Position numbers and translations under genes: made by a program
The notes under the pieces: generated by a model
The model's input: only the letters and a program-made list of their open reading frames with translations
Databases searched by the model: none
Told to the model about the DNA's origin: nothing
Source: a virus
Length of the DNA: 41,327 bases
Strand: one strand, 5' to 3'
IMG/VR virus record: IMGVR_UViG_3300033154_000500
Coordinates: 1-41,327 of that record
In this document: piece by piece, positions 1 to 41,327 of the stretch
Numbering within the stretch: position 1 is the first letter of the stretch
Layout: every line of letters starts with the position of its first letter

Positions 1-86
1 GGGTTGCAATTAATGCAGCCATGGAGCCAATTAAAAGTCTTATAGATATATTAGCAGGGGTATTCTTTCCAAATGAGGAGAAATAA
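1..86 (+). CDS. C-terminal end of small lysis-region protein (wraps from window end)
   Basis: This is the tail of the 86-residue protein encoded whole at 41039-41299. The same codons appear here because of the terminal repeat, and the stop TAA is at 84-86. It is not a separate gene; see the full copy for a description. Confidence 0.9.
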   Translation, partial: VAINAAMEPIKSLIDILAGVFFPNEEK

Positions 87-114
87 TGGACAGCTTTATA
101 TTCAGTTTGGATAA
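1..114. repeat. Terminal direct repeat, left copy
   Basis: Bases 1-114 are identical to 41214-41327. The repeat lies inside coding sequence (end of one small gene, start of the next), so it most simply marks the overlap of a circular or circularly permuted genome of 41213 bp. A true packaged terminal repeat cannot be excluded from sequence alone. Confidence 0.95.
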
Positions 115-280
115 ATATTTGCTTGCTCTAATCGATGGCAGTGGTTTCGTGTTGCTTATTGTGCTTGGCATCCTGAAAATACTTGCGAAAGAGACTACCT
201 GGTCTGTTGACGATAAGATTATAGGGATGCTTTTAGGTATGGTTAAAAAAGCCAAAGAGTCGGTTAAAAAGACAGGCTAA
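86..280 (+). CDS. Small single-span membrane protein, possible holin
   Basis: A 64-residue protein with one strongly hydrophobic stretch (about residues 19-35) followed by a Lys-rich amphipathic tail. Its ATG overlaps the stop of the preceding gene (TAATG), and GAGGAG upstream serves as ribosome binding site. It is the last gene of the late operon, next to the murein peptidase, a membrane protein and a lipoprotein, and a terminator follows directly. Size, topology and position suit a holin or another lysis accessory protein, but I recognise no family motif, so the function is inferred from context. Confidence 0.75.
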   Translation: MDSFIFSLDKYLLALIDGSGFVLLIVLGILKILAKETTWSVDDKIIGMLLGMVKKAKESVKKTG

Positions 281-282
281 TT

Positions 283-308
283 CTCTTACTATGTCTGTAA
301 GAGTTTTT
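283..308 (+). terminator. Intrinsic terminator of the late operon
   Basis: A 7-bp perfect stem (CTCTTAC at 283-289, GTAAGAG at 297-303) with a 7-nt loop is followed by TTTTT. It lies just after the last late gene and faces the minus-strand early operon. Confidence 0.75.
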
Positions 309-507
309 ATGTTTTACAAAAATTGCACCGGCGGTTCTCCGTCCGGTGCAATGCCTGATTAGCTGCGTTAAAATCGAATGTTGGATAATGATAAGTTTCA
401 CACTTACAACTTCTACAATAAGATATTCTGCATAATTCTGGGTGTTCTGCAGAAGGATGACAATATATGCACGGTTCGCATAATTCACATACAAATTTTT
501 TCTTCAT
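307..507 (-). CDS. Cys-rich zinc-ribbon-like small protein
   Basis: A 66-residue protein with many paired cysteines: CELC and CIYC near the N-terminus, YCRSCKC in the middle and CNFC at the end, which points to bound zinc. The start is well supported by GGAGGAATT just before the ATG. It is the final gene of the minus-strand replication operon. An intrinsic-terminator hairpin overlaps its last codons, so many transcripts may lack the stop codon and the final Cys pair. Function unknown; a small regulator or nucleic-acid-binding protein is possible. Confidence 0.7.
   Translation of the reverse strand: MKKKFVCELCEPCIYCHPSAEHPELCRISYCRSCKCETYHYPTFDFNAANQALHRTENRRCNFCKT
318..352 (-). terminator. 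Intrinsic terminator of the early operon, inside the last gene
   Basis: A 10-bp perfect stem (322-331 with 343-352, GC-rich, 11-nt loop) is followed on the minus strand by TTTTT (complement of 318-322). It sits within the last codons of the Cys-rich gene at 307-507, whose stop codon is downstream of the hairpin. Confidence 0.75.
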
Positions 508-543
508 AATTCCTCCAGAGTACTAACAGGGTGATAGATGGAA

Positions 544-858
544 TTATTTCCGCTCTTTCTTCTGTTTAATCTTTTCATTCATTGCCTTTAATTCGCCCTG
601 AACAACCGGAGGCAACTGTTGGAAAATCATTGCCCAGTCATTATTCTCCAGAAAACATACTTTAGTTTCCAACTGTGCTATTCTTGCCCTTTGAGACTCC
701 CTTAAATTAAGACGGGCATCTCTGGTGTATAGTTGGCAGACCCCGTAAAAAGCAAGAAGAACTATGCAGATAAAAACAATAAATGCTATTGTCCCACTAA
801 ATTTAAGAATCAGTTTCTCTTTCCAGCTTGGCTCGTTCAACATTTCAAAATTATTCAT
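544..858 (-). CDS. Membrane-anchored coiled-coil protein
   Basis: A 104-residue protein with one transmembrane segment (about residues 20-42) and a charged helical region with coiled-coil character (about 50-104, very Lys/Glu-rich at the end). AAAGGAGG, encoded by the last codons of the upstream gene, lies before its ATG, so the two genes are translationally linked. No family is recognised. It could tether a replication component to the membrane, but that is only a guess from its place behind the polymerase. Confidence 0.75.
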   Translation of the reverse strand: MNNFEMLNEPSWKEKLILKFSGTIAFIVFICIVLLAFYGVCQLYTRDARLNLRESQRARIAQLETKVCFLENNDWAMIFQQLPPVVQGELKAMNEKIKQKKERK

Positions 859-860
859 TA

Positions 861-1061
861 TTACCTCCTTTTATCTATTTTGGGGTGCAGCTTTCGATAC
901 TGTCTAACCATTTCATGGCTTATGCCAAGTTTCAGAGCAAGTTCCTCCCAGGTGTTAAATTTCTTTTTCCCGTTTCGTAACATAGTTGATGGGGATTTAT
1001 AATTAGTATTAAACATGCTATTGTACCAGGACGTAATTTCTTGCCAGTCTAATTTACGCAT
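861..1061 (-). CDS. Small helix-turn-helix protein
   Basis: A 66-residue protein starting directly after the polymerase stop (TAAATG). Residues about 36-60 (WEELALKLGISHEMVRQYRK) read as a helix-turn-helix with the typical pattern of a positioning helix, a G-I-S turn and a recognition helix. The rest is basic. It could be a small transcription or replication regulator co-expressed with the polymerase. The HTH is seen; the role is inferred. Confidence 0.7.
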   Translation of the reverse strand: MRKLDWQEITSWYNSMFNTNYKSPSTMLRNGKKKFNTWEELALKLGISHEMVRQYRKLHPKIDKRR

Positions 1062-3329
1062 TTAATCCACCAATTGACGATGCCGATTGATTTTTTTTAG
1101 ACTTCCCCATCTTCTCCCTTCCTTAAAGTCCACCTCCAGAGGAATAATAAAATCCCTTGGTGCAACATTTTCCATTATATTTCTTATTTCCATAACCGCT
1201 ATATCTAGTATATTTTCCTCTACCATATAAACTATATCATCGTGTATTTGTATAAGGGGTTCTATTACCCCAATTTCACTTAGACTACGGTAGACCGGAA
1301 CTAATTGCCCCATGGCCTCCTTGATTACCCCCTGAGCACCCATTTGAATTGGGGCATTACCAGCCTGCCTCTCCGCTTCAATTCGAATCCAGCGATTAGT
1401 TGATCTTATCCCTGGGATATACCGGATTCGACCCCACATGTCTCGTACATAACCATAACGTTTTGCCTGTTCCCCATTTGCTTTCATATAGGTCGCAATC
1501 CCCCGATAAATATCAAACCAGGACCTAATCATCTCCTCACAATCGGAGATAGACCATCCCTCTGCCCCACCCACAGTTAATTCCCTCTGGAGACCTTCTG
1601 CCGTAATCAGGTTGAGGATACCAAACCCAACTCGTTTGGCCGGATACCTATGTTTCATTTCATCAAGTTGGGGAATAGGGACTCCAAACATTCTACTTGC
1701 TGTTATTGCATGGATATCTTCTCCTCGCCAAAAAATTCCCATCATAGTTTCATCTTTACTGTCATTGGCAGCAACCCTCATTTCAACCTGACTATAATCA
1801 CCTGAGAGGAAAACATTACCTTCCCCAGCAACATAACAGTCCCTCACCTTTCTTCCCTCCTCAGAACGGGTAGGCTGTGCCATCAAATTGGGTTTGCTGG
1901 AGCTTAATCGTCCAGTAGCCACACGGGTAATCCGTAATGTCGTCCGGATTCGCCCATCAGGAGAAACCAATTTGGGGATAGCGTCGGCATAGCTGGTCTT
2001 CAACTTCTGGTATTCCCTCCAATCCATTATGTCCTGAACTGAAGGATGTAGGTGAATATACCTCTTGAGGATATCTCCTGCTGTGGATTTGTTGGTTGCT
2101 CCCTTCTTGGATTTGAATTTTCCCCCCTTAAGGTGCAATTCCAGTCGATCATAGATCAAGGTGGACATCTGCAGATAGGATGCCGGATTGATTGCTTTTC
2201 CCCCCAATAAGTGTCCAATTGTCAATTGCATCTTCCTCTGGATTAAGTCCATCCTCCCCTGAAAGTAATCACTAAGGGAGGAGAAAGCAGGAAGGGAAAC
2301 TGGCATCCCATTGGCCATCATATCAACCACCATTGGGAGGGCAGCCATATCCCGCCAGAACGTACCCTCTAACCCAAGACTTAGGATTCGCTCCCATAGG
2401 ATGGGGTAGATTCTAATGGTGGCATCTGCATCCCGTGCCGAGTACCAAATGGCCTTATCACGTGGAATATCGGACAAGTCGGCCTCTTCAAGCACACCAA
2501 GCACAGATTCTGCTTGCCCTGTATCAGACATCTTCCTCCAACTATTATAAGGTTCGATATCCTTCCCAGCTTCAATTGCGGACAATACTCTCTGTATTTT
2601 CCTTTTAATGTTTTGTGGCTGTCGTACATGAGGTTCCCCCTTTTTCCATTCAAGAACAGGAGCGGGGTTTGGCCATTCCATTTCCATTACCCGTTCCAAA
2701 TAGGCAATTGCTTTCTTCCTTGTAGCATTTCCTACCATCTCTGGATAGGACGACATCTTCATGCCGCAATGTCGGAAAGCAAGGGGCTTCAACCCCTGCG
2801 GTTCATTTTGAAGTAGATAGGCCATTACCATTGTATCCGCCACCTTTCGAGGCCAGATGCCCATTCTAGCAAGGACAGGCAGATCGTAGAGGGCGTTCTG
2901 AATGATGGTGATAGTGTCTCCGTAATTCACAGCGGCGTTCAGGGCATCCAGTGCAGGCTTTTGGTCGGCCATGATCACGTGGGATTCTCCTGGGATTACG
3001 GAAAAGCTAAGACACCAAGGCTTTCCCTTTGCCCATTCTGTATCAATGGCGATTATTGATGCCCCTTCGGTAATATTGGCTACTCCGGCTAAACTGATAA
3101 CTTGGTCATAATTCTCCTTCCCCTCCCATTTATCTACTGGGGGATGGGGTTCAATTTCACCCTTAATGACCTTACCTACCATTACCATATCACATTGGAA
3201 CATGATCATTAATTCCGGTGAGTGTAATCCAGCAGCGGGATGGTAAGTAGGTATCCAAGTACACTCATGTCCGAGAAGATTTACTGGACGGGGGATGCCG
3301 TGCAAAAGCTCCATGGAAACATTACTCAT
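1062..3329 (-). CDS. dpoZ: Family A DNA polymerase (DpoZ-type) carrying the C-terminal end of a uracil-DNA glycosylase
   Basis: A 755-residue PolA-type polymerase with proofreading exonuclease and no 5'-3' exonuclease. Exo I is DTE at 96-98, Exo II N145/D149, Exo III Y296/D300. Polymerase motifs are TGRLSSSKPN (about 472-481), motif A DYSQVEMR (511-518), motif B R561/K565/F569, and motif C HDD (696-698). In motif B the Tyr of the usual FGLIYG is Asn (FGILN). Residues 10-35 (HG...TYHPAAGL) are not polymerase but match the C-terminal His motif of family 4 uracil-DNA glycosylases, whose N-terminal part is two genes upstream; the HNH gene between them appears to have split a UDG-polymerase fusion. 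The start has AGGAGA 7 nt upstream, inside the HNH gene end. With PurZ and MazZ present it is a candidate aminoadenine-preferring DpoZ; polymerase identity is certain, Z preference inferred. Confidence 0.93.
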   Translation of the reverse strand: MSNVSMELLHGIPRPVNLLGHECTWIPTYHPAAGLHSPELMIMFQCDMVMVGKVIKGEIEPHPPVDKWEGKENYDQVISLAGVANITEGASIIAIDTEWAKGKPWCLSFSVIPGESHVIMADQKPALDALNAAVNYGDTITIIQNALYDLPVLARMGIWPRKVADTMVMAYLLQNEPQGLKPLAFRHCGMKMSSYPEMVGNATRKKAIAYLERVMEMEWPNPAPVLEWKKGEPHVRQPQNIKRKIQRVLSAIEAGKDIEPYNSWRKMSDTGQAESVLGVLEEADLSDIPRDKAIWYSARDADATIRIYPILWERILSLGLEGTFWRDMAALPMVVDMMANGMPVSLPAFSSLSDYFQGRMDLIQRKMQLTIGHLLGGKAINPASYLQMSTLIYDRLELHLKGGKFKSKKGATNKSTAGDILKRYIHLHPSVQDIMDWREYQKLKTSYADAIPKLVSPDGRIRTTLRITRVATGRLSSSKPNLMAQPTRSEEGRKVRDCYVAGEGNVFLSGDYSQVEMRVAANDSKDETMMGIFWRGEDIHAITASRMFGVPIPQLDEMKHRYPAKRVGFGILNLITAEGLQRELTVGGAEGWSISDCEEMIRSWFDIYRGIATYMKANGEQAKRYGYVRDMWGRIRYIPGIRSTNRWIRIEAERQAGNAPIQMGAQGVIKEAMGQLVPVYRSLSEIGVIEPLIQIHDDIVYMVEENILDIAVMEIRNIMENVAPRDFIIPLEVDFKEGRRWGSLKKINRHRQLVD

Positions 3330-3714
3330 TGTCTATTCTCCTATGTAGCACTAAATGGCAGTTTGCACACAGTAGTTCTATTTCACTGGGAAAATTGTTT
3401 TCTACTAACCATTTATAAAATCCGTAGTCACTTCCTGTTATCCTTCTATGCTCTTTCCCTCCTCCATTAACGTGATGAAATACTAAAGTTTCCGACCTAT
3501 TTTCCCCACACACAGAACACTTACCACCATAACCCTCTATCGCTTTCCCTAGCCATTTGTCGAATAGCTTTTTGCGTCTTTCCCTACTCCTCTGGTTCGC
3601 CCCTGTCTTGTTCTCTATATACCATAATTTGTGCTGCCTTCTTAATTTCTCTTTATTCTTTTGTCTATAATCTTTGTCATATTCATTCTTTTCCTGTTTA
3701 TTCTTATAGGGCAT
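3322..3714 (-). CDS. HNH homing endonuclease inserted in the UDG-polymerase gene
   Basis: A 130-residue protein with a basic N-terminal half and a C-terminal HNH nuclease: CSVCG (first zinc pair), FHHVNGGG (catalytic His-His and Asn), LLCANCHLVLHR (second zinc pair and last His). Its ATG overlaps the stop of the UDG N-terminal fragment, and its stop overlaps the polymerase start (AATGAGTAATG), so it fills the break between the two UDG halves exactly. Free-standing HNH enzymes of this kind cut and spread into phage genes. There is little room for an intron beyond the ORF, so a plain intercistronic insertion is more likely. Confidence 0.9.
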   Translation of the reverse strand: MPYKNKQEKNEYDKDYRQKNKEKLRRQHKLWYIENKTGANQRSRERRKKLFDKWLGKAIEGYGGKCSVCGENRSETLVFHHVNGGGKEHRRITGSDYGFYKWLVENNFPSEIELLCANCHLVLHRRIDNE

Positions 3715-4139
3715 TAGTATTTTCCCTCCTGAATATCCTGTATGACTTGTGCAGCTATTCTCCCCATTGTAATGATGTATTTTGGCTGCAACTTCAAAAT
3801 AGTAGGGATTAAGTGATTAGTAACGCAATTCCGGATTTCCTCAGCAGATGGGTCACGGTTTCCTTCAGGATGACAACGGATTATATTGTCCAACCAGACA
3901 CCCAAGCGACTAATCCCATTAATATCCAGATGGTGTCTTGCCTCTTCCCCACTCACTCCGATAAGAGGTCGGCCAGTCCTATCCTCCTCAATCCCAGGAG
4001 CTTCAGCGATTACCATGACCTGAGGGTTATTCGTTGGGGATATAAAATGAATTTCCCCCTCAACGATTTGCTTTCGGGATTGGACGAGGGCAGGGCATAG
4101 CTGGCAATTCCTCGTTCTTTTTTTTCTGGGTGTTGACAT
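3714..4139 (-). CDS. Uracil-DNA glycosylase family 4, N-terminal fragment
   Basis: 141 residues of the Fe-S uracil-DNA glycosylase family. Seen: C12 and C15, C89 and C105 as likely [4Fe-4S] ligands; IAEAPGIEEDRTGRPL (44-59), the active-site loop; IIRCHPEGNRDP (86-97); and PKYIITMGRIAAQ (119-131). The family's final His motif (HPAA) is missing here but present at residues 30-33 of the polymerase ORF. Reading GKY straight into SNVSMELLHG gives the normal family spacing, so the protein is cut rather than decayed. It may still act as a split enzyme with the polymerase-borne piece. AAGGA 7 nt before the ATG is the likely binding site. The first codons coincide with a dispersed repeat. Confidence 0.85.
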   Translation of the reverse strand: MSTPRKKRTRNCQLCPALVQSRKQIVEGEIHFISPTNNPQVMVIAEAPGIEEDRTGRPLIGVSGEEARHHLDINGISRLGVWLDNIIRCHPEGNRDPSAEEIRNCVTNHLIPTILKLQPKYIITMGRIAAQVIQDIQEGKY

Positions 4140-4147
4140 TTGTGTGT
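4111..4147 (+). repeat. Dispersed repeat, copy 1
   Basis: The 37-bp element begins CTCGTTC, continues with a T8 tract, then CTGGGTGTTGACATTTGTG, and is followed by TTGTGCGC (4150-4157). Near-copies lie at 18505 and 28456. This copy overlaps the first codons of the UDG gene, read on the other strand. Function unknown. Confidence 0.8.
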
Positions 4148-4182
4148 CCTTGTGCGCTGTGTCCTGTGCGCTGAGTATTAAG

Positions 4183-4689
4183 TTAATCTGGTAACAAAAT
4201 CTGTATTTCCACCTGAAATTTCCTGCAGAATCGGAAGAGACCTATTAAGGTTTGTTCCTCCTTTGTTACATAGTCATTCCCGTATGGATTGTTCATATAC
4301 TCCCAGCCTTCACCACTGGCATAGGCAAATAGTGCCCACCAAGAAGGTGGCATAATTATAAGCCCAAGTTTATCAGCCCAGCATAACCGACTTGGTTGTG
4401 TATCAAATATTGCTGATAGATGTCTGGAGTGCCATGTAATTTCTTTTCTAACAGTATTAAATCTGGAATTGTCAAAATAGGACGGAAAGAAGAATGGGTG
4501 CATTGACCCATCCGGACCATCTATAGATTCACAACCCCAATAACCCCAATCATGGAAGAAAATAGCAAGTAGTACTTGGAAATTGATACTTCCCCAGCCA
4601 TACAACTTGACCCATCCGATTAAGGTAAATAGTGGATGTAATAGAATTTGATGGCAACCAAAGAGTAAAGATCTAGTCCCTAATTTCAT
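4183..4689 (-). CDS. datZ: HD-domain phosphohydrolase, candidate DatZ (dATP triphosphohydrolase)
   Basis: A 168-residue single-domain protein with the HD metal-site pattern: H13 in GCHQILLHP, H46-D47 in FFHDWGYWG, further His at 64, 87 and 90, and D106 in CWADKLG. Size and H...HD...D order fit the small phage HD enzymes, including DatZ of aminoadenine phages, which strips triphosphate from dATP so that the polymerase uses dZTP. The nearby PurZ and MazZ genes make this the likely role, but HD proteins have varied substrates. A GTG at 4698 with AAGGA upstream is an alternative start adding three residues. It overlaps the end of the small gene upstream. Confidence 0.75.
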   Translation of the reverse strand: MKLGTRSLLFGCHQILLHPLFTLIGWVKLYGWGSINFQVLLAIFFHDWGYWGCESIDGPDGSMHPFFFPSYFDNSRFNTVRKEITWHSRHLSAIFDTQPSRLCWADKLGLIIMPPSWWALFAYASGEGWEYMNNPYGNDYVTKEEQTLIGLFRFCRKFQVEIQILLPD

Positions 4690-4690
4690 A

Positions 4691-4846
4691 TTAATCACCC
4701 ACCATTCCTTCTGGTCTATATTTGTTTATTACATTATCCAATTTTACTGCTACATCCAATTCATTATGCATCCAGAGCCATGCTGATAGTTCATCCAATT
4801 CATCTATCAGTATCTGCAATTTTGCTTTTAATCCTAGATCAGGCAT
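4691..4846 (-). CDS. Small acidic helical protein
   Basis: A 51-residue ORF starting with ATG overlapping the stop of the ERCC4 gene (ATTAATGCCTGA), with GGGAGGAG at good spacing. It is predicted to be almost all helix, with a Leu/Glu/Asp-rich middle (ILIDELDELSAWLW). It ends within the start region of the HD gene. Overlaps on both sides and the strong binding site support a real gene. Function unknown. Confidence 0.65.
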   Translation of the reverse strand: MPDLGLKAKLQILIDELDELSAWLWMHNELDVAVKLDNVINKYRPEGMVGD

Positions 4847-5552
4847 TAATCTCCTCCCATATTTTACTGGCTAATTTAGGGCCAATCCCCTCAATTTCCA
4901 TTAGTTCTTCCTCACTTGCATTTAGTAGATCAAACATATCAGCAAAGTGTTCCCCAAGTTTTCTTGCCTTATCCCATCCGATTCCAGTAAGCTGATTTGC
5001 CATGCGAGTAACCAAATTGGGTTTTGACAATTGGGCATGGACAATTGGTTTCTGGAATTGGAGGTGGGATTTGTGCCCTATCCACTTCTTCCCCCACCAA
5101 CCATGACATGCCCTTAACCATATTGCGGTTTCCCAGTGATTACTAGTCATTACAGTAACAATTCCACATATTACCTGGAGTGTATTGATAAAATTGTATA
5201 TATCCCGTGCCATAAACCGACGAGAACCCTGGGCAGCAGCTATCCATTTCCCATTTTTACCTATCCGTTGGAGTATTCCGGTTCTGCGGTCTGGTCTCCA
5301 TATTCCCTCAATCAAGAGGTAGACTTGATCATACTGTTGGGTTAGACCAATAATTTGGTGTCCAGAGAGACGTCCTGTGGTCATAGACTGGAGGAAATCA
5401 AGTAGGGTTTTACGTTCTACTCCGATATTAATTGGTCCAGAGGGACCATTGCCAGTGAAGGCAAAATCGGCATACTCCAGACGGCATATTATTGGTTTTT
5501 GTAGGAGAGGGGCAATTTCCACTGAACCTATTCGAGAGTCGACGAGGATCAT
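4839..5552 (-). CDS. ERCC4 (XPF/MUS81-type) nuclease with helix-hairpin-helix tail
   Basis: A 237-residue protein. The N-terminal part is an ERCC4 nuclease: D5 in ILVDSRIG and VERKTLLDF (45-53), the ERK signature of XPF-family structure-specific endonucleases. The C-terminal 50 residues hold tandem helix-hairpin-helix motifs (LTGIGWDKARKLGEHF and IEGIGPKLASKIWEEI) that bind branched or duplex DNA. Such enzymes cut flaps and forks, so a role in recombination or resolving replication forks is likely. It overlaps both neighbours by a few bases, as in a tight operon. Family call firm; exact substrate unknown. Confidence 0.85.
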   Translation of the reverse strand: MILVDSRIGSVEIAPLLQKPIICRLEYADFAFTGNGPSGPINIGVERKTLLDFLQSMTTGRLSGHQIIGLTQQYDQVYLLIEGIWRPDRRTGILQRIGKNGKWIAAAQGSRRFMARDIYNFINTLQVICGIVTVMTSNHWETAIWLRACHGWWGKKWIGHKSHLQFQKPIVHAQLSKPNLVTRMANQLTGIGWDKARKLGEHFADMFDLLNASEEELMEIEGIGPKLASKIWEEINA

Positions 5553-5800
5553 ATTGTCACTTTATTGCTAGGGGTTAAAATTCTCTTATCCTCGAAGGCG
5601 TTATTTTCATCCAATTTCCCCTCTTTGGCTCCCCTCACGAAATGGGCAATAATGGCAGCCTGAGCATCATTCATAATGGCGAGGGCAGCATCCAATCTTG
5701 TTGGGAAACCATTGACATTTAATGCACCATCAGATAGTAATGTTATTCGGATTTGTACTATTGGGGTTGGTAATACTGGCTTTTCAACTGGTTTATTCAT
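5549..5800 (-). CDS. Small conserved-looking protein, function unknown
   Basis: 83 residues: a Pro-rich N-terminus, a short beta-rich part (IVQIRITLLSDGALNVNG), a long helix (about 34-60) and a polar tail. Its stop overlaps the ERCC4 start. The architecture resembles small phage proteins encoded next to recombination genes, but no motif is recognised. Confidence 0.7.
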   Translation of the reverse strand: MNKPVEKPVLPTPIVQIRITLLSDGALNVNGFPTRLDAALAIMNDAQAAIIAHFVRGAKEGKLDENNAFEDKRILTPSNKVTI

Positions 5801-5828
5801 ATTAATTCCTCCTGTATCTTATATAGAA

Positions 5829-6017
5829 TTAAACTAACTCCTCCTTAATTGCAAACCATTCGGGCACTTCCACCTCATTGTCTTCTTCATCCAACCAGCC
5901 AATAAGAGATCGGGGAATCCATATTTCCTGATTATCCATTCGGAAGAGAACAGCACCTAGATCGTCACGGTTCACCACTATTTCATCAAAACAGATTACT
6001 ACTTGATTATCCATCAT
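5829..6017 (-). CDS. Small acidic protein, function unknown
   Basis: 62 residues, beta-rich, with many Asp/Glu in the second half (LDEEDNEVEVPEWF) and a Trp-Ile-Pro-Arg motif in the middle. It starts 6 nt after the Sak4-like gene. No domain is recognised. The position suggests an accessory to the recombination ATPase. Confidence 0.65.
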   Translation of the reverse strand: MMDNQVVICFDEIVVNRDDLGAVLFRMDNQEIWIPRSLIGWLDEEDNEVEVPEWFAIKEELV

Positions 6018-6023
6018 TATTCC

Positions 6024-6761
6024 CTATTCCCAATTTGTGGGATCCATATTCGGTAAAACCATAGAGGCAAGAAAGGGGAAGGTACACATGGGACCCGCAA
6101 ATTCTTCCCCCGCCAAGTCAGGATTCTGTCTACAATCTTTAACATAAACTACAAATTCCCCTCCATCCTCTGGGGAATAACGGTAGACTTGAATATTTAC
6201 TTGAGTAAGAAATCCAGTATCCCCAAACCCTGCTCGTTCATACTCACTGGTTCTCTTATCATTGACATACTGGGGTTTCATTTTGTGAATTAGAATCAAA
6301 TTCTTGTTGTAGTTGTAGGCCTCACGAATTAGGGCACGGTACTCCGCATTGACTGGTCCATATTGATATGGCATAACCTGTGTTAATCGACCAAATCGGG
6401 CCATCCGGAGAATTTCCCAAATTTCTGTTGCCGTATCCAAAATGATAGTCCGGACATCATTTCCTCGAAGCATGGAAATATAGGCCTCATGGAAACGGGC
6501 ATATTCCTTTGGGGCCTGTTCTGCGGAATCCTCATTTACTCTATCAATGGACATAATCCAGATGTCCTTGTCACCAAACTTGGAGACTACCCCTTCTTCA
6601 CCAATGTCGGTTGAGAACATGGCAATAGGTCCAGGGGAAGTAAGGGCAAAATGTGTCTTTCCCTGCTTTTCCAACCCCTCTATTGATAGGACAATCCGTG
6701 GTTGAACTTCTCGCTCCTTGGCTGAGATGAACCCCTTCTTTTTCATTTGTAGTTTTCCCAT
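6024..6761 (-). CDS. Sak4-like RecA-fold ATPase (single-strand annealing/recombination)
   Basis: A 245-residue protein with Walker A GLEKQGKT (29-36), a hydrophobic Walker B strand ending in Asp (TIILDTATEIWEIL, about 105-118) and the overall layout of the phage AAA_24/Sak4 ATPases, RecA-core recombinases that work with a phage SSB. A likely SSB and a RecB/Cas4-like nuclease are in the same operon, making a full recombination set. GGAGGAGGAA lies before the ATG. The reading frame of the frameshifted gene upstream runs on into this gene by about 160 bases. Confidence 0.85.
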   Translation of the reverse strand: MGKLQMKKKGFISAKEREVQPRIVLSIEGLEKQGKTHFALTSPGPIAMFSTDIGEEGVVSKFGDKDIWIMSIDRVNEDSAEQAPKEYARFHEAYISMLRGNDVRTIILDTATEIWEILRMARFGRLTQVMPYQYGPVNAEYRALIREAYNYNKNLILIHKMKPQYVNDKRTSEYERAGFGDTGFLTQVNIQVYRYSPEDGGEFVVYVKDCRQNPDLAGEEFAGPMCTFPFLASMVLPNMDPTNWE

Positions 6762-7060
6762 CTAATTCCTCCTCCTTATCGAACCTTAATTTATTATCCC
6801 TAATAGTTTGAAATAGCCCCTCTGAAAGCACAGTTAAGTCTTTATGCCCTATCTCAAGATTATTAAAAAATTTAATTCCTTCAATGATTTCATGCAAAAA
6901 TGATTCAGCAGGTGCGCTTTCGGGAATATCATCTTCTTTTCTTAATCTGATTTGGTGATGATAGGTGTTGAATTCCCCAGGGTTGTTTATTGTTGCGGAA
7001 GTTGCAAAAAAAAACTTTAATTGTATGTCCGCCAATTTTTATTTCTTTAGGTATATTCAT
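6598..7060 (-). pseudogene. Frameshifted HExxE phage protein (break at a T9 run)
   Basis: The ATG at 7060 overlaps the upstream stop (ATGA), and the first residues, MNIPKEIKIGGHTIKVFF, are typical of a conserved phage family. That frame stops at 6929 after 43 residues. Removing one T from the T9 run (complement of 7006-7014) joins it to a frame continuing ATSATINNPGEF..., FLHEIIEGI (HExxE) and LSEGLFQTIRDN, which is the rest of the family. So the gene is either disrupted, read by slippage at the run, or hit by a sequencing or assembly error. The downstream frame overlaps the Sak4 gene and its true end is unclear. The family resembles zincin-like proteins by its HE motif, but activity is unproven. 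Confidence 0.7.
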
Positions 7061-7227
7061 AGTTCCCTTCTTCCTGATTTAGGGTATATTTTATTAAATC
7101 TAATCTGTGTTATTTTTTTCACAATAAGAACAAAGGGTTCTTTATATATAATAATACCTTTTAATGCTTTTTGTCGGTTCATCAGAATTTGTTTTCCACT
7201 AGATTTTGTGTTCTTCCCTTCTTTCAT
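7057..7227 (-). CDS. Small basic protein, function unknown
   Basis: 56 residues, 14 of them Lys or Arg in the first 40, with a central hydrophobic strand (GIIIYKEPFVLIVKK). The start at 7227 is chosen because the ATG overlaps the upstream stop (ATGA) and GGAGAGG precedes it; an earlier start at 7266 would lie deep in the upstream gene. No family is recognised. Coupled on both sides to neighbours by stop/start overlaps. Confidence 0.65.
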   Translation of the reverse strand: MKEGKNTKSSGKQILMNRQKALKGIIIYKEPFVLIVKKITQIRFNKIYPKSGRREL

Positions 7228-7790
7228 AACCCCATCCTCTCCTTCTCCCGCAATATCATTTCCCAATTCTGTTGGAGTTCCCAGTCAGTAAATACAAGAC
7301 GGGCAACACGGTAGACCGGTCCTGACCCTCTATAATCTCCCATAACATGGAAAATTCGCATAATGGCGACATTAGTCCCAAGGGCAAGGCAGTAGGATTT
7401 CACCTGACACATGTAGTAGAAATTGTCCACTGGTGATTGCTTGGTTGATTTCCAAGCGGCCTTGTATTCCTCGACAACGAGGGGCACTTTGCCCAGAGGG
7501 TCCGGACCGATACCATCAAGAGACATCCATATTCCATCAACCTGGACCTGTGGAGGACGTAGGGCGTATTTTTCCCTCATGACCTTACCGAGAACCCGTT
7601 CCCATAGGAGACCAATTTCTGCCGTTAATTCCATATCGGTGAACCCCTTGCCCTTATAACCAAGACCAGAACGGTCCATTAGGGATTTAATGACAGCCCC
7701 AAGGTGGAGTCCATCTTTCCGTTCCTCTCCATCATCATCCCAGATTACTTTAGGCCATCTGGTGTCTTCAATCGTGATTTCCAATTTCAT
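7224..7790 (-). CDS. PD-(D/E)XK nuclease, RecB/Cas4-like
   Basis: A 188-residue nuclease-fold protein. Likely active-site residues are D92 (SLDGIG) and E108/K110 in VVEEYKAAW, with an early helix Glu in LLWERVLG (60s) and the Q-x3-Y motif QVKSY (129-133) of Cas4/RecB nucleases. There is no clear Fe-S cysteine set. Such enzymes resect DNA ends to feed a Sak4/SSB annealing pathway, as the operon suggests. It could equally be an exonuclease acting on host DNA. Confidence 0.82.
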   Translation of the reverse strand: MKLEITIEDTRWPKVIWDDDGEERKDGLHLGAVIKSLMDRSGLGYKGKGFTDMELTAEIGLLWERVLGKVMREKYALRPPQVQVDGIWMSLDGIGPDPLGKVPLVVEEYKAAWKSTKQSPVDNFYYMCQVKSYCLALGTNVAIMRIFHVMGDYRGSGPVYRVARLVFTDWELQQNWEMILREKERMGL

Positions 7791-7956
7791 TCCCCTTTTT
7801 ACATGTTATTTTTTTGTTGGAAATTTCTAAGAAAGGAGCTATAACTTCTATTAATGCTTCTATTTGAGTAAGCATTATATCACCACCAAAATGTTTAGAG
7901 CTTGTTTTCCTATCTATAACTTTTTGTACAAAAGCTTCTAAAGTTTTAGCTTTCAC
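7768..7956 (-). CDS. Small helical protein, GTG start
   Basis: 62 residues, helical, ending in a basic patch (KKITCKKGNE). The same frame is open up to 8013, but the first part there (MQVRILPPA) is the translated T-arm of the tRNA-like gene. The GTG at 7956, preceded by AAAGGAGATAAA, is the credible start. The end overlaps the nuclease gene by 23 bases. No family is recognised. Confidence 0.6.
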   Translation of the reverse strand: MKAKTLEAFVQKVIDRKTSSKHFGGDIMLTQIEALIEVIAPFLEISNKKITCKKGNEIGNHD

Positions 7957-7986
7957 TTTATCTCCTTTAAAAACAATTTTAGTTTT

Positions 7987-8082
7987 TGCTGGGGGCAGGA
8001 TTCGAACCTGCAATCCCCCAAGGCAATGCCTTGAATGCTCTACTCACTTCGTAATTTGACATGTCATTTGAGCTACCCCAGC
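7987..8082 (-). tRNA. tRNA-like gene with over-long D-loop, anticodon unclear
   Basis: The acceptor stem is a perfect 7 bp (GCTGGGG with CCCCAGC) followed by A. The T-arm is perfect (GCAGG, loop TTCGAAT, CCTGC). The D-stem GCTC/GAGC is present, but its loop is about 29 nt instead of 8-11 and includes the palindrome TGACATGTCA. The anticodon arm reads CAAGGC ATT GCCTTG, a perfect 6-bp hairpin with three loop bases. Opening it to the normal seven-base loop places ATT as anticodon but C at position 33 instead of T. It is thus either a degenerate tRNA or a tRNA-like element. No CCA is encoded. Confidence 0.5.
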
Positions 8083-8091
8083 AGTTACCTA

Positions 8092-8262
8092 TTAATGTTC
8101 AATTTTATGAATAGAGCCATCTTCTGATACAAAGAATTTATCTGTTTGTTTTTCAGCCCAGTCAAATACTTGGTCCATCTCAAGAGTTCTAGCATGACCA
8201 CCCGTGCTTTCGTCATAGATATCTGCTAACTCATCCCATGTTAATTCCTTACCAATATTCAT
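8092..8262 (-). CDS. Small conserved phage protein
   Basis: 56 residues beginning MNIGKELTWDELADIYD and including TGGHARTLEMDQVFDWAEKQ. I recall this pattern from small proteins in many phage early regions, without a known function. GGAGGGTAAAA precedes the ATG. The intrinsic terminator of the upstream gene lies just before it, so it probably has its own promoter or depends on readthrough. Confidence 0.75.
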   Translation of the reverse strand: MNIGKELTWDELADIYDESTGGHARTLEMDQVFDWAEKQTDKFFVSEDGSIHKIEH

Positions 8263-8282
8263 TTTTACCCTCCCCCTCTGGT

Positions 8283-8305
8283 AAAAAGGGAGGAATTACC
8301 CTCCC
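8283..8305 (-). terminator. Intrinsic terminator behind the SSB-like gene
   Basis: On the minus strand GGGAGG, a 6-nt loop and CCTCCC (8305 down to 8288) are followed by TTTTT (complement of 8283-8287). It would reduce transcription from the helicase/SSB genes into the nuclease, ATPase and polymerase genes, giving graded expression. Confidence 0.65.
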
Positions 8306-8342
8306 CAGTATTTACTATACAAATAATTATGTAGAATGGGGG

Positions 8343-9140
8343 TTAGGATGCCACCAATGTCCCATCCTCATAATCCCAAGGACCAGCCTCAAGAAATGCA
8401 TCATCAAATACTGCCTTAACAATGGCATTCCGGTCTGGGTTGGTCTTTTCCGTCTGGAATATTTTACTTGGGAGCTCCTTCTTGGTGATTGTCCCTTCAG
8501 ACTCCAGAATTGAAAGAACGACCATAACGGCGGCATCATTCACGTCTCCCTCTGGTTCTGCCTTTGTCTTCTTCGCTGCCGGTTTTGTCTTTCCTTTACC
8601 CTTAGGAGCAGCTTTCCCCTTTGGTGCACCTTTGGGTTTGCTTTTCTCCCAAGGCAGGGTAAGAATTTCACCTACAATCAGAATGGTCTCCTCAAATTTC
8701 TTCCCATCAGACCTTTCCTGTTTCTTCAACCCAGGGCGTTTAGGGGCGGGCACTCTAATCACATGGGCCTGCATTCCATCCAGAACGGTTATGTCATCCC
8801 CCAATTTGTCCACAGGGAAACCGGCATCAATCAATGATTTCAGGAAAATACCGCCATTGGTAGTCATTCGGATACTGCTGGCTTTTCCCACTGCCATAAG
8901 CTGGGACCCATCTTCACTTGGAATCCAGTCATTGGCTGAACCCATGGAGTAGTACTGTGTTGCTTCTTCATCATCTTCCATCACCATATCGATCTTTAGT
9001 GATGGAACACCTGGGACCACTTTCCCATTATAGTCGAACATATCGAATACACACTCTTTGAAGGTAACATCAACATCATCAATGAGACCTCCACCTTCCA
9101 CAAAATCATTTGGGTCTAAACTTGCTGCTTGTTTACTCAT
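8343..9140 (-). CDS. Probable single-stranded-DNA-binding protein (phage SSB-like)
   Basis: 265 residues in three parts: an N-terminal beta-rich domain (about 1-165; GGGLIDDVDVTFKE, QYYSMGSANDW and HVIRVPAPKR), a Lys/Ala/Pro/Gly linker (about 168-198) and a C-terminal winged-helix-like part (about 200-260). I recall this N-terminal pattern from phage proteins encoded beside helicases and Sak4-type recombinases, where they act as SSB substitutes. The basic linker supports nucleic-acid binding. The SSB role is inferred from architecture and place, not from a canonical OB motif. Confidence 0.7.
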   Translation of the reverse strand: MSKQAASLDPNDFVEGGGLIDDVDVTFKECVFDMFDYNGKVVPGVPSLKIDMVMEDDEEATQYYSMGSANDWIPSEDGSQLMAVGKASSIRMTTNGGIFLKSLIDAGFPVDKLGDDITVLDGMQAHVIRVPAPKRPGLKKQERSDGKKFEETILIVGEILTLPWEKSKPKGAPKGKAAPKGKGKTKPAAKKTKAEPEGDVNDAAVMVVLSILESEGTITKKELPSKIFQTEKTNPDRNAIVKAVFDDAFLEAGPWDYEDGTLVAS

Positions 9141-9141
9141 T

Positions 9142-10686
9142 TCATTCTCCTTTTGTTAGTGGTGGTGGTATGGTTACATTTACTTTATATGCTCCTTTGA
9201 ACCAATCCACCATCAAATGTTCATTCCCTTTCAGGAACCATGTTATATTATTATCAATTATAAACGTCTCTGCCCAGTCATTTTTTGACCGCACCCCCCT
9301 TCCAGTGGCCTGTATTAATTGTTGAGCTACAATATAGTTTACATAATCCTTATCCGCTCTAGACCTTGCCTTCATTATTTTACCACGTAAATCAGGATAG
9401 GGCAACTTTACAATAATTTGCCATCTACACTCAGAACCAGGAAAGTCCCATCCTGTAGCCATAGATGGGGAAACTAGAATACAGGGTGCATCCGACTGCT
9501 TAAACGTCCGGACTATAGACTCAGTATTCTTCCTTTCATGGGTTAACATATACTCACTGTACCGTGACCGCTCCAATACCATATTCCTCCTTGCATATGA
9601 TATTGTATGGATTATACCTTTTGTTCCTAATCGCCCCTTGATAATCTGATCTACTTTGTTTATCCAGAGTCGGTGTTCTAATTCCCCTATCCTATAATTC
9701 ATTTTAACTGTTGGTAAATGGATTAGTGGTCGATTTTCCACAGGAAATGAATGTGGATACTCTTCCAGTTTCATTCTACCCCTGGGAATCCCAAGAAGAG
9801 CTGCAGTCTTGGGAACTACAGTAGCGGATGTAAGTACTACTTTGGGGATTCCCAAGAAGAGAGTAGTTTCAGCAAATGGGGCAGGCCAAGTTGGACTTAA
9901 AATAACGGAATATGGGTTATCCTCCCATACCCATGACTTATCAATATGGGTAAGCCGGTCCAATTTCTCCACTAACCTTTTCAATTCTAGATATACTTTC
10001 TCTTTACGACTTAGCTTTGCGGCTTCCAATTCCATTTTAGCATCAGCTAAATTTTCCATTGCCCAATTTTGCCAAGTAGAGAAATCATTTGGGAGAGAAT
10101 CATCCAATCGTAGCCTTTTGTTTATCCTACTTTTTTTACTGAATGAAACATTAACATGTCCCAAGACATGATCAGGGGCAGAATGGGCTTCATCCAATAC
10201 CAGCAAATCAAATTTACCAAGGCCATCAGAATATTCGTTTTGTGACATCCAATAGGAATAATTAGTAATCACTACCTTAGCATGTTTTGCCTTTTGGAGT
10301 TGGTCAAAATAGAAGCAGCCACCTTCATCCTTCATGGGACACTTCATACCAAAAGTACATAGGCCAAGATCACAGTTAAGTTTGGTATTAAGACGGCAAG
10401 GGTAATTTCCTCTTCCTCTGATATCCACTACTCCATCTATTGTCCCAAAATCGGACACTAATTGAGATTGGAGTCCTTTGGTGGATGTAAGAATAATGGT
10501 CCGTCCTGTGATCAACTGCGATGCTGTAAGGTAAACAATTGATTTACCAAAACCAGTAGGACATACCTGTAGAAGAAAACGGGGTTTAGATTCCGTCTGG
10601 GATTCAGTTGCTTCTGCCTGATATGGTCTCCAGTGACTAAACTTATTGGGGAGACCAAAAGTTGTTGGTGGTGGTAATCGGTCCAT
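9142..10686 (-). CDS. DinG/XPD-type superfamily 2 DNA helicase
   Basis: 514 residues. Walker A is CPTGFGKS (42-49) and the DEAH box is in LVLDEAHSA (about 164-172). A cluster of five cysteines (YPCRLN..NCDLGLC..KCPM..GGC, about 97-127) marks an Fe-S insertion between them. Motif III region VVLTSATVV and motif VI QLIQATGRGVRS follow. It is a 5'-3' Fe-S helicase fold as in DinG and XPD. It is the only helicase seen in the window and so likely opens the replication fork or R-loops for the phage polymerase. Its stop abuts the SSB-like start. Confidence 0.9.
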   Translation of the reverse strand: MDRLPPPTTFGLPNKFSHWRPYQAEATESQTESKPRFLLQVCPTGFGKSIVYLTASQLITGRTIILTSTKGLQSQLVSDFGTIDGVVDIRGRGNYPCRLNTKLNCDLGLCTFGMKCPMKDEGGCFYFDQLQKAKHAKVVITNYSYWMSQNEYSDGLGKFDLLVLDEAHSAPDHVLGHVNVSFSKKSRINKRLRLDDSLPNDFSTWQNWAMENLADAKMELEAAKLSRKEKVYLELKRLVEKLDRLTHIDKSWVWEDNPYSVILSPTWPAPFAETTLFLGIPKVVLTSATVVPKTAALLGIPRGRMKLEEYPHSFPVENRPLIHLPTVKMNYRIGELEHRLWINKVDQIIKGRLGTKGIIHTISYARRNMVLERSRYSEYMLTHERKNTESIVRTFKQSDAPCILVSPSMATGWDFPGSECRWQIIVKLPYPDLRGKIMKARSRADKDYVNYIVAQQLIQATGRGVRSKNDWAETFIIDNNITWFLKGNEHLMVDWFKGAYKVNVTIPPPLTKGE

Positions 10687-10701
10687 GTTGGTCCTCCAGT
10701 C

Positions 10702-11199
10702 CTATTCTATTTTCCCTAACTTACACTTATCTGTTCCTTTAAGTAGGTCTCCATATTTTCTTTTGATTTTATTCTTATACCTATCTTTCCAATATCCCTC
10801 TGGCATTTCCTTTATGCAATTTTGAATTGTAAGAACCAAACGGGCAGCCTCTCTTCTGGACCCAATGGCCAAATGTTGTGCTATTCTCTCTTTCATCTTA
10901 TCAAAGACAAGAGCAAAATCATTATTCATTTCCTCATCACGCATGATTTCCAAAATAGCATCTACCTGTCCTGAAATAGTGACCATAGGTTCAATAGAAG
11001 AGAGCCAACTTACATGCCGATGTAATGCATGGCGAAGAAGATCACCTTTGGTCCGGTATGGGAACTTTTTAGTCTGGATTATTTGTTCCGTTTGTCTTGC
11101 CATTGCTGGAATGCATCTGAACCAGTGGCGAGCTGAATGTCCTTTAGGGTCCGAGGCGGGGATTATGAACTCCGCCGGTTCCGGTTTGTTCTCTGGCAT
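10702..11199 (-). CDS. Conserved phage protein next to the helicase, function unknown
   Basis: 165 residues, basic, mostly helical. The stretch ARHWFRCIPAMARQTEQI then RTKGDLLRHALHRHVSWL resembles a DNA-binding fold of the ribbon-helix-helix or MetJ-like type but without a firm signature. AAAGGAG lies before the ATG, which is inside the end of the XRE gene (56-base overlap). It is placed between regulator and helicase, so a replication-initiation or regulatory role is possible but unproven. Confidence 0.7.
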   Translation of the reverse strand: MPENKPEPAEFIIPASDPKGHSARHWFRCIPAMARQTEQIIQTKKFPYRTKGDLLRHALHRHVSWLSSIEPMVTISGQVDAILEIMRDEEMNNDFALVFDKMKERIAQHLAIGSRREAARLVLTIQNCIKEMPEGYWKDRYKNKIKRKYGDLLKGTDKCKLGKIE

Positions 11200-11431
11200 T
11201 TATTGCTCCTTTCCAAATTAAATCATACAAATCTGTTATATCTACCTTCAATGCCTCCCCCATTGTTGTTAGGCATTTCAGGGACGGTACTGTCTTACAG
11301 GATATTACTCTACTTATATGGGATGGACTATACCCCGTCTGGAGGGCCAGTCTGGATACATTAATCCTCAATTCCTTCGGCATATTCGGCTTGGGGTCTC
11401 CAATTGTCATTGTGAATTCCGCTTTCTTCAT
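11144..11431 (-). CDS. XRE-family helix-turn-helix regulator
   Basis: 95 residues with a Cro/CI-type HTH (about residues 21-68): NVSRLALQTGYSPSHISRVISC, with the recognition helix SPSHISRV, then PSLKCLTTMGEALKVDITDLYDL. No peptidase or oligomerisation domain, so it is Cro-sized. It is the first gene of the minus-strand early operon and is divergent from the operon that ends in purZ and mazZ. The short control region between them holds two face-to-face -10 boxes, so it probably regulates both directions. Confidence 0.82.
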   Translation of the reverse strand: MKKAEFTMTIGDPKPNMPKELRINVSRLALQTGYSPSHISRVISCKTVPSLKCLTTMGEALKVDITDLYDLIWKGAINAREQTGTGGVHNPRLGP

Positions 11432-11437
11432 GTCTTA

Positions 11438-11446
11438 ATTGTATCA
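11438..11446 (-). promoter_or_regulatory. Extended -10 element, leftward early promoter
   Basis: On the minus strand this reads TGATACAAT, an extended -10 (TG, one base, TACAAT), just before the regulator start at 11431. Together with the matching site on the other strand at 11494-11502 it forms an inverted repeat. No good -35 is seen. Because the start site would lie only a few bases before the ATG, the transcript would be nearly leaderless. Confidence 0.5.
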
Positions 11447-11472
11447 CGTCAAACGCAGCGGTGGAAGAGCCC

Positions 11473-11502
11473 TTGCGCACAACGCACACAAAGTGATACA
11501 AT
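11473..11502 (+). promoter_or_regulatory. Rightward promoter of the purZ/mazZ operon
   Basis: TTGCGC (11473-11478), an 18-bp spacer and TACAAT (11497-11502) with TG at the extended -10 position. The same -35 word occurs in the promoter at 18600. The spacer is rich in TTGTGCG-type repeats (minus strand), possible operator sequence for the XRE protein. Confidence 0.6.
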
Positions 11503-11524
11503 CGAAGCTGAGAGGAGGAGAGAA

Positions 11525-11773
11525 TTGGAAGACCGGATTCGATTACACATCATTAATCGTGAACTGGATAATACTAATCCAGATGGGCCTTTCCGTGTTG
11601 GAAGGCAGCAATTGAATAGGGAGAGGAAACGGATTATTAAGCGACTGGGAGGTAGAGACCCCAAGTGGTTTGCAGTTAGGGGGAAGAAAGGAGGAATGTC
11701 CCATGAGGAAATAAAATTGTACCAGACAAAAAAAGTAATAGTGGGAATATTAGACCAATTAGAGGGAGGATAG
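11525..11773 (+). CDS. Small basic protein, first gene of the Z operon
   Basis: 82 residues from a TTG start, chosen because GAGGAGGAG lies just upstream and the promoter ends at 11502; the frame is open further upstream but would run through the control region. It is basic, with RQQLNRERKRIIKRLGGRDPKW and a KKGGMSHEEIKLYQTKK segment. Predicted helices could bind nucleic acid. No family is recognised. As first gene of the operon it may help control or serve aminoadenine synthesis. Confidence 0.65.
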   Translation: MEDRIRLHIINRELDNTNPDGPFRVGRQQLNRERKRIIKRLGGRDPKWFAVRGKKGGMSHEEIKLYQTKKVIVGILDQLEGG

Positions 11774-11774
11774 A

Positions 11775-11933
11775 ATGACTGTTAGGGAATTAATGAATGA
11801 ATTGCTTGATCTTAATCTAGACTATGAAGTTGTAGTAACTGGGGATTACTTCTTAAGTTCCTCTATATTGAGTATAACAAAGAAAGAAGAGGAAGAAGTA
11901 ATATTTATTAATACTGACACGTGTTCAGGGTAG
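11775..11933 (+). CDS. Small acidic protein, function unknown
   Basis: 52 residues (MTVRELMNELLDLNLDYEVV...). The N-terminal helix followed by beta strands and an acidic KKEEEEVIFI part is typical of small phage proteins of this kind. It starts one base after the upstream stop, with GAGGGAGGA as binding site, and ends 13 bases before purZ. Confidence 0.65.
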   Translation: MTVRELMNELLDLNLDYEVVVTGDYFLSSSILSITKKEEEEVIFINTDTCSG

Positions 11934-11946
11934 AATGGAGGATAAT

Positions 11947-13041
11947 ATGATACCAAAGGGTAAATTTTCAGTAATTATTGGGAGCCAAGCAGGGAGCGAA
12001 AGCAAGGGAAAACTCAGTGGTTGGCTTTGTGACAAGTATAAACCAGATCTACTCGTAATGACCAGTTCACCCAATGCTGGACATACAGTAGTAACACCCG
12101 AGGGGAAGAAAAAAGTAAGCTATCATTTGCCAATTGGCGCAGTTATGTGTGACTGCCCTATCGTGCTTGGTCCAGCCAGTCTAATCAATCCTTTTACCTT
12201 TAGGAAGGAAATAAAGGATTTGGGGATTGAACCATCAAGGATCACATTGGATTCTAGGGCATCAATAATCACTCAAAGCCATATTGGTGAGGAAACCAAG
12301 GGCCGCCTTAGTGATATTGGTTCCACATTGCAGGGAATTGGGGCATGCAGAACAGGAAAAATGAGAAGGGATGGCAAACATGAATTTGCCCTTGACTGGA
12401 AAGAGAAGTTGGAGGATATAGGGATAACAGTTATACCCTATACTACTGACATCATCAATAGCAGACTTGCTAGAAACGAGCGGGTTCTGTGTGAAACGAC
12501 CCAGGGATTTGACCTTTGCCTTGAACATGGAATTGACCCAACTCATTGCACTAGCAAAATTATAAGTCCTGCAATGGCAATGGCCGAGGCCGGAGTTGCT
12601 CCTTCTCGTATTGGTAACATTTTTGGTGTTGTTAGGCCTTTCCCAATCAGGGTGAATAATCGGACTGGTAATAGCGGAGGATATCAGGAAGCAAGGGAAA
12701 TTTCATGGCAGGATATTGCAAGAAGGTGCGGATATCCAGGTAATAATGAGGATTTTGGGGAAATTACTACTACTACTAAATTACCCCGACGGGTCTTCAA
12801 TTTTTCTTGGGTCCGGTTTGCCCAATTTCTTCAGATTTGTAGGCCAACATCCCTCTGTCTCCAATTTGCCAATTATATTGATTGGGGTGCATATAAAGCG
12901 AAGGAATGGGATGCTTTGCCCTCATCAGTAGTTAATTTTATCCTGGTACTCTCCAAGCAAGTATCTGTGAATTTTGTTGGAACTGGGCCGGACCATGAGG
13001 ACATGATTGAAGTTGGGCTAGCCAGTAGGAGGATGGAATAA
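11947..13041 (+). CDS. purZ: PurZ: N6-succino-2-aminoadenylate synthase (PurA homologue)
   Basis: 364 residues of the adenylosuccinate synthetase family. The P-loop region is GSQAGSESKGK (12-22), where PurA has GDEGKGK: the catalytic Asp (E. coli D13) is Ser17 here. The partner His is kept (H46 in NAGHT). The phage enzyme would join aspartate to dGMP, giving the precursor that host PurB converts to 2-amino-dAMP. Asp loss at this site is a recognised mark of PurZ. It is shorter than bacterial PurA (about 430). The ATG at 11947 is preferred over 11935 because GGAGGA lies between them at correct spacing. Its stop overlaps the mazZ start, so both are co-translated. Confidence 0.9.
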   Translation: MIPKGKFSVIIGSQAGSESKGKLSGWLCDKYKPDLLVMTSSPNAGHTVVTPEGKKKVSYHLPIGAVMCDCPIVLGPASLINPFTFRKEIKDLGIEPSRITLDSRASIITQSHIGEETKGRLSDIGSTLQGIGACRTGKMRRDGKHEFALDWKEKLEDIGITVIPYTTDIINSRLARNERVLCETTQGFDLCLEHGIDPTHCTSKIISPAMAMAEAGVAPSRIGNIFGVVRPFPIRVNNRTGNSGGYQEAREISWQDIARRCGYPGNNEDFGEITTTTKLPRRVFNFSWVRFAQFLQICRPTSLCLQFANYIDWGAYKAKEWDALPSSVVNFILVLSKQVSVNFVGTGPDHEDMIEVGLASRRME

Positions 13042-13532
13042 TGAAATCGGAGAACATACTGGATGGGGCAGAGGATAAGCGTACTGATCCCAAACATGGC
13101 TGCGGTTATATTCCTTTTGCCTACCATCTAATTCCTCTGGAAGGGTTGGCAAAGGTGGCCTCCGTTATGAAAGCAGGAGAGGACAGAGGGGATAATTGGA
13201 GAAAAATGCCAATTGAGGAACATCTCAATCATGCTATATCCCATATTGTAGGTTATCTTAAGGGGCGACATGCTGATCATCACTTGGCAAATGCATGCTG
13301 CAGGGTACTTATGGCGTTGGATTTGGATGAGAAGGAAGTATTGCCCTGCCCTTCTTTGGGACCGGACTGGGCAGGAGTAGAGATTAGTGATGAAATAGAT
13401 CTTGCCTATTCTATAAAGGAAACATTCGATGATTGTATGGCTAAAGTAGCAGTTAAGGGGACAGGAAAACAAACAAAAACGGACAGGAGAAGAGGAGACC
13501 GGCGGAAGGAAGAAGAGGAACCCTTTCCTTAG
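13041..13532 (+). CDS. mazZ: MazZ-type dATP/dGTP pyrophosphohydrolase
   Basis: 163 residues. The core (about 18-95) has the pattern of the phage dATP/dGTP diphosphohydrolase N-terminal family: FAYHLIPLEGLAKVASVM, GEDRGDNWRKMPIEEHLNHA and HIVGYLKGRHADHHLANAC. In aminoadenine phages this kind of enzyme turns dGTP into dGMP, the substrate of PurZ. The tail (about 140-163) is a charged RRRGDRRKEEEE stretch. The ATG overlaps the purZ stop (TAATGA). An intrinsic terminator follows directly. Family assignment is from memory of the motif; catalytic residues are not individually certain. Confidence 0.8.
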   Translation: MKSENILDGAEDKRTDPKHGCGYIPFAYHLIPLEGLAKVASVMKAGEDRGDNWRKMPIEEHLNHAISHIVGYLKGRHADHHLANACCRVLMALDLDEKEVLPCPSLGPDWAGVEISDEIDLAYSIKETFDDCMAKVAVKGTGKQTKTDRRRGDRRKEEEEPFP

Positions 13533-13545
13533 CTCAAAGACAAAT

Positions 13546-13583
13546 CAGGCGACCAACCTCAATATTGTTGGCCGCCTGTTTTT
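13546..13583 (+). terminator. Intrinsic terminator of the purZ/mazZ operon
   Basis: CAGGCGACCAAC pairs with GTTGGCCGCCTG (one A-C mismatch) across a 9-nt loop, followed by TTTTT. It ends the rightward operon and faces the convergent minus-strand genes. Confidence 0.85.
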
Positions 13584-13600
13584 GGGTGGGTTCTCCTGAA

Positions 13601-13708
13601 TTAGACCAGACAGGCCAGAACGAGTGCCAAGACACAAAGAGGGATGAACCAGCATGAGTCATAGCAACAGCCCGCAAGCAGAATAAACCCTGCACAAATC
13701 CATTCCAT
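13601..13708 (-). CDS. 35-residue hydrophobic membrane peptide
   Basis: MEWICAGFILLAGCCYDSC... is almost wholly hydrophobic with two likely membrane segments and six cysteines. AAAGGAGAGG precedes the ATG, which overlaps the stop of the gene before (TAATG). Last gene of the minus-strand block. It could be a small membrane-active or superinfection protein; no family is recognised. Confidence 0.6.
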   Translation of the reverse strand: MEWICAGFILLAGCCYDSCWFIPLCVLALVLACLV

Positions 13709-14040
13709 TATGCCTCTCCTTTAAACTCAATGTACTCCGCATTCCATGAATTGGTTGCACTTTCTATAACTTTGTTAGTTTCCTCAGAGGAAAGACCATG
13801 GATTAAGAGCACCTCTTTAAGTTTGGTAGAGTTGATATTACTGCCCTTATTCATTCTGAGTTTTACTGTCCCTACTCCGGCCACTGAACACTCATTGAGG
13901 TCATAGACAGTCATGGCAGGAATTAAAACTGCCTTGGCCTCCTTGGTAAGAATTTTTGCCTCCTGTTCCATAGCCTTGGCCTTGGCCTTAAGGTTGACTG
14001 CCCTTTTTATTTCCCTTTGTACCGATGCTGGTATTTTCAC
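13708..14040 (-). CDS. Phage protein with N-terminal coiled coil, function unknown
   Basis: 110 residues. The first 40 form a Lys/Ala/Glu-rich helix (AVNLKAKAKAMEQEAKIL), the middle is a small beta part (VAGVGTVKLRMNKGSNI) and the last 40 a helical part ending in Tyr-Ile-Glu-Phe. The layout is like short phage proteins made with recombination genes (Gp157-like in shape only). It overlaps both neighbours by a few bases. Confidence 0.65.
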   Translation of the reverse strand: MKIPASVQREIKRAVNLKAKAKAMEQEAKILTKEAKAVLIPAMTVYDLNECSVAGVGTVKLRMNKGSNINSTKLKEVLLIHGLSSEETNKVIESATNSWNAEYIEFKGEA

Positions 14041-14351
14041 TTTGACCTCCTCGGCATATACGTCCTCTGGTACAGATTTATGTTTAATGTTGGTGTGAGT
14101 GTTATTTGGGCATCAAGAACGGTAACAATCATTGTTCTATCTACTACTCTTAAAGTTCCCAATACTAAATTAAGTAATATACATTTTCCTTTTGTCCATG
14201 AGAGAGGCGAAATACCACTCCCAAAATCTTTACTAACCTTTATGTATATAGATTTTGGATTACTATCTATATCAGTTACTACAGTACCATAGTCAAGGTT
14301 AATAAGTTCCTCCTGATGTTGTTTTCTTGGTATCTTAAATATAATCTCCAT
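14037..14351 (-). CDS. Protein of unknown function, beta-rich
   Basis: 104 residues with alternating hydrophobic strands (GKCILLNLVLGTLRVVDRTMIVTVLDAQITL) and a basic C-terminus (MPRRSK). Its start overlaps the stop of the gene before and its stop overlaps the next start, so it is coupled in the operon. No motif is recognised. Confidence 0.65.
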   Translation of the reverse strand: MEIIFKIPRKQHQEELINLDYGTVVTDIDSNPKSIYIKVSKDFGSGISPLSWTKGKCILLNLVLGTLRVVDRTMIVTVLDAQITLTPTLNINLYQRTYMPRRSK

Positions 14352-14755
14352 TAGTTTTCCCCTCCTATTTTTTCCTTTAATTGTTGTATCCTTTGGTCCA
14401 ATTGGTTCTTTTGTGTTCGTTTTTTTATTTGTTCCTTCTTTTTTTCCCTATAATTACGTCCTGCCTCCAGTCTATGTTTTTGTGTCATATCTGGATTATA
14501 GCCCCACTCATTGTAACTGTTTATTTTTTCTGCAAGAACGGATATTGAGGACCGGAATGCCCTCTTTGCCTTCTGCGGGTCCACATTGGAATGAGGACAC
14601 TTTCCACAGACTATCATCCGATTTATACTTACATCATCCAATAAAAATAGGGATTGTTCATCCTTCAATATTGAATGTATGGCATTATTGGCCAGCTGCT
14701 GAGAAGCTTTGCATGTTCTAGTTGATATAAAACATGCAAAGTTATCACAGTACAA
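14351..14755 (-). CDS. Cys-containing basic protein, TTG start
   Basis: 134 residues. The N-terminal part holds C3, C8 and C15 and then VCGKCPH (about 49-55), a possible zinc site. The C-terminal third is a very basic helix (YREKKKEQIKKRTQKNQLDQR). The TTG start lies 8 nt after the upstream stop and has only a weak binding site, so it probably relies on coupling. Likely a nucleic-acid-binding protein by charge; family unknown. Confidence 0.6.
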   Translation of the reverse strand: MYCDNFACFISTRTCKASQQLANNAIHSILKDEQSLFLLDDVSINRMIVCGKCPHSNVDPQKAKRAFRSSISVLAEKINSYNEWGYNPDMTQKHRLEAGRNYREKKKEQIKKRTQKNQLDQRIQQLKEKIGGEN

Positions 14756-14763
14756 CTGGTCCG

Positions 14764-15564
14764 TCAGGACAGGTTGAGTTTTGCTTTTTTCAACCCTGGA
14801 GATTTGATTTCGTCTATCGTTGCCGACTTTTTCGCCGACTTGGGCAAGTTTTTTTCCTTGGCCTTCTTCTGGGCCGTCTTACCTGCCTTCTTTGCCGTAG
14901 CCTTTCTCTGCCTTGTAGTAGCGTTGGGACCGCTCTTGGGGTCCTTTACCCTCTTCTTTTCCCTTATCTTCTCCTTGGCTTCTTCCTTGACTTTGGCCTT
15001 CTCTTCAGTCTTAGTAGCCTTAGTTTCCTCCAGTATGATAAGCTCCCTGATATCAAACCAGTCTGTCATGTCCTGCGCTCCATCCAATTTCTGTTTCATA
15101 TCGTAGGTATGGCCAATAGTTTGTTTCAGGTCAAAGAGAGTAAGTGGGTGATGGGTATACGAAATTGCCCTGGTAGCCCTCTGCGTAAGACGAAGACAAA
15201 TTTCAACCAGATAGGGCAGATCCAGAGTGGTAATTTCACCCTCTATCTCCACAACACCTGCTATGGCCTCCCAGTCTAAATCGTTGATTTGGAGACCAAT
15301 TTTGTTAAAGGCAGTTTGGGATCGGTTAATTATACGTCCTAATGCCTTTGCCCCTTCCACAGTAATCATGAAAGATGTCACTTTTTCCCCATCCAGTTTG
15401 AGTAGGGAGATTTCATCAGTGATTAGCTCCTGAAGGCCCTGGTCCTTTTCCGTGAACTTAATTTCCAAATTGGTCTTTGTCTTCAGGCATGTCTGCTTGA
15501 TGATTTCCAATCCCTTGACTTCCTTAGTTACTTTTCCAACTTCTATCTTGATTAATCCGTTCAT
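14764..15564 (-). CDS. Protein with long Lys/Ala-rich histone-like tail
   Basis: 266 residues. Residues 1-170 are an ordinary globular part (helices and strands, no family recognised). Residues about 180-266 are almost only Lys, Ala, Glu, Arg and Thr (KVKEEAKEKIREKKRVKD, then TTRQRKATAKKAGKTAQ), like a histone H1-type or HU-tail segment. This suggests binding to DNA or RNA, perhaps compaction of phage DNA. It lies mid-operon with short gaps to its neighbours. Confidence 0.7.
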   Translation of the reverse strand: MNGLIKIEVGKVTKEVKGLEIIKQTCLKTKTNLEIKFTEKDQGLQELITDEISLLKLDGEKVTSFMITVEGAKALGRIINRSQTAFNKIGLQINDLDWEAIAGVVEIEGEITTLDLPYLVEICLRLTQRATRAISYTHHPLTLFDLKQTIGHTYDMKQKLDGAQDMTDWFDIRELIILEETKATKTEEKAKVKEEAKEKIREKKRVKDPKSGPNATTRQRKATAKKAGKTAQKKAKEKNLPKSAKKSATIDEIKSPGLKKAKLNLS

Positions 15565-15577
15565 AGTGTTTCCTCCT

Positions 15578-15766
15578 TTACTTTAAATGATCAATTATTT
15601 CATAAAATTCATGTCGTATTTCCTCTAATCCAGAAATCTTTGGTTCTTTTTGTGCCAGTTCGGTGGTTAAACTAACTCCAGAATTACAATGTTGTAAAAC
15701 CTCCTTTTTCCACTTACTATGACAATTGCTCAATTTTGAATACCCTTCTACTCCTTGACCATCCAT
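15578..15766 (-). CDS. Small protein, function unknown
   Basis: 62 residues, polar with two Cys/His pairs (NCHSKW and QHCNSG) and a C-terminal amphipathic helix (LEEIRHEFYEIIDHLK). AAAAGGAGGAG precedes its ATG. No family is recognised. Confidence 0.6.
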   Translation of the reverse strand: MDGQGVEGYSKLSNCHSKWKKEVLQHCNSGVSLTTELAQKEPKISGLEEIRHEFYEIIDHLK

Positions 15767-15785
15767 TACTCCTCCTTTTAGGGTT

Positions 15786-15815
15786 TGGTCCCTGCCTATG
15801 GGAGCACAGGGACCA
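15786..15815. other. Intercistronic hairpin
   Basis: TGGTCCCTG and CAGGGACCA form a 9-bp stem with a 12-nt loop between two genes. There is no T tract on either strand, so it is not a classical terminator. It may stabilise or process the mRNA of the strongly promoted gene before it. Confidence 0.55.
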
Positions 15816-15823
15816 GTTAGGTT

Positions 15824-16012
15824 TTACGCTTTGGGGTTTGCATACCGATAGACGTTAATTCCGAGGAAGACGCCATCTTCTATTTCAGCGTTGCCACTGG
15901 ATGTTGCGATGATGGTTGTCTTTCCGCTCTTGGATAAACCAAATTCTTTTTTGGTGTCCACTGTGATAGTCATGATACCTTTCTTGTCTGTACTTATCGT
16001 TACGTTCTTCAT
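15824..16012 (-). CDS. Small beta-rich protein under a consensus promoter
   Basis: 62 residues, nearly all beta (MKNVTISTDKKGIMTITVD..., TTIIATSSGNAEI). AAGGAGGGA precedes the ATG, and a near-perfect sigma70 promoter lies 57 bases upstream, so this is probably one of the most strongly expressed early proteins. I recall similar small proteins in phages, without a function. A host-takeover or structural-accessory role is possible. Confidence 0.75.
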   Translation of the reverse strand: MKNVTISTDKKGIMTITVDTKKEFGLSKSGKTTIIATSSGNAEIEDGVFLGINVYRYANPKA

Positions 16013-16068
16013 GGTGTTCCCTCCTTGGTTGTGCCTGCCTCGGCAGGCGTTAGTTGTTATCTGCCTGC

Positions 16069-16097
16069 ATTATATCACAGGCTGGTAATCCTGTCAA
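16069..16097 (-). promoter_or_regulatory. Consensus sigma70 promoter
   Basis: On the minus strand: TTGACA (16097-16092), a spacer of exactly 17 bp, and TATAAT (16074-16069) with TG at the extended -10 position. It drives 15824-16012 and the genes after it. The leader contains the hairpin GCCTGCC-GA-GGCAGGC (about 16033-16048). Confidence 0.9.
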
Positions 16098-16132
16098 GCC
16101 TATTTTGTGCGCTCTGCACAAAGGCTGAAGGT

Positions 16133-16558
16133 TTATGCTGGATGAACCAGATATCTGCAACCGGTACTTGTGTCCTCCCCAGAAACGATAAGAGATTTGG
16201 TTACCTCTATGTTGTTAGTTGGCAATGTTTGATTTAACATATGGGCTATCTGGGCGATTATCACTGCGTTCTCGATATCTGTTATCAAACCTTCCTTGTA
16301 CTGTTCTCCTACTAATGCCAGTACCATCTTTACAGCCTGCTCAATTGTACTTTGTACAGCTTTATCTTTGAGTATCTTTTTCTTTGCCTTATTCATTTTT
16401 GCCTTTGCCTTTGCCTTTGCCTTTTTCTTATCCCTGTCATAAAGGGCCTTACAGACTAAACACATAGTGGCTCCCTGTGCCACCATGTTAGAACCGCATT
16501 CACACATGCCCGATTTTGGTTCTGTCTTTGGTGCCTTTGGTGCTTTTTCCTTTGCCAT
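16133..16558 (-). CDS. Zinc-ribbon protein with KAKA-rich linker
   Basis: 141 residues: a Lys/Pro-rich N-terminus; a zinc ribbon CECGS...CLVC (about 19-36); a very basic KKKAKAKAKAKMNKAKKK linker (about 44-61); and a helical C-terminal part (about 68-118) with TIEQAVKMVLALVGEQY. Zinc plus basic linker suggests nucleic-acid binding. No family is recognised. AAAGGAGAAAC precedes the ATG. Confidence 0.7.
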   Translation of the reverse strand: MAKEKAPKAPKTEPKSGMCECGSNMVAQGATMCLVCKALYDRDKKKAKAKAKAKMNKAKKKILKDKAVQSTIEQAVKMVLALVGEQYKEGLITDIENAVIIAQIAHMLNQTLPTNNIEVTKSLIVSGEDTSTGCRYLVHPA

Positions 16559-16588
16559 GTTGTTTCTCCTTTCTGATGTTGCTGGTTG

Positions 16589-16687
16589 TTAAACTGAAGT
16601 TAGCGCAAGCCATGCCCAGGCATAGCCCATAGCCGCACCTACTGCCCATATAAAAAATCCGAAAACAACTTTGTCCTGCCGGTTCAT
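16589..16687 (-). CDS. 32-residue membrane peptide
   Basis: MNRQDKVVFGFFIWAVGAAM... has one membrane span with small residues and Trp. The ATG overlaps the stop of the gene before (ATGA), and GGAGG lies upstream. Function unknown. Confidence 0.6.
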   Translation of the reverse strand: MNRQDKVVFGFFIWAVGAAMGYAWAWLALTSV

Positions 16688-16848
16688 GGTTTTTTCCTCC
16701 ATATCTTCATTGGTCTGTTATCACCAAAAATCCTGCCCACTCCTCTACCTGTTGCCTTTGCCGGTGTCGTCTTATTCCCTTGGCAGTGGGCACACCATGC
16801 CCTAATCATGCCATGTTTACAGCGTTGTTCTTCCCTTTTTTGTGTCAT
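16684..16848 (-). CDS. Small zinc-knuckle-like basic protein
   Basis: 54 residues. CKHGMIRAWCAHC (10-22) is a compact C-x-H/C-x2-C site likely to hold zinc. The rest is rich in Lys and Arg. GGAGGAACAACC precedes the ATG. Small proteins of this type are common in phage early regions; no defined role. Confidence 0.65.
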   Translation of the reverse strand: MTQKREEQRCKHGMIRAWCAHCQGNKTTPAKATGRGVGRIFGDNRPMKIWRKKP

Positions 16849-16876
16849 GGTTGTTCCTCCTCTCTTTGTCCTGCTC

Positions 16877-17149
16877 CTACCACAGTACGTCTGTCACAAA
16901 ACCCTCTTCATTCTGCTCAGACGCTAACAGATGCCATACACCCCATCGAGGTTCTTCCTTCATGTTCTCAACGAACACAACTCCATGCGCTAAGCCTATG
17001 TCTGCCTCGTCAGTCTTTATAACCGTCAGGTTTGCTCCTTTTGCCGCAATGGCTAAGGCTTCATCAGCATCCTTTGCCTCTCCTGCCCATGCCCAGCCGT
17101 CTTCCTTGTCAGAATAGGCTTGGACGATAAACCGCTTTTTGTCTTCCAT
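16877..17149 (-). CDS. Small protein, function unknown
   Basis: 90 residues. RFIVQAYSDKEDGWAWAGEAKDADEALAI reads like a short alpha-beta fold in which a beta strand with aromatic residues precedes a helix. The C-terminal half has more strands (GVVFVENM, WGVWHLL). GGAGAACAACC precedes the ATG. No family is recognised. Confidence 0.65.
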   Translation of the reverse strand: MEDKKRFIVQAYSDKEDGWAWAGEAKDADEALAIAAKGANLTVIKTDEADIGLAHGVVFVENMKEEPRWGVWHLLASEQNEEGFVTDVLW

Positions 17150-17171
17150 GGTTGTTCTCCTTTTGGTTGTT

Positions 17172-17230
17172 GGTTAGTCTCTCAGTCTTGCCCTCAGACC
17201 AGGGCCAAAGGACAAGCTCAAAGACTAACC
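17172..17230. other. Long intercistronic hairpin
   Basis: GGTTAGTCT (17172-17180) and AGACTAACC (17222-17230) form a 9-bp outer stem, with a shorter inner CTTG/CAAG pairing. It covers the stop codon of the gene at 17225-17467. Possibly an mRNA processing or stability element. Confidence 0.5.
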
Positions 17231-17467
17231 TACCTCTTTGGCTATCCGATCCTCTGTCCAGCCTATCTTCCGCAGAGCTTCTCTTGCTCTTTCCTTTTTC
17301 TTCTTCTCTTTTTCCTTTTTTCCCTTTGCTCTTCCTTTTTCGTCCTTGATAGCCTTGGCCAACCGTTCTTCACATAGGTCCAGCTTTCCCTTTGCCCTAT
17401 CTCTTGCTTCCTCGGCTATCTCAACACGGCTTTTTCCCTTCCCGCTTGTCTCTTGCTTTGTCGTCAT
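17225..17467 (-). CDS. Very basic helical protein, first gene behind a sigma54-like promoter
   Basis: 80 residues, Lys/Glu/Arg-rich (KGKKEKEKKKKERAREAL, about 50-67), ending in a short helix pair (RKIGWTEDRIAKEVG) that looks like a tri-helical or UBA-type end. GAGGAGGACATC precedes the ATG at 17467. The frame is open far upstream, but that part lies in the GC-rich repeat region and does not look like protein. It is the first gene of the minus-strand block, 49 bases from a -24/-12 promoter. Confidence 0.7.
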   Translation of the reverse strand: MTTKQETSGKGKSRVEIAEEARDRAKGKLDLCEERLAKAIKDEKGRAKGKKEKEKKKKERAREALRKIGWTEDRIAKEVG

Positions 17468-17515
17468 GATGTCCTCCTCGATTGCGGGCCTCCGCTCAGC
17501 CCTACCTTTTAAAAC

Positions 17516-17531
17516 TGCAAGTCTCGTGCCA
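17516..17531 (-). promoter_or_regulatory. Sigma54 (RpoN) -24/-12 promoter, leftward
   Basis: On the minus strand TGGCACGAGACTTGCA matches the RpoN consensus (TGGCACG, four bases, TTGCA), with GG and GC exactly 10 bp apart. Transcription would start near 17504 and enter the gene at 17467. Two palindromic sites lie at about -54 and -84 from that start, where an enhancer-binding activator would be expected. Confidence 0.7.
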
Positions 17532-17549
17532 GAAGCAACAGTTGAACCA

Positions 17550-17597
17550 ACCACAACCCGTGGTATGTCCAGCCTCAGATACCACAACCCGTGGTAT
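17550..17597. promoter_or_regulatory. Twin palindromes, possible activator sites for the sigma54-like promoter
   Basis: ACCACAACCCGTGGTAT at 17550-17566 recurs at 17581-17597, exactly 31 bp (about three helical turns) apart. Each copy is itself an inverted repeat (ACCAC, five bases, GTGGT); the second is extended to ATACCAC/GTGGTAT. Same-face spacing upstream of a -24/-12 promoter suits an AAA+ enhancer-binding protein. Confidence 0.65.
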
Positions 17598-17684
17598 ATC
17601 TTTCGAATGCTCGGCGGACCCCGTCCCTCACGGCAGCGGCTATCATGACCTTCGTCAGCCCTTGACGGACAAGACCTCGCAGCT

Positions 17685-17852
17685 GGTGTCCGTACGGAAA
17701 CCGGTTTCCTCGTGGAAACCGCTCGTCGTGCCTCGTCCCTCACGGCCTCGCAGAGGTCATGCTCGTCGTCGAATATGCCGTTCTCGCAAGCCCTTGACCG
17801 ACGGGCATTTTCGGCCGGTTTCCGTCCGGACACTCGGTTTCCGTCCGGACAC
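17685..17852. repeat. Cluster of CGGTTTCC repeats in GC-rich DNA
   Basis: CGGTTTCCGTCCGGACAC occurs at 17816-17833 and 17835-17852 (19-bp period), and in inverted form with one change at 17685-17703. The core CGGTTTCC/GGAAACCG also forms a perfect 8-bp hairpin at 17702-17721. CGTCCCTCACGGC is a second repeat (17622-17634, 17734-17746). The stretch has no convincing gene. Confidence 0.7.
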
Positions 17853-17874
17853 CGCACAACGCCAGCAGAACCTA

Positions 17875-17909
17875 TGGCACAACTCTTGCAAAATGCAAAC
17901 CTCATGCCA
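17875..17909. promoter_or_regulatory. Paired sigma54-like palindrome 1
   Basis: TGGCAC, 5 bases, TTGCA, 3 bases, TGCAA, 5 bases, ATGCCA. Each strand reads as a -24/-12 element, the two pointing at each other. Part of the array up to 18155. Confidence 0.7.
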
Positions 17910-17964
17910 ATGTCGCAGTGCCCTTCGCCGTTAGGGCTATGGGCACACAGGGAAGCCGACTCAC

Positions 17965-17999
17965 TGGTATGGGCCTTGCATTTTGCAACCAACGTGCCA
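17965..17999. promoter_or_regulatory. Paired sigma54-like palindrome 2
   Basis: Same 35-bp geometry: plus strand TGGTATGGGCCTTGCA (one change in the -24 box), minus strand TGGCACGTTGGTTGCA. The 5-base spacers are not complementary to each other. Confidence 0.7.
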
Positions 18000-18043
18000 A
18001 CTCGATATCCCCTATCTGTCTCTCTTGCGTTCCTGTAGTCGGA

Positions 18044-18059
18044 TGGCACGAGTCTTGCC
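18044..18059 (+). promoter_or_regulatory. Single sigma54-like half site
   Basis: TGGCACGAGTCTTGCC matches the -24/-12 consensus except for the last base and lacks the mirror half. Confidence 0.55.
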
Positions 18060-18068
18060 CTCACCCCG

Positions 18069-18103
18069 TGGCACGGGCCTTGCAGGGTGCAAGAGGTGTG
18101 CCG
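18069..18103. promoter_or_regulatory. Paired sigma54-like palindrome 3
   Basis: Plus strand TGGCACGGGCCTTGCA, minus strand CGGCACACCTCTTGCA, in the same 35-bp geometry. Confidence 0.7.
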
Positions 18104-18120
18104 CTCCTACCTGCTGCCTA

Positions 18121-18155
18121 TGGCACGAGACTTGCATTTTGCAAGGGGTATGCCA
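18121..18155. promoter_or_regulatory. Paired sigma54-like palindrome 4
   Basis: Plus strand TGGCACGAGACTTGCA, identical over 16 bases to the leftward promoter at 17516-17531; minus strand TGGCATACCCCTTGCA. Same 35-bp geometry. The next plus-strand gene starts at 18650. Confidence 0.72.
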
Positions 18156-18271
18156 ATAGGCTTGGGTCCCCCGTGGTAGGGGGGAAGGGATTGTGAGCGG
18201 AGGGAATAAGGGGAGGGATTAGGCATATGTGTCTCTCGAATTCCACAAGGATGAAGCTTAAAAATTATATA

Positions 18272-18381
18272 CCCCCCCCCCCCAAACCCCATCACACCAA
18301 CCACATCACCGCACCACCCACCACCCATTCCCACTCAGCAATTAGTAGTTGGCAATTAGTAGTTGGCAATTAGTAATTAGT
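18272..18381. repeat. C12 tract, G-poor stretch and 14-bp tandem repeat
   Basis: A run of 12 C at 18272-18283 is followed by about 50 bases of almost only C and A on the plus strand. Then AATTAGTAGTTGGC is repeated at 18340 and 18354 with a third, diverged unit at 18368. No gene is seen. It could be a replication or packaging signal, or only slippage-prone spacer. Confidence 0.7.
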
Positions 18382-18504
18382 ACCGGTGGGGGTATCGGAG
18401 GGGGTGATTGGTGCGTTTGTGCGTTGTGTCCTTGTGTATCCATGCGGAAGTGTGCTGGTGCGTTGGGGTCCTGCCTCCTCCCTGCCCTCATAATCCCCCC
18501 TCGT

Positions 18505-18543
18505 CTCGTTTTTCTTTTTTTCTGGGTGTTGATATTTGTGTGT
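18505..18543 (+). repeat. Dispersed repeat, copy 2, with TTGTGCG repeats
   Basis: CTCGTT, a T-rich tract and CTGGGTGTTGATATTTGTGTG match the copies at 4111 and 28456. It is followed by TTGTGCG words at about 18571-18587 and then the promoter at 18600. Similar TTGTGCG words occur before it at 18416-18423. Confidence 0.8.
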
Positions 18544-18599
18544 ATTCGTGCGTGGTGCGTTGGAGACGTTCTTGTGCGTTTGTGCGTTAGGAATAGGAC

Positions 18600-18628
18600 T
18601 TGCGCATTGGAGTATGGCATGGTAAAAT
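18600..18628 (+). promoter_or_regulatory. Rightward sigma70 promoter
   Basis: TTGCGC (18600-18605), 17 bp, TAAAAT (18623-18628) with TG at the extended -10. It uses the same -35 word as the purZ-operon promoter and also sits beside TTGTGCG repeats. It drives the gene at 18650. Confidence 0.65.
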
Positions 18629-18649
18629 AGTAGGAAAAGGAGGAGAATT

Positions 18650-18865
18650 ATGAAAGAGATAGTAGGGCAAATCCTTGCCATAATTAGGGAAGATGAGGTT
18701 CTCGAAAGAGAATTGGAGGAGTTGAAGCAGAGAAAATTGAAGAGGGGTTTAATTAGGGGAAGAAAAAGGAGGGATTTAATTAAGGAAGAGAAACGAAATT
18801 CCTGCAAACGGGTACTCAAGTCCCCCTCATGGGGTAAATATAAGCAAAAAATGAATTGGGATTAG
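18650..18865 (+). CDS. Small highly basic helical protein
   Basis: 71 residues: an acidic-leucine helix first (IIREDEVLERELEELKQRK), then Arg/Lys-rich (RGLIRGRKRRDLIKEEKR). AAAAGGAGGAGAATT before the ATG is a strong binding site. It is the first rightward gene after the repeat region and lies before the late promoter. An antiterminator or packaging accessory is conceivable given charge and position, but there is no family match. Confidence 0.7.
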   Translation: MKEIVGQILAIIREDEVLERELEELKQRKLKRGLIRGRKRRDLIKEEKRNSCKRVLKSPSWGKYKQKMNWD

Positions 18866-18883
18866 TTTCGCAAAGTAGGGGGG

Positions 18884-18913
18884 TTGACATATCCGAAACT
18901 GGTATGTTATTCT
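18884..18913 (+). promoter_or_regulatory. Late-operon sigma70 promoter
   Basis: TTGACA (18884-18889), an 18-bp spacer and TATTCT (18908-18913) with TG at the extended -10. It lies just upstream of a structured leader and the terminase genes. Confidence 0.65.
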
Positions 18914-18922
18914 TGGATTAAA

Positions 18923-18990
18923 GGAAGGAGGTATCAGGTCTCCTCCGCCTGTTTTTGGGAACTGGTCCTCCCCGACCTCCTTCCATTTTT
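18923..18990 (+). terminator. Structured leader with terminator-like hairpin before the late genes
   Basis: GGAAGGAGGT (18923-18932) pairs perfectly with ACCTCCTTCC (18975-18984), which is followed by ATTTTT. The same 5' arm can instead pair with CTCCTCC at 18940-18946, which is followed by GCCTGTTTTT. A promoter followed at once by a terminator is the layout of antiterminated late operons (as at lambda pR'). Inference from structure only. Confidence 0.55.
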
Positions 18991-19008
18991 ATTGACTAGG
19001 AAACTGAT

Positions 19009-19410
19009 ATGGCTGAAAAAAAAACAACGGCAGAATTTAAAGAGGCATTCCTCAGGATGTTGACGGAGTTGCCAAACATGACCGCAGTGTGTAAACTGAT
19101 GGTTATAAGCCCAAGGAATATTGCTGTTGCTCGTAAAAAGGACCCTGAGTTTGATAAAGGAGTACAAGAGGCAATGGAACAGGGTTATGACATGATTGAG
19201 GAAGAGGCCCGTCGCCGTGCCGTTGATGGGGTAATGGAGCCTATATTTTTTAGGGGGGAAGAAGTGGGGGCAGTACGTAAATATAGTGATCAGTTGCTAA
19301 TTATGTTGCTAAAAGGATACAAACCCAAAAAGTTTAACCCTGGGGTAAAAATCACCGCCGGAAATGAGGGGGAAAAGGTGTCAATGTCGTTTAATCTAGG
19401 GGGAGATTAG
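19009..19410 (+). CDS. Terminase small subunit
   Basis: 133 residues. An N-terminal HTH-like part (FKEAFLRMLTELPNMTAVCKLMVISPRNI) is followed by a helical part and the typical RRAVDGVMEPIFFRGEEVG...KYSDQLLIMLLKGYKPKKF end seen in phage small terminases. It recognises the packaging site and works with the large subunit encoded directly after it (adjacent stop and GTG start). Family call from motif and position. Confidence 0.85.
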   Translation: MAEKKTTAEFKEAFLRMLTELPNMTAVCKLMVISPRNIAVARKKDPEFDKGVQEAMEQGYDMIEEEARRRAVDGVMEPIFFRGEEVGAVRKYSDQLLIMLLKGYKPKKFNPGVKITAGNEGEKVSMSFNLGGD

Positions 19411-20847
19411 GTGGAAATTAACTACATAGCCGAGCCAACTCCAGCAAAACTCCACGCATGTAATTCCTTCTATCGTGGAATCCGAGGCCCTGTCCGTTCA
19501 GGGAAGAGTACGGCTATGTGTATCGAGATTATGAACCGTGCTAGACAACAGAGACCAAACCAGCAGGGGATTCGCCGGACTCGTTGGGCTGTAATCCGCA
19601 ATACCTACCGTGAACTAGAAGATACCACCCTCCGGACATGGCTTATGTGGTTCCCCGAATATATCTTTGGACAATTTAACCGCCGAACTATGACGCACAC
19701 TATACAATTTAATGATATATACATGGAGGTAATGTTTAGGGCATTGGATCGGCCAGATGATGTGGCCAAACTCCTCTCACTGGAGTTGACCGGAGCTTGG
19801 ATTAATGAGGCCAAGGAAGTTCCTAGAGTAATTGTTGATGTCCTTGGTGATAGAGTGGAACAGTACCCCCCGAAAATGGACGAAGGTTGCACCTGGGGTG
19901 GAGTTCTTATGGACACCAACTCCCCCGACGAAGATCATTGGTGGGCCGAGCTTGAGGCTAAAACCCCTAAAGGATGGACATTCTTTATTCAACCTGGTGC
20001 TCTCAAGGAAGTAAAAGGAAAGTTCCTGCCCAATCCCAAGGCTGAGAATGTACGGAACTTAAATGGGGGACATAATTATTATATTAAGCGTATGGAGGGG
20101 AAAAAGGATTCATACATTAGGGTTTACTACTGTAACCAGTTTGGATATGTAGAGGAAGGGAAGAGGGTCCATCCAGAATATGTTGATGCTACCCACTGCT
20201 CCCCCTCACCCCTTATCCCAGACCCAAGGGACCTGCTGGTAGTTGGGTTAGATTTTGGTCTTACCCCCGCCGCTGCTTTTTTCTCCCATAAACCTAATGG
20301 TCAGTGGTGGCTCTTCCATGAAATTGCCACTGAGGACATAGGGATTAAAAAGTTTGGGGAACGGCTCCTCCTCCCTTATATTTTAAAGAACTTTATGGAC
20401 TTCAAAATTGAAATTTACGGTGATACTCATGGGAACACCAGAGGACAAAATGATAGCCGAACCCCAGGGGAAATATTCGATGCCTTAGGATTGACAATTA
20501 AGATGCCCTCTATGGAAGGTGGACCCACTATGCGCCGTGAGGCCCTATCTGCCCCTCTTAGTCGAATGATAGATGGAGAACCTGGGCTGCTTGTGGACCC
20601 CTCCTGCAAAGTAATCCGCAAGGGGCTAAGCTCCAAGTACATATATAAGCGGATTAGGGTTGTGGGGGACGAGAAGTTTCATGATAAACCAGACAAAAAC
20701 TTTTGGTCCCATATATGTGAGGCCGCAGAACATGCCATGGTAGGGGCTGGAGAAGGAGAACTACTGACCCGCCGCCCTATTAAAAAGAAGAAAGGTAGAC
20801 CCCAATCCTATATGGGTATGGGAGAACAGAACTGGATGGCAGCCTAA
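19411..20847 (+). CDS. Terminase large subunit (packaging ATPase-nuclease)
   Basis: 478 residues from a GTG start preceded by GGGGGAG. Walker A is GPVRSGKST (26-34), the Walker B-like strand and catalytic Glu are in LELTGAWINEA (about 124-134), and the RNase H-type nuclease has D281 (VVGLDFGL) and D338 (IYGDTHGN) with an acidic third site further on. Full length for TerL. It cuts and pumps DNA into the prohead with the small subunit and portal. Confidence 0.93.
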   Translation: MEINYIAEPTPAKLHACNSFYRGIRGPVRSGKSTAMCIEIMNRARQQRPNQQGIRRTRWAVIRNTYRELEDTTLRTWLMWFPEYIFGQFNRRTMTHTIQFNDIYMEVMFRALDRPDDVAKLLSLELTGAWINEAKEVPRVIVDVLGDRVEQYPPKMDEGCTWGGVLMDTNSPDEDHWWAELEAKTPKGWTFFIQPGALKEVKGKFLPNPKAENVRNLNGGHNYYIKRMEGKKDSYIRVYYCNQFGYVEEGKRVHPEYVDATHCSPSPLIPDPRDLLVVGLDFGLTPAAAFFSHKPNGQWWLFHEIATEDIGIKKFGERLLLPYILKNFMDFKIEIYGDTHGNTRGQNDSRTPGEIFDALGLTIKMPSMEGGPTMRREALSAPLSRMIDGEPGLLVDPSCKVIRKGLSSKYIYKRIRVVGDEKFHDKPDKNFWSHICEAAEHAMVGAGEGELLTRRPIKKKKGRPQSYMGMGEQNWMAA

Positions 20848-20866
20848 TCACCAATAGGAGAAAATT

Positions 20867-21004
20867 ATGACACGACCACTAAATAGGAAAAATGGAGTAG
20901 GTAGAGGTGTTAAAAAAGGACGAAATCGAAATACCAAGCCTTGTCCCTCTGGGGGTCCTGGTTATGGGCGAGGAAAAAGTAGGGGAAAGGGGAAAAACAG
21001 ATGA
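20867..21004 (+). CDS. Small Arg/Lys/Gly-rich protein
   Basis: 45 residues (MTRPLNRKNGVGRGVKKGRN...), 18 of them Arg or Lys, with a PCPSGGPGYGRGK segment. AATAGGAG precedes the ATG, and the stop overlaps the next ATG. I recall similar tiny basic proteins between terminase and portal genes of phages. Probably virion or packaging related; function unknown. Confidence 0.7.
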   Translation: MTRPLNRKNGVGRGVKKGRNRNTKPCPSGGPGYGRGKSRGKGKNR

Positions 21005-21456
21005 AATTCATTAGGTATGTACTGCCAATTATAATTCTATTTTTTGCAATTAGTGCCTTTGCTATTGGCCCTACAATTGCTGGTGATGTGGAACTGGTTA
21101 TTGATAATCCTCCAGTGATGTCCATTCGGCAGATGTATGCTACCAATACTGTAGGTGCTATTGCCCAAACACTTAGTATTCAGACGATGGGAACAAACTA
21201 CATAGAACTCATTTCCATTCGTCTTCATTTGAGTGCCGCTGGGGGTGCGGGTGATTTCACTGTAACACAGGATTCCGCTCTTGGAGCAAGTTACGATACT
21301 GTACTACTCACGCAGGATATGACTGCTACTACTGATGTATACCAGACATACAAACCAGGGGAAGCCATCTTCGACAACAATGACAAATTGGTCTTCGCAT
21401 ACCCAAACGCCAACAATAGGACTTATGGGTTGGAAGTGTTGTATAGGCAGAGGTGA
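21001..21456 (+). CDS. Signal-peptide protein in the head region, function unknown
   Basis: 151 residues with a clear Sec signal peptide: MKF, a hydrophobic core to about residue 20, then A-F-A as likely cleavage site. The mature part (about 125 residues) is beta-rich (VELVIDNPPVMSI, IQTMGTNYIELISIRLHL, DFTVTQDSALG), like a small jelly-roll or Ig-type decoration domain. An export signal on a protein encoded between terminase and portal is odd. ATGA overlap with the gene before. Confidence 0.7.
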   Translation: MKFIRYVLPIIILFFAISAFAIGPTIAGDVELVIDNPPVMSIRQMYATNTVGAIAQTLSIQTMGTNYIELISIRLHLSAAGGAGDFTVTQDSALGASYDTVLLTQDMTATTDVYQTYKPGEAIFDNNDKLVFAYPNANNRTYGLEVLYRQR

Positions 21457-21458
21457 TT

Positions 21459-22208
21459 ATGAAATATTTTAGGTGGTTAATATTATACTTACTAATTGCT
21501 ACTCCTGTTTATGGTGGAACATTATGGATTAATGGGTTAGAGACTACTAATGGAACTAATATAGTAAACCCAATTATTACTGGGGCTACTATTACTGAAT
21601 CAACTGGTAGGTTTGGGGATGACTCTAACTATCTCGATATTGATGGGGGTGGAGTTGTTTCGATGGTAGGAACAGCAAAGCGTTCCTTAATGTTAAGACC
21701 CAGCATAGATGTAATCACGCAGATATTCCATGCCAAGCCCACCCAGTATACAAGGGGAGCACATAAGGGTTTTTCAATGCCGATATGGGATAGTGGGGGG
21801 AATGCGGATGAGCAGCTTTTTCTATATTCTATAGTACCCCAAAGGTGGGATGGGGTAAGTGATCTAAAGGTATGTGCTGCTACAATACTGATGGGTGCAG
21901 AGGACGTTGGGGACAAGTTCAAATTTCGTCTTTTATGGGATTGTGTAAATTGTGAAGAGGTCATGGGGGACACCATGGTGGATGTTGATGCTGAAATTAC
22001 GGTTTTAACCGGAAGGTCTGCGGCATATAATGTTTATCGCTTGGAATTTACCATAGATCATGATACTATCGGCCATGTTATTACTCCAGGTTGTTTATTG
22101 TCTTGGGTATTAAGAAGAGTAGGTGCAAGTGCGTCTGAAGTCACAAACGAGATTGGTCTATTTGTATCGTCTGATTCTTATGGTGTAAATAAAATGTTTG
22201 GGGAATAA
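21459..22208 (+). CDS. Signal-peptide protein in the head region, beta-rich
   Basis: 249 residues from the ATG at 21459 (GAGGTGATT upstream; a GTG six bases earlier is the alternative). Signal peptide MKYFRWLILYLLIATPVYG. The mature part begins GTLWINGLETTNGTNIVNP and is beta-rich with few motifs, comparable to phage appendage or decoration proteins. It is the second of two consecutive exported-looking proteins in the block. Function unknown. Confidence 0.7.
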   Translation: MKYFRWLILYLLIATPVYGGTLWINGLETTNGTNIVNPIITGATITESTGRFGDDSNYLDIDGGGVVSMVGTAKRSLMLRPSIDVITQIFHAKPTQYTRGAHKGFSMPIWDSGGNADEQLFLYSIVPQRWDGVSDLKVCAATILMGAEDVGDKFKFRLLWDCVNCEEVMGDTMVDVDAEITVLTGRSAAYNVYRLEFTIDHDTIGHVITPGCLLSWVLRRVGASASEVTNEIGLFVSSDSYGVNKMFGE

Positions 22209-22210
22209 TT

Positions 22211-22366
22211 ATGCCAGTACACATTAGAAAAGTAAAAGGTGGTTATAGGGTAACACATAAGGGCAAGGCCTCTGCTAAGAAGACGACTAAGGCTAAGGCC
22301 ATTAAACAAAAGAAGTTACTTGATGCAGTACGTCATGGGTGGAAACCCAAGAAGAGGAAAAAATAG
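22211..22366 (+). CDS. Small very basic protein
   Basis: 51 residues, 22 of them Lys or Arg (MPVHIRKVKGGYRVTHKGKA..., ending KPKKRKK). Such MPV-x-KVKGGY proteins are common next to phage portal genes, with no known role. The stop overlaps the portal GTG start, and its last codons carry the portal's binding site. Confidence 0.7.
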   Translation: MPVHIRKVKGGYRVTHKGKASAKKTTKAKAIKQKKLLDAVRHGWKPKKRKK

Positions 22367-24411
22367 TGGACAATAAAATTGTAAACACACAGGACAAAAC
22401 CCTCAAGACGGAACAAGCTCTTATTAAGGAAGCCAAGGGGCGTTTCCGCCTCGCTGAGAACTATGAGCGGGAGAACCGGAAAGAGGCTATTGACGACCTT
22501 AATATGTTGGCAGGGAGAAACCATTGGCCGGCCTCCATTGTTCGCAAAAGGGAATTGGAAGAGCGTCCTGTTCTTACTATCAACAAACTCCCATCCTTTG
22601 TAGACCAGGTAACCAATAATAGCCGTCTTAGTAAGATGTCTATAAAAATCCATCCCTATGGTGGAGGATCCACTCCTCAAATAGCCAATACTATTGCTGG
22701 TCTTATCCGCAATATAGAGCAGATATCCGATGCCGATGTGGCATACCAGACTGGGTTGGAGGGAGCAGCCAATAATGGTTTTGGTTATATTAGGGTTATC
22801 ACTTCCTTCTCTGACGAATCCTCTTTTGAACAGGAAATAAAAATCAAGAGAGTTCGTAATCCTATGACAGTCCGGTTAGACCCTCATCATGTAGAAGCTG
22901 ATGGCTCCGATTCTCGATGGGGATTTGTGGATGAGAAGATATCACGGGCTGAGTATGAAGTACGGTGGCCCCACCTGGCCCCCCCAACTCCTATTGATGG
23001 TGATGATGGGGGAAATTGGGTAGAGGATGATCTTGTCCGAATTGCAGAATACTGGACTAAGGAACCACTCCGGAAGAGACTCTATCTCCTTTCTGATCAT
23101 AGAACAGTAGATGGGGACAAGTGGGATTCTGTCGTGGAGGAACTTAGGGCCACAGAAAAAATAATCCATCTTGAACCAAACCCGCAGGACCCGCAGGGAC
23201 AGCCTGTTGAGGTTGAAGGTCCAGCCCCAGAGGGGTCCAATTTCCCCCAGACGGTATTGAACCCAACACCTACTATTACCCGACAAAGGACAATTGACTC
23301 TCACAAGGTAGTTCAGTACTTAATTGATGGGGAGAAGATTATCGAGGGTCCCACAGATTGGCCAGGGAAATACATCCCTATTGCTCCTGTCTGGGGTAAA
23401 GAAATAATTGTTAATGACAAACGTTATCTCCGAGGGGTTATCCGATTTGCCAAAGATCCCCAGCGGATGTATAATTATTTCCGGACAGCAGCAACAGAGA
23501 CAGTTGCCCTCGCCCCCAAAGCCCCCTATATTATGGAGGAAAGACAAATTGAAGGGCATGAGGAGGAATGGTCATCCCTGGGAAAGACCAATCTGCCTTT
23601 TCTGCTATACAAAGGGGTTCAAGGCATTGAAAGACCCGCTCGACAGGTGGTAACCCAAACTGCAATTGGGGAAATAACGGAATCTAACCTTTCCAATGAT
23701 GAAATGAAGGCAACCACTTCCCTTTTTGATGCCTCCCTTGGAGCACAGGGGAATGAAGTCTCTGGACGTGCAATCCAAGCCCGCCAATATAAGGGTGATC
23801 TTGCCAACTTTACCTACCAAGATAATCTGGCACGAGCAATCAAATTTATCGGGAAGATATTAGTAGACCTTATTCCCAAAGTGTATGACACTGAACGCCA
23901 ATTAATGATTCTTAATGATGACGAGACTGAAGAATTGGTAATGGTAAACCAAGATGTGGATGGGACAATCATTAATGACCTCTCTCTTGGACGGTATAAA
24001 GTAACAGTTTCTGTTGGTCCCAGTTTTGCTACACAGAGGCTGGAGGCAACGCAATCTATGCTCGATTTCATGCGGGTGGCCCCTGATGCTGCTTCCCTCA
24101 TTATGGATTTGGTTGCGGAAAACATGGACTGGCCAGGAGCAATTAAGATTGCCAAACGATTTAAAAAGATGTTGCCCCCAGGAATTGATGATGATGGCCC
24201 ACCCCAGCCGCAACAACCATCAATTGATGATATTATTAAGGAATTAAAATCTCAGGGGATTACATTAGGGAATGAAATGAAGAAACTGAAAATAGTAAAG
24301 GATAGACGAGACCTTACCGATCATGATAAGGAAATGGCCGAGGGTGGAGCACAGGGGGCATTGAATGCTATGGGACTAGGGGAACAAGAAACAGGAGATA
24401 AAAATGGATGA
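22366..24411 (+). CDS. Portal protein, P22 gp1-like
   Basis: 681 residues from the GTG at 22366, chosen because GAGGAAAAAATA precedes it and it overlaps the upstream stop (TAGTG); a GTG at 22339 would add nine residues. Sequence features of the P22-type portal: RENRKEAIDDLNMLAGRNHWP, ERPVLTINKLPSFVDQVTNN near the start, a long middle domain, and an acidic/Pro C-terminus. It forms the dodecameric ring through which DNA is packaged and ejected. Length fits P22 gp1 (about 725). Confidence 0.9.
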   Translation: MDNKIVNTQDKTLKTEQALIKEAKGRFRLAENYERENRKEAIDDLNMLAGRNHWPASIVRKRELEERPVLTINKLPSFVDQVTNNSRLSKMSIKIHPYGGGSTPQIANTIAGLIRNIEQISDADVAYQTGLEGAANNGFGYIRVITSFSDESSFEQEIKIKRVRNPMTVRLDPHHVEADGSDSRWGFVDEKISRAEYEVRWPHLAPPTPIDGDDGGNWVEDDLVRIAEYWTKEPLRKRLYLLSDHRTVDGDKWDSVVEELRATEKIIHLEPNPQDPQGQPVEVEGPAPEGSNFPQTVLNPTPTITRQRTIDSHKVVQYLIDGEKIIEGPTDWPGKYIPIAPVWGKEIIVNDKRYLRGVIRFAKDPQRMYNYFRTAATETVALAPKAPYIMEERQIEGHEEEWSSLGKTNLPFLLYKGVQGIERPARQVVTQTAIGEITESNLSNDEMKATTSLFDASLGAQGNEVSGRAIQARQYKGDLANFTYQDNLARAIKFIGKILVDLIPKVYDTERQLMILNDDETEELVMVNQDVDGTIINDLSLGRYKVTVSVGPSFATQRLEATQSMLDFMRVAPDAASLIMDLVAENMDWPGAIKIAKRFKKMLPPGIDDDGPPQPQQPSIDDIIKELKSQGITLGNEMKKLKIVKDRRDLTDHDKEMAEGGAQGALNAMGLGEQETGDKNG

Positions 24412-24628
24412 TGTCCGGCTTACTGCCATAGAAAAACAATTGAAGGAAATATTAAATCTTCTTAATGGTCGTAAGGGATTAGTGACTACAATTGCCCTAC
24501 AGGAACAAAAAATAAAAGATATTCCGAGTCCTACTAATCTCAAATGGTATGCTTTTATTGGGGGTGGTATTACTGTGTTTTTTGGTCTAATAGGATATTC
24601 AGTGGTTAAATTAATTGGGGGGAAATAA
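24404..24628 (+). CDS. Small coiled-coil plus membrane-span protein
   Basis: 74 residues: helical coiled-coil part (1-45) and a C-terminal span (about 48-70, YAFIGGGITVFFGLIGYSVV) then Lys. The topology resembles XhlA-type haemolysin/holin accessory proteins. The position between portal and scaffold is unusual for that. It overlaps the portal end by 8 bases. Function not assigned. Confidence 0.65.
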   Translation: MDDVRLTAIEKQLKEILNLLNGRKGLVTTIALQEQKIKDIPSPTNLKWYAFIGGGITVFFGLIGYSVVKLIGGK

Positions 24629-24786
24629 TGGGACTTAGAGAAGGAGACATAGAAGCGATTAGACGTGGAATGAAAGACCGAGGACGGCCAATTAAATCCG
24701 ATATGCTAGTAGATAAGGATGGAACCAAGGTTTACTACAAAGTAGGTAGAAAAGGTAGAGTAAAAATAATAACCAAGGATAATTAA
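24628..24786 (+). CDS. Small basic protein
   Basis: 52 residues (MGLREGDIEAIRRGMKDRGR...), beta strands VYYKVGRKGRVKIITK at the end. The ATG overlaps the stop before it (TAATG). The 54-base gap after it holds a short CAGCC/GGCTG hairpin and the scaffold binding site. Function unknown. Confidence 0.65.
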   Translation: MGLREGDIEAIRRGMKDRGRPIKSDMLVDKDGTKVYYKVGRKGRVKIITKDN

Positions 24787-24840
24787 CTGTACCAGGCAAT
24801 CCTGGGGCAAAATTCAGCCATTGGCTGCAAGGAGGAAACG

Positions 24841-25623
24841 ATGTTAGATGAACAAGGTAATGAGATAGTAGAGGTTATTGAGGACCAGAATCAGGAAGAT
24901 CCACCTGCATCTGCACCTGTCACTGAACCGGTTACGACTCCAATAGAAGAGTCAAAACCAGGGGGGGATGGGGTCCAGAAAAGGATAGATGAAATCACAC
25001 GGAAGAGAAGAGAAGCTGAGCGTGATGCTGCTTATTGGCGTGGGATGGCTGAGGCCAAAACCGCCCCCGTAGCTCCGGAGACACCGCCAAGGACCGAGGA
25101 GGGGCAAGACCTTGACCCAAACGACTTTGATAGTGACGCTGATTACTTAAGGGCTGTGGCAACCCAAACGAGAGATGAAATCAGGGCAACGGCCATGGCA
25201 GAAAGGAAGAAAGAAGCGGCTACGGCAGGGCAGGTAACCATTGCCAAACAGTATCAGAATGCAAGAACAAAGCATGCTGATTTTGACGAAGTGGCATTGG
25301 CCCCTTCAGTACAGATTACACAGCAAATGTTTGATGCTGCAATAGGTGATTCCCTTGGTGATGTATTATACCATTTAGGGAAGAATCCTACTGAGGCAAG
25401 TAGAATTGCCACTCTCTCCCCAGTACAACAGATTAAGGAAATAGGCAAAATTGAAACTAAATTAACAACGGCTACAACGCCAAGAACAAGTACTACTCCC
25501 AATCCTCCAAGCATAGTAGGTGGAGGGGGAGGTTCTCCTCCGGCAAAAAAAGAAGAGGAAATGAACCGAACCGAACTCCACCAGAAGTGGGAAGCTGATA
25601 GGCTAAAGGAAGCGGGATTGTAG
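24841..25623 (+). CDS. Scaffolding protein
   Basis: 260 residues, low complexity, Pro/Glu/Thr-rich N-terminus, a central charged helical part (RIDEITRKRREAERDAAYWRG) and a short basic/acidic C-terminal helix (NRTELHQKWEADRLKEAGL). Composition, helical make-up and position directly before the coat gene are those of phage scaffolding proteins, which guide coat assembly and leave the prohead. GGAGGAAACG precedes the ATG. The call rests on context and composition, not on a motif. Confidence 0.75.
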   Translation: MLDEQGNEIVEVIEDQNQEDPPASAPVTEPVTTPIEESKPGGDGVQKRIDEITRKRREAERDAAYWRGMAEAKTAPVAPETPPRTEEGQDLDPNDFDSDADYLRAVATQTRDEIRATAMAERKKEAATAGQVTIAKQYQNARTKHADFDEVALAPSVQITQQMFDAAIGDSLGDVLYHLGKNPTEASRIATLSPVQQIKEIGKIETKLTTATTPRTSTTPNPPSIVGGGGGSPPAKKEEEMNRTELHQKWEADRLKEAGL

Positions 25624-25636
25624 TGAAAGGAAAATA

Positions 25637-26881
25637 ATGGCTGATAATTTTTTAACTCATAGTATGATTGCAGAGCGTTCCCTATTTGATCTGCAGAACC
25701 AACTCACCATGTCCAAATACGTGTATAAGGGATATAATGGGGAATTCAATGCTCCTGTTGGTGGGTACAAAAAAGGTGCGAGCGTATCTGTTCAACTTCC
25801 AAACAAATTTAGAGCAAAAGATGGTGTGGTTCTTGATACGGTAGGAATCCAGGAACAGTCCACTACTGTCACAGTGAACAAACAGAAGCACGTTGCGTGG
25901 GATTTTCTGGAGACCGACCTAACATTGAAAATCGCAAAATTCTCCAAGAAGTACACTCGGCCTGCCACCATTACCTTGGCCAACTTAGTTGACCTTGATG
26001 GTTGCAAGAAATATGTGGATTTGTACAACATGGTGGGAACTCCTGGGACGACTCCGGCTACTTTTGGGGTATTAGCAGATGCGGCCACGAGAATGGATAA
26101 TGAGGCCATGCCTCGAACAGACCGACTCTGCATTTTCTCCCCCAAAGCCCATTGGAGTATGGCAGACGGCGAACTCAAAGGAGTTTTCCAGCAGAACATA
26201 GTGGATAAACTCCTCCGGAAGGGATTCATTGGAAACTTTGCCCTTATGGATTTTTACATGGACCAGAACATCCAGACCCATTTGGTAGGACATCACAGTG
26301 CTGGTGCAACTCCGGTAATGAATGGTGCTACTGCTGAAGGTGCGACCTCCATTGTTACTAATGGCTGGAGTGGAGCTAATACCCTGAAGAAGGGTGACGT
26401 GTTTACCATTGATGGTGTGGTTGGGGTCAATCCAGTTTCCGGTCAGGCTTGGGAAGGGAATGAACTCCGACAGTTTACCGTAACAGCAGATGTAGCCGAT
26501 GTTGGAGGAGACATGACAATTGCCATTTCCCCCAAAATCTACAGTTCTGCCGCAGGAGAAGATTACCTCCCCTACCAGACCGTAGTGGCACTTCCGGTTA
26601 ATGGTGCAGCTATTACCGTCGTGGGAACGGAGGATACTTCCTATCCACAGAACATGGCATATCATCCGGATTGTTTTGCCCTTACTATGGTTCCTTACGC
26701 TCGACCTAAGAGTGCTGGGCAATCGGTGATGTGGGGACAGGCTAATGATCCTCAGATGGGATTATCTATCACGGTAAGTACAGGCTTCGATATCAAGAAT
26801 TACCTTGAGGTTACCCGTTTGGATATTCTCTATGGTTGGGATACGATTAGACCGGAATTGGGACTCCGGATTACGGGGTAG
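25637..26881 (+). CDS. Major capsid protein, P22 gp5-like coat
   Basis: 414 residues, close to P22 coat (430). The N-terminal part (YKGYNGEFNAPVGGYKKGASVSVQLPNKF) and the layout of an HK97 core plus a beta-rich inserted domain (about 215-330) fit the P22 coat family; the ending LYGWDTIRPELGLRITG is typical. A strong terminator follows, as often behind coat genes. Shells of about T=7 would be expected from the family and genome size. Confidence 0.9.
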   Translation: MADNFLTHSMIAERSLFDLQNQLTMSKYVYKGYNGEFNAPVGGYKKGASVSVQLPNKFRAKDGVVLDTVGIQEQSTTVTVNKQKHVAWDFLETDLTLKIAKFSKKYTRPATITLANLVDLDGCKKYVDLYNMVGTPGTTPATFGVLADAATRMDNEAMPRTDRLCIFSPKAHWSMADGELKGVFQQNIVDKLLRKGFIGNFALMDFYMDQNIQTHLVGHHSAGATPVMNGATAEGATSIVTNGWSGANTLKKGDVFTIDGVVGVNPVSGQAWEGNELRQFTVTADVADVGGDMTIAISPKIYSSAAGEDYLPYQTVVALPVNGAAITVVGTEDTSYPQNMAYHPDCFALTMVPYARPKSAGQSVMWGQANDPQMGLSITVSTGFDIKNYLEVTRLDILYGWDTIRPELGLRITG

Positions 26882-26919
26882 TAACATTTAAAAGATAATT
26901 CCTGGTAGTTTTAATACAA

Positions 26920-26946
26920 GGGGTCTCAGCAATGGGACCCCATTTT
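26920..26946 (+). terminator. Intrinsic terminator after the coat gene
   Basis: GGGGTC (26920-26925) and GACCCC (26936-26941) form a stem with a 10-nt loop, followed by ATTTT. It may lower expression of the tail genes relative to the coat. Confidence 0.7.
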
Positions 26947-26967
26947 ACAGGGAATAAGGAGTAAATA

Positions 26968-28449
26968 ATGAAAAAGAAAATTTTAATAGGAATAATGGCC
27001 TTATTGACAATATCAACACTTGTCTGGGCTGGAATGCAAGATAGGTTCTCCGAAATTGAACTAACACCAAGACCAAATAATTATATTCGAATGCCAGAGC
27101 TTCCATCTGCTCCATCTACTCCAGTTAGCGGGTGGGGTAAGGTATATACCAGTGGTAACGATATATACTTCAAGGACGATGCTGGTGTTGCTACTAGTAT
27201 GATAGGTGCTGCCGCTGGTGGAGTGTCCGATTTGGATGAAGCCTATGATGGTGGTGGTGCTGGTGCTGGGGCAGAAATTGCTGTTGATGCGGGTCCGGTA
27301 ATCTTTACTGGAACCCATGGCACGGAAAACACAACTAATCTTACAGCAAGTGGGACTGGCAACGTTATTGACATTACTAATACTGGATCGGGAAAAGATA
27401 TTGATGGGACAGGATCCACTTGGTCTTTTACTAAGCTTGGTGCTCTCACTTTACTCTCTGCTGATGCCTTTACTGGTCTTGGCAATATTACTATGGATGA
27501 TGGAGTGGGTGCTTCTCCACAGATAATCTTTAAGGATGCAACGGATGAAACTGCTACCTTCGATAAGACGGATTCAGGGGCTTTAGTTCTTACTACTCTT
27601 GCCGCTGATGGATTGCGGGTAGATGTTGGTAATCTCTGGGTTGGTAATGGTGTTCCTGGAGTGGCGACAATGGACGGAGAAGATGCCTATGTTGAGGGTG
27701 AGCTCGAAGTGGATGGTGCGGTTCAATTAGATGGTGCTATTACTGCCACTTCTACCCTTGGTCTTGGTGGGGCATTTACTCTGGAAAATGGTCTCGTCTT
27801 GGGCAATGCGGTGAATAATACTTACGCATGGACTGAGAATGGTGAGACGGTTAAGTGGACTTTCAATTCCAATGATCTGGCCTTTGCCGATGGTGGTTCT
27901 GGGGTAACGGAGCTTTCCTTCCTTGATACTGTTGCGGATGCAATATTGTCTCATGCCGCTGATGGTGATGCGGACGACTTCTATATTAAGCAGACCGGAG
28001 CACATGATGCCAGTCTGATAGTGAGTTCGACAGGGACAGGGGCAGACGCATTACAGATTACAACTTCAGCAGGTGGAATTGTTGCTACTTCTGCCACTGG
28101 TATAACATTGGCAGCTACATCGGCAACTACACTTGGGGCTGCTGTAATTCATTCTGGAATTCAGGATGTTCCTGCAGGTGGAACAAGTACAGTTCTGGCT
28201 CTCACTAATTCAGTCTTCACAGTAGGAGCTGATGCTGGTGGTGACATAGTTACTTTGGCAAATGGTACTGCTGGTCAGGTAGTTTACATTATCTGTGAAG
28301 ATGAAGCAGGAATAACTACAATTACACCAGCAACTTTTAATGGTGGAACAAGTATTACCTTTGATGCATTAGGTGATGCTGTGACGTTAGTATATACTAC
28401 CGGAACTGGTTGGAGTATCGTTGGCGGAAACTCATACACGATAATCTAA
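26968..28449 (+). CDS. Signal-peptide, beta-repeat virion appendage protein
   Basis: 493 residues. Residues 1-22 are a Sec signal peptide (MKKKILIGIMALLTISTLVWA). The rest is Gly/Thr/Ala/Asp-rich beta structure, with repeated units like GTGNVIDITNTGSG, and a C-terminal domain (IQDVPAGGTSTVLALTNSVFTV) like the ends of phage and bacterial fibre proteins. Likely a fibre or head decoration. Its composition (over half Gly, Ala, Thr, Asp, Ser) resembles secreted beta-solenoids. The signal peptide is odd for a phage virion protein. Confidence 0.72.
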   Translation: MKKKILIGIMALLTISTLVWAGMQDRFSEIELTPRPNNYIRMPELPSAPSTPVSGWGKVYTSGNDIYFKDDAGVATSMIGAAAGGVSDLDEAYDGGGAGAGAEIAVDAGPVIFTGTHGTENTTNLTASGTGNVIDITNTGSGKDIDGTGSTWSFTKLGALTLLSADAFTGLGNITMDDGVGASPQIIFKDATDETATFDKTDSGALVLTTLAADGLRVDVGNLWVGNGVPGVATMDGEDAYVEGELEVDGAVQLDGAITATSTLGLGGAFTLENGLVLGNAVNNTYAWTENGETVKWTFNSNDLAFADGGSGVTELSFLDTVADAILSHAADGDADDFYIKQTGAHDASLIVSSTGTGADALQITTSAGGIVATSATGITLAATSATTLGAAVIHSGIQDVPAGGTSTVLALTNSVFTVGADAGGDIVTLANGTAGQVVYIICEDEAGITTITPATFNGGTSITFDALGDAVTLVYTTGTGWSIVGGNSYTII

Positions 28450-28455
28450 ACCCGA

Positions 28456-28507
28456 CTCGTTCTTTTTTTTCTGGGTGTTGATATTTATGTGCGCTTGTGC
28501 GCTTGTG
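28456..28507 (+). repeat. Dispersed repeat, copy 3, with TTGTGCGC tandem words
   Basis: CTCGTTC, T8, CTGGGTGTTGATATTT, then TGTGCGCTTGTGCGCTTGTG. It matches the copies at 4111 and 18505 and sits just before the gene at 28523. Confidence 0.8.
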
Positions 28508-28522
28508 CGGAAGGAGAAACTA

Positions 28523-28831
28523 ATGGGAAAAACTAATTATTACAAACAAGCACCTACTTGGCTCTTCAATTTGGAGGGAGAAACTAAACTCTTCCAGACT
28601 CAAGAGGAAGTGGATGCTGCTTGGAAGGATGGGTGGTTTGGTCCTCAGGGACTTGCCATTGATTCTCCCCTTCTATCTACTCTGGACTTTGAGACTAAGC
28701 AGGGGTTGATAGATGCGGTAGAGGAGGATCCAAGATATAGTGGGCTAATCCTGAAATTGCGAATGACAATGGAGGAACTTGAGGAAGCAGTTGCTGACTT
28801 TGAGGAGGAAGAAGAGGTAATAATAGAATGA
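28523..28831 (+). CDS. Small acidic virion-region protein
   Basis: 102 residues from the ATG at 28523 (GGAAGGAGAAACTA upstream; the frame is open to 28475 through the repeat, but that is unlikely to be used). TWLFNLEGETKLFQTQEEVDAAWKDGW resembles a short domain seen in phage head proteins that begins with a modified-residue or degron-like loop. It ends in a Glu-rich helix (EEAVADFEEEEEV). ATGA overlap with the next gene. Function unknown. Confidence 0.7.
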   Translation: MGKTNYYKQAPTWLFNLEGETKLFQTQEEVDAAWKDGWFGPQGLAIDSPLLSTLDFETKQGLIDAVEEDPRYSGLILKLRMTMEELEEAVADFEEEEEVIIE

Positions 28832-29544
28832 GCCTATCAGCTAATGACATAATTGAAAGAGCAATGGTAAAGACAAGGATTATTGCCCCAGGGGAATCTG
28901 TCCCTGCGGGTAAATTAAACCAAGTATTTGACGAACTTAATGATATGCTTGAATCATGGGCATTGGAAAAATTAATGGTGGTTGCCGATGTCTTGGAGTC
29001 CTTTACTCTTGTGATTGGTCAGGCTGAATATACTTATGGGGTGGGTGGTGATTTTGACTCTGCCCGCCCCATTGAAATCAAAGATGAGGGGTTTATCCGG
29101 AGTGGTGGAGTAGATTACTCTATCCTACTAAAAACATTGGATGTGTACCGAAGACAAATTATTAAAACGACAAAGGCAAGACCGAGAATGATGGCATATA
29201 ATCCAGAGTACCCATTGGGGAAGACCTTCTTCTGGCCTACTCCTTCAGCCACGGATACCATTCATTTGCGGGTGGCCAAGACCCTAACTGGATTCCCTGA
29301 TAAGACAACATCAGTAAGTTTAGAACCAGGGTATTCTCGTGCTATTATTAGTAACCTGGCAATCGAAATCTCTCCTAATTTTGGCAAGAAGGTGAGTAAG
29401 GAATTGGCATTTATGGCAGAACAGGCAAAGAGGTCAATCAAGAGTGCTAATTCCATCCCAATTAAACCATCTACCTGTCCTGACCTGAGAGCAATAGTGG
29501 GTGGTGGCAGGGTAGGTAACATATTAAGCGGTCCCTTTGGGTAA
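28828..29544 (+). CDS. Tail accessory/head-completion protein, P22 gp4-like
   Basis: 238 residues. IIERAMVKTRIIAPGESVPAG and NDMLESWALEKLMV followed by FTLVIGQAEYTYGVGGDF match the start of the P22 gp4 family (adaptor that binds the portal and seals the head). Later blocks (RPIEIKDEGF, YPLGKTFFWPTP, ISNLAIEISP) agree. Longer than P22 gp4 (166), as in many relatives. ATGA overlap with the gene before it. Confidence 0.85.
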   Translation: MSLSANDIIERAMVKTRIIAPGESVPAGKLNQVFDELNDMLESWALEKLMVVADVLESFTLVIGQAEYTYGVGGDFDSARPIEIKDEGFIRSGGVDYSILLKTLDVYRRQIIKTTKARPRMMAYNPEYPLGKTFFWPTPSATDTIHLRVAKTLTGFPDKTTSVSLEPGYSRAIISNLAIEISPNFGKKVSKELAFMAEQAKRSIKSANSIPIKPSTCPDLRAIVGGGRVGNILSGPFG

Positions 29545-29554
29545 GGAGAAGTCA

Positions 29555-29734
29555 ATGGCAAATAAAAAATCTGCTCCTATAAAAGTGAGCTATAAAGAAC
29601 CAAGAAGTGTAAGTATCAAAAAGGCAGCAAATGGTTATGTCATCTCTACCTACAATGAACATGGAGAGGCGGTGGAGGTTGCTAAGACTATAACGGCTGC
29701 AAACAAAATTGCCAAGAGGATATTGGAGGGTTAA
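29555..29734 (+). CDS. Small basic protein, function unknown
   Basis: 59 residues (MANKKSAPIKVSYKEPRSVSI...), beta then helix (KTITAANKIAKRILEG). The ATG at 29555 is preferred (GGAGAAGTCA before it) over 29537. A similar short beta-helix protein is often found in phages beside gp4/gp10-type genes. Function unknown. Confidence 0.65.
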   Translation: MANKKSAPIKVSYKEPRSVSIKKAANGYVISTYNEHGEAVEVAKTITAANKIAKRILEG

Positions 29735-29735
29735 T

Positions 29736-31166
29736 TTGCGAATAGAAATTCCATTTACTGGTCCATCTTACAAGTCGGAATCCCTGATTGTCTCTCCACA
29801 AGAATGCATAAACTTTTACCTCCGACCCTATCCTGAGCTTGGGGAAAATAAGATGGCCTTATTTGGTACTCCTGGGTTGGAATTATGGGTCTCCCTTGAG
29901 GGAGGGGAAGTTCGTGCTTTTCTTCCTGTAGGAGACTATCTTGGTGTGATAGTAGGAGATCGTCTCCAAAGGATAAGCACTACTGGTGGGATTACGGACA
30001 TAGGAGATGTTTCTCTTCTTCCCTCATCAGGGCAAATAAGTATGGCTACTAATGGATTAGATATTGTTATTGTGGGAGGGGCTATTGGTTATATCTATGA
30101 TTTGGCTACTGAAACACTCTCCCAAATAGTAGATCCTGATTTCCCTGGGGGAAACAATGTAGTTCAAACTGATGGTTATTATTTAGTTAATAAGCCAGGA
30201 ACAGGGCAGATATGGCGTTCAGATTGGAATGATGGTTCCAGTTGGGACGGTCTTGCCTTTTCCACTGCTGGAGGAGATCCAGATAATATAGTTTCCATTA
30301 TTGTAGACCACCGAGATGTTTGGGTTATTGGGGAACGCACCATCGAGATTTGGTACAATACGGGGGCAGCAACATTCAATTTTGCCCGAATTGAGGGAGC
30401 ATTCATTGAACAGGGGGGAATTGCCCCTCATGCCCGAACGAAGATTAATAATGCAGTCTACTGGCTTGGACGAGACCAATCTGGACAAAATCAGGTATTC
30501 CAGGCTACTGGACGTCAACCTAAAATAATTAGTACTATTCCAATTAACAATATAATCTCCCAGTGTGAACAGTCTAATGCCTTTATGTTCTCCTATCAAC
30601 AACTGGGACATAATTTTATCGTACTTACATTCCCCTCCTCAGACATTACCCTCGTCTATGACTCGACAGTGGGGATGTGGCATCAACGTTCTTCCCTAAT
30701 TACAGGAGTGAACCGAAGATGGAGGGCAAACTGTCATGCCCTGTTCAAGGGAGATCACATAGTAGGGGATTTCACCAATGGGAAGCTCTACAAGCTCAAG
30801 ACGGACGTGTATGATGAGGATGGGGACCCGATGGTGGCTGTCCGTACCACTCCCGTAATCCGGAGCAAGCAGAATCGAATCACAGTCGACCAAGTGCAGG
30901 TTGTGAACGAACCAGGGGTTGGGTTGATCACCGGAGGGGTAGAGGACGTTGACCCCCAAGCGATGTTCAGTTGGTCCAGAGATGGTGGCCGTAATTTCTC
31001 TGCGGAAGTGGATATGCCTCTTGGTAAGATAGGAGAGACGGAAAATACGTCGAGGGTATGGCAATTAGGACAAGGAAAGAATTGGGTCTTTCGTTATAAG
31101 ATTAGTGCTGCTGTCAAGAGGGTAGTGTTGGGGGCCGTAATAGAAGCGGAGGAAGATGATGCCTAA
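29736..31166 (+). CDS. Packaged-DNA stabilisation protein, P22 gp10-like
   Basis: 476 residues from a TTG at 29736 (GGAGGGTTAAT before it). FTGPSYKSESLIVSPQECIN and NFYLRPYPE near the start and the repeated beta-propeller-like blocks (IWRSDWNDGSSWDGLAF, IGERTIEIWYNTG, WHQRSSL) are those of the P22 gp10 family, which forms the ring under gp4 in the tail and plugs the packaged DNA. Length matches P22 gp10 (472). Very sure of family. Confidence 0.88.
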   Translation: MRIEIPFTGPSYKSESLIVSPQECINFYLRPYPELGENKMALFGTPGLELWVSLEGGEVRAFLPVGDYLGVIVGDRLQRISTTGGITDIGDVSLLPSSGQISMATNGLDIVIVGGAIGYIYDLATETLSQIVDPDFPGGNNVVQTDGYYLVNKPGTGQIWRSDWNDGSSWDGLAFSTAGGDPDNIVSIIVDHRDVWVIGERTIEIWYNTGAATFNFARIEGAFIEQGGIAPHARTKINNAVYWLGRDQSGQNQVFQATGRQPKIISTIPINNIISQCEQSNAFMFSYQQLGHNFIVLTFPSSDITLVYDSTVGMWHQRSSLITGVNRRWRANCHALFKGDHIVGDFTNGKLYKLKTDVYDEDGDPMVAVRTTPVIRSKQNRITVDQVQVVNEPGVGLITGGVEDVDPQAMFSWSRDGGRNFSAEVDMPLGKIGETENTSRVWQLGQGKNWVFRYKISAAVKRVVLGAVIEAEEDDA

Positions 31167-31938
31167 GCTTATTCTTCCACCAATTCCCCGATCTCCCATG
31201 TATGTTGATGGTGTAATGATAGTGGAATGGCAAGATTTCTTCCGCAATCTATATGTGAGGGTTGGGGGATTTGAAACTGCCGACTCTGGAGACATACTAA
31301 ATGCTATCGCCTCTGGAATGTTCAATGTTCCTACTGATTACAACAAGGAATTGAGGAAGTTAAAATTTGAAATCGCCTCCATGGTTAGTCCGAAGAGTTA
31401 TGATCATGAGATAAAGGAATTAAGAACGAAAATAGAAATACTCCCAAGTCCAAAGGATTATGATTCCTTAATTGATAGACTTGAAAAGGCTATAGTAGCT
31501 GAAGTATACAAGCCAAGACCAGATACGGGGGGGAAATCCCAAGCAATAATTCATGGTAGTGGGTACGGCCATGCCTCAGATAATACTGAAAGGGCAACAA
31601 CTGGTATCGCCTATGCATGGGAGAACAATCTGGATGTTAGTATTGATGTTGAAGTTGGTGATCTTGTGATGGTGATACTGGATGGCTGGTTCAAAAATGC
31701 CAGTGACGAAATATCAAGTGGGTATATTCAGGTGTTTGGGGCTGGGGCTACAAGGCTTACCGATATTGCGTATTACCGAACACAAAGTAGATATTATGAC
31801 TCCAAGCATGTAACTGAACTGTATGAGGTCACTATTGGTGGGACAATACATTTCCGGATGATATGGAAATCCCATGGTGGTGGTACAGTCTATGCGGATA
31901 ATAGAATAATGAAAGCCTGGGTGATTGGTAAAAAGTAA
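31159..31938 (+). CDS. Trimeric-type fibre or needle-like protein
   Basis: 259 residues. The N-terminal part (PIPRSPMYVDGVMIVEWQDFFRNLYVRVGG) looks like an anchoring domain. The middle (about 50-115) is a long helix with coiled-coil heptads (LRKLKFEIASMV, IKELRTKIEI, IDRLEKAIVAEV). The C-terminal domain is beta-rich and Gly/Tyr-containing. The layout of helical stalk plus beta tip suits a tail needle or short fibre. No gp26 signature was recognised. Confidence 0.65.
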   Translation: MPKLILPPIPRSPMYVDGVMIVEWQDFFRNLYVRVGGFETADSGDILNAIASGMFNVPTDYNKELRKLKFEIASMVSPKSYDHEIKELRTKIEILPSPKDYDSLIDRLEKAIVAEVYKPRPDTGGKSQAIIHGSGYGHASDNTERATTGIAYAWENNLDVSIDVEVGDLVMVILDGWFKNASDEISSGYIQVFGAGATRLTDIAYYRTQSRYYDSKHVTELYEVTIGGTIHFRMIWKSHGGGTVYADNRIMKAWVIGKK

Positions 31939-31950
31939 AGGAGAAATAAA

Positions 31951-32286
31951 ATGGGAATTGAAATTAAAAATGCATACATGGCACAACCAGCAGCAGCTGA
32001 TACTACACTCTACACTTGCCCTGCCAATACCCAGGCTCGTGTCCTTAAGTGTACTGTCACCAACGATACTACTACGGCAGTTACCATCAGTTTCAACAAA
32101 GTGCCTTCCGGTGGTGCAGTAGGGGCTGACAATTTGGTATTGAATCTCAAGGCTATTGGGAGTAGGGAAACATATGAATGTCCTGAAGTGGTGGGGCAGG
32201 TAATGGATGCTGGGGATGTAATGAGTGCCATTGCCAGCGTGGTTGACCAATTATCGGTGGCATTGGATGTTGTGGAGATTGTATGA
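31951..32286 (+). CDS. Small beta-rich virion protein
   Basis: 111 residues (MGIEIKNAYMAQPAAADTTLYTCPANTQARVLKCTV...), an Ig-like or jelly-roll pattern of alternating strands, common among phage proteins encoded near tail accessory genes and likely a head or tail decoration. ATGA overlap with the acetyltransferase start. Function inferred from pattern. Confidence 0.7.
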   Translation: MGIEIKNAYMAQPAAADTTLYTCPANTQARVLKCTVTNDTTTAVTISFNKVPSGGAVGADNLVLNLKAIGSRETYECPEVVGQVMDAGDVMSAIASVVDQLSVALDVVEIV

Positions 32287-32735
32287 TTAAGGAAATGACC
32301 ATAGAGGATATTCCTCGACTTGCTGAAATGGCCAGGGAGTTTCATAAATATGCTATTGCTGATAAGGGTCTTGGGTTCTCTCCTTCTGATTTCATTAAGT
32401 ACTCTACCTTCCTAATGGAGAGTCCTGTTGCCAATATACTGATGTTGGGAATTGAGGGAAAGACAGTTGGGACAATTGCAGGAATAATTGCTCCCTGGTT
32501 CATGAACTTCTCTCAACTAATACTTACTGAATTATGGTGGTGGGTAGACCCCGAATATAGAAAGGGGAATTTGGCCTTTGGTCTCTTGGATGCCTTAACT
32601 GAATGGGGACGGTATCGTGGGGCTACAACATTTATTATGGTATCTATTGGGGCAGAACGAGAAGGGGCAGTGAAAAGATACTATAAACGAAAAGGGTTTG
32701 CCTATATGGAGACTCATTTTGTAAAGGAGATATAA
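32283..32735 (+). CDS. GNAT-family acetyltransferase
   Basis: 150 residues. Typical GNAT order: IKEMTIEDIPRLAEMAREF at the start, ELWWWVDPEYRKGNLAFGLLDALTEWGR (about 80-107) as the acetyl-CoA-binding motif A strand and helix, TFIMVSIG, and KRYYKRKGFAYMETHFVKEI as the end. The substrate is unknown. Such GNATs are frequent in P22-type phage virion blocks between gp10- and gp7-like genes, and may modify a virion or host protein. Confidence 0.85.
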   Translation: MIKEMTIEDIPRLAEMAREFHKYAIADKGLGFSPSDFIKYSTFLMESPVANILMLGIEGKTVGTIAGIIAPWFMNFSQLILTELWWWVDPEYRKGNLAFGLLDALTEWGRYRGATTFIMVSIGAEREGAVKRYYKRKGFAYMETHFVKEI

Positions 32736-32736
32736 A

Positions 32737-33558
32737 ATGGCAATAGCAACAGGAACGGCAATACTTGGGGCAGCGGCATTAGGGACAGGGGCTTCTATTT
32801 TAGGTTCCCATAATGCTTCCAAAGCAGCGGGTAATGCAGCATCAACCCAAGCGGCATCGCAGGCACAATCAACGGCTATGCAGATGAAATACCTGCGAGA
32901 GGTTAGGGCAGATATAGCTGAGGCAGTAGATGCTGGCCTTATTGATTTGGATACTGGATTTAATATGGCAATTAAACAGTTTGAACCTCTAACCGGCCTG
33001 GAGGAATATAATACTGCCCGACAACTCCTTAATGACCCATCGGCAATAATGGATCGACCTTCAACCCAATTCCAATATGGGCAGGGGATAGATGCTATCC
33101 AATCTGCATTCTCCCGAACCTCTGGGGGTGGGGTTTCCGGTCCGGCAATGAAAGGGGCTATGGAGTATGGACAGAATTTTGCCTCCATGGCCTTGGATGC
33201 GGAGCTTAATCGCTTATTCCCATTTATCAATACCGCAACTGAGGCAAGAAGTAATATCGCTAATTTGTACCAAGGACTGGGGGTATCCAAGGCCAATACT
33301 AGATTAGGAGGGGCAACAGGGACAGCCAATATTGGCGCACAGATGATACCATCCATAGCACAGGGGGTTGCCAATCAGGGTAATATTGCTGCCTCTGGAA
33401 TGATCAACCAAGCCAATACCCAAACTGGACTCTATTCCAACCTTGCGGGGATGGGGACTAATATGGCCATGTTATATGCTACTAATCCTGGACTGTTTAG
33501 TGGAGGTGGGGGTGGTGGGGTAGACCAAAGTTATCTAATGAATGCAAACATACGGTAA
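32737..33558 (+). CDS. DNA-injection (ejection) protein, P22 gp7-like
   Basis: 273 residues, Ala/Gly-rich. Starts AIATGTAILGAAALGTGASI, a membrane-seeking stretch, then QAASQAQSTAMQMKYLREVRADI and a long region with YGQGIDAIQSAFSRTSGGGVSG, patterns of the P22 gp7-type injection proteins. These leave the virion with the DNA and help it cross the cell envelope. The C-terminus has a Gly-rich tail (GGGGGGVDQS). The family is inferred from pattern and order. Confidence 0.78.
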   Translation: MAIATGTAILGAAALGTGASILGSHNASKAAGNAASTQAASQAQSTAMQMKYLREVRADIAEAVDAGLIDLDTGFNMAIKQFEPLTGLEEYNTARQLLNDPSAIMDRPSTQFQYGQGIDAIQSAFSRTSGGGVSGPAMKGAMEYGQNFASMALDAELNRLFPFINTATEARSNIANLYQGLGVSKANTRLGGATGTANIGAQMIPSIAQGVANQGNIAASGMINQANTQTGLYSNLAGMGTNMAMLYATNPGLFSGGGGGGVDQSYLMNANIR

Positions 33559-33567
33559 GGAGATATT

Positions 33568-34728
33568 ATGCCAAATGCATCTATACCAGCAATACAACAA
33601 TTCCAAATGCCAGACGTTGCTAATTCAGCAGCCAAGTTCCTACAGCTTAAAGGCTATAGAGATCAGGTTCAATCTGTAAGAGAACATAACCAAAACGCTG
33701 CAACAGTGGCACAGAAAAAATTTATTGCAGAGCAGAAAGCTGTACAGAGAAAGAATTCTCTTGAGGTTAATGATTTTGCCCTCAATCTTCTTGCTGGAGT
33801 GAATAGTGCCGAGGATTTGGATATTGCCAAAGGACAGTTCAATGCTCGATACCCACAGTTTACGGGCATTACCGAGAAGATAATGTCGGGTTATACTCCC
33901 CAGAAGGTAGAAATGATCCGCAATTCCCTCCGTACCGAGACTCAACGGATGAAGAAAGAGGAAAGGACGGAGAAACTTGAAGGGTTTGGAGCTGGTACTG
34001 CCATCTATAAGGGAGGGAGGGCATTAGGACAAGTGCCCTTTGCCCCACCCAAAACCCCTGCTCCTAAATTTGAAGTTTTCCAGGATAATACTGGAAACCA
34101 AGTATATGTGGAGAAAGGAAAAGTAATTCCTGAGGGATACAGTAAGGTTCAGGCCAAGGGGACACAAGTAACAATCCAAACCGGAGACCTTGGCAAAACC
34201 ACCAAGAGTAAGCTGGAGGGTGATATTATTGAAGGAACACGCAATATCCAATCTTTCCAAAAGACAAGGGAATCGTTCAAGCCTGAATATTTAACAATGT
34301 TTGGTAAAGGACAAAAATTACTGGCTGAGACTGCGGATAAGGCAGGGATTCCTACTAAAGGACAAAAACAATTAATTAGGAGGCGATCAAAATGGTTCCG
34401 CCAGGCCAAGGCTGATTTTATTGCCTATAGAAAATGGGCAACCGGTGTTGCTGGTGGAGAGAAGGAACTTAAGGAAATTGCCACTTCCTTCCCTGACCCA
34501 GTAAAGAATAGCCCGACTCAATACGAGGCCAATCTTGATAGCATAGATGAAACAACCAAGAGAGTACTTATGCTCAATACAGATTTCCTCCGTTCTGGTA
34601 TCGACCTTAACCAACCTTTGGATAAAGTGTTGGAACAGGCAAAGGCAGTAGGGGTTCCGACTCCAGCCCCAAAAGGGAAAGGGATAGTTATTAGGTTTGA
34701 TGCTCAAGGAAATAGAGTCTCTCCCTAA
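33568..34728 (+). CDS. Internal virion (ejection) protein, function unknown
   Basis: 386 residues, mostly helical and polar, with a Pro-rich linker at about 150-170. No signal peptide, no known enzymatic motif. Position between the gp7-like protein and the large effector-carrying protein matches the P22 gp20/gp16 ejection set. Spacing and GGAGATATT upstream support the start. The 87 bases after it hold no gene or clear signal except a binding site for the next gene. Confidence 0.7.
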   Translation: MPNASIPAIQQFQMPDVANSAAKFLQLKGYRDQVQSVREHNQNAATVAQKKFIAEQKAVQRKNSLEVNDFALNLLAGVNSAEDLDIAKGQFNARYPQFTGITEKIMSGYTPQKVEMIRNSLRTETQRMKKEERTEKLEGFGAGTAIYKGGRALGQVPFAPPKTPAPKFEVFQDNTGNQVYVEKGKVIPEGYSKVQAKGTQVTIQTGDLGKTTKSKLEGDIIEGTRNIQSFQKTRESFKPEYLTMFGKGQKLLAETADKAGIPTKGQKQLIRRRSKWFRQAKADFIAYRKWATGVAGGEKELKEIATSFPDPVKNSPTQYEANLDSIDETTKRVLMLNTDFLRSGIDLNQPLDKVLEQAKAVGVPTPAPKGKGIVIRFDAQGNRVSP

Positions 34729-34815
34729 CTCAGGAAAATATGGGCTGGACGATGCGGCTTCTTGTATGGGGATGAACTTTTGAGGATTACAACGAATTAG
34801 GGGAAACGTAAAACA

Positions 34816-37800
34816 ATGGAAAAGAAAATAATCAAAGCACAACTCGCAGACGGTCGAGTATTGGAGTTTCCGGAAGGCACAGAGGATTCAGTCATTGATG
34901 CTACAGTAAAAAAGGAAATGGATATCCCTGAGGGAGGATCTATGCCAATATCCACTTTAGGGGCAGGAGAAGAACCCCCGACCATGCGTATTGGTCCACC
35001 AGTACCGCCAGCACCTACTACAGAACAGAAACCTCTTGGAGAGCGAATATTGGAGGAGGTTCCGCAAGTAGGCGGGGGTATAGTGGGTGGGGTTGCCGCT
35101 GGGACCACCGGTGCTGGACTACTCCCTGTCGTTGCGGCAGTTGCTCTTGGGGCAGGGACAGGAGAAGCATATAAACAACTTGGTCAACACTTATCTGGAA
35201 GCTTAGATGCACCTAAGACCTCAATTGATGCAGCCAAGAGAATTGGTAAGGCTGGGCTAACCGAGGGTGGATGGGAAATGGTTGGCGGTCTTGTAATGAA
35301 AGGATTTGGGAAAATCATTGCTCCTCTAAAGAATAAAATGGTTAAGGAGGGTGCAGATGCAATTGATATGTTCCATGATAAAATTAAACCTGTGGTTCTT
35401 TTACCTGCGGAGGCTACCGAGTCGAGAGTGCTGGACTTGTTACAAAATGTGAGTGAATCATCCATTGTGGGTGGTAGTTCTATTCAGGATTTTAAGACCC
35501 AGCGGATGAAGTTCTTTGACGATTTTGCGGACTCATTAATTGACGAGTTTGGGAAGAGGACAGATACAACGGATTTGGGGAATTTGTTTGTGGCATCCAT
35601 TAGTAATGCCAGGGCAGTACATTCCAAAGCAGCTAATATTCTATACAATTCAGTAAAGGCTGGGAGAGCAAAGACGGAAATAGGATCGCTGAAGAGATTT
35701 GCTAAGCCACTGCAGAGAAGGGCAGTGAAATTAGAGGGAATTGAGGCAAAAAATGCTGGGGATGACCTGTTGGATGCAGTAATGGATTTGCCGGACAAAT
35801 TGTCCTATAAGGAAGCTACAGAATTGAGGTCGAGGCTAATTAGTAGGATTAACGAATTTAGCATTTTGAATAAGAAGGCTCCGGCAATTGGGAAAGCGAA
35901 GAAAATGGTGGGGTTGCTGGATAAGGCAATTGGGAAGTCACTAAAGGGGATTGGGGTCCTCACTACCAAAGTGGGTCCTATCAGGAGAAAGGGGATTAGA
36001 GTGGTAGATTCTTCTACTATTAGCAAAATGCCCCAATCAGTATATTCTACTTGGGCTACTAAGGAAAATATAGAGTTATTGTCCAAAGGAGTAACTCCTG
36101 TAAAAAAAATCCGCCATGGTGGTTTAGGAGGAGTTATTGTACTGAAAGAAGAAACTGGGGAGCCAGGATTAGTATTAATATCCAATTTCAAAGGTGATTT
36201 AGTTAAAAAATTAAGAAAACAAGGTCTTGATGTAAAAAGTTATGGTAGTTATAAAGATCAAATAGACAAGATAATAAAATGGCAATCAGAAAAATTTGGG
36301 AAGGAAGTACAATTTCCTATACAGACGACTAAGGATACACTAAGAGCGGAAGGTTTTATTACAGGAATACTGGACTCTAAGGGAAAATTAATAGGTCAGT
36401 TTGATTTAGGTGGTGTTGATTTAAGGATGGGTACAAAGGCAGAAGGGACAGTTAATTTGTTGAATTTTGAAATATATCCTCCTTATAGAGAACAGGGAGT
36501 AGCTAGTAGTTTTTTGGAGCAGACTGCTGAAATTGCAAGAGATAAGGGATATAACAAAATTGTTCTTACTACAGAAAAGGAAAGGGCAGAAGATTTAGTA
36601 AGATTGTATAAAAAGTCTGGGTTCAAAGTGGATAAAGTACTCCCAGATGGTAAAGTAGAAATGAGTATGGATTTAACCAAGGGGGAAATTGGGGTCCCCA
36701 CTTCCCCAGCCGGACCCACTCCCTATGAGGCATGGCGCACGGCTAATCGTTTCTACCGTGATGGGCAGAAGAAATTCAATTCCACCCTAATCCGCCGACT
36801 CGTCAAGCTCGCAGATGATACCGGAACTGGAGCGGAGATGATAGCCCCTGCAATATTTAAACCTAGACACATTTCCACTGTCCGTAAAGTAAAGATCGCC
36901 TTACTGGGCAGTCCTACAGGAGTTCCCCACGGGAGAATATTTTATAGAGGAGAAGGGAAACATTTAGGTAGATTTGAAAAAATGATTGATGGAGTAGATA
37001 CTTGGGTAGGTACAAAAAAAACAGCAGAATTATATGGTACTCCTAAAAAAATTATAGCCAAACCAGGAACTAAAATATTAAATGAAAGTGATTTACCTGA
37101 AATACGTAGACTGATGAATAGGAAAGGAAAAAATATTTTTGAAATTATTGGTCATGATGATGTTAACAAATTTTTTTCCTTGTTAATAAAAAAAGCAAAA
37201 AAAGAAGGTTATCATGCCCTAAAATTTGCGGATGAAGAAGCTGGAATAGCCGTTTTTGACAAGTCTAAATTTACCCCTTATGTAAATGAGGGGACTGAGA
37301 CATGGCGCAAACTGCAGGGATTCTTTATGCAGCATATATTACAAAAGTCAACCGATACCAGCGGGGATATAATTGGTAGAAAACTTATTAATAACATATC
37401 AGGTAAACCTGGTAGTTTTGGTATACCTATAATGAAGGAAGTATTTACTGAACCGCAAATCAAGGCGTTACGGACTTTTGGGAAAGCAGTTCAGTTAACC
37501 CAAGAACGACAAGCAGAAGGAGCAGGACGAGTGCTCATTCAATTGACACAGGCAGGAGCATTGGGGGCAATATTAACTGGGAACTTGGCATTACCGGCAG
37601 CAACAGTAATTATCGCTCCGGCAGTAATGTCCAAAATGCTACTAAATCCCAAAGTAGCAAAACTGTTAACCACTGGGTTAGCACTACCAGCAAAATCTCC
37701 AGAGGCAGCGGGAATCCTTACTCGATTAGTCGCTGCGGCATGGAGAATACAATATGGAGATGGAAATGGGGATGGAAATGGAAATGGGAACAAAAATAAA

Positions 37801-37827
37801 GGAGAATACAATGAAACAATTAAGTAA
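34816..37827 (+). CDS. Large ejection protein with inserted GNAT and ADP-ribosyltransferase-like modules
   Basis: 1003 residues. The backbone is a helical internal virion protein: a Gly/Ala hydrophobic region (about 86-120), a helical core (about 130-390) and a further part after 830 ending in a hydrophobic stretch (about 915-950) and a GDGNGDGNGNGNKN tail. Two modules interrupt it. About 515-620 is GNAT: YPPYREQGVASSFLEQTAEI and LVRLYKKSGFKVDKV. About 704-820 is ART-like: RIFYRGEGKHLG, WVGTKKTAELYGT and GYHALKFADEEAGIAVFDKSKF. Both modules are more AT-rich than the flanks, which suggests late insertion. It probably enters the cell with DNA and acts on host proteins early; enzymatic activity is unproven. 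Confidence 0.82.
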   Translation: MEKKIIKAQLADGRVLEFPEGTEDSVIDATVKKEMDIPEGGSMPISTLGAGEEPPTMRIGPPVPPAPTTEQKPLGERILEEVPQVGGGIVGGVAAGTTGAGLLPVVAAVALGAGTGEAYKQLGQHLSGSLDAPKTSIDAAKRIGKAGLTEGGWEMVGGLVMKGFGKIIAPLKNKMVKEGADAIDMFHDKIKPVVLLPAEATESRVLDLLQNVSESSIVGGSSIQDFKTQRMKFFDDFADSLIDEFGKRTDTTDLGNLFVASISNARAVHSKAANILYNSVKAGRAKTEIGSLKRFAKPLQRRAVKLEGIEAKNAGDDLLDAVMDLPDKLSYKEATELRSRLISRINEFSILNKKAPAIGKAKKMVGLLDKAIGKSLKGIGVLTTKVGPIRRKGIRVVDSSTISKMPQSVYSTWATKENIELLSKGVTPVKKIRHGGLGGVIVLKEETGEPGLVLISNFKGDLVKKLRKQGLDVKSYGSYKDQIDKIIKWQSEKFGKEVQFPIQTTKDTLRAEGFITGILDSKGKLIGQFDLGGVDLRMGTKAEGTVNLLNFEIYPPYREQGVASSFLEQTAEIARDKGYNKIVLTTEKERAEDLVRLYKKSGFKVDKVLPDGKVEMSMDLTKGEIGVPTSPAGPTPYEAWRTANRFYRDGQKKFNSTLIRRLVKLADDTGTGAEMIAPAIFKPRHISTVRKVKIALLGSPTGVPHGRIFYRGEGKHLGRFEKMIDGVDTWVGTKKTAELYGTPKKIIAKPGTKILNESDLPEIRRLMNRKGKNIFEIIGHDDVNKFFSLLIKKAKKEGYHALKFADEEAGIAVFDKSKFTPYVNEGTETWRKLQGFFMQHILQKSTDTSGDIIGRKLINNISGKPGSFGIPIMKEVFTEPQIKALRTFGKAVQLTQERQAEGAGRVLIQLTQAGALGAILTGNLALPAATVIIAPAVMSKMLLNPKVAKLLTTGLALPAKSPEAAGILTRLVAAAWRIQYGDGNGDGNGNGNKNKGEYNETIK

Positions 37828-39967
37828 ATTTCGATTGATTATTGCTTTGGCACTGGGGTTAGGATTGGGATTACTATCCCCTACAATGGCATGTACAGCA
37901 ACAACTGCCACTCTTGCACCCCAAGTGAAGTTCAGGGCTATGGATAGCAACGGAGACCCATATGTTGGAGGAAAGCTGTACACATATGAGACGGGGACAA
38001 CGACACTAAAGACGAGTTGGACAGACAGTACAAAGGTAACACCAAACACCAATCCTGTGGTGCTGGATAATAGAGGGCAGGCGGACGTTTGGATTGACTC
38101 CAGTAGTGGGGCTTATCGATTCAAGTTGGACAGTTCCGATGACGTTACCATCTGGACTAAGGATGGGATTAGTAATGTAGCCAGTGGGGGATCGTATAGC
38201 ACTATGACGTTGCCTGTGAAGGAAGATTCATTAATCACATATGATGATAGTGCTAGTGGGACAAAGAAGCTAGCAATCCATGACTTGTTAGGGAATGTCC
38301 ACTACCCCGATTATAACGAGACTGACCAGGGGGTTGCGGGAAGTGGTAGTTCGGTAAAGGTATTTGTGGATGCCATCAGTACTGATTCAGCCACTTTAGT
38401 CTTCCGGCATAATTCAGGTTCTGCGGCTACTACTTATACCTTCTCCACAGACGAAACAATTCCCTCGAATATCAAAGTTGTAATTGAGAAGGGAGCGATT
38501 CTCTCAATCGCTGGCACAAAAACTCTCACCATCAATGGTTCTTTCTCTGCTGGACTTTATCAGGTATTTAGTGGAGATGGGAGTGTAGCTTTCAGGAATG
38601 GAGCTATTAAATATACAATCCCTCAGTGGTGGGGGACAGATGCGCCCACTTCTATTCAAGCAGCAATTGATACTGCACTTCCAACAACAGGAGCAGTATT
38701 TATCCCTTCTGGAAGTTATTATATGGGCACAACAGGACTTACCATTACTGATTCTATCAAAGTATATGGGACATCCAATACAAAATTACTCTGGGATGAA
38801 GATTTTGTTGACACAGGAATTACTATCACTGGAACCAATGTTCACCTTGAAGATTTATTGCTTTGGCATGCCAATAGCGATATTGTACATAATGCAACGG
38901 GAATATCAGCAGCCATACATGGAACCTTTTTAAAGAATGTCAAAGTTCAAGGATATGGTGTTGGTACTTATGAAGGTTGGAGTAAAGCAATTTTTTATGA
39001 TGAATGGACGCATGTTGCTATAGGATGCACTTTTACTGGAGAAGGATATGGGGTAGCGGCAAATTCTTCAGTTAACGCATTAAGGTTAACAGATTGTTAT
39101 ATTAATGCTAATCCTGGAGCTGGAGCTGGAGTATTTATTGTAGGTGGCCATGCAATTTCTATTAAAGGTTGTGATATTGAAGGAAATTCAGATTATGGGG
39201 TGCACCTAACTTCTACAGATGGGAATGTTATTACAGGAGTTGATATATCTGGATGTTATTTTGAAAATCAACAGGAGGCAAACATAAGGATTGGTGGTTT
39301 TTCCGCTGCTCAGCCTAATAGGGGGATATCAATTACTGGGAATATGCTCGAAAACAACGGGCATGGTGGGCGTAACATTCTTTCCGAATACACAGAGGGT
39401 CTTTCAATAACTGGAAACGAATTGCATGGAGCTTATACAGACGCAATCCTATTACAGTTATCAAATTTAAATGCAAACGTCTCGGGCAATGCCTATGACA
39501 CAGGTACTACTCTTGTTGTTACTGGAGCGTTTTCTGGTATAAAGGAAACGAAAAATATCATACAAGGGGACGATACAGCAGGCAGGGTGTTAAGGGCTTC
39601 TGTTATTCTAATTGCTGATGGAACGAATGCTGCAACAATAAAAGCATCTGTTTCTTCTATATGGAATGGAGATATTATTGCGGAAGAAGATAATCTTGCG
39701 AAATTGGGTGATACCGGAAATTTTAGTTTAGATGATGCGGGAGATAGAATAGAAATAGAGGGTGGTTTTACAGGAAATATTGTAGAGGTGTTAACATCTG
39801 ATGTGATAATAAATACTTCAGGGACAGCTTTGATTTGTAATAGTAGTCGTTCTGGGACTAAGTTAAGACTAACTTTTAGGTCTGCAATCGGTGCAGTAAT
39901 TGATTTAACTACTCTTGTTGACACGGGGCACATATATCTAAGATTTCTATATCTAACAGATGAGTGA
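37811..39967 (+). CDS. Tailspike, beta-helix, with signal peptide
   Basis: 718 residues from the ATG at 37811 (AAAGGAGAATACA upstream; the earlier frame start lies in the previous gene). Signal-like N-terminus (KFRLIIALALGLGLGLLSPTMACTATT). A head-binding-like beta domain follows (VKFRAMDSNGDPYVGGKLYTY..., about 38-120). Then comes a right-handed beta-helix of pectate-lyase type (about 290-600: IPQWWGTDAPTSIQAAIDTA, GAVFIPSGSYYM, repeated GNxLENN-like rungs) and a beta C-terminal tip. Such spikes bind and often cleave surface polysaccharide. Sure of the fold; substrate unknown. Confidence 0.82.
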   Translation: MKQLSKFRLIIALALGLGLGLLSPTMACTATTATLAPQVKFRAMDSNGDPYVGGKLYTYETGTTTLKTSWTDSTKVTPNTNPVVLDNRGQADVWIDSSSGAYRFKLDSSDDVTIWTKDGISNVASGGSYSTMTLPVKEDSLITYDDSASGTKKLAIHDLLGNVHYPDYNETDQGVAGSGSSVKVFVDAISTDSATLVFRHNSGSAATTYTFSTDETIPSNIKVVIEKGAILSIAGTKTLTINGSFSAGLYQVFSGDGSVAFRNGAIKYTIPQWWGTDAPTSIQAAIDTALPTTGAVFIPSGSYYMGTTGLTITDSIKVYGTSNTKLLWDEDFVDTGITITGTNVHLEDLLLWHANSDIVHNATGISAAIHGTFLKNVKVQGYGVGTYEGWSKAIFYDEWTHVAIGCTFTGEGYGVAANSSVNALRLTDCYINANPGAGAGVFIVGGHAISIKGCDIEGNSDYGVHLTSTDGNVITGVDISGCYFENQQEANIRIGGFSAAQPNRGISITGNMLENNGHGGRNILSEYTEGLSITGNELHGAYTDAILLQLSNLNANVSGNAYDTGTTLVVTGAFSGIKETKNIIQGDDTAGRVLRASVILIADGTNAATIKASVSSIWNGDIIAEEDNLAKLGDTGNFSLDDAGDRIEIEGGFTGNIVEVLTSDVIINTSGTALICNSSRSGTKLRLTFRSAIGAVIDLTTLVDTGHIYLRFLYLTDE

Positions 39968-40019
39968 TATGGAGTGTAAAATGACAACTGAAATTGAACT
40001 GGTAAAGATTAATTAAACC

Positions 40020-40154
40020 ATGAAAAGAGATCAAGAAATTGAAAAAATACTCTCAACTTGCTCAATCTCAACAAAGGCTACAGCTCTAACATTCTTCCCT
40101 GAGCGTTTCTATGTACCCTTTGCTGAGAATGTTCATGACTGGAAGAACCGATGA
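40020..40154 (+). CDS. Small protein resembling a terminase N-terminus
   Basis: 44 residues (MKRDQEIEKILSTCSIS..., ALTFFPERFYVPFAENVHDW). The FFPERFYVPF...H segment is like the first residues of large terminases of other phages. It may be the remnant of such a gene or a small protein in its own right. The stop overlaps the endolysin start (ATGA). An 11-residue ORF (39981-40016) lies before it. Confidence 0.5.
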   Translation: MKRDQEIEKILSTCSISTKATALTFFPERFYVPFAENVHDWKNR

Positions 40155-40495
40155 TAATAGTAAAAAACAACAATGTGCTTCAATCTATACTATCCCATCG
40201 GTACAGTCCCATCCTAATTCAGATTGTAGAAGATATTAATTCTACTTTTGGACAAGTAACAGTTACTGAGGGGTGGAGGGAGGGAGGTGGGGTTCACTCC
40301 ACTAATCCTTGTCGGGGAATTGATCTTCGGTCTTGGATTTACACTTCCTCCAAGCTTTGTGAGATTGACTGTTGGGTGAATTGCCGCTGGATATATGATC
40401 CTAATCGTCCAAGGATGAAGTGCCTAATTACCCATGATTCAGGACAGGGAGAACATATTCACTTGCAAGTTCATCCCAACACAAGGCGAACATAA
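40151..40495 (+). CDS. M15-type murein peptidase (endolysin)
   Basis: 114 residues. H49 (GGVHSTNPCRGIDLRSW) and D58 are the first two zinc ligands of the LAS/M15 fold, and H102/H104 in GEHIHLQVHP provide the last ligand. VTEGWREG before it is the usual lead. Short for the family (usually 125-150), with five further cysteines. It would cut the peptide part of murein (L-Ala-D-Glu or D-Ala bond). It opens the lysis block; start by ATGA overlap. Confidence 0.75.
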   Translation: MIIVKNNNVLQSILSHRYSPILIQIVEDINSTFGQVTVTEGWREGGGVHSTNPCRGIDLRSWIYTSSKLCEIDCWVNCRWIYDPNRPRMKCLITHDSGQGEHIHLQVHPNTRRT

Positions 40496-40809
40496 TGGAA
40501 AAACAACTACTGGACATAGTAGAGCAATTTCAGTCAGAGGCCTTCTGGTTATTACTGAAGCTCATAGGAGTGGGTATTATCCTTTTGGTAATTAAAGGGT
40601 ATATTGAGTCTATTGCAGCCTATATCCAATTCAGACTGGACAAGCGGTTAGGACAGGGGGTTAGAGTACGGCTTCGAGGAGCACATGGAAAAATTATAGA
40701 TTACAACTTCTCCTGGATATTTGTACAATCTGGGGATGTTATCGAAATAATAGCAATGAAAAGATGGAGGTTTGAGAAATGGGCTATTGTAAATGGAAAT
40801 GGGGAGTGA
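40495..40809 (+). CDS. Membrane protein with MscS-like beta domain
   Basis: 104 residues: an N-terminal span (about 17-37, FWLLLKLIGVGIILLVIKGYI), a short linker, and a small beta domain (GQGVRVRLRGAHGKIIDYNFSWIFVQ SGDVIEIIAMKRW) whose G-V-x-V...G-K-I-I-D pattern is like the Sm/OB-like domain of MscS channels. Being in the lysis block, it may be a holin or regulator. ATG overlaps the endolysin stop. The similarity is by eye. Confidence 0.6.
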   Translation: MEKQLLDIVEQFQSEAFWLLLKLIGVGIILLVIKGYIESIAAYIQFRLDKRLGQGVRVRLRGAHGKIIDYNFSWIFVQSGDVIEIIAMKRWRFEKWAIVNGNGE

Positions 40810-41042
40810 TCTTCCTACTAATTATCACAATTGGATGTGCTTCAGTGAAGACAACAATTACTGACCCCCAGGGGGAGACCTATACCATTCAAAGCAAGAA
40901 GGATGCCCTCGTTGTTCTCAAGCAGGGGGATACAGAATTGACAGTTGACAATAGAGGCAAAATGGGGATTTTCGAGAATCTTATGAGCATAATGCTCATG
41001 AAAACTGATATTAACCTCAAAAATAAGGAAGGTGCAAAATGA
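40779..41042 (+). CDS. Small lipoprotein, possible outer-membrane spanin
   Basis: 87 residues. Signal peptide with lipobox: GVIFLLIITIGC with Cys20, followed by A-S. The mature part is short, beta then an amphipathic helix with Lys. GGAGG lies 8-9 bases before the ATG, inside the gene before (31-base overlap). Lipoproteins overlapping a membrane-protein gene in lysis blocks are often o-spanins; the i-spanin partner is not clear here. Inference from context. Confidence 0.68.
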   Translation: MGYCKWKWGVIFLLIITIGCASVKTTITDPQGETYTIQSKKDALVVLKQGDTELTVDNRGKMGIFENLMSIMLMKTDINLKNKEGAK

Positions 41043-41299
41043 AATGGATTGCGTTGTTAAAATTGTTACCACTGATTACTAACTTAATTAAGATTGCTGA
41101 AAGCGTTCTTGGGAGCGGAACAGGAGTTAAGAAAAAAGCTTTTGTTGTGGATGGGATAACCCAGGTCATGAAAGCCATGCCTGATGTTTCAACAGGTGGG
41201 CAGAAAGAAACCTGGGTTGCAATTAATGCAGCCATGGAGCCAATTAAAAGTCTTATAGATATATTAGCAGGGGTATTCTTTCCAAATGAGGAGAAATAA
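41039..41299 (+). CDS. Small amphipathic protein of the lysis block
   Basis: 86 residues: N-terminal amphipathic/hydrophobic helix (MKWIALLKLLPLITNLIKIAESVLG), a Gly-Lys-rich turn (GTGVKKKAFVVDGI), and a second hydrophobic helix near the end (IKSLIDILAGVFFP). Start by ATGA overlap. I recall similar small proteins next to phage endolysins, likely membrane-associated. The last 86 bases are repeated at the window start. Confidence 0.7.
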   Translation: MKWIALLKLLPLITNLIKIAESVLGSGTGVKKKAFVVDGITQVMKAMPDVSTGGQKETWVAINAAMEPIKSLIDILAGVFFPNEEK

Positions 41300-41327
41300 T
41301 GGACAGCTTTATATTCAGTTTGGATAA
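41214..41327. repeat. Terminal direct repeat, right copy
   Basis: Identical to bases 1-114; see the left copy. Confidence 0.95.
41299..41327 (+). CDS. Start of the small membrane protein (cut by window end)
   Basis: The first nine codons of the 64-residue protein seen whole at 86-280; duplicated by the terminal repeat. Confidence 0.9.

Follow-up and report, generated by a model that had tools for sequence, protein, structure and literature searches.

Splitting of host genes by endonuclease genes is rare but already known, and experimentally studied cases in which the split gene stays functional are few; those that we found in the literature come from T4-like phages. In Aeromonas phage Aeh1 nrdA is split by mobE, and a review of T4-like phages describes the split products as active as two chains (PMC2988022, citing Friedrich 2007); according to a second paper, the Aeh1 alpha subunit consists of two polypeptides, for whose assembly it refers to Crona 2011 (PMC3267527). 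T4 gene 60 is split by mobA, and for gene 43 of Aeromonas phage 25 the review describes, with less certainty than for mobE and mobA, a seg insertion splitting the gene, whose products 43A and 43B are active as two chains and co-purify with polymerase activity (PMC2988022).

The locus described here lies in a 41,327-nucleotide stretch of viral DNA (IMG/VR record IMGVR_UViG_3300033154_000500; hereafter the window, meaning the whole stretch analysed) and is a gene fission by a free-standing endonuclease of probable homing type, like those of Aeh1 nrdA/mobE and T4 gene 60/mobA. What is new is the victim, a fused uracil-DNA glycosylase (UDG) and family-A polymerase gene (UDG-PolA), and the position of the cut, inside the accessory repair domain. 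With its nrdA-a/mobE/nrdA-b arrangement, Aeh1 shares with the window a free-standing HNH gene that interrupts a functionally critical part of an enzyme gene and leaves two flanking ORFs; the enzymes differ (ribonucleotide reductase as against UDG-PolA), and the split Aeh1 enzyme is active as two chains, which for that of the window is likely. The T4 topoisomerase gene 39/60 is comparable in that a Mob-type HNH gene splits a DNA-metabolism gene into separately coded subunits; gene 60 also has a separate translational bypass, whereas none is needed in the window. In phage 25, too, a homing endonuclease gene marks the place where the replicative DNA polymerase is split, but there a family B polymerase is itself cut, by a GIY-YIG seg gene, whereas in the window it is the UDG that is cut and the exonuclease-polymerase that stays whole. 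A UDG-like domain and a family-A polymerase in one uninterrupted chain are found in Thermus phage phiLo (PDB 9qhs), Rhizobium phage RHph_TM30 and Lebethron. The first-pass annotation of the window had also pointed to a UDG-like N-terminal domain and an HNH intron in the SPO1 DNA polymerase, for which a literature search gave no confirmation.

Layout of the divided gene

1062 to 3329, minus strand: polymerase ORF, 755 aa (Pfam, NCBIfam, alignment), with the C-part of the UDG in residues 1-50, a linker, a 3'-5' exonuclease from about residue 84 and the family-A polymerase at about 366-742
3322 to 3714, minus strand: HNH endonuclease gene, 130 aa (PHROG HNH families), with CSVCGEN...FHHVNGGG...CANCHLVLHR intact
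3330 to 3740, minus strand: inserted element, about 411 nt (sequence and junction alignment; ends within a codon or two), made up of an 8-codon tail, an RBS, the HNH gene and the RBS of the polymerase half
3333 to 3341, minus strand: GGAGAATAG, right-hand unit of a 9-nt direct repeat around the insertion (significance modest)
3338 to 3342, minus strand: AGGAG, RBS of the polymerase half, 8 nt 5' of its ATG and within the 3' end of the HNH gene (sequence)
3714 to 4139, minus strand: N-half of the UDG, ORF of 141 aa (PF03167, NF040953 and alignment to intact relatives)
3725 to 3730, minus strand: AGGAGG, RBS of the HNH gene, 10 nt 5' of its ATG (sequence)
3741 to 4139, minus strand: native part of the UDG N-half, ending ...GRIAAQVI (gap-free alignment to intact relatives)
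3755 to 3763, minus strand: GGAGAATAG, left-hand unit of the 9-nt direct repeat, in the UDG codons G-R-I-A

The three minus-strand ORFs lie where the first-pass annotation had placed them and follow one another head to tail, from UDG N-half to HNH to polymerase. As it had also said, the HNH gene overlaps both neighbours: its start shares the common A of TAATG (1 nt) with the stop of the UDG half, and its stop overlaps the polymerase start by 8 nt in ATGAGTAA. Both halves of the UDG are in one reading frame, with many stops between them. A search for sigma-70 promoters inside the region found none, and hairpins at the two new starts are no stronger than those of shuffled sequences (z -0.3 and -1.1).

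The profile matches divide along the same lines. PF03167 (UDG) matches the 141-aa ORF with an E-value of 2.4e-17 and stops at profile position 99 (6-99 of 141), so that this ORF is without the end of the UDG domain; the last His motif, which the annotation had found missing here, is present as HPAAG at residues 30-34 of the polymerase ORF. The latter also matches PF00476 (DNA_pol_A, E 2.4e-87) and PF01612 (exonuclease, E 2.8e-13). The type-4 UDG model NF040953 matches the 141-aa ORF over profile positions 6-130 (9e-29) and residues 5-51 of the polymerase ORF, weakly (E 0.011), over 136-182, and the two ORFs therefore hold consecutive pieces of one UDG domain. Position 590 of the phrog_17 profile corresponds to polymerase residue 10, a point across which the intact relative P0001 is continuous. 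About 133 residues of the N-half (1-133) are native; the remaining QDIQEGKY (134-141) is a tail gained with the insert and is not UDG sequence.

Intact relatives and the junction

Relatives gathered from viral and genome contigs that cover the region carry UDG-PolA as a single unbroken gene, whether they are phages about 55-60% identical or distant isolates. Its ORF is 881 aa long in L001 and L012, 888 in L003, L004 and L013, 875 in L014 and 884 in L005-L007 and L015-L016 (L007 ends at the contig end); L017, L019, L020, L024 and the partial L022 are also uninterrupted, as are the single ORFs of two distant phages, Pseudomonas phage Lebethron (L031) and MW202455 (L032). UDG matches lie under polymerase annotations in Rhizobium phages and in phiLo, whose family-A DNA polymerase has been solved (PDB 9qhs) and matches the UDG profile and model at its N-terminus. 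Since the relatives, distant phages among them, are fused, the fused UDG-PolA state is ancestral. An HNH gene at the UDG-PolA site is present in one contig only, the window. The proposal that such a fusion had been broken by the HNH gene holds up: relatives free of HNH at the site have one fused ORF, the alignment of the two halves to intact phage fusions gives a continuous UDG-PolA, and the HPAA stretch, for which a comparison with the polymerase had been set beforehand, aligns with the UDG and not with the polymerase. From the first and last of these findings, interruption of an ancestral fusion by the HNH insert is a well-supported reading of the sequences, and the split itself is near certain.

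Two contigs depart from the uninterrupted pattern in other ways. One (L021) has a single-frame UDG-polymerase, in a frame from about 3159, in whose UDG a long in-frame insert separates the HG motif from HPAS. The other, from a Latescibacteria bin (L025:3995-7521), encodes a complete UDG and the polymerase in two genes that stand about 1 kb apart, with several small ORFs in the interval.

The first-pass annotation was right that joining the halves restores the UDG but misplaced the join. Its GKY-SNV junction is about 7 residues too long, giving a GR-to-HG spacing of 22 residues as against 15 in close intact relatives; the true junction lies 7-8 codons upstream, where GRIAAQVI|MSNVSMELLHG of the joined window halves aligns gap-free with GRLSTRFF|LGDVSMELVHG of L012. 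The same holds for nearly all close relatives, L019 having one extra residue, and the gap-free join at QVI|MSNV puts the insert at about 411 nt, from 3740 to 3330. The HNH ORF has a GC content of 0.377, lower than the 0.453 and 0.461 of the halves on either side. The 9-nt direct repeat GGAGAATAG that flanks the insert is perhaps left over from the insertion; it is weak evidence, because random pairs of 40-nt stretches from the region share at least 9 bases in 0.7% of cases and its position was picked post hoc.

The HNH gene and its relatives

The Pfam HNH model matches the inserted ORF weakly (0.062), and several PHROG HNH families match it, the best at 2.6e-14; phrog_2255 covers residues 10-128, and the residues CxxC...HH...CxNC are intact. 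Genes 33-36% identical to it stand elsewhere in sister phages, just before an AAA_24 gene in L019 and before an ERCC4-domain gene in L005-L007, and the UDG-polymerase genes of these phages are whole in the sequence that the contigs cover. A profile scan of viral contigs gave 90 HNH relatives, 80 of which were kept, and in none of the 80 loci does the HNH gene lie between a UDG and a polymerase. Pfam scans of the neighbours at ten loci (both sides in eight, one side in two) found the same family on both flanks at a single locus and no shared family at the rest. At that single locus, the HNH relative at L044:2929-3423 splits an N6/N4 DNA methyltransferase gene: the upstream ORF matches residues 3-138 of the methyltransferase of virus Drs3 and the downstream ORF matches from residue 132 on. 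The downstream half at this locus (L044:2416-5419) also has two long inserts relative to Drs3, at about residues 77-322 and 377-630.

Related HNH genes thus occupy different sites in related genomes, as members of a mobile family do, and with one of them splitting a methyltransferase they form a scattered family that occasionally cuts genes. We infer from family resemblance and distribution that the HNH gene of the window encodes a homing endonuclease. A relative of it is also annotated in the phage records H81-H89, which are Arthrobacter phage Wayne and its relatives; Wayne is one of the phages for which 2-aminoadenine DNA has been reported.

Competing explanations and the probable two-chain enzyme

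Very probably, an ancestral UDG-PolA gene was cut by the HNH insertion into separately made pieces, which would probably need to reassemble for activity. The locus has what defines a gene in pieces, with an intact single gene in relatives that lack the insert and an endonuclease ORF between two separately started halves, free of any self-splicing element. Two other histories have been weighed against this. HNH ORFs are common in phage introns, the length of the insert is divisible by three, and a cut read by hand after GAT...AATG would bring the frame back at the cost of one added residue, so a group I (or II) intron whose splicing yields a single protein has some appeal; we nevertheless hold it to be very improbable, because an Rfam search of 2800-4400 with permissive filters gives no match at E <= 10, the start and stop signals fit separate translation and the relatives of the window's HNH gene are free-standing. 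Moreover, HNH coding fills nearly all of the roughly 411 nt and is protein-like throughout, and this frame and its protein similarity leave no room for a ribozyme core; a group I intron with an HNH ORF was rejected for want of such a core in the Rfam search of 2800-4400. Read-through and an intein are excluded by the many stops of the UDG frame across the insert. The other history, in which UDG and polymerase were separate from the beginning and fused later in the relatives, could point to the separate genes of L025. However, the break in L025 is at the domain linker and leaves the UDG whole, whereas that of the window falls within the UDG fold, whose C part remains attached to the polymerase; L025 is for this reason a different arrangement, a second, independent fission. 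With the distant outgroups fused as well, we give ancestral separation next to no credence.

The remaining alternative accepts fission by the HNH gene as the origin and concerns only its outcome: the UDG would be dead, its N-half a remnant, and the polymerase would work alone with a useless N-terminal stub. UDG activity may be dispensable for the phage, and the insertion may be too recent for visible decay, the composition of the HNH gene still being unlike that of host genes. On the other hand, all 30 of the N-half columns that are invariant in eight intact relatives are kept in the window, as is HPAAG, all ORFs are open with good ribosome-binding sites, and the branches show no acceleration. 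The ratio of UDG N-half to exonuclease-polymerase branch lengths is 1.14 in the window and 0.82-2.42 in intact relatives, in a tree with low support at deep branches, which shows no faster evolution of the N-half. Among the invariant columns of the C-part, 14 of 16 are kept, one of the changes being the new start Met. A dead UDG is hence the less favoured outcome, though one to be taken seriously: if the insertion is recent, as it may be, the conservation of residues tells little of present function.

We lean towards the reading that the two chains form one UDG with the N-half docked on the polymerase chain, and hold it no more firmly because a recent insertion would look the same. The features of a family-4 UDG are present across the two chains, with UDG scores below the curated NCBIfam cut-offs for type-4 assignment. 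Motif A (AEAPGIEED, with the GEAPG-like AEAPG) and the Fe-S-type cysteines C12, C15, C89 and C105, which align with the four invariant cysteines of the relatives, are on the N-half; HG at residues 10-11 and the HPA motif with the catalytic His, within HPAAG at 30-34, are on the polymerase chain. With these elements so divided, glycosylase activity would need docking. The UDG profile matches to structures are 4zbx and 1ui0, and 1ui0 is also a fold match (TM 0.77-0.80). On the predicted structure of the domain in an intact relative (pLDDT 87), the split falls at F128|L129, at the end of helix 122-129 with a loop after it, leaving strands 36-40, 76-80 and 116-120 to the N-half and two strands with the last helices to the polymerase chain. 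Modelled alone, the N-half is predicted as an ordered fold (pLDDT 86, pTM 0.80) in which the QDIQEGKY tail lengthens the preceding helix.

We picture the fission as follows. A compact mobile HNH gene interrupted the ancestral gene for a family-4-type UDG and family-A polymerase inside the UDG domain, supplying a stop codon for the upstream half and its own RBS; its 3' end supplied a second RBS and an ATG that, if these signals are used in translation, restart the downstream half in the original frame. The three overlapping ORFs are probably co-translated from one message, and the N-half would bind to the polymerase chain and so make the UDG fold complete. The HNH enzyme, if it behaves like its family, probably nicks the intact alleles of relatives that infect the same cell, and by this means spreads together with its flanks.

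The window offers a further context. At 11935-13041 on the plus strand it encodes a PurZ-like adenylosuccinate synthetase (NF038379, 3.8e-52, under the cut-off), adjoined at 13041-13532 (plus strand) by a DUF5664 (PF18909) protein. The PurA motif carries a catalytic Asp, in place of which the PurZ-like protein has Ser (GSQAGSESKGK). The profile phrog_1211 also matches in 6 of 14 contigs searched, but the PurA of all control genomes matched too. The polymerase stays below the cut-offs of both models for the aminoadenine polymerase DpoZ (NF038380, 78.9 bits against 500; NF038381, 48.2 against 350). PurZ and DUF5664 gene types have been described for phages with 2-aminoadenine DNA (PMC12884076), and as a lead rather than a result, the window phage may use such DNA, its PolA being fused to a UDG and falling outside both DpoZ models. 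We speculate, tentatively, that an HNH family with restart signals at its 3' end repeatedly enters catalytic domains of phage DNA-modifying enzymes, here the UDG-polymerase and in L044 the methyltransferase, and turns them into obligate two-chain enzymes, in our case with the UDG halves meeting on a replicative polymerase whose phage perhaps has 2-aminoadenine DNA.

To the cases from T4-like phages the window adds a clean one from a different phage group, in which the victim is new, the junction is mapped and intact relatives are at hand for comparison; a second case comes from the same HNH family. The split UDG is natural material for reassembly tests, and the locus illustrates that an insert which provides restart signals need not kill the gene that it enters. 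Separate 'UDG' and 'polymerase' annotations can turn out to be halves of one enzyme.

What the first reader, a model, noticed from the sequence alone, without database searches (positions are those of the whole stretch)
11947..13532. Aminoadenine (Z-genome) pathway in a phage with P22-type virion genes
Seen: a PurA homologue with Ser17 in place of the catalytic Asp (GSQAGSESKGK) but with the catalytic His kept, in one operon with a dATP/dGTP pyrophosphohydrolase-type gene. A small HD phosphohydrolase (4183-4689) and a PolA-type polymerase (1062-3329) complete the set. Known: PurZ, MazZ, DatZ and DpoZ together replace adenine by 2-aminoadenine in phages; to my memory the best-studied examples are siphoviruses. 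Here the virion genes are P22-like, which would extend the morphological range. Inference: the DNA of this phage contains Z in place of A.
Basis: partly seen in the sequence, partly recalled or inferred. Interest (0 to 1): 0.9.

Follow-up and report, generated by a model that had tools for sequence, protein, structure and literature searches.

The report
Third Z-DNA phage lineage, P22-like
This phage carries the key gene for building DNA with 2-aminoadenine ("Z") instead of adenine, and its relatives form a separate third lineage of such phages that paired the gene with a differently altered DNA polymerase and interchangeable clean-up enzymes, so nature seems to have assembled Z-DNA machinery more often than known.

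Summary
The gene at 11947-13041 encodes a PurZ-type synthetase: Ser at the catalytic Asp, catalytic His kept, Thr at S-2L position 273 and a PurZ-type ATP site. It lies outside PurA, but also outside both described phage groups (PurZ, PurZ0), in its own fully supported clade.

The "complete set" claim needs correction. The HD protein (4183-4689) has an HD-type fold but no detectable homology to DatZ. The polymerase falls far below both DpoZ models. The downstream gene is a divergent DUF5664 protein. Z-phages with podovirus morphology (phiVC8, ZP6) are already known, although none of 16 named Z-phages tested has a P22-type portal.

Comparative genomics supports Z-DNA more strongly. In this polymerase family the residue that is Phe in both known DpoZ groups (Klenow Tyr766) is Asn in all 16 PurZ-bearing records read. 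It is Tyr in all 8 large records without PurZ, and in a syntenic close relative lacking purZ. The slot before the polymerase holds the HD protein or an NDT-like protein (DmtZ is of that superfamily) in most PurZ-bearing members, never in Tyr-polymerase relatives.

Best reading: a third, independently assembled Z-DNA system. Z in the virion DNA is inferred, not shown.

The parts
11947..13041 (+). purZ: succino-amino-deoxyadenylate synthetase (alternative in-frame ATG at 11935)
   Evidence: phrog_1211 5e-52; NF038379 177 bits (cut-off 300); PDB 6fm1/7odx; residue table and tree
11936..11941 (+). Shine-Dalgarno-like TGGAGG 5 nt before ATG 11947
   Evidence: sequence
13041..13532 (+). DUF5664 (PF18909) dATP/dGTP diphosphohydrolase-like protein, MazZ candidate
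   Evidence: PF18909 41.5 bits, cut-off 27; aligned with characterised DUF5664 proteins
4183..4689 (-). HD-fold protein (H-HD-D motif), candidate dATP-removing enzyme; in the slot 5' of the UDG-PolA gene
   Evidence: AF2 model pLDDT 81, pTM 0.78; VIA-align list dominated by HD hydrolases, best Z 5.9; slot swap
1062..3329 (-). PolA-family DNA polymerase with N-terminal remnant of a family-4 UDG (C-terminal third)
   Evidence: PF00476 2e-87, PF01612 3e-13, Arch_udg C-terminal match; intact UDG-PolA in relatives
1611..1613 (-). codon of Asn573 (position of Klenow Tyr766; Phe in known DpoZ)
   Evidence: alignments
3322..3714 (-). HNH endonuclease ORF that splits the UDG-PolA gene in the window
   Evidence: phrog_2255 3e-14; overlapping stop/start codons; no group I/II intron match
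3714..4139 (-). N-terminal part of the family-4 UDG domain of the split UDG-PolA gene
   Evidence: PF03167 2e-17, Arch_udg 9e-29; one ORF with PolA in L081, L004, L079
4839..5552 (-). ERCC4/Hef-like nuclease, flank of the slot
   Evidence: PF02732 1e-10; conserved neighbour
11318..11773 (+). small conserved ORF upstream of purZ, function unknown (true start probably further 3')
   Evidence: 32-59% identity in most purZ-bearing relatives checked
19411..20847 (+). terminase large subunit
   Evidence: phrog_2 4e-17
22339..24411 (+). P22-type portal
   Evidence: PF16510 3e-167
24841..25623 (+). head scaffolding protein
   Evidence: phrog_8865 6e-33
25637..26881 (+). P22-type coat protein
   Evidence: PF11651 6e-38
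29709..31166 (+). P22 gp10-like head-completion/stabilisation protein
   Evidence: PF11134 2e-11; phrog_578 1e-118

Best explanation
The phage makes 2-aminoadenine DNA with a third, independently assembled version of the Z pathway. PurZ condenses dGMP with aspartate, using ATP, to succino-dZMP; host enzymes finish dZTP. The DUF5664 protein probably feeds dGMP and lowers dATP. The HD protein probably removes dATP (a DatZ-like job by a different HD family); most related phages fill that slot with an NDT-superfamily protein instead, as PurZ0 phages do with DmtZ. The PolA, from a UDG-PolA lineage with normal Tyr in purZ-less relatives, incorporates dZTP and has been adapted by Tyr-to-Asn at the helix-O position that is Phe in both known DpoZ groups. 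Shown: gene identities, residues, phylogeny, co-occurrence. Inferred: every enzymatic activity, and Z in the virion.
For: PurZ: PurZ-specific residues Ser23, Thr273 and Gln305-Phe306-x-Asn308 (S-2L numbering) in place of PurA's Asp, Gly and mostly Lys-x-Asp; best matches to the solved PurZ enzymes; tree puts the window clade (100/99) outside PurA within a 100/99 group with PurZ and the Bacillus/Clostridia clade. Polymerase: Asn at the Klenow-Tyr766 position in all 16 PurZ-bearing records read, Tyr in 8 of 8 records of 30 kb or more without PurZ. L117 (61% identical polymerase, same gene order) has no purZ in the syntenic interval, no HD/NDT protein, and Tyr. Slot: HD in the window, L108, L109, L111, L115, L126, L133, L202-L204; NDT-like in L106 (same genome as L033), L005, L114, L118, L119, L142; a second NDT-like type in L110, L112; NDT-like domain fused to DUF5664 in L121, L078; separate NDT-like ORF in L136, L145; none in any Tyr-polymerase locus. 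HD-type fold. Literature: DUF5664 hydrolyses dATP/dGTP, DmtZ is NDT-family (PMC12884076); Tyr-to-Phe is the only change shared by both DpoZ groups (PMC8599892).
Against: No biochemical or mass-spectrometric data. PurZ and polymerase scores are below NCBIfam cut-offs (177 of 300; 79 of 500). No DatZ homologue found. The DUF5664 domain of this clade lacks the acidic loop (E-x-x-D) aligned in Wayne and SH-Ab 15497 and is not recognisable in several purZ-bearing relatives. The Asn/PurZ association is phylogenetically clustered: only two strictly independent contrasts on supported branches (2 of 2 agree). The polymerase gene of this very genome is split by an HNH ORF. The NDT similarity to DmtZ is weak (p 0.012); NDT-B similarity to NDT-A p 0.0036.
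Confidence: 0.8

Rival explanations
1. Z is made but replaces adenine only partly. PurZ supplies dZTP, but without a true DatZ or DpoZ the phage carries a mixture of A and Z.
For: No DatZ homologue, polymerase far below DpoZ models, DUF5664 loop missing.
Against: Polymerase residue and slot enzymes change together with purZ across the clade, which suggests selection for Z over A.
Confidence: 0.2
2. The Tyr-to-Asn change is a lineage trait unrelated to Z. It arose in an ancestor of this polymerase subfamily and merely coincides with purZ.
For: Only two independent contrasts on supported branches.
Against: Same helix-O position as the one change shared by both DpoZ groups (PMC8599892); Tyr in L116/L117 inside the otherwise Asn clade and in L134, L135, L138, L139 between Asn lineages.
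Confidence: 0.3
3. The HD and NDT-like proteins in the slot do unrelated jobs, such as counter-defence or nucleotide-signal degradation, and have no part in the dATP pool.
For: HD and NDT-like folds occur in many contexts; no sequence link of the HD family to DatZ; nearest folds include cyclic-nucleotide phosphodiesterases.
Against: Strict association with purZ and Asn polymerase, mutual exclusion of HD and NDT-like types, and DUF5664-NDT fusions.
Confidence: 0.3
4. The synthetase is a phage PurA that makes AMP from IMP.
For: Family-level similarity to PurA (PF00709).
Against: Catalytic Asp replaced by Ser, Thr at 273, PurZ-type ATP site, phylogeny outside PurA.
Confidence: 0.03

Closest known systems
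PurZ of Vibrio phage phiVC8 / SH-Ab 15497 / cyanophage S-2L (PurZ group)
   Same: Ser for Asp, His kept, Thr273, ATP-site Phe and Asn/Gln; about 29-32% identity
   Different: Separate clade; GSE[AS]KGK in place of GSTGKG; Gln in place of Asn305; different partner genes
PurZ0 of Arthrobacter phage Wayne and relatives
   Same: Ser for Asp, a stand-alone DUF5664 neighbour, NDT-superfamily partner in many relatives of the window phage
   Different: Different clade; PurZ0 has Thr-Met-x-Asp (or Ser-Phe-x-Asp) at the nucleotide site; no DutZ found in the window
DpoZ-1 / DpoZ-2 DNA polymerases
   Same: PolA family; altered residue at the Klenow-Tyr766 position in purZ-bearing phages
   Different: Asn, not Phe; UDG-PolA fusion lineage; not in either DpoZ group
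DatZ dATP triphosphohydrolase
   Same: Small protein with HD-type fold and H...HD...D spacing; linked to purZ
   Different: No detectable sequence homology; encoded before the polymerase, not in the purZ operon
DmtZ (NDT-family dAMP hydrolase/transferase)
   Same: NDT-like proteins with an invariant Glu occupy the HD slot in most related phages; fusions with a pool-regulating enzyme occur
   Different: DUF4406/DUF7768-type, only weakly similar; not present in the window itself
P22-type podoviruses
   Same: Portal, coat, scaffold and gp10-like head genes
   Different: No named Z-phage tested has this portal

Membership tests
PurZ-type synthetase (broad: PurZ + PurZ0) | Ser in place of catalytic Asp13 (E. 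coli PurA), catalytic His kept | tested here: met
   Ser17 (S-2L S23), His46 (H52)
PurZ-type synthetase (broad: PurZ + PurZ0) | PurZ-specific substrate residues: Thr273 (Gly in PurA); Asn/Gln-Phe-x-Asn/Gln at the ATP base, a feature of the PurZ group | tested here: met
   T, and Q-F-A-N, in all 8 clade members tabulated
PurZ-type synthetase (broad: PurZ + PurZ0) | Phylogenetic position outside PurA | tested here: met
PurZ-type synthetase (broad: PurZ + PurZ0) | NCBIfam NF038379 curated cut-off (300 bits) | tested here: not met
   177 bits
PurZ-type synthetase (broad: PurZ + PurZ0) | Activity on dGMP, not IMP | not testable with these tools
   needs enzyme assay
PurZ or PurZ0 subgroup | Placement inside one of the two described phage clades | tested here: not met
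   own clade 100/99
DpoZ | NF038380 / NF038381 cut-offs (500 / 350 bits) | tested here: not met
   78.9 and 48.2 bits
DpoZ | Phe at the helix-O Tyr position | tested here: not met
   Asn573
DpoZ | dZTP preferred over dATP | not testable with these tools
   needs assay
DatZ | Sequence homology to DatZ | tested here: not met
   blastp none; hhalign p 0.51
DatZ | HD-domain fold with H...HD...D | tested here: inconclusive
   invariant H15/H20, H48-D49, D108; VIA-align list mostly HD hydrolases but best Z 5.9; Foldseek E values not significant
MazZ / DUF5664-type pool hydrolase | PF18909 match over the curated cut-off | tested here: met
   41.5 bits vs 27
MazZ / DUF5664-type pool hydrolase | Acidic E-x-x-D loop aligned in the two characterised DUF5664 proteins (Wayne, SH-Ab 15497) | tested here: not met
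   loop deleted in the clade; (its catalytic role is not established here)
P22-type virion | P22 portal, coat and gp10 families over cut-off | tested here: met
   PF16510, PF11651, PF11134

The most novel reading that the evidence does not exclude
Phages have assembled Z-DNA replication at least a third time: a separate PurZ clade recruited an unrelated UDG-PolA polymerase, which reached Z selectivity by Tyr-to-Asn at the same helix-O residue that became Phe in both known DpoZ groups, together with a new HD-family dATP-removing enzyme that is exchanged for NDT-superfamily dAMP-removing proteins in sister phages.
Probability: 0.5. Interest if true: 0.75.

Novelty: new variant of a known kind. 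Interest (0 to 1): 0.64.

Why it matters
Two DpoZ groups and two PurZ groups are described (PMC12884076). A third clade with its own polymerase family gives a replicated evolutionary experiment. It points to one residue (Klenow Tyr766 position) as a determinant of Z-versus-A selection, which the DpoZ structure paper could not pin down from two groups (PMC8599892). Close purZ-less relatives with Tyr (L116, L117) are ready-made controls. The HD/NDT slot suggests new nucleotide-pool enzymes. The P22-type virion widens the set of head types known to package Z-DNA, if the inference is right.

Tried and rejected
HD protein against Pfam, PHROGs, NCBIfam and PDB sequences: nothing. First structure model with 4 sequences was poor (pLDDT 56) and was not used; a second with 7 sequences was better. 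Foldseek alone gave no significant match. Direct DatZ homology rejected. Group I or II intron around the HNH ORF: no Rfam match. Intein rejected because the three ORFs are in different frames with overlapping stop/start codons. Vibrio phage pv27 and Flavobacterium phage MaF61 were left out of the final PurZ tree because of long branches; pv27 has the canonical Asp. A Fisher test on Asn versus PurZ (16:0 against 0:8, p 1e-6) ignores relatedness and is not relied on. NDT-B against PDB sequences: nothing significant; NDT-A profile against PDB: nothing significant. That Z-phages with podovirus morphology are new was rejected on the literature.

Full report
WHAT WAS CHECKED. The window is a whole IMG/VR virus record of 41,327 bases. 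The next gene, 13041-13532, overlaps it by one base.

PURZ IDENTITY. By sequence the protein is nearest to solved PurZ enzymes (phiVC8, S-2L), then to archaeal PurA, then to bacterial PurA. PHROG 1211 and NCBIfam NF038379 name the same family, the latter below its cut-off. The residue table against S-2L PurZ shows Ser23, His52, Thr132, Arg146, Gln190, Arg240-Val241, Thr273 and the ATP-site Gln-Phe-Ala-Asn, where the PurAs have Asp23, Gly273 and mostly Lys-x-Asp. Val241 and several others are shared with PurA and are not diagnostic. The tree of 49 proteins places the window with seven relatives in a clade supported 100/99, apart from the PurZ group (phiVC8, SH-Ab 15497, S-2L and others; 100/99), the PurZ0 group (Wayne and others; 100/99) and a Bacillus phage/Clostridia clade (97/93). 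Window clade, PurZ group and Bacillus/Clostridia clade together are 100/99; the order among them is not resolved. The 2026 survey of NCBI viruses describes two phage groups, PurZ and PurZ0 (PMC12884076), so this is an additional clade, found mostly in metagenomic viral contigs. The nearest relative (76%) lies on a contig binned with a Dehalococcoidia genome (L033), which is only a hint of host.

POLYMERASE. The polymerase is a PolA with exonuclease domain, far below the two DpoZ models. In relatives it is a single protein with an N-terminal family-4 UDG domain (L081, L004, L079 and others). In the window an HNH ORF with overlapping stop/start codons splits that gene into UDG part, HNH and PolA; no intron was found. 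The helix-O position equivalent to Klenow Tyr766 is Asn573. Both known DpoZ groups have Phe there, the only change they share (PMC8599892). Tyr766 packs against the nascent base pair and controls fidelity (PMC4882331). I collected 44 polymerase relatives and asked which records carry purZ. All 13 purZ-bearing records in that set have Asn, and three more found later also have Asn. All eight records of at least 30 kb without purZ have Tyr. The tree, built without that column, needs six changes of state in all, known DpoZ included, and gives two fully independent contrasts, both in the expected direction. In addition L117, 61% identical and with the same gene order, has only small unrelated ORFs where purZ should be and has Tyr; L116 also has Tyr. 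This association is the strongest new evidence, but its statistical independence is limited.

POOL ENZYMES. The HD protein has no database match, but a model from seven homologues (pLDDT 81, pTM 0.78) aligns mostly with HD hydrolases (best Z 5.9), with invariant H, HD and D. Z values of this size are modest, so the fold is probable, not proven. It is not a DatZ homologue. It sits directly before the UDG-PolA gene. In relatives the same slot holds either an HD homologue, an NDT-like protein of the DUF4406/DUF7768 type with an invariant Glu, or a second NDT-like type; in L121 and L078 an NDT-like domain is fused to the DUF5664 protein, and in L136 and L145 an NDT-like ORF is separate. No Tyr-polymerase locus has any of these. 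Fragments such as L113 do not show the slot. PurZ0 phages use DUF5664, DutZ and the NDT-family DmtZ to turn dATP into adenine, and PurZ phages use DatZ (PMC12884076). I therefore infer that the HD protein removes dATP and is functionally exchanged for dAMP-removing NDT-like proteins. The DUF5664 protein passes its Pfam cut-off, but the clade has lost the acidic loop of the characterised members, and several purZ-bearing relatives have no recognisable copy; its activity is uncertain.

VIRION. Portal, coat and gp10-like proteins are P22-type. Z-phages with podovirus morphology are known (phiVC8: PMC8342488; ZP6: PMC8515928), and Ochrobactrum phage OH, with annotated purZ, has an SU10-type head. 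None of 16 named purZ phage records reaches the P22 portal cut-off, while six of the eleven purZ-bearing viral records tested do, the window included.

VERDICT. Z-DNA is the most likely reading (about 0.8), resting on PurZ residues and phylogeny and on the linked changes in polymerase and slot enzymes. Activities and Z in the virion are inferred. I rate it a new variant of a known kind.

Noticed in passing
L059:4058-8129, L062:4082-8207, L065:4037-8191, L071:4106-8149: Bacterial chromosomes (Hellea, Rhizobium, Devosia, Novosphingobium) carry a clade of PurA homologues with Ser at the catalytic Asp, each in a conserved three-gene cassette: a protein of about 640 aa (in L059 and L062 RNase_H_2 plus a P-loop AAA domain, with a weak DUF429 match), the PurZ-like enzyme, and an unknown protein of about 380 aa. 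In Hellea it lies beside a type I restriction-modification system. Candidate bacterial defence or nucleotide system.
   Followed up: partly
L034-L051 (Clostridia genomes), L009 (Bacillus phage vB_BpsS-140): A further PurZ-like clade (GQAGSCGKGK in the Clostridia members) in many Clostridia MAGs, sister to a Bacillus phage protein; neighbours not examined.
   Followed up: no
window 3322-3714: HNH ORF splits the UDG-PolA gene inside the UDG domain; homologous HNH ORFs sit at other places in relatives (L109, L111), and the UDG and PolA parts are also separate in L116, L117, L129-L131 and L143.
   Followed up: partly
window 7987-8082 (-): tRNA-like Rfam match (39.6 bits) with about 26 extra bases in the D-arm; ARAGORN does not call it. 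Unexplained.
   Followed up: partly
window 34816-37827: A 1003-aa virion-module protein with a GNAT acetyltransferase domain at residues 486-603, homologous only in part among relatives.
   Followed up: no
L056 (Methanophagales MAG contig): A PurZ-like gene interrupted by a TAA stop in an ANME-1-type archaeal bin.
   Followed up: no
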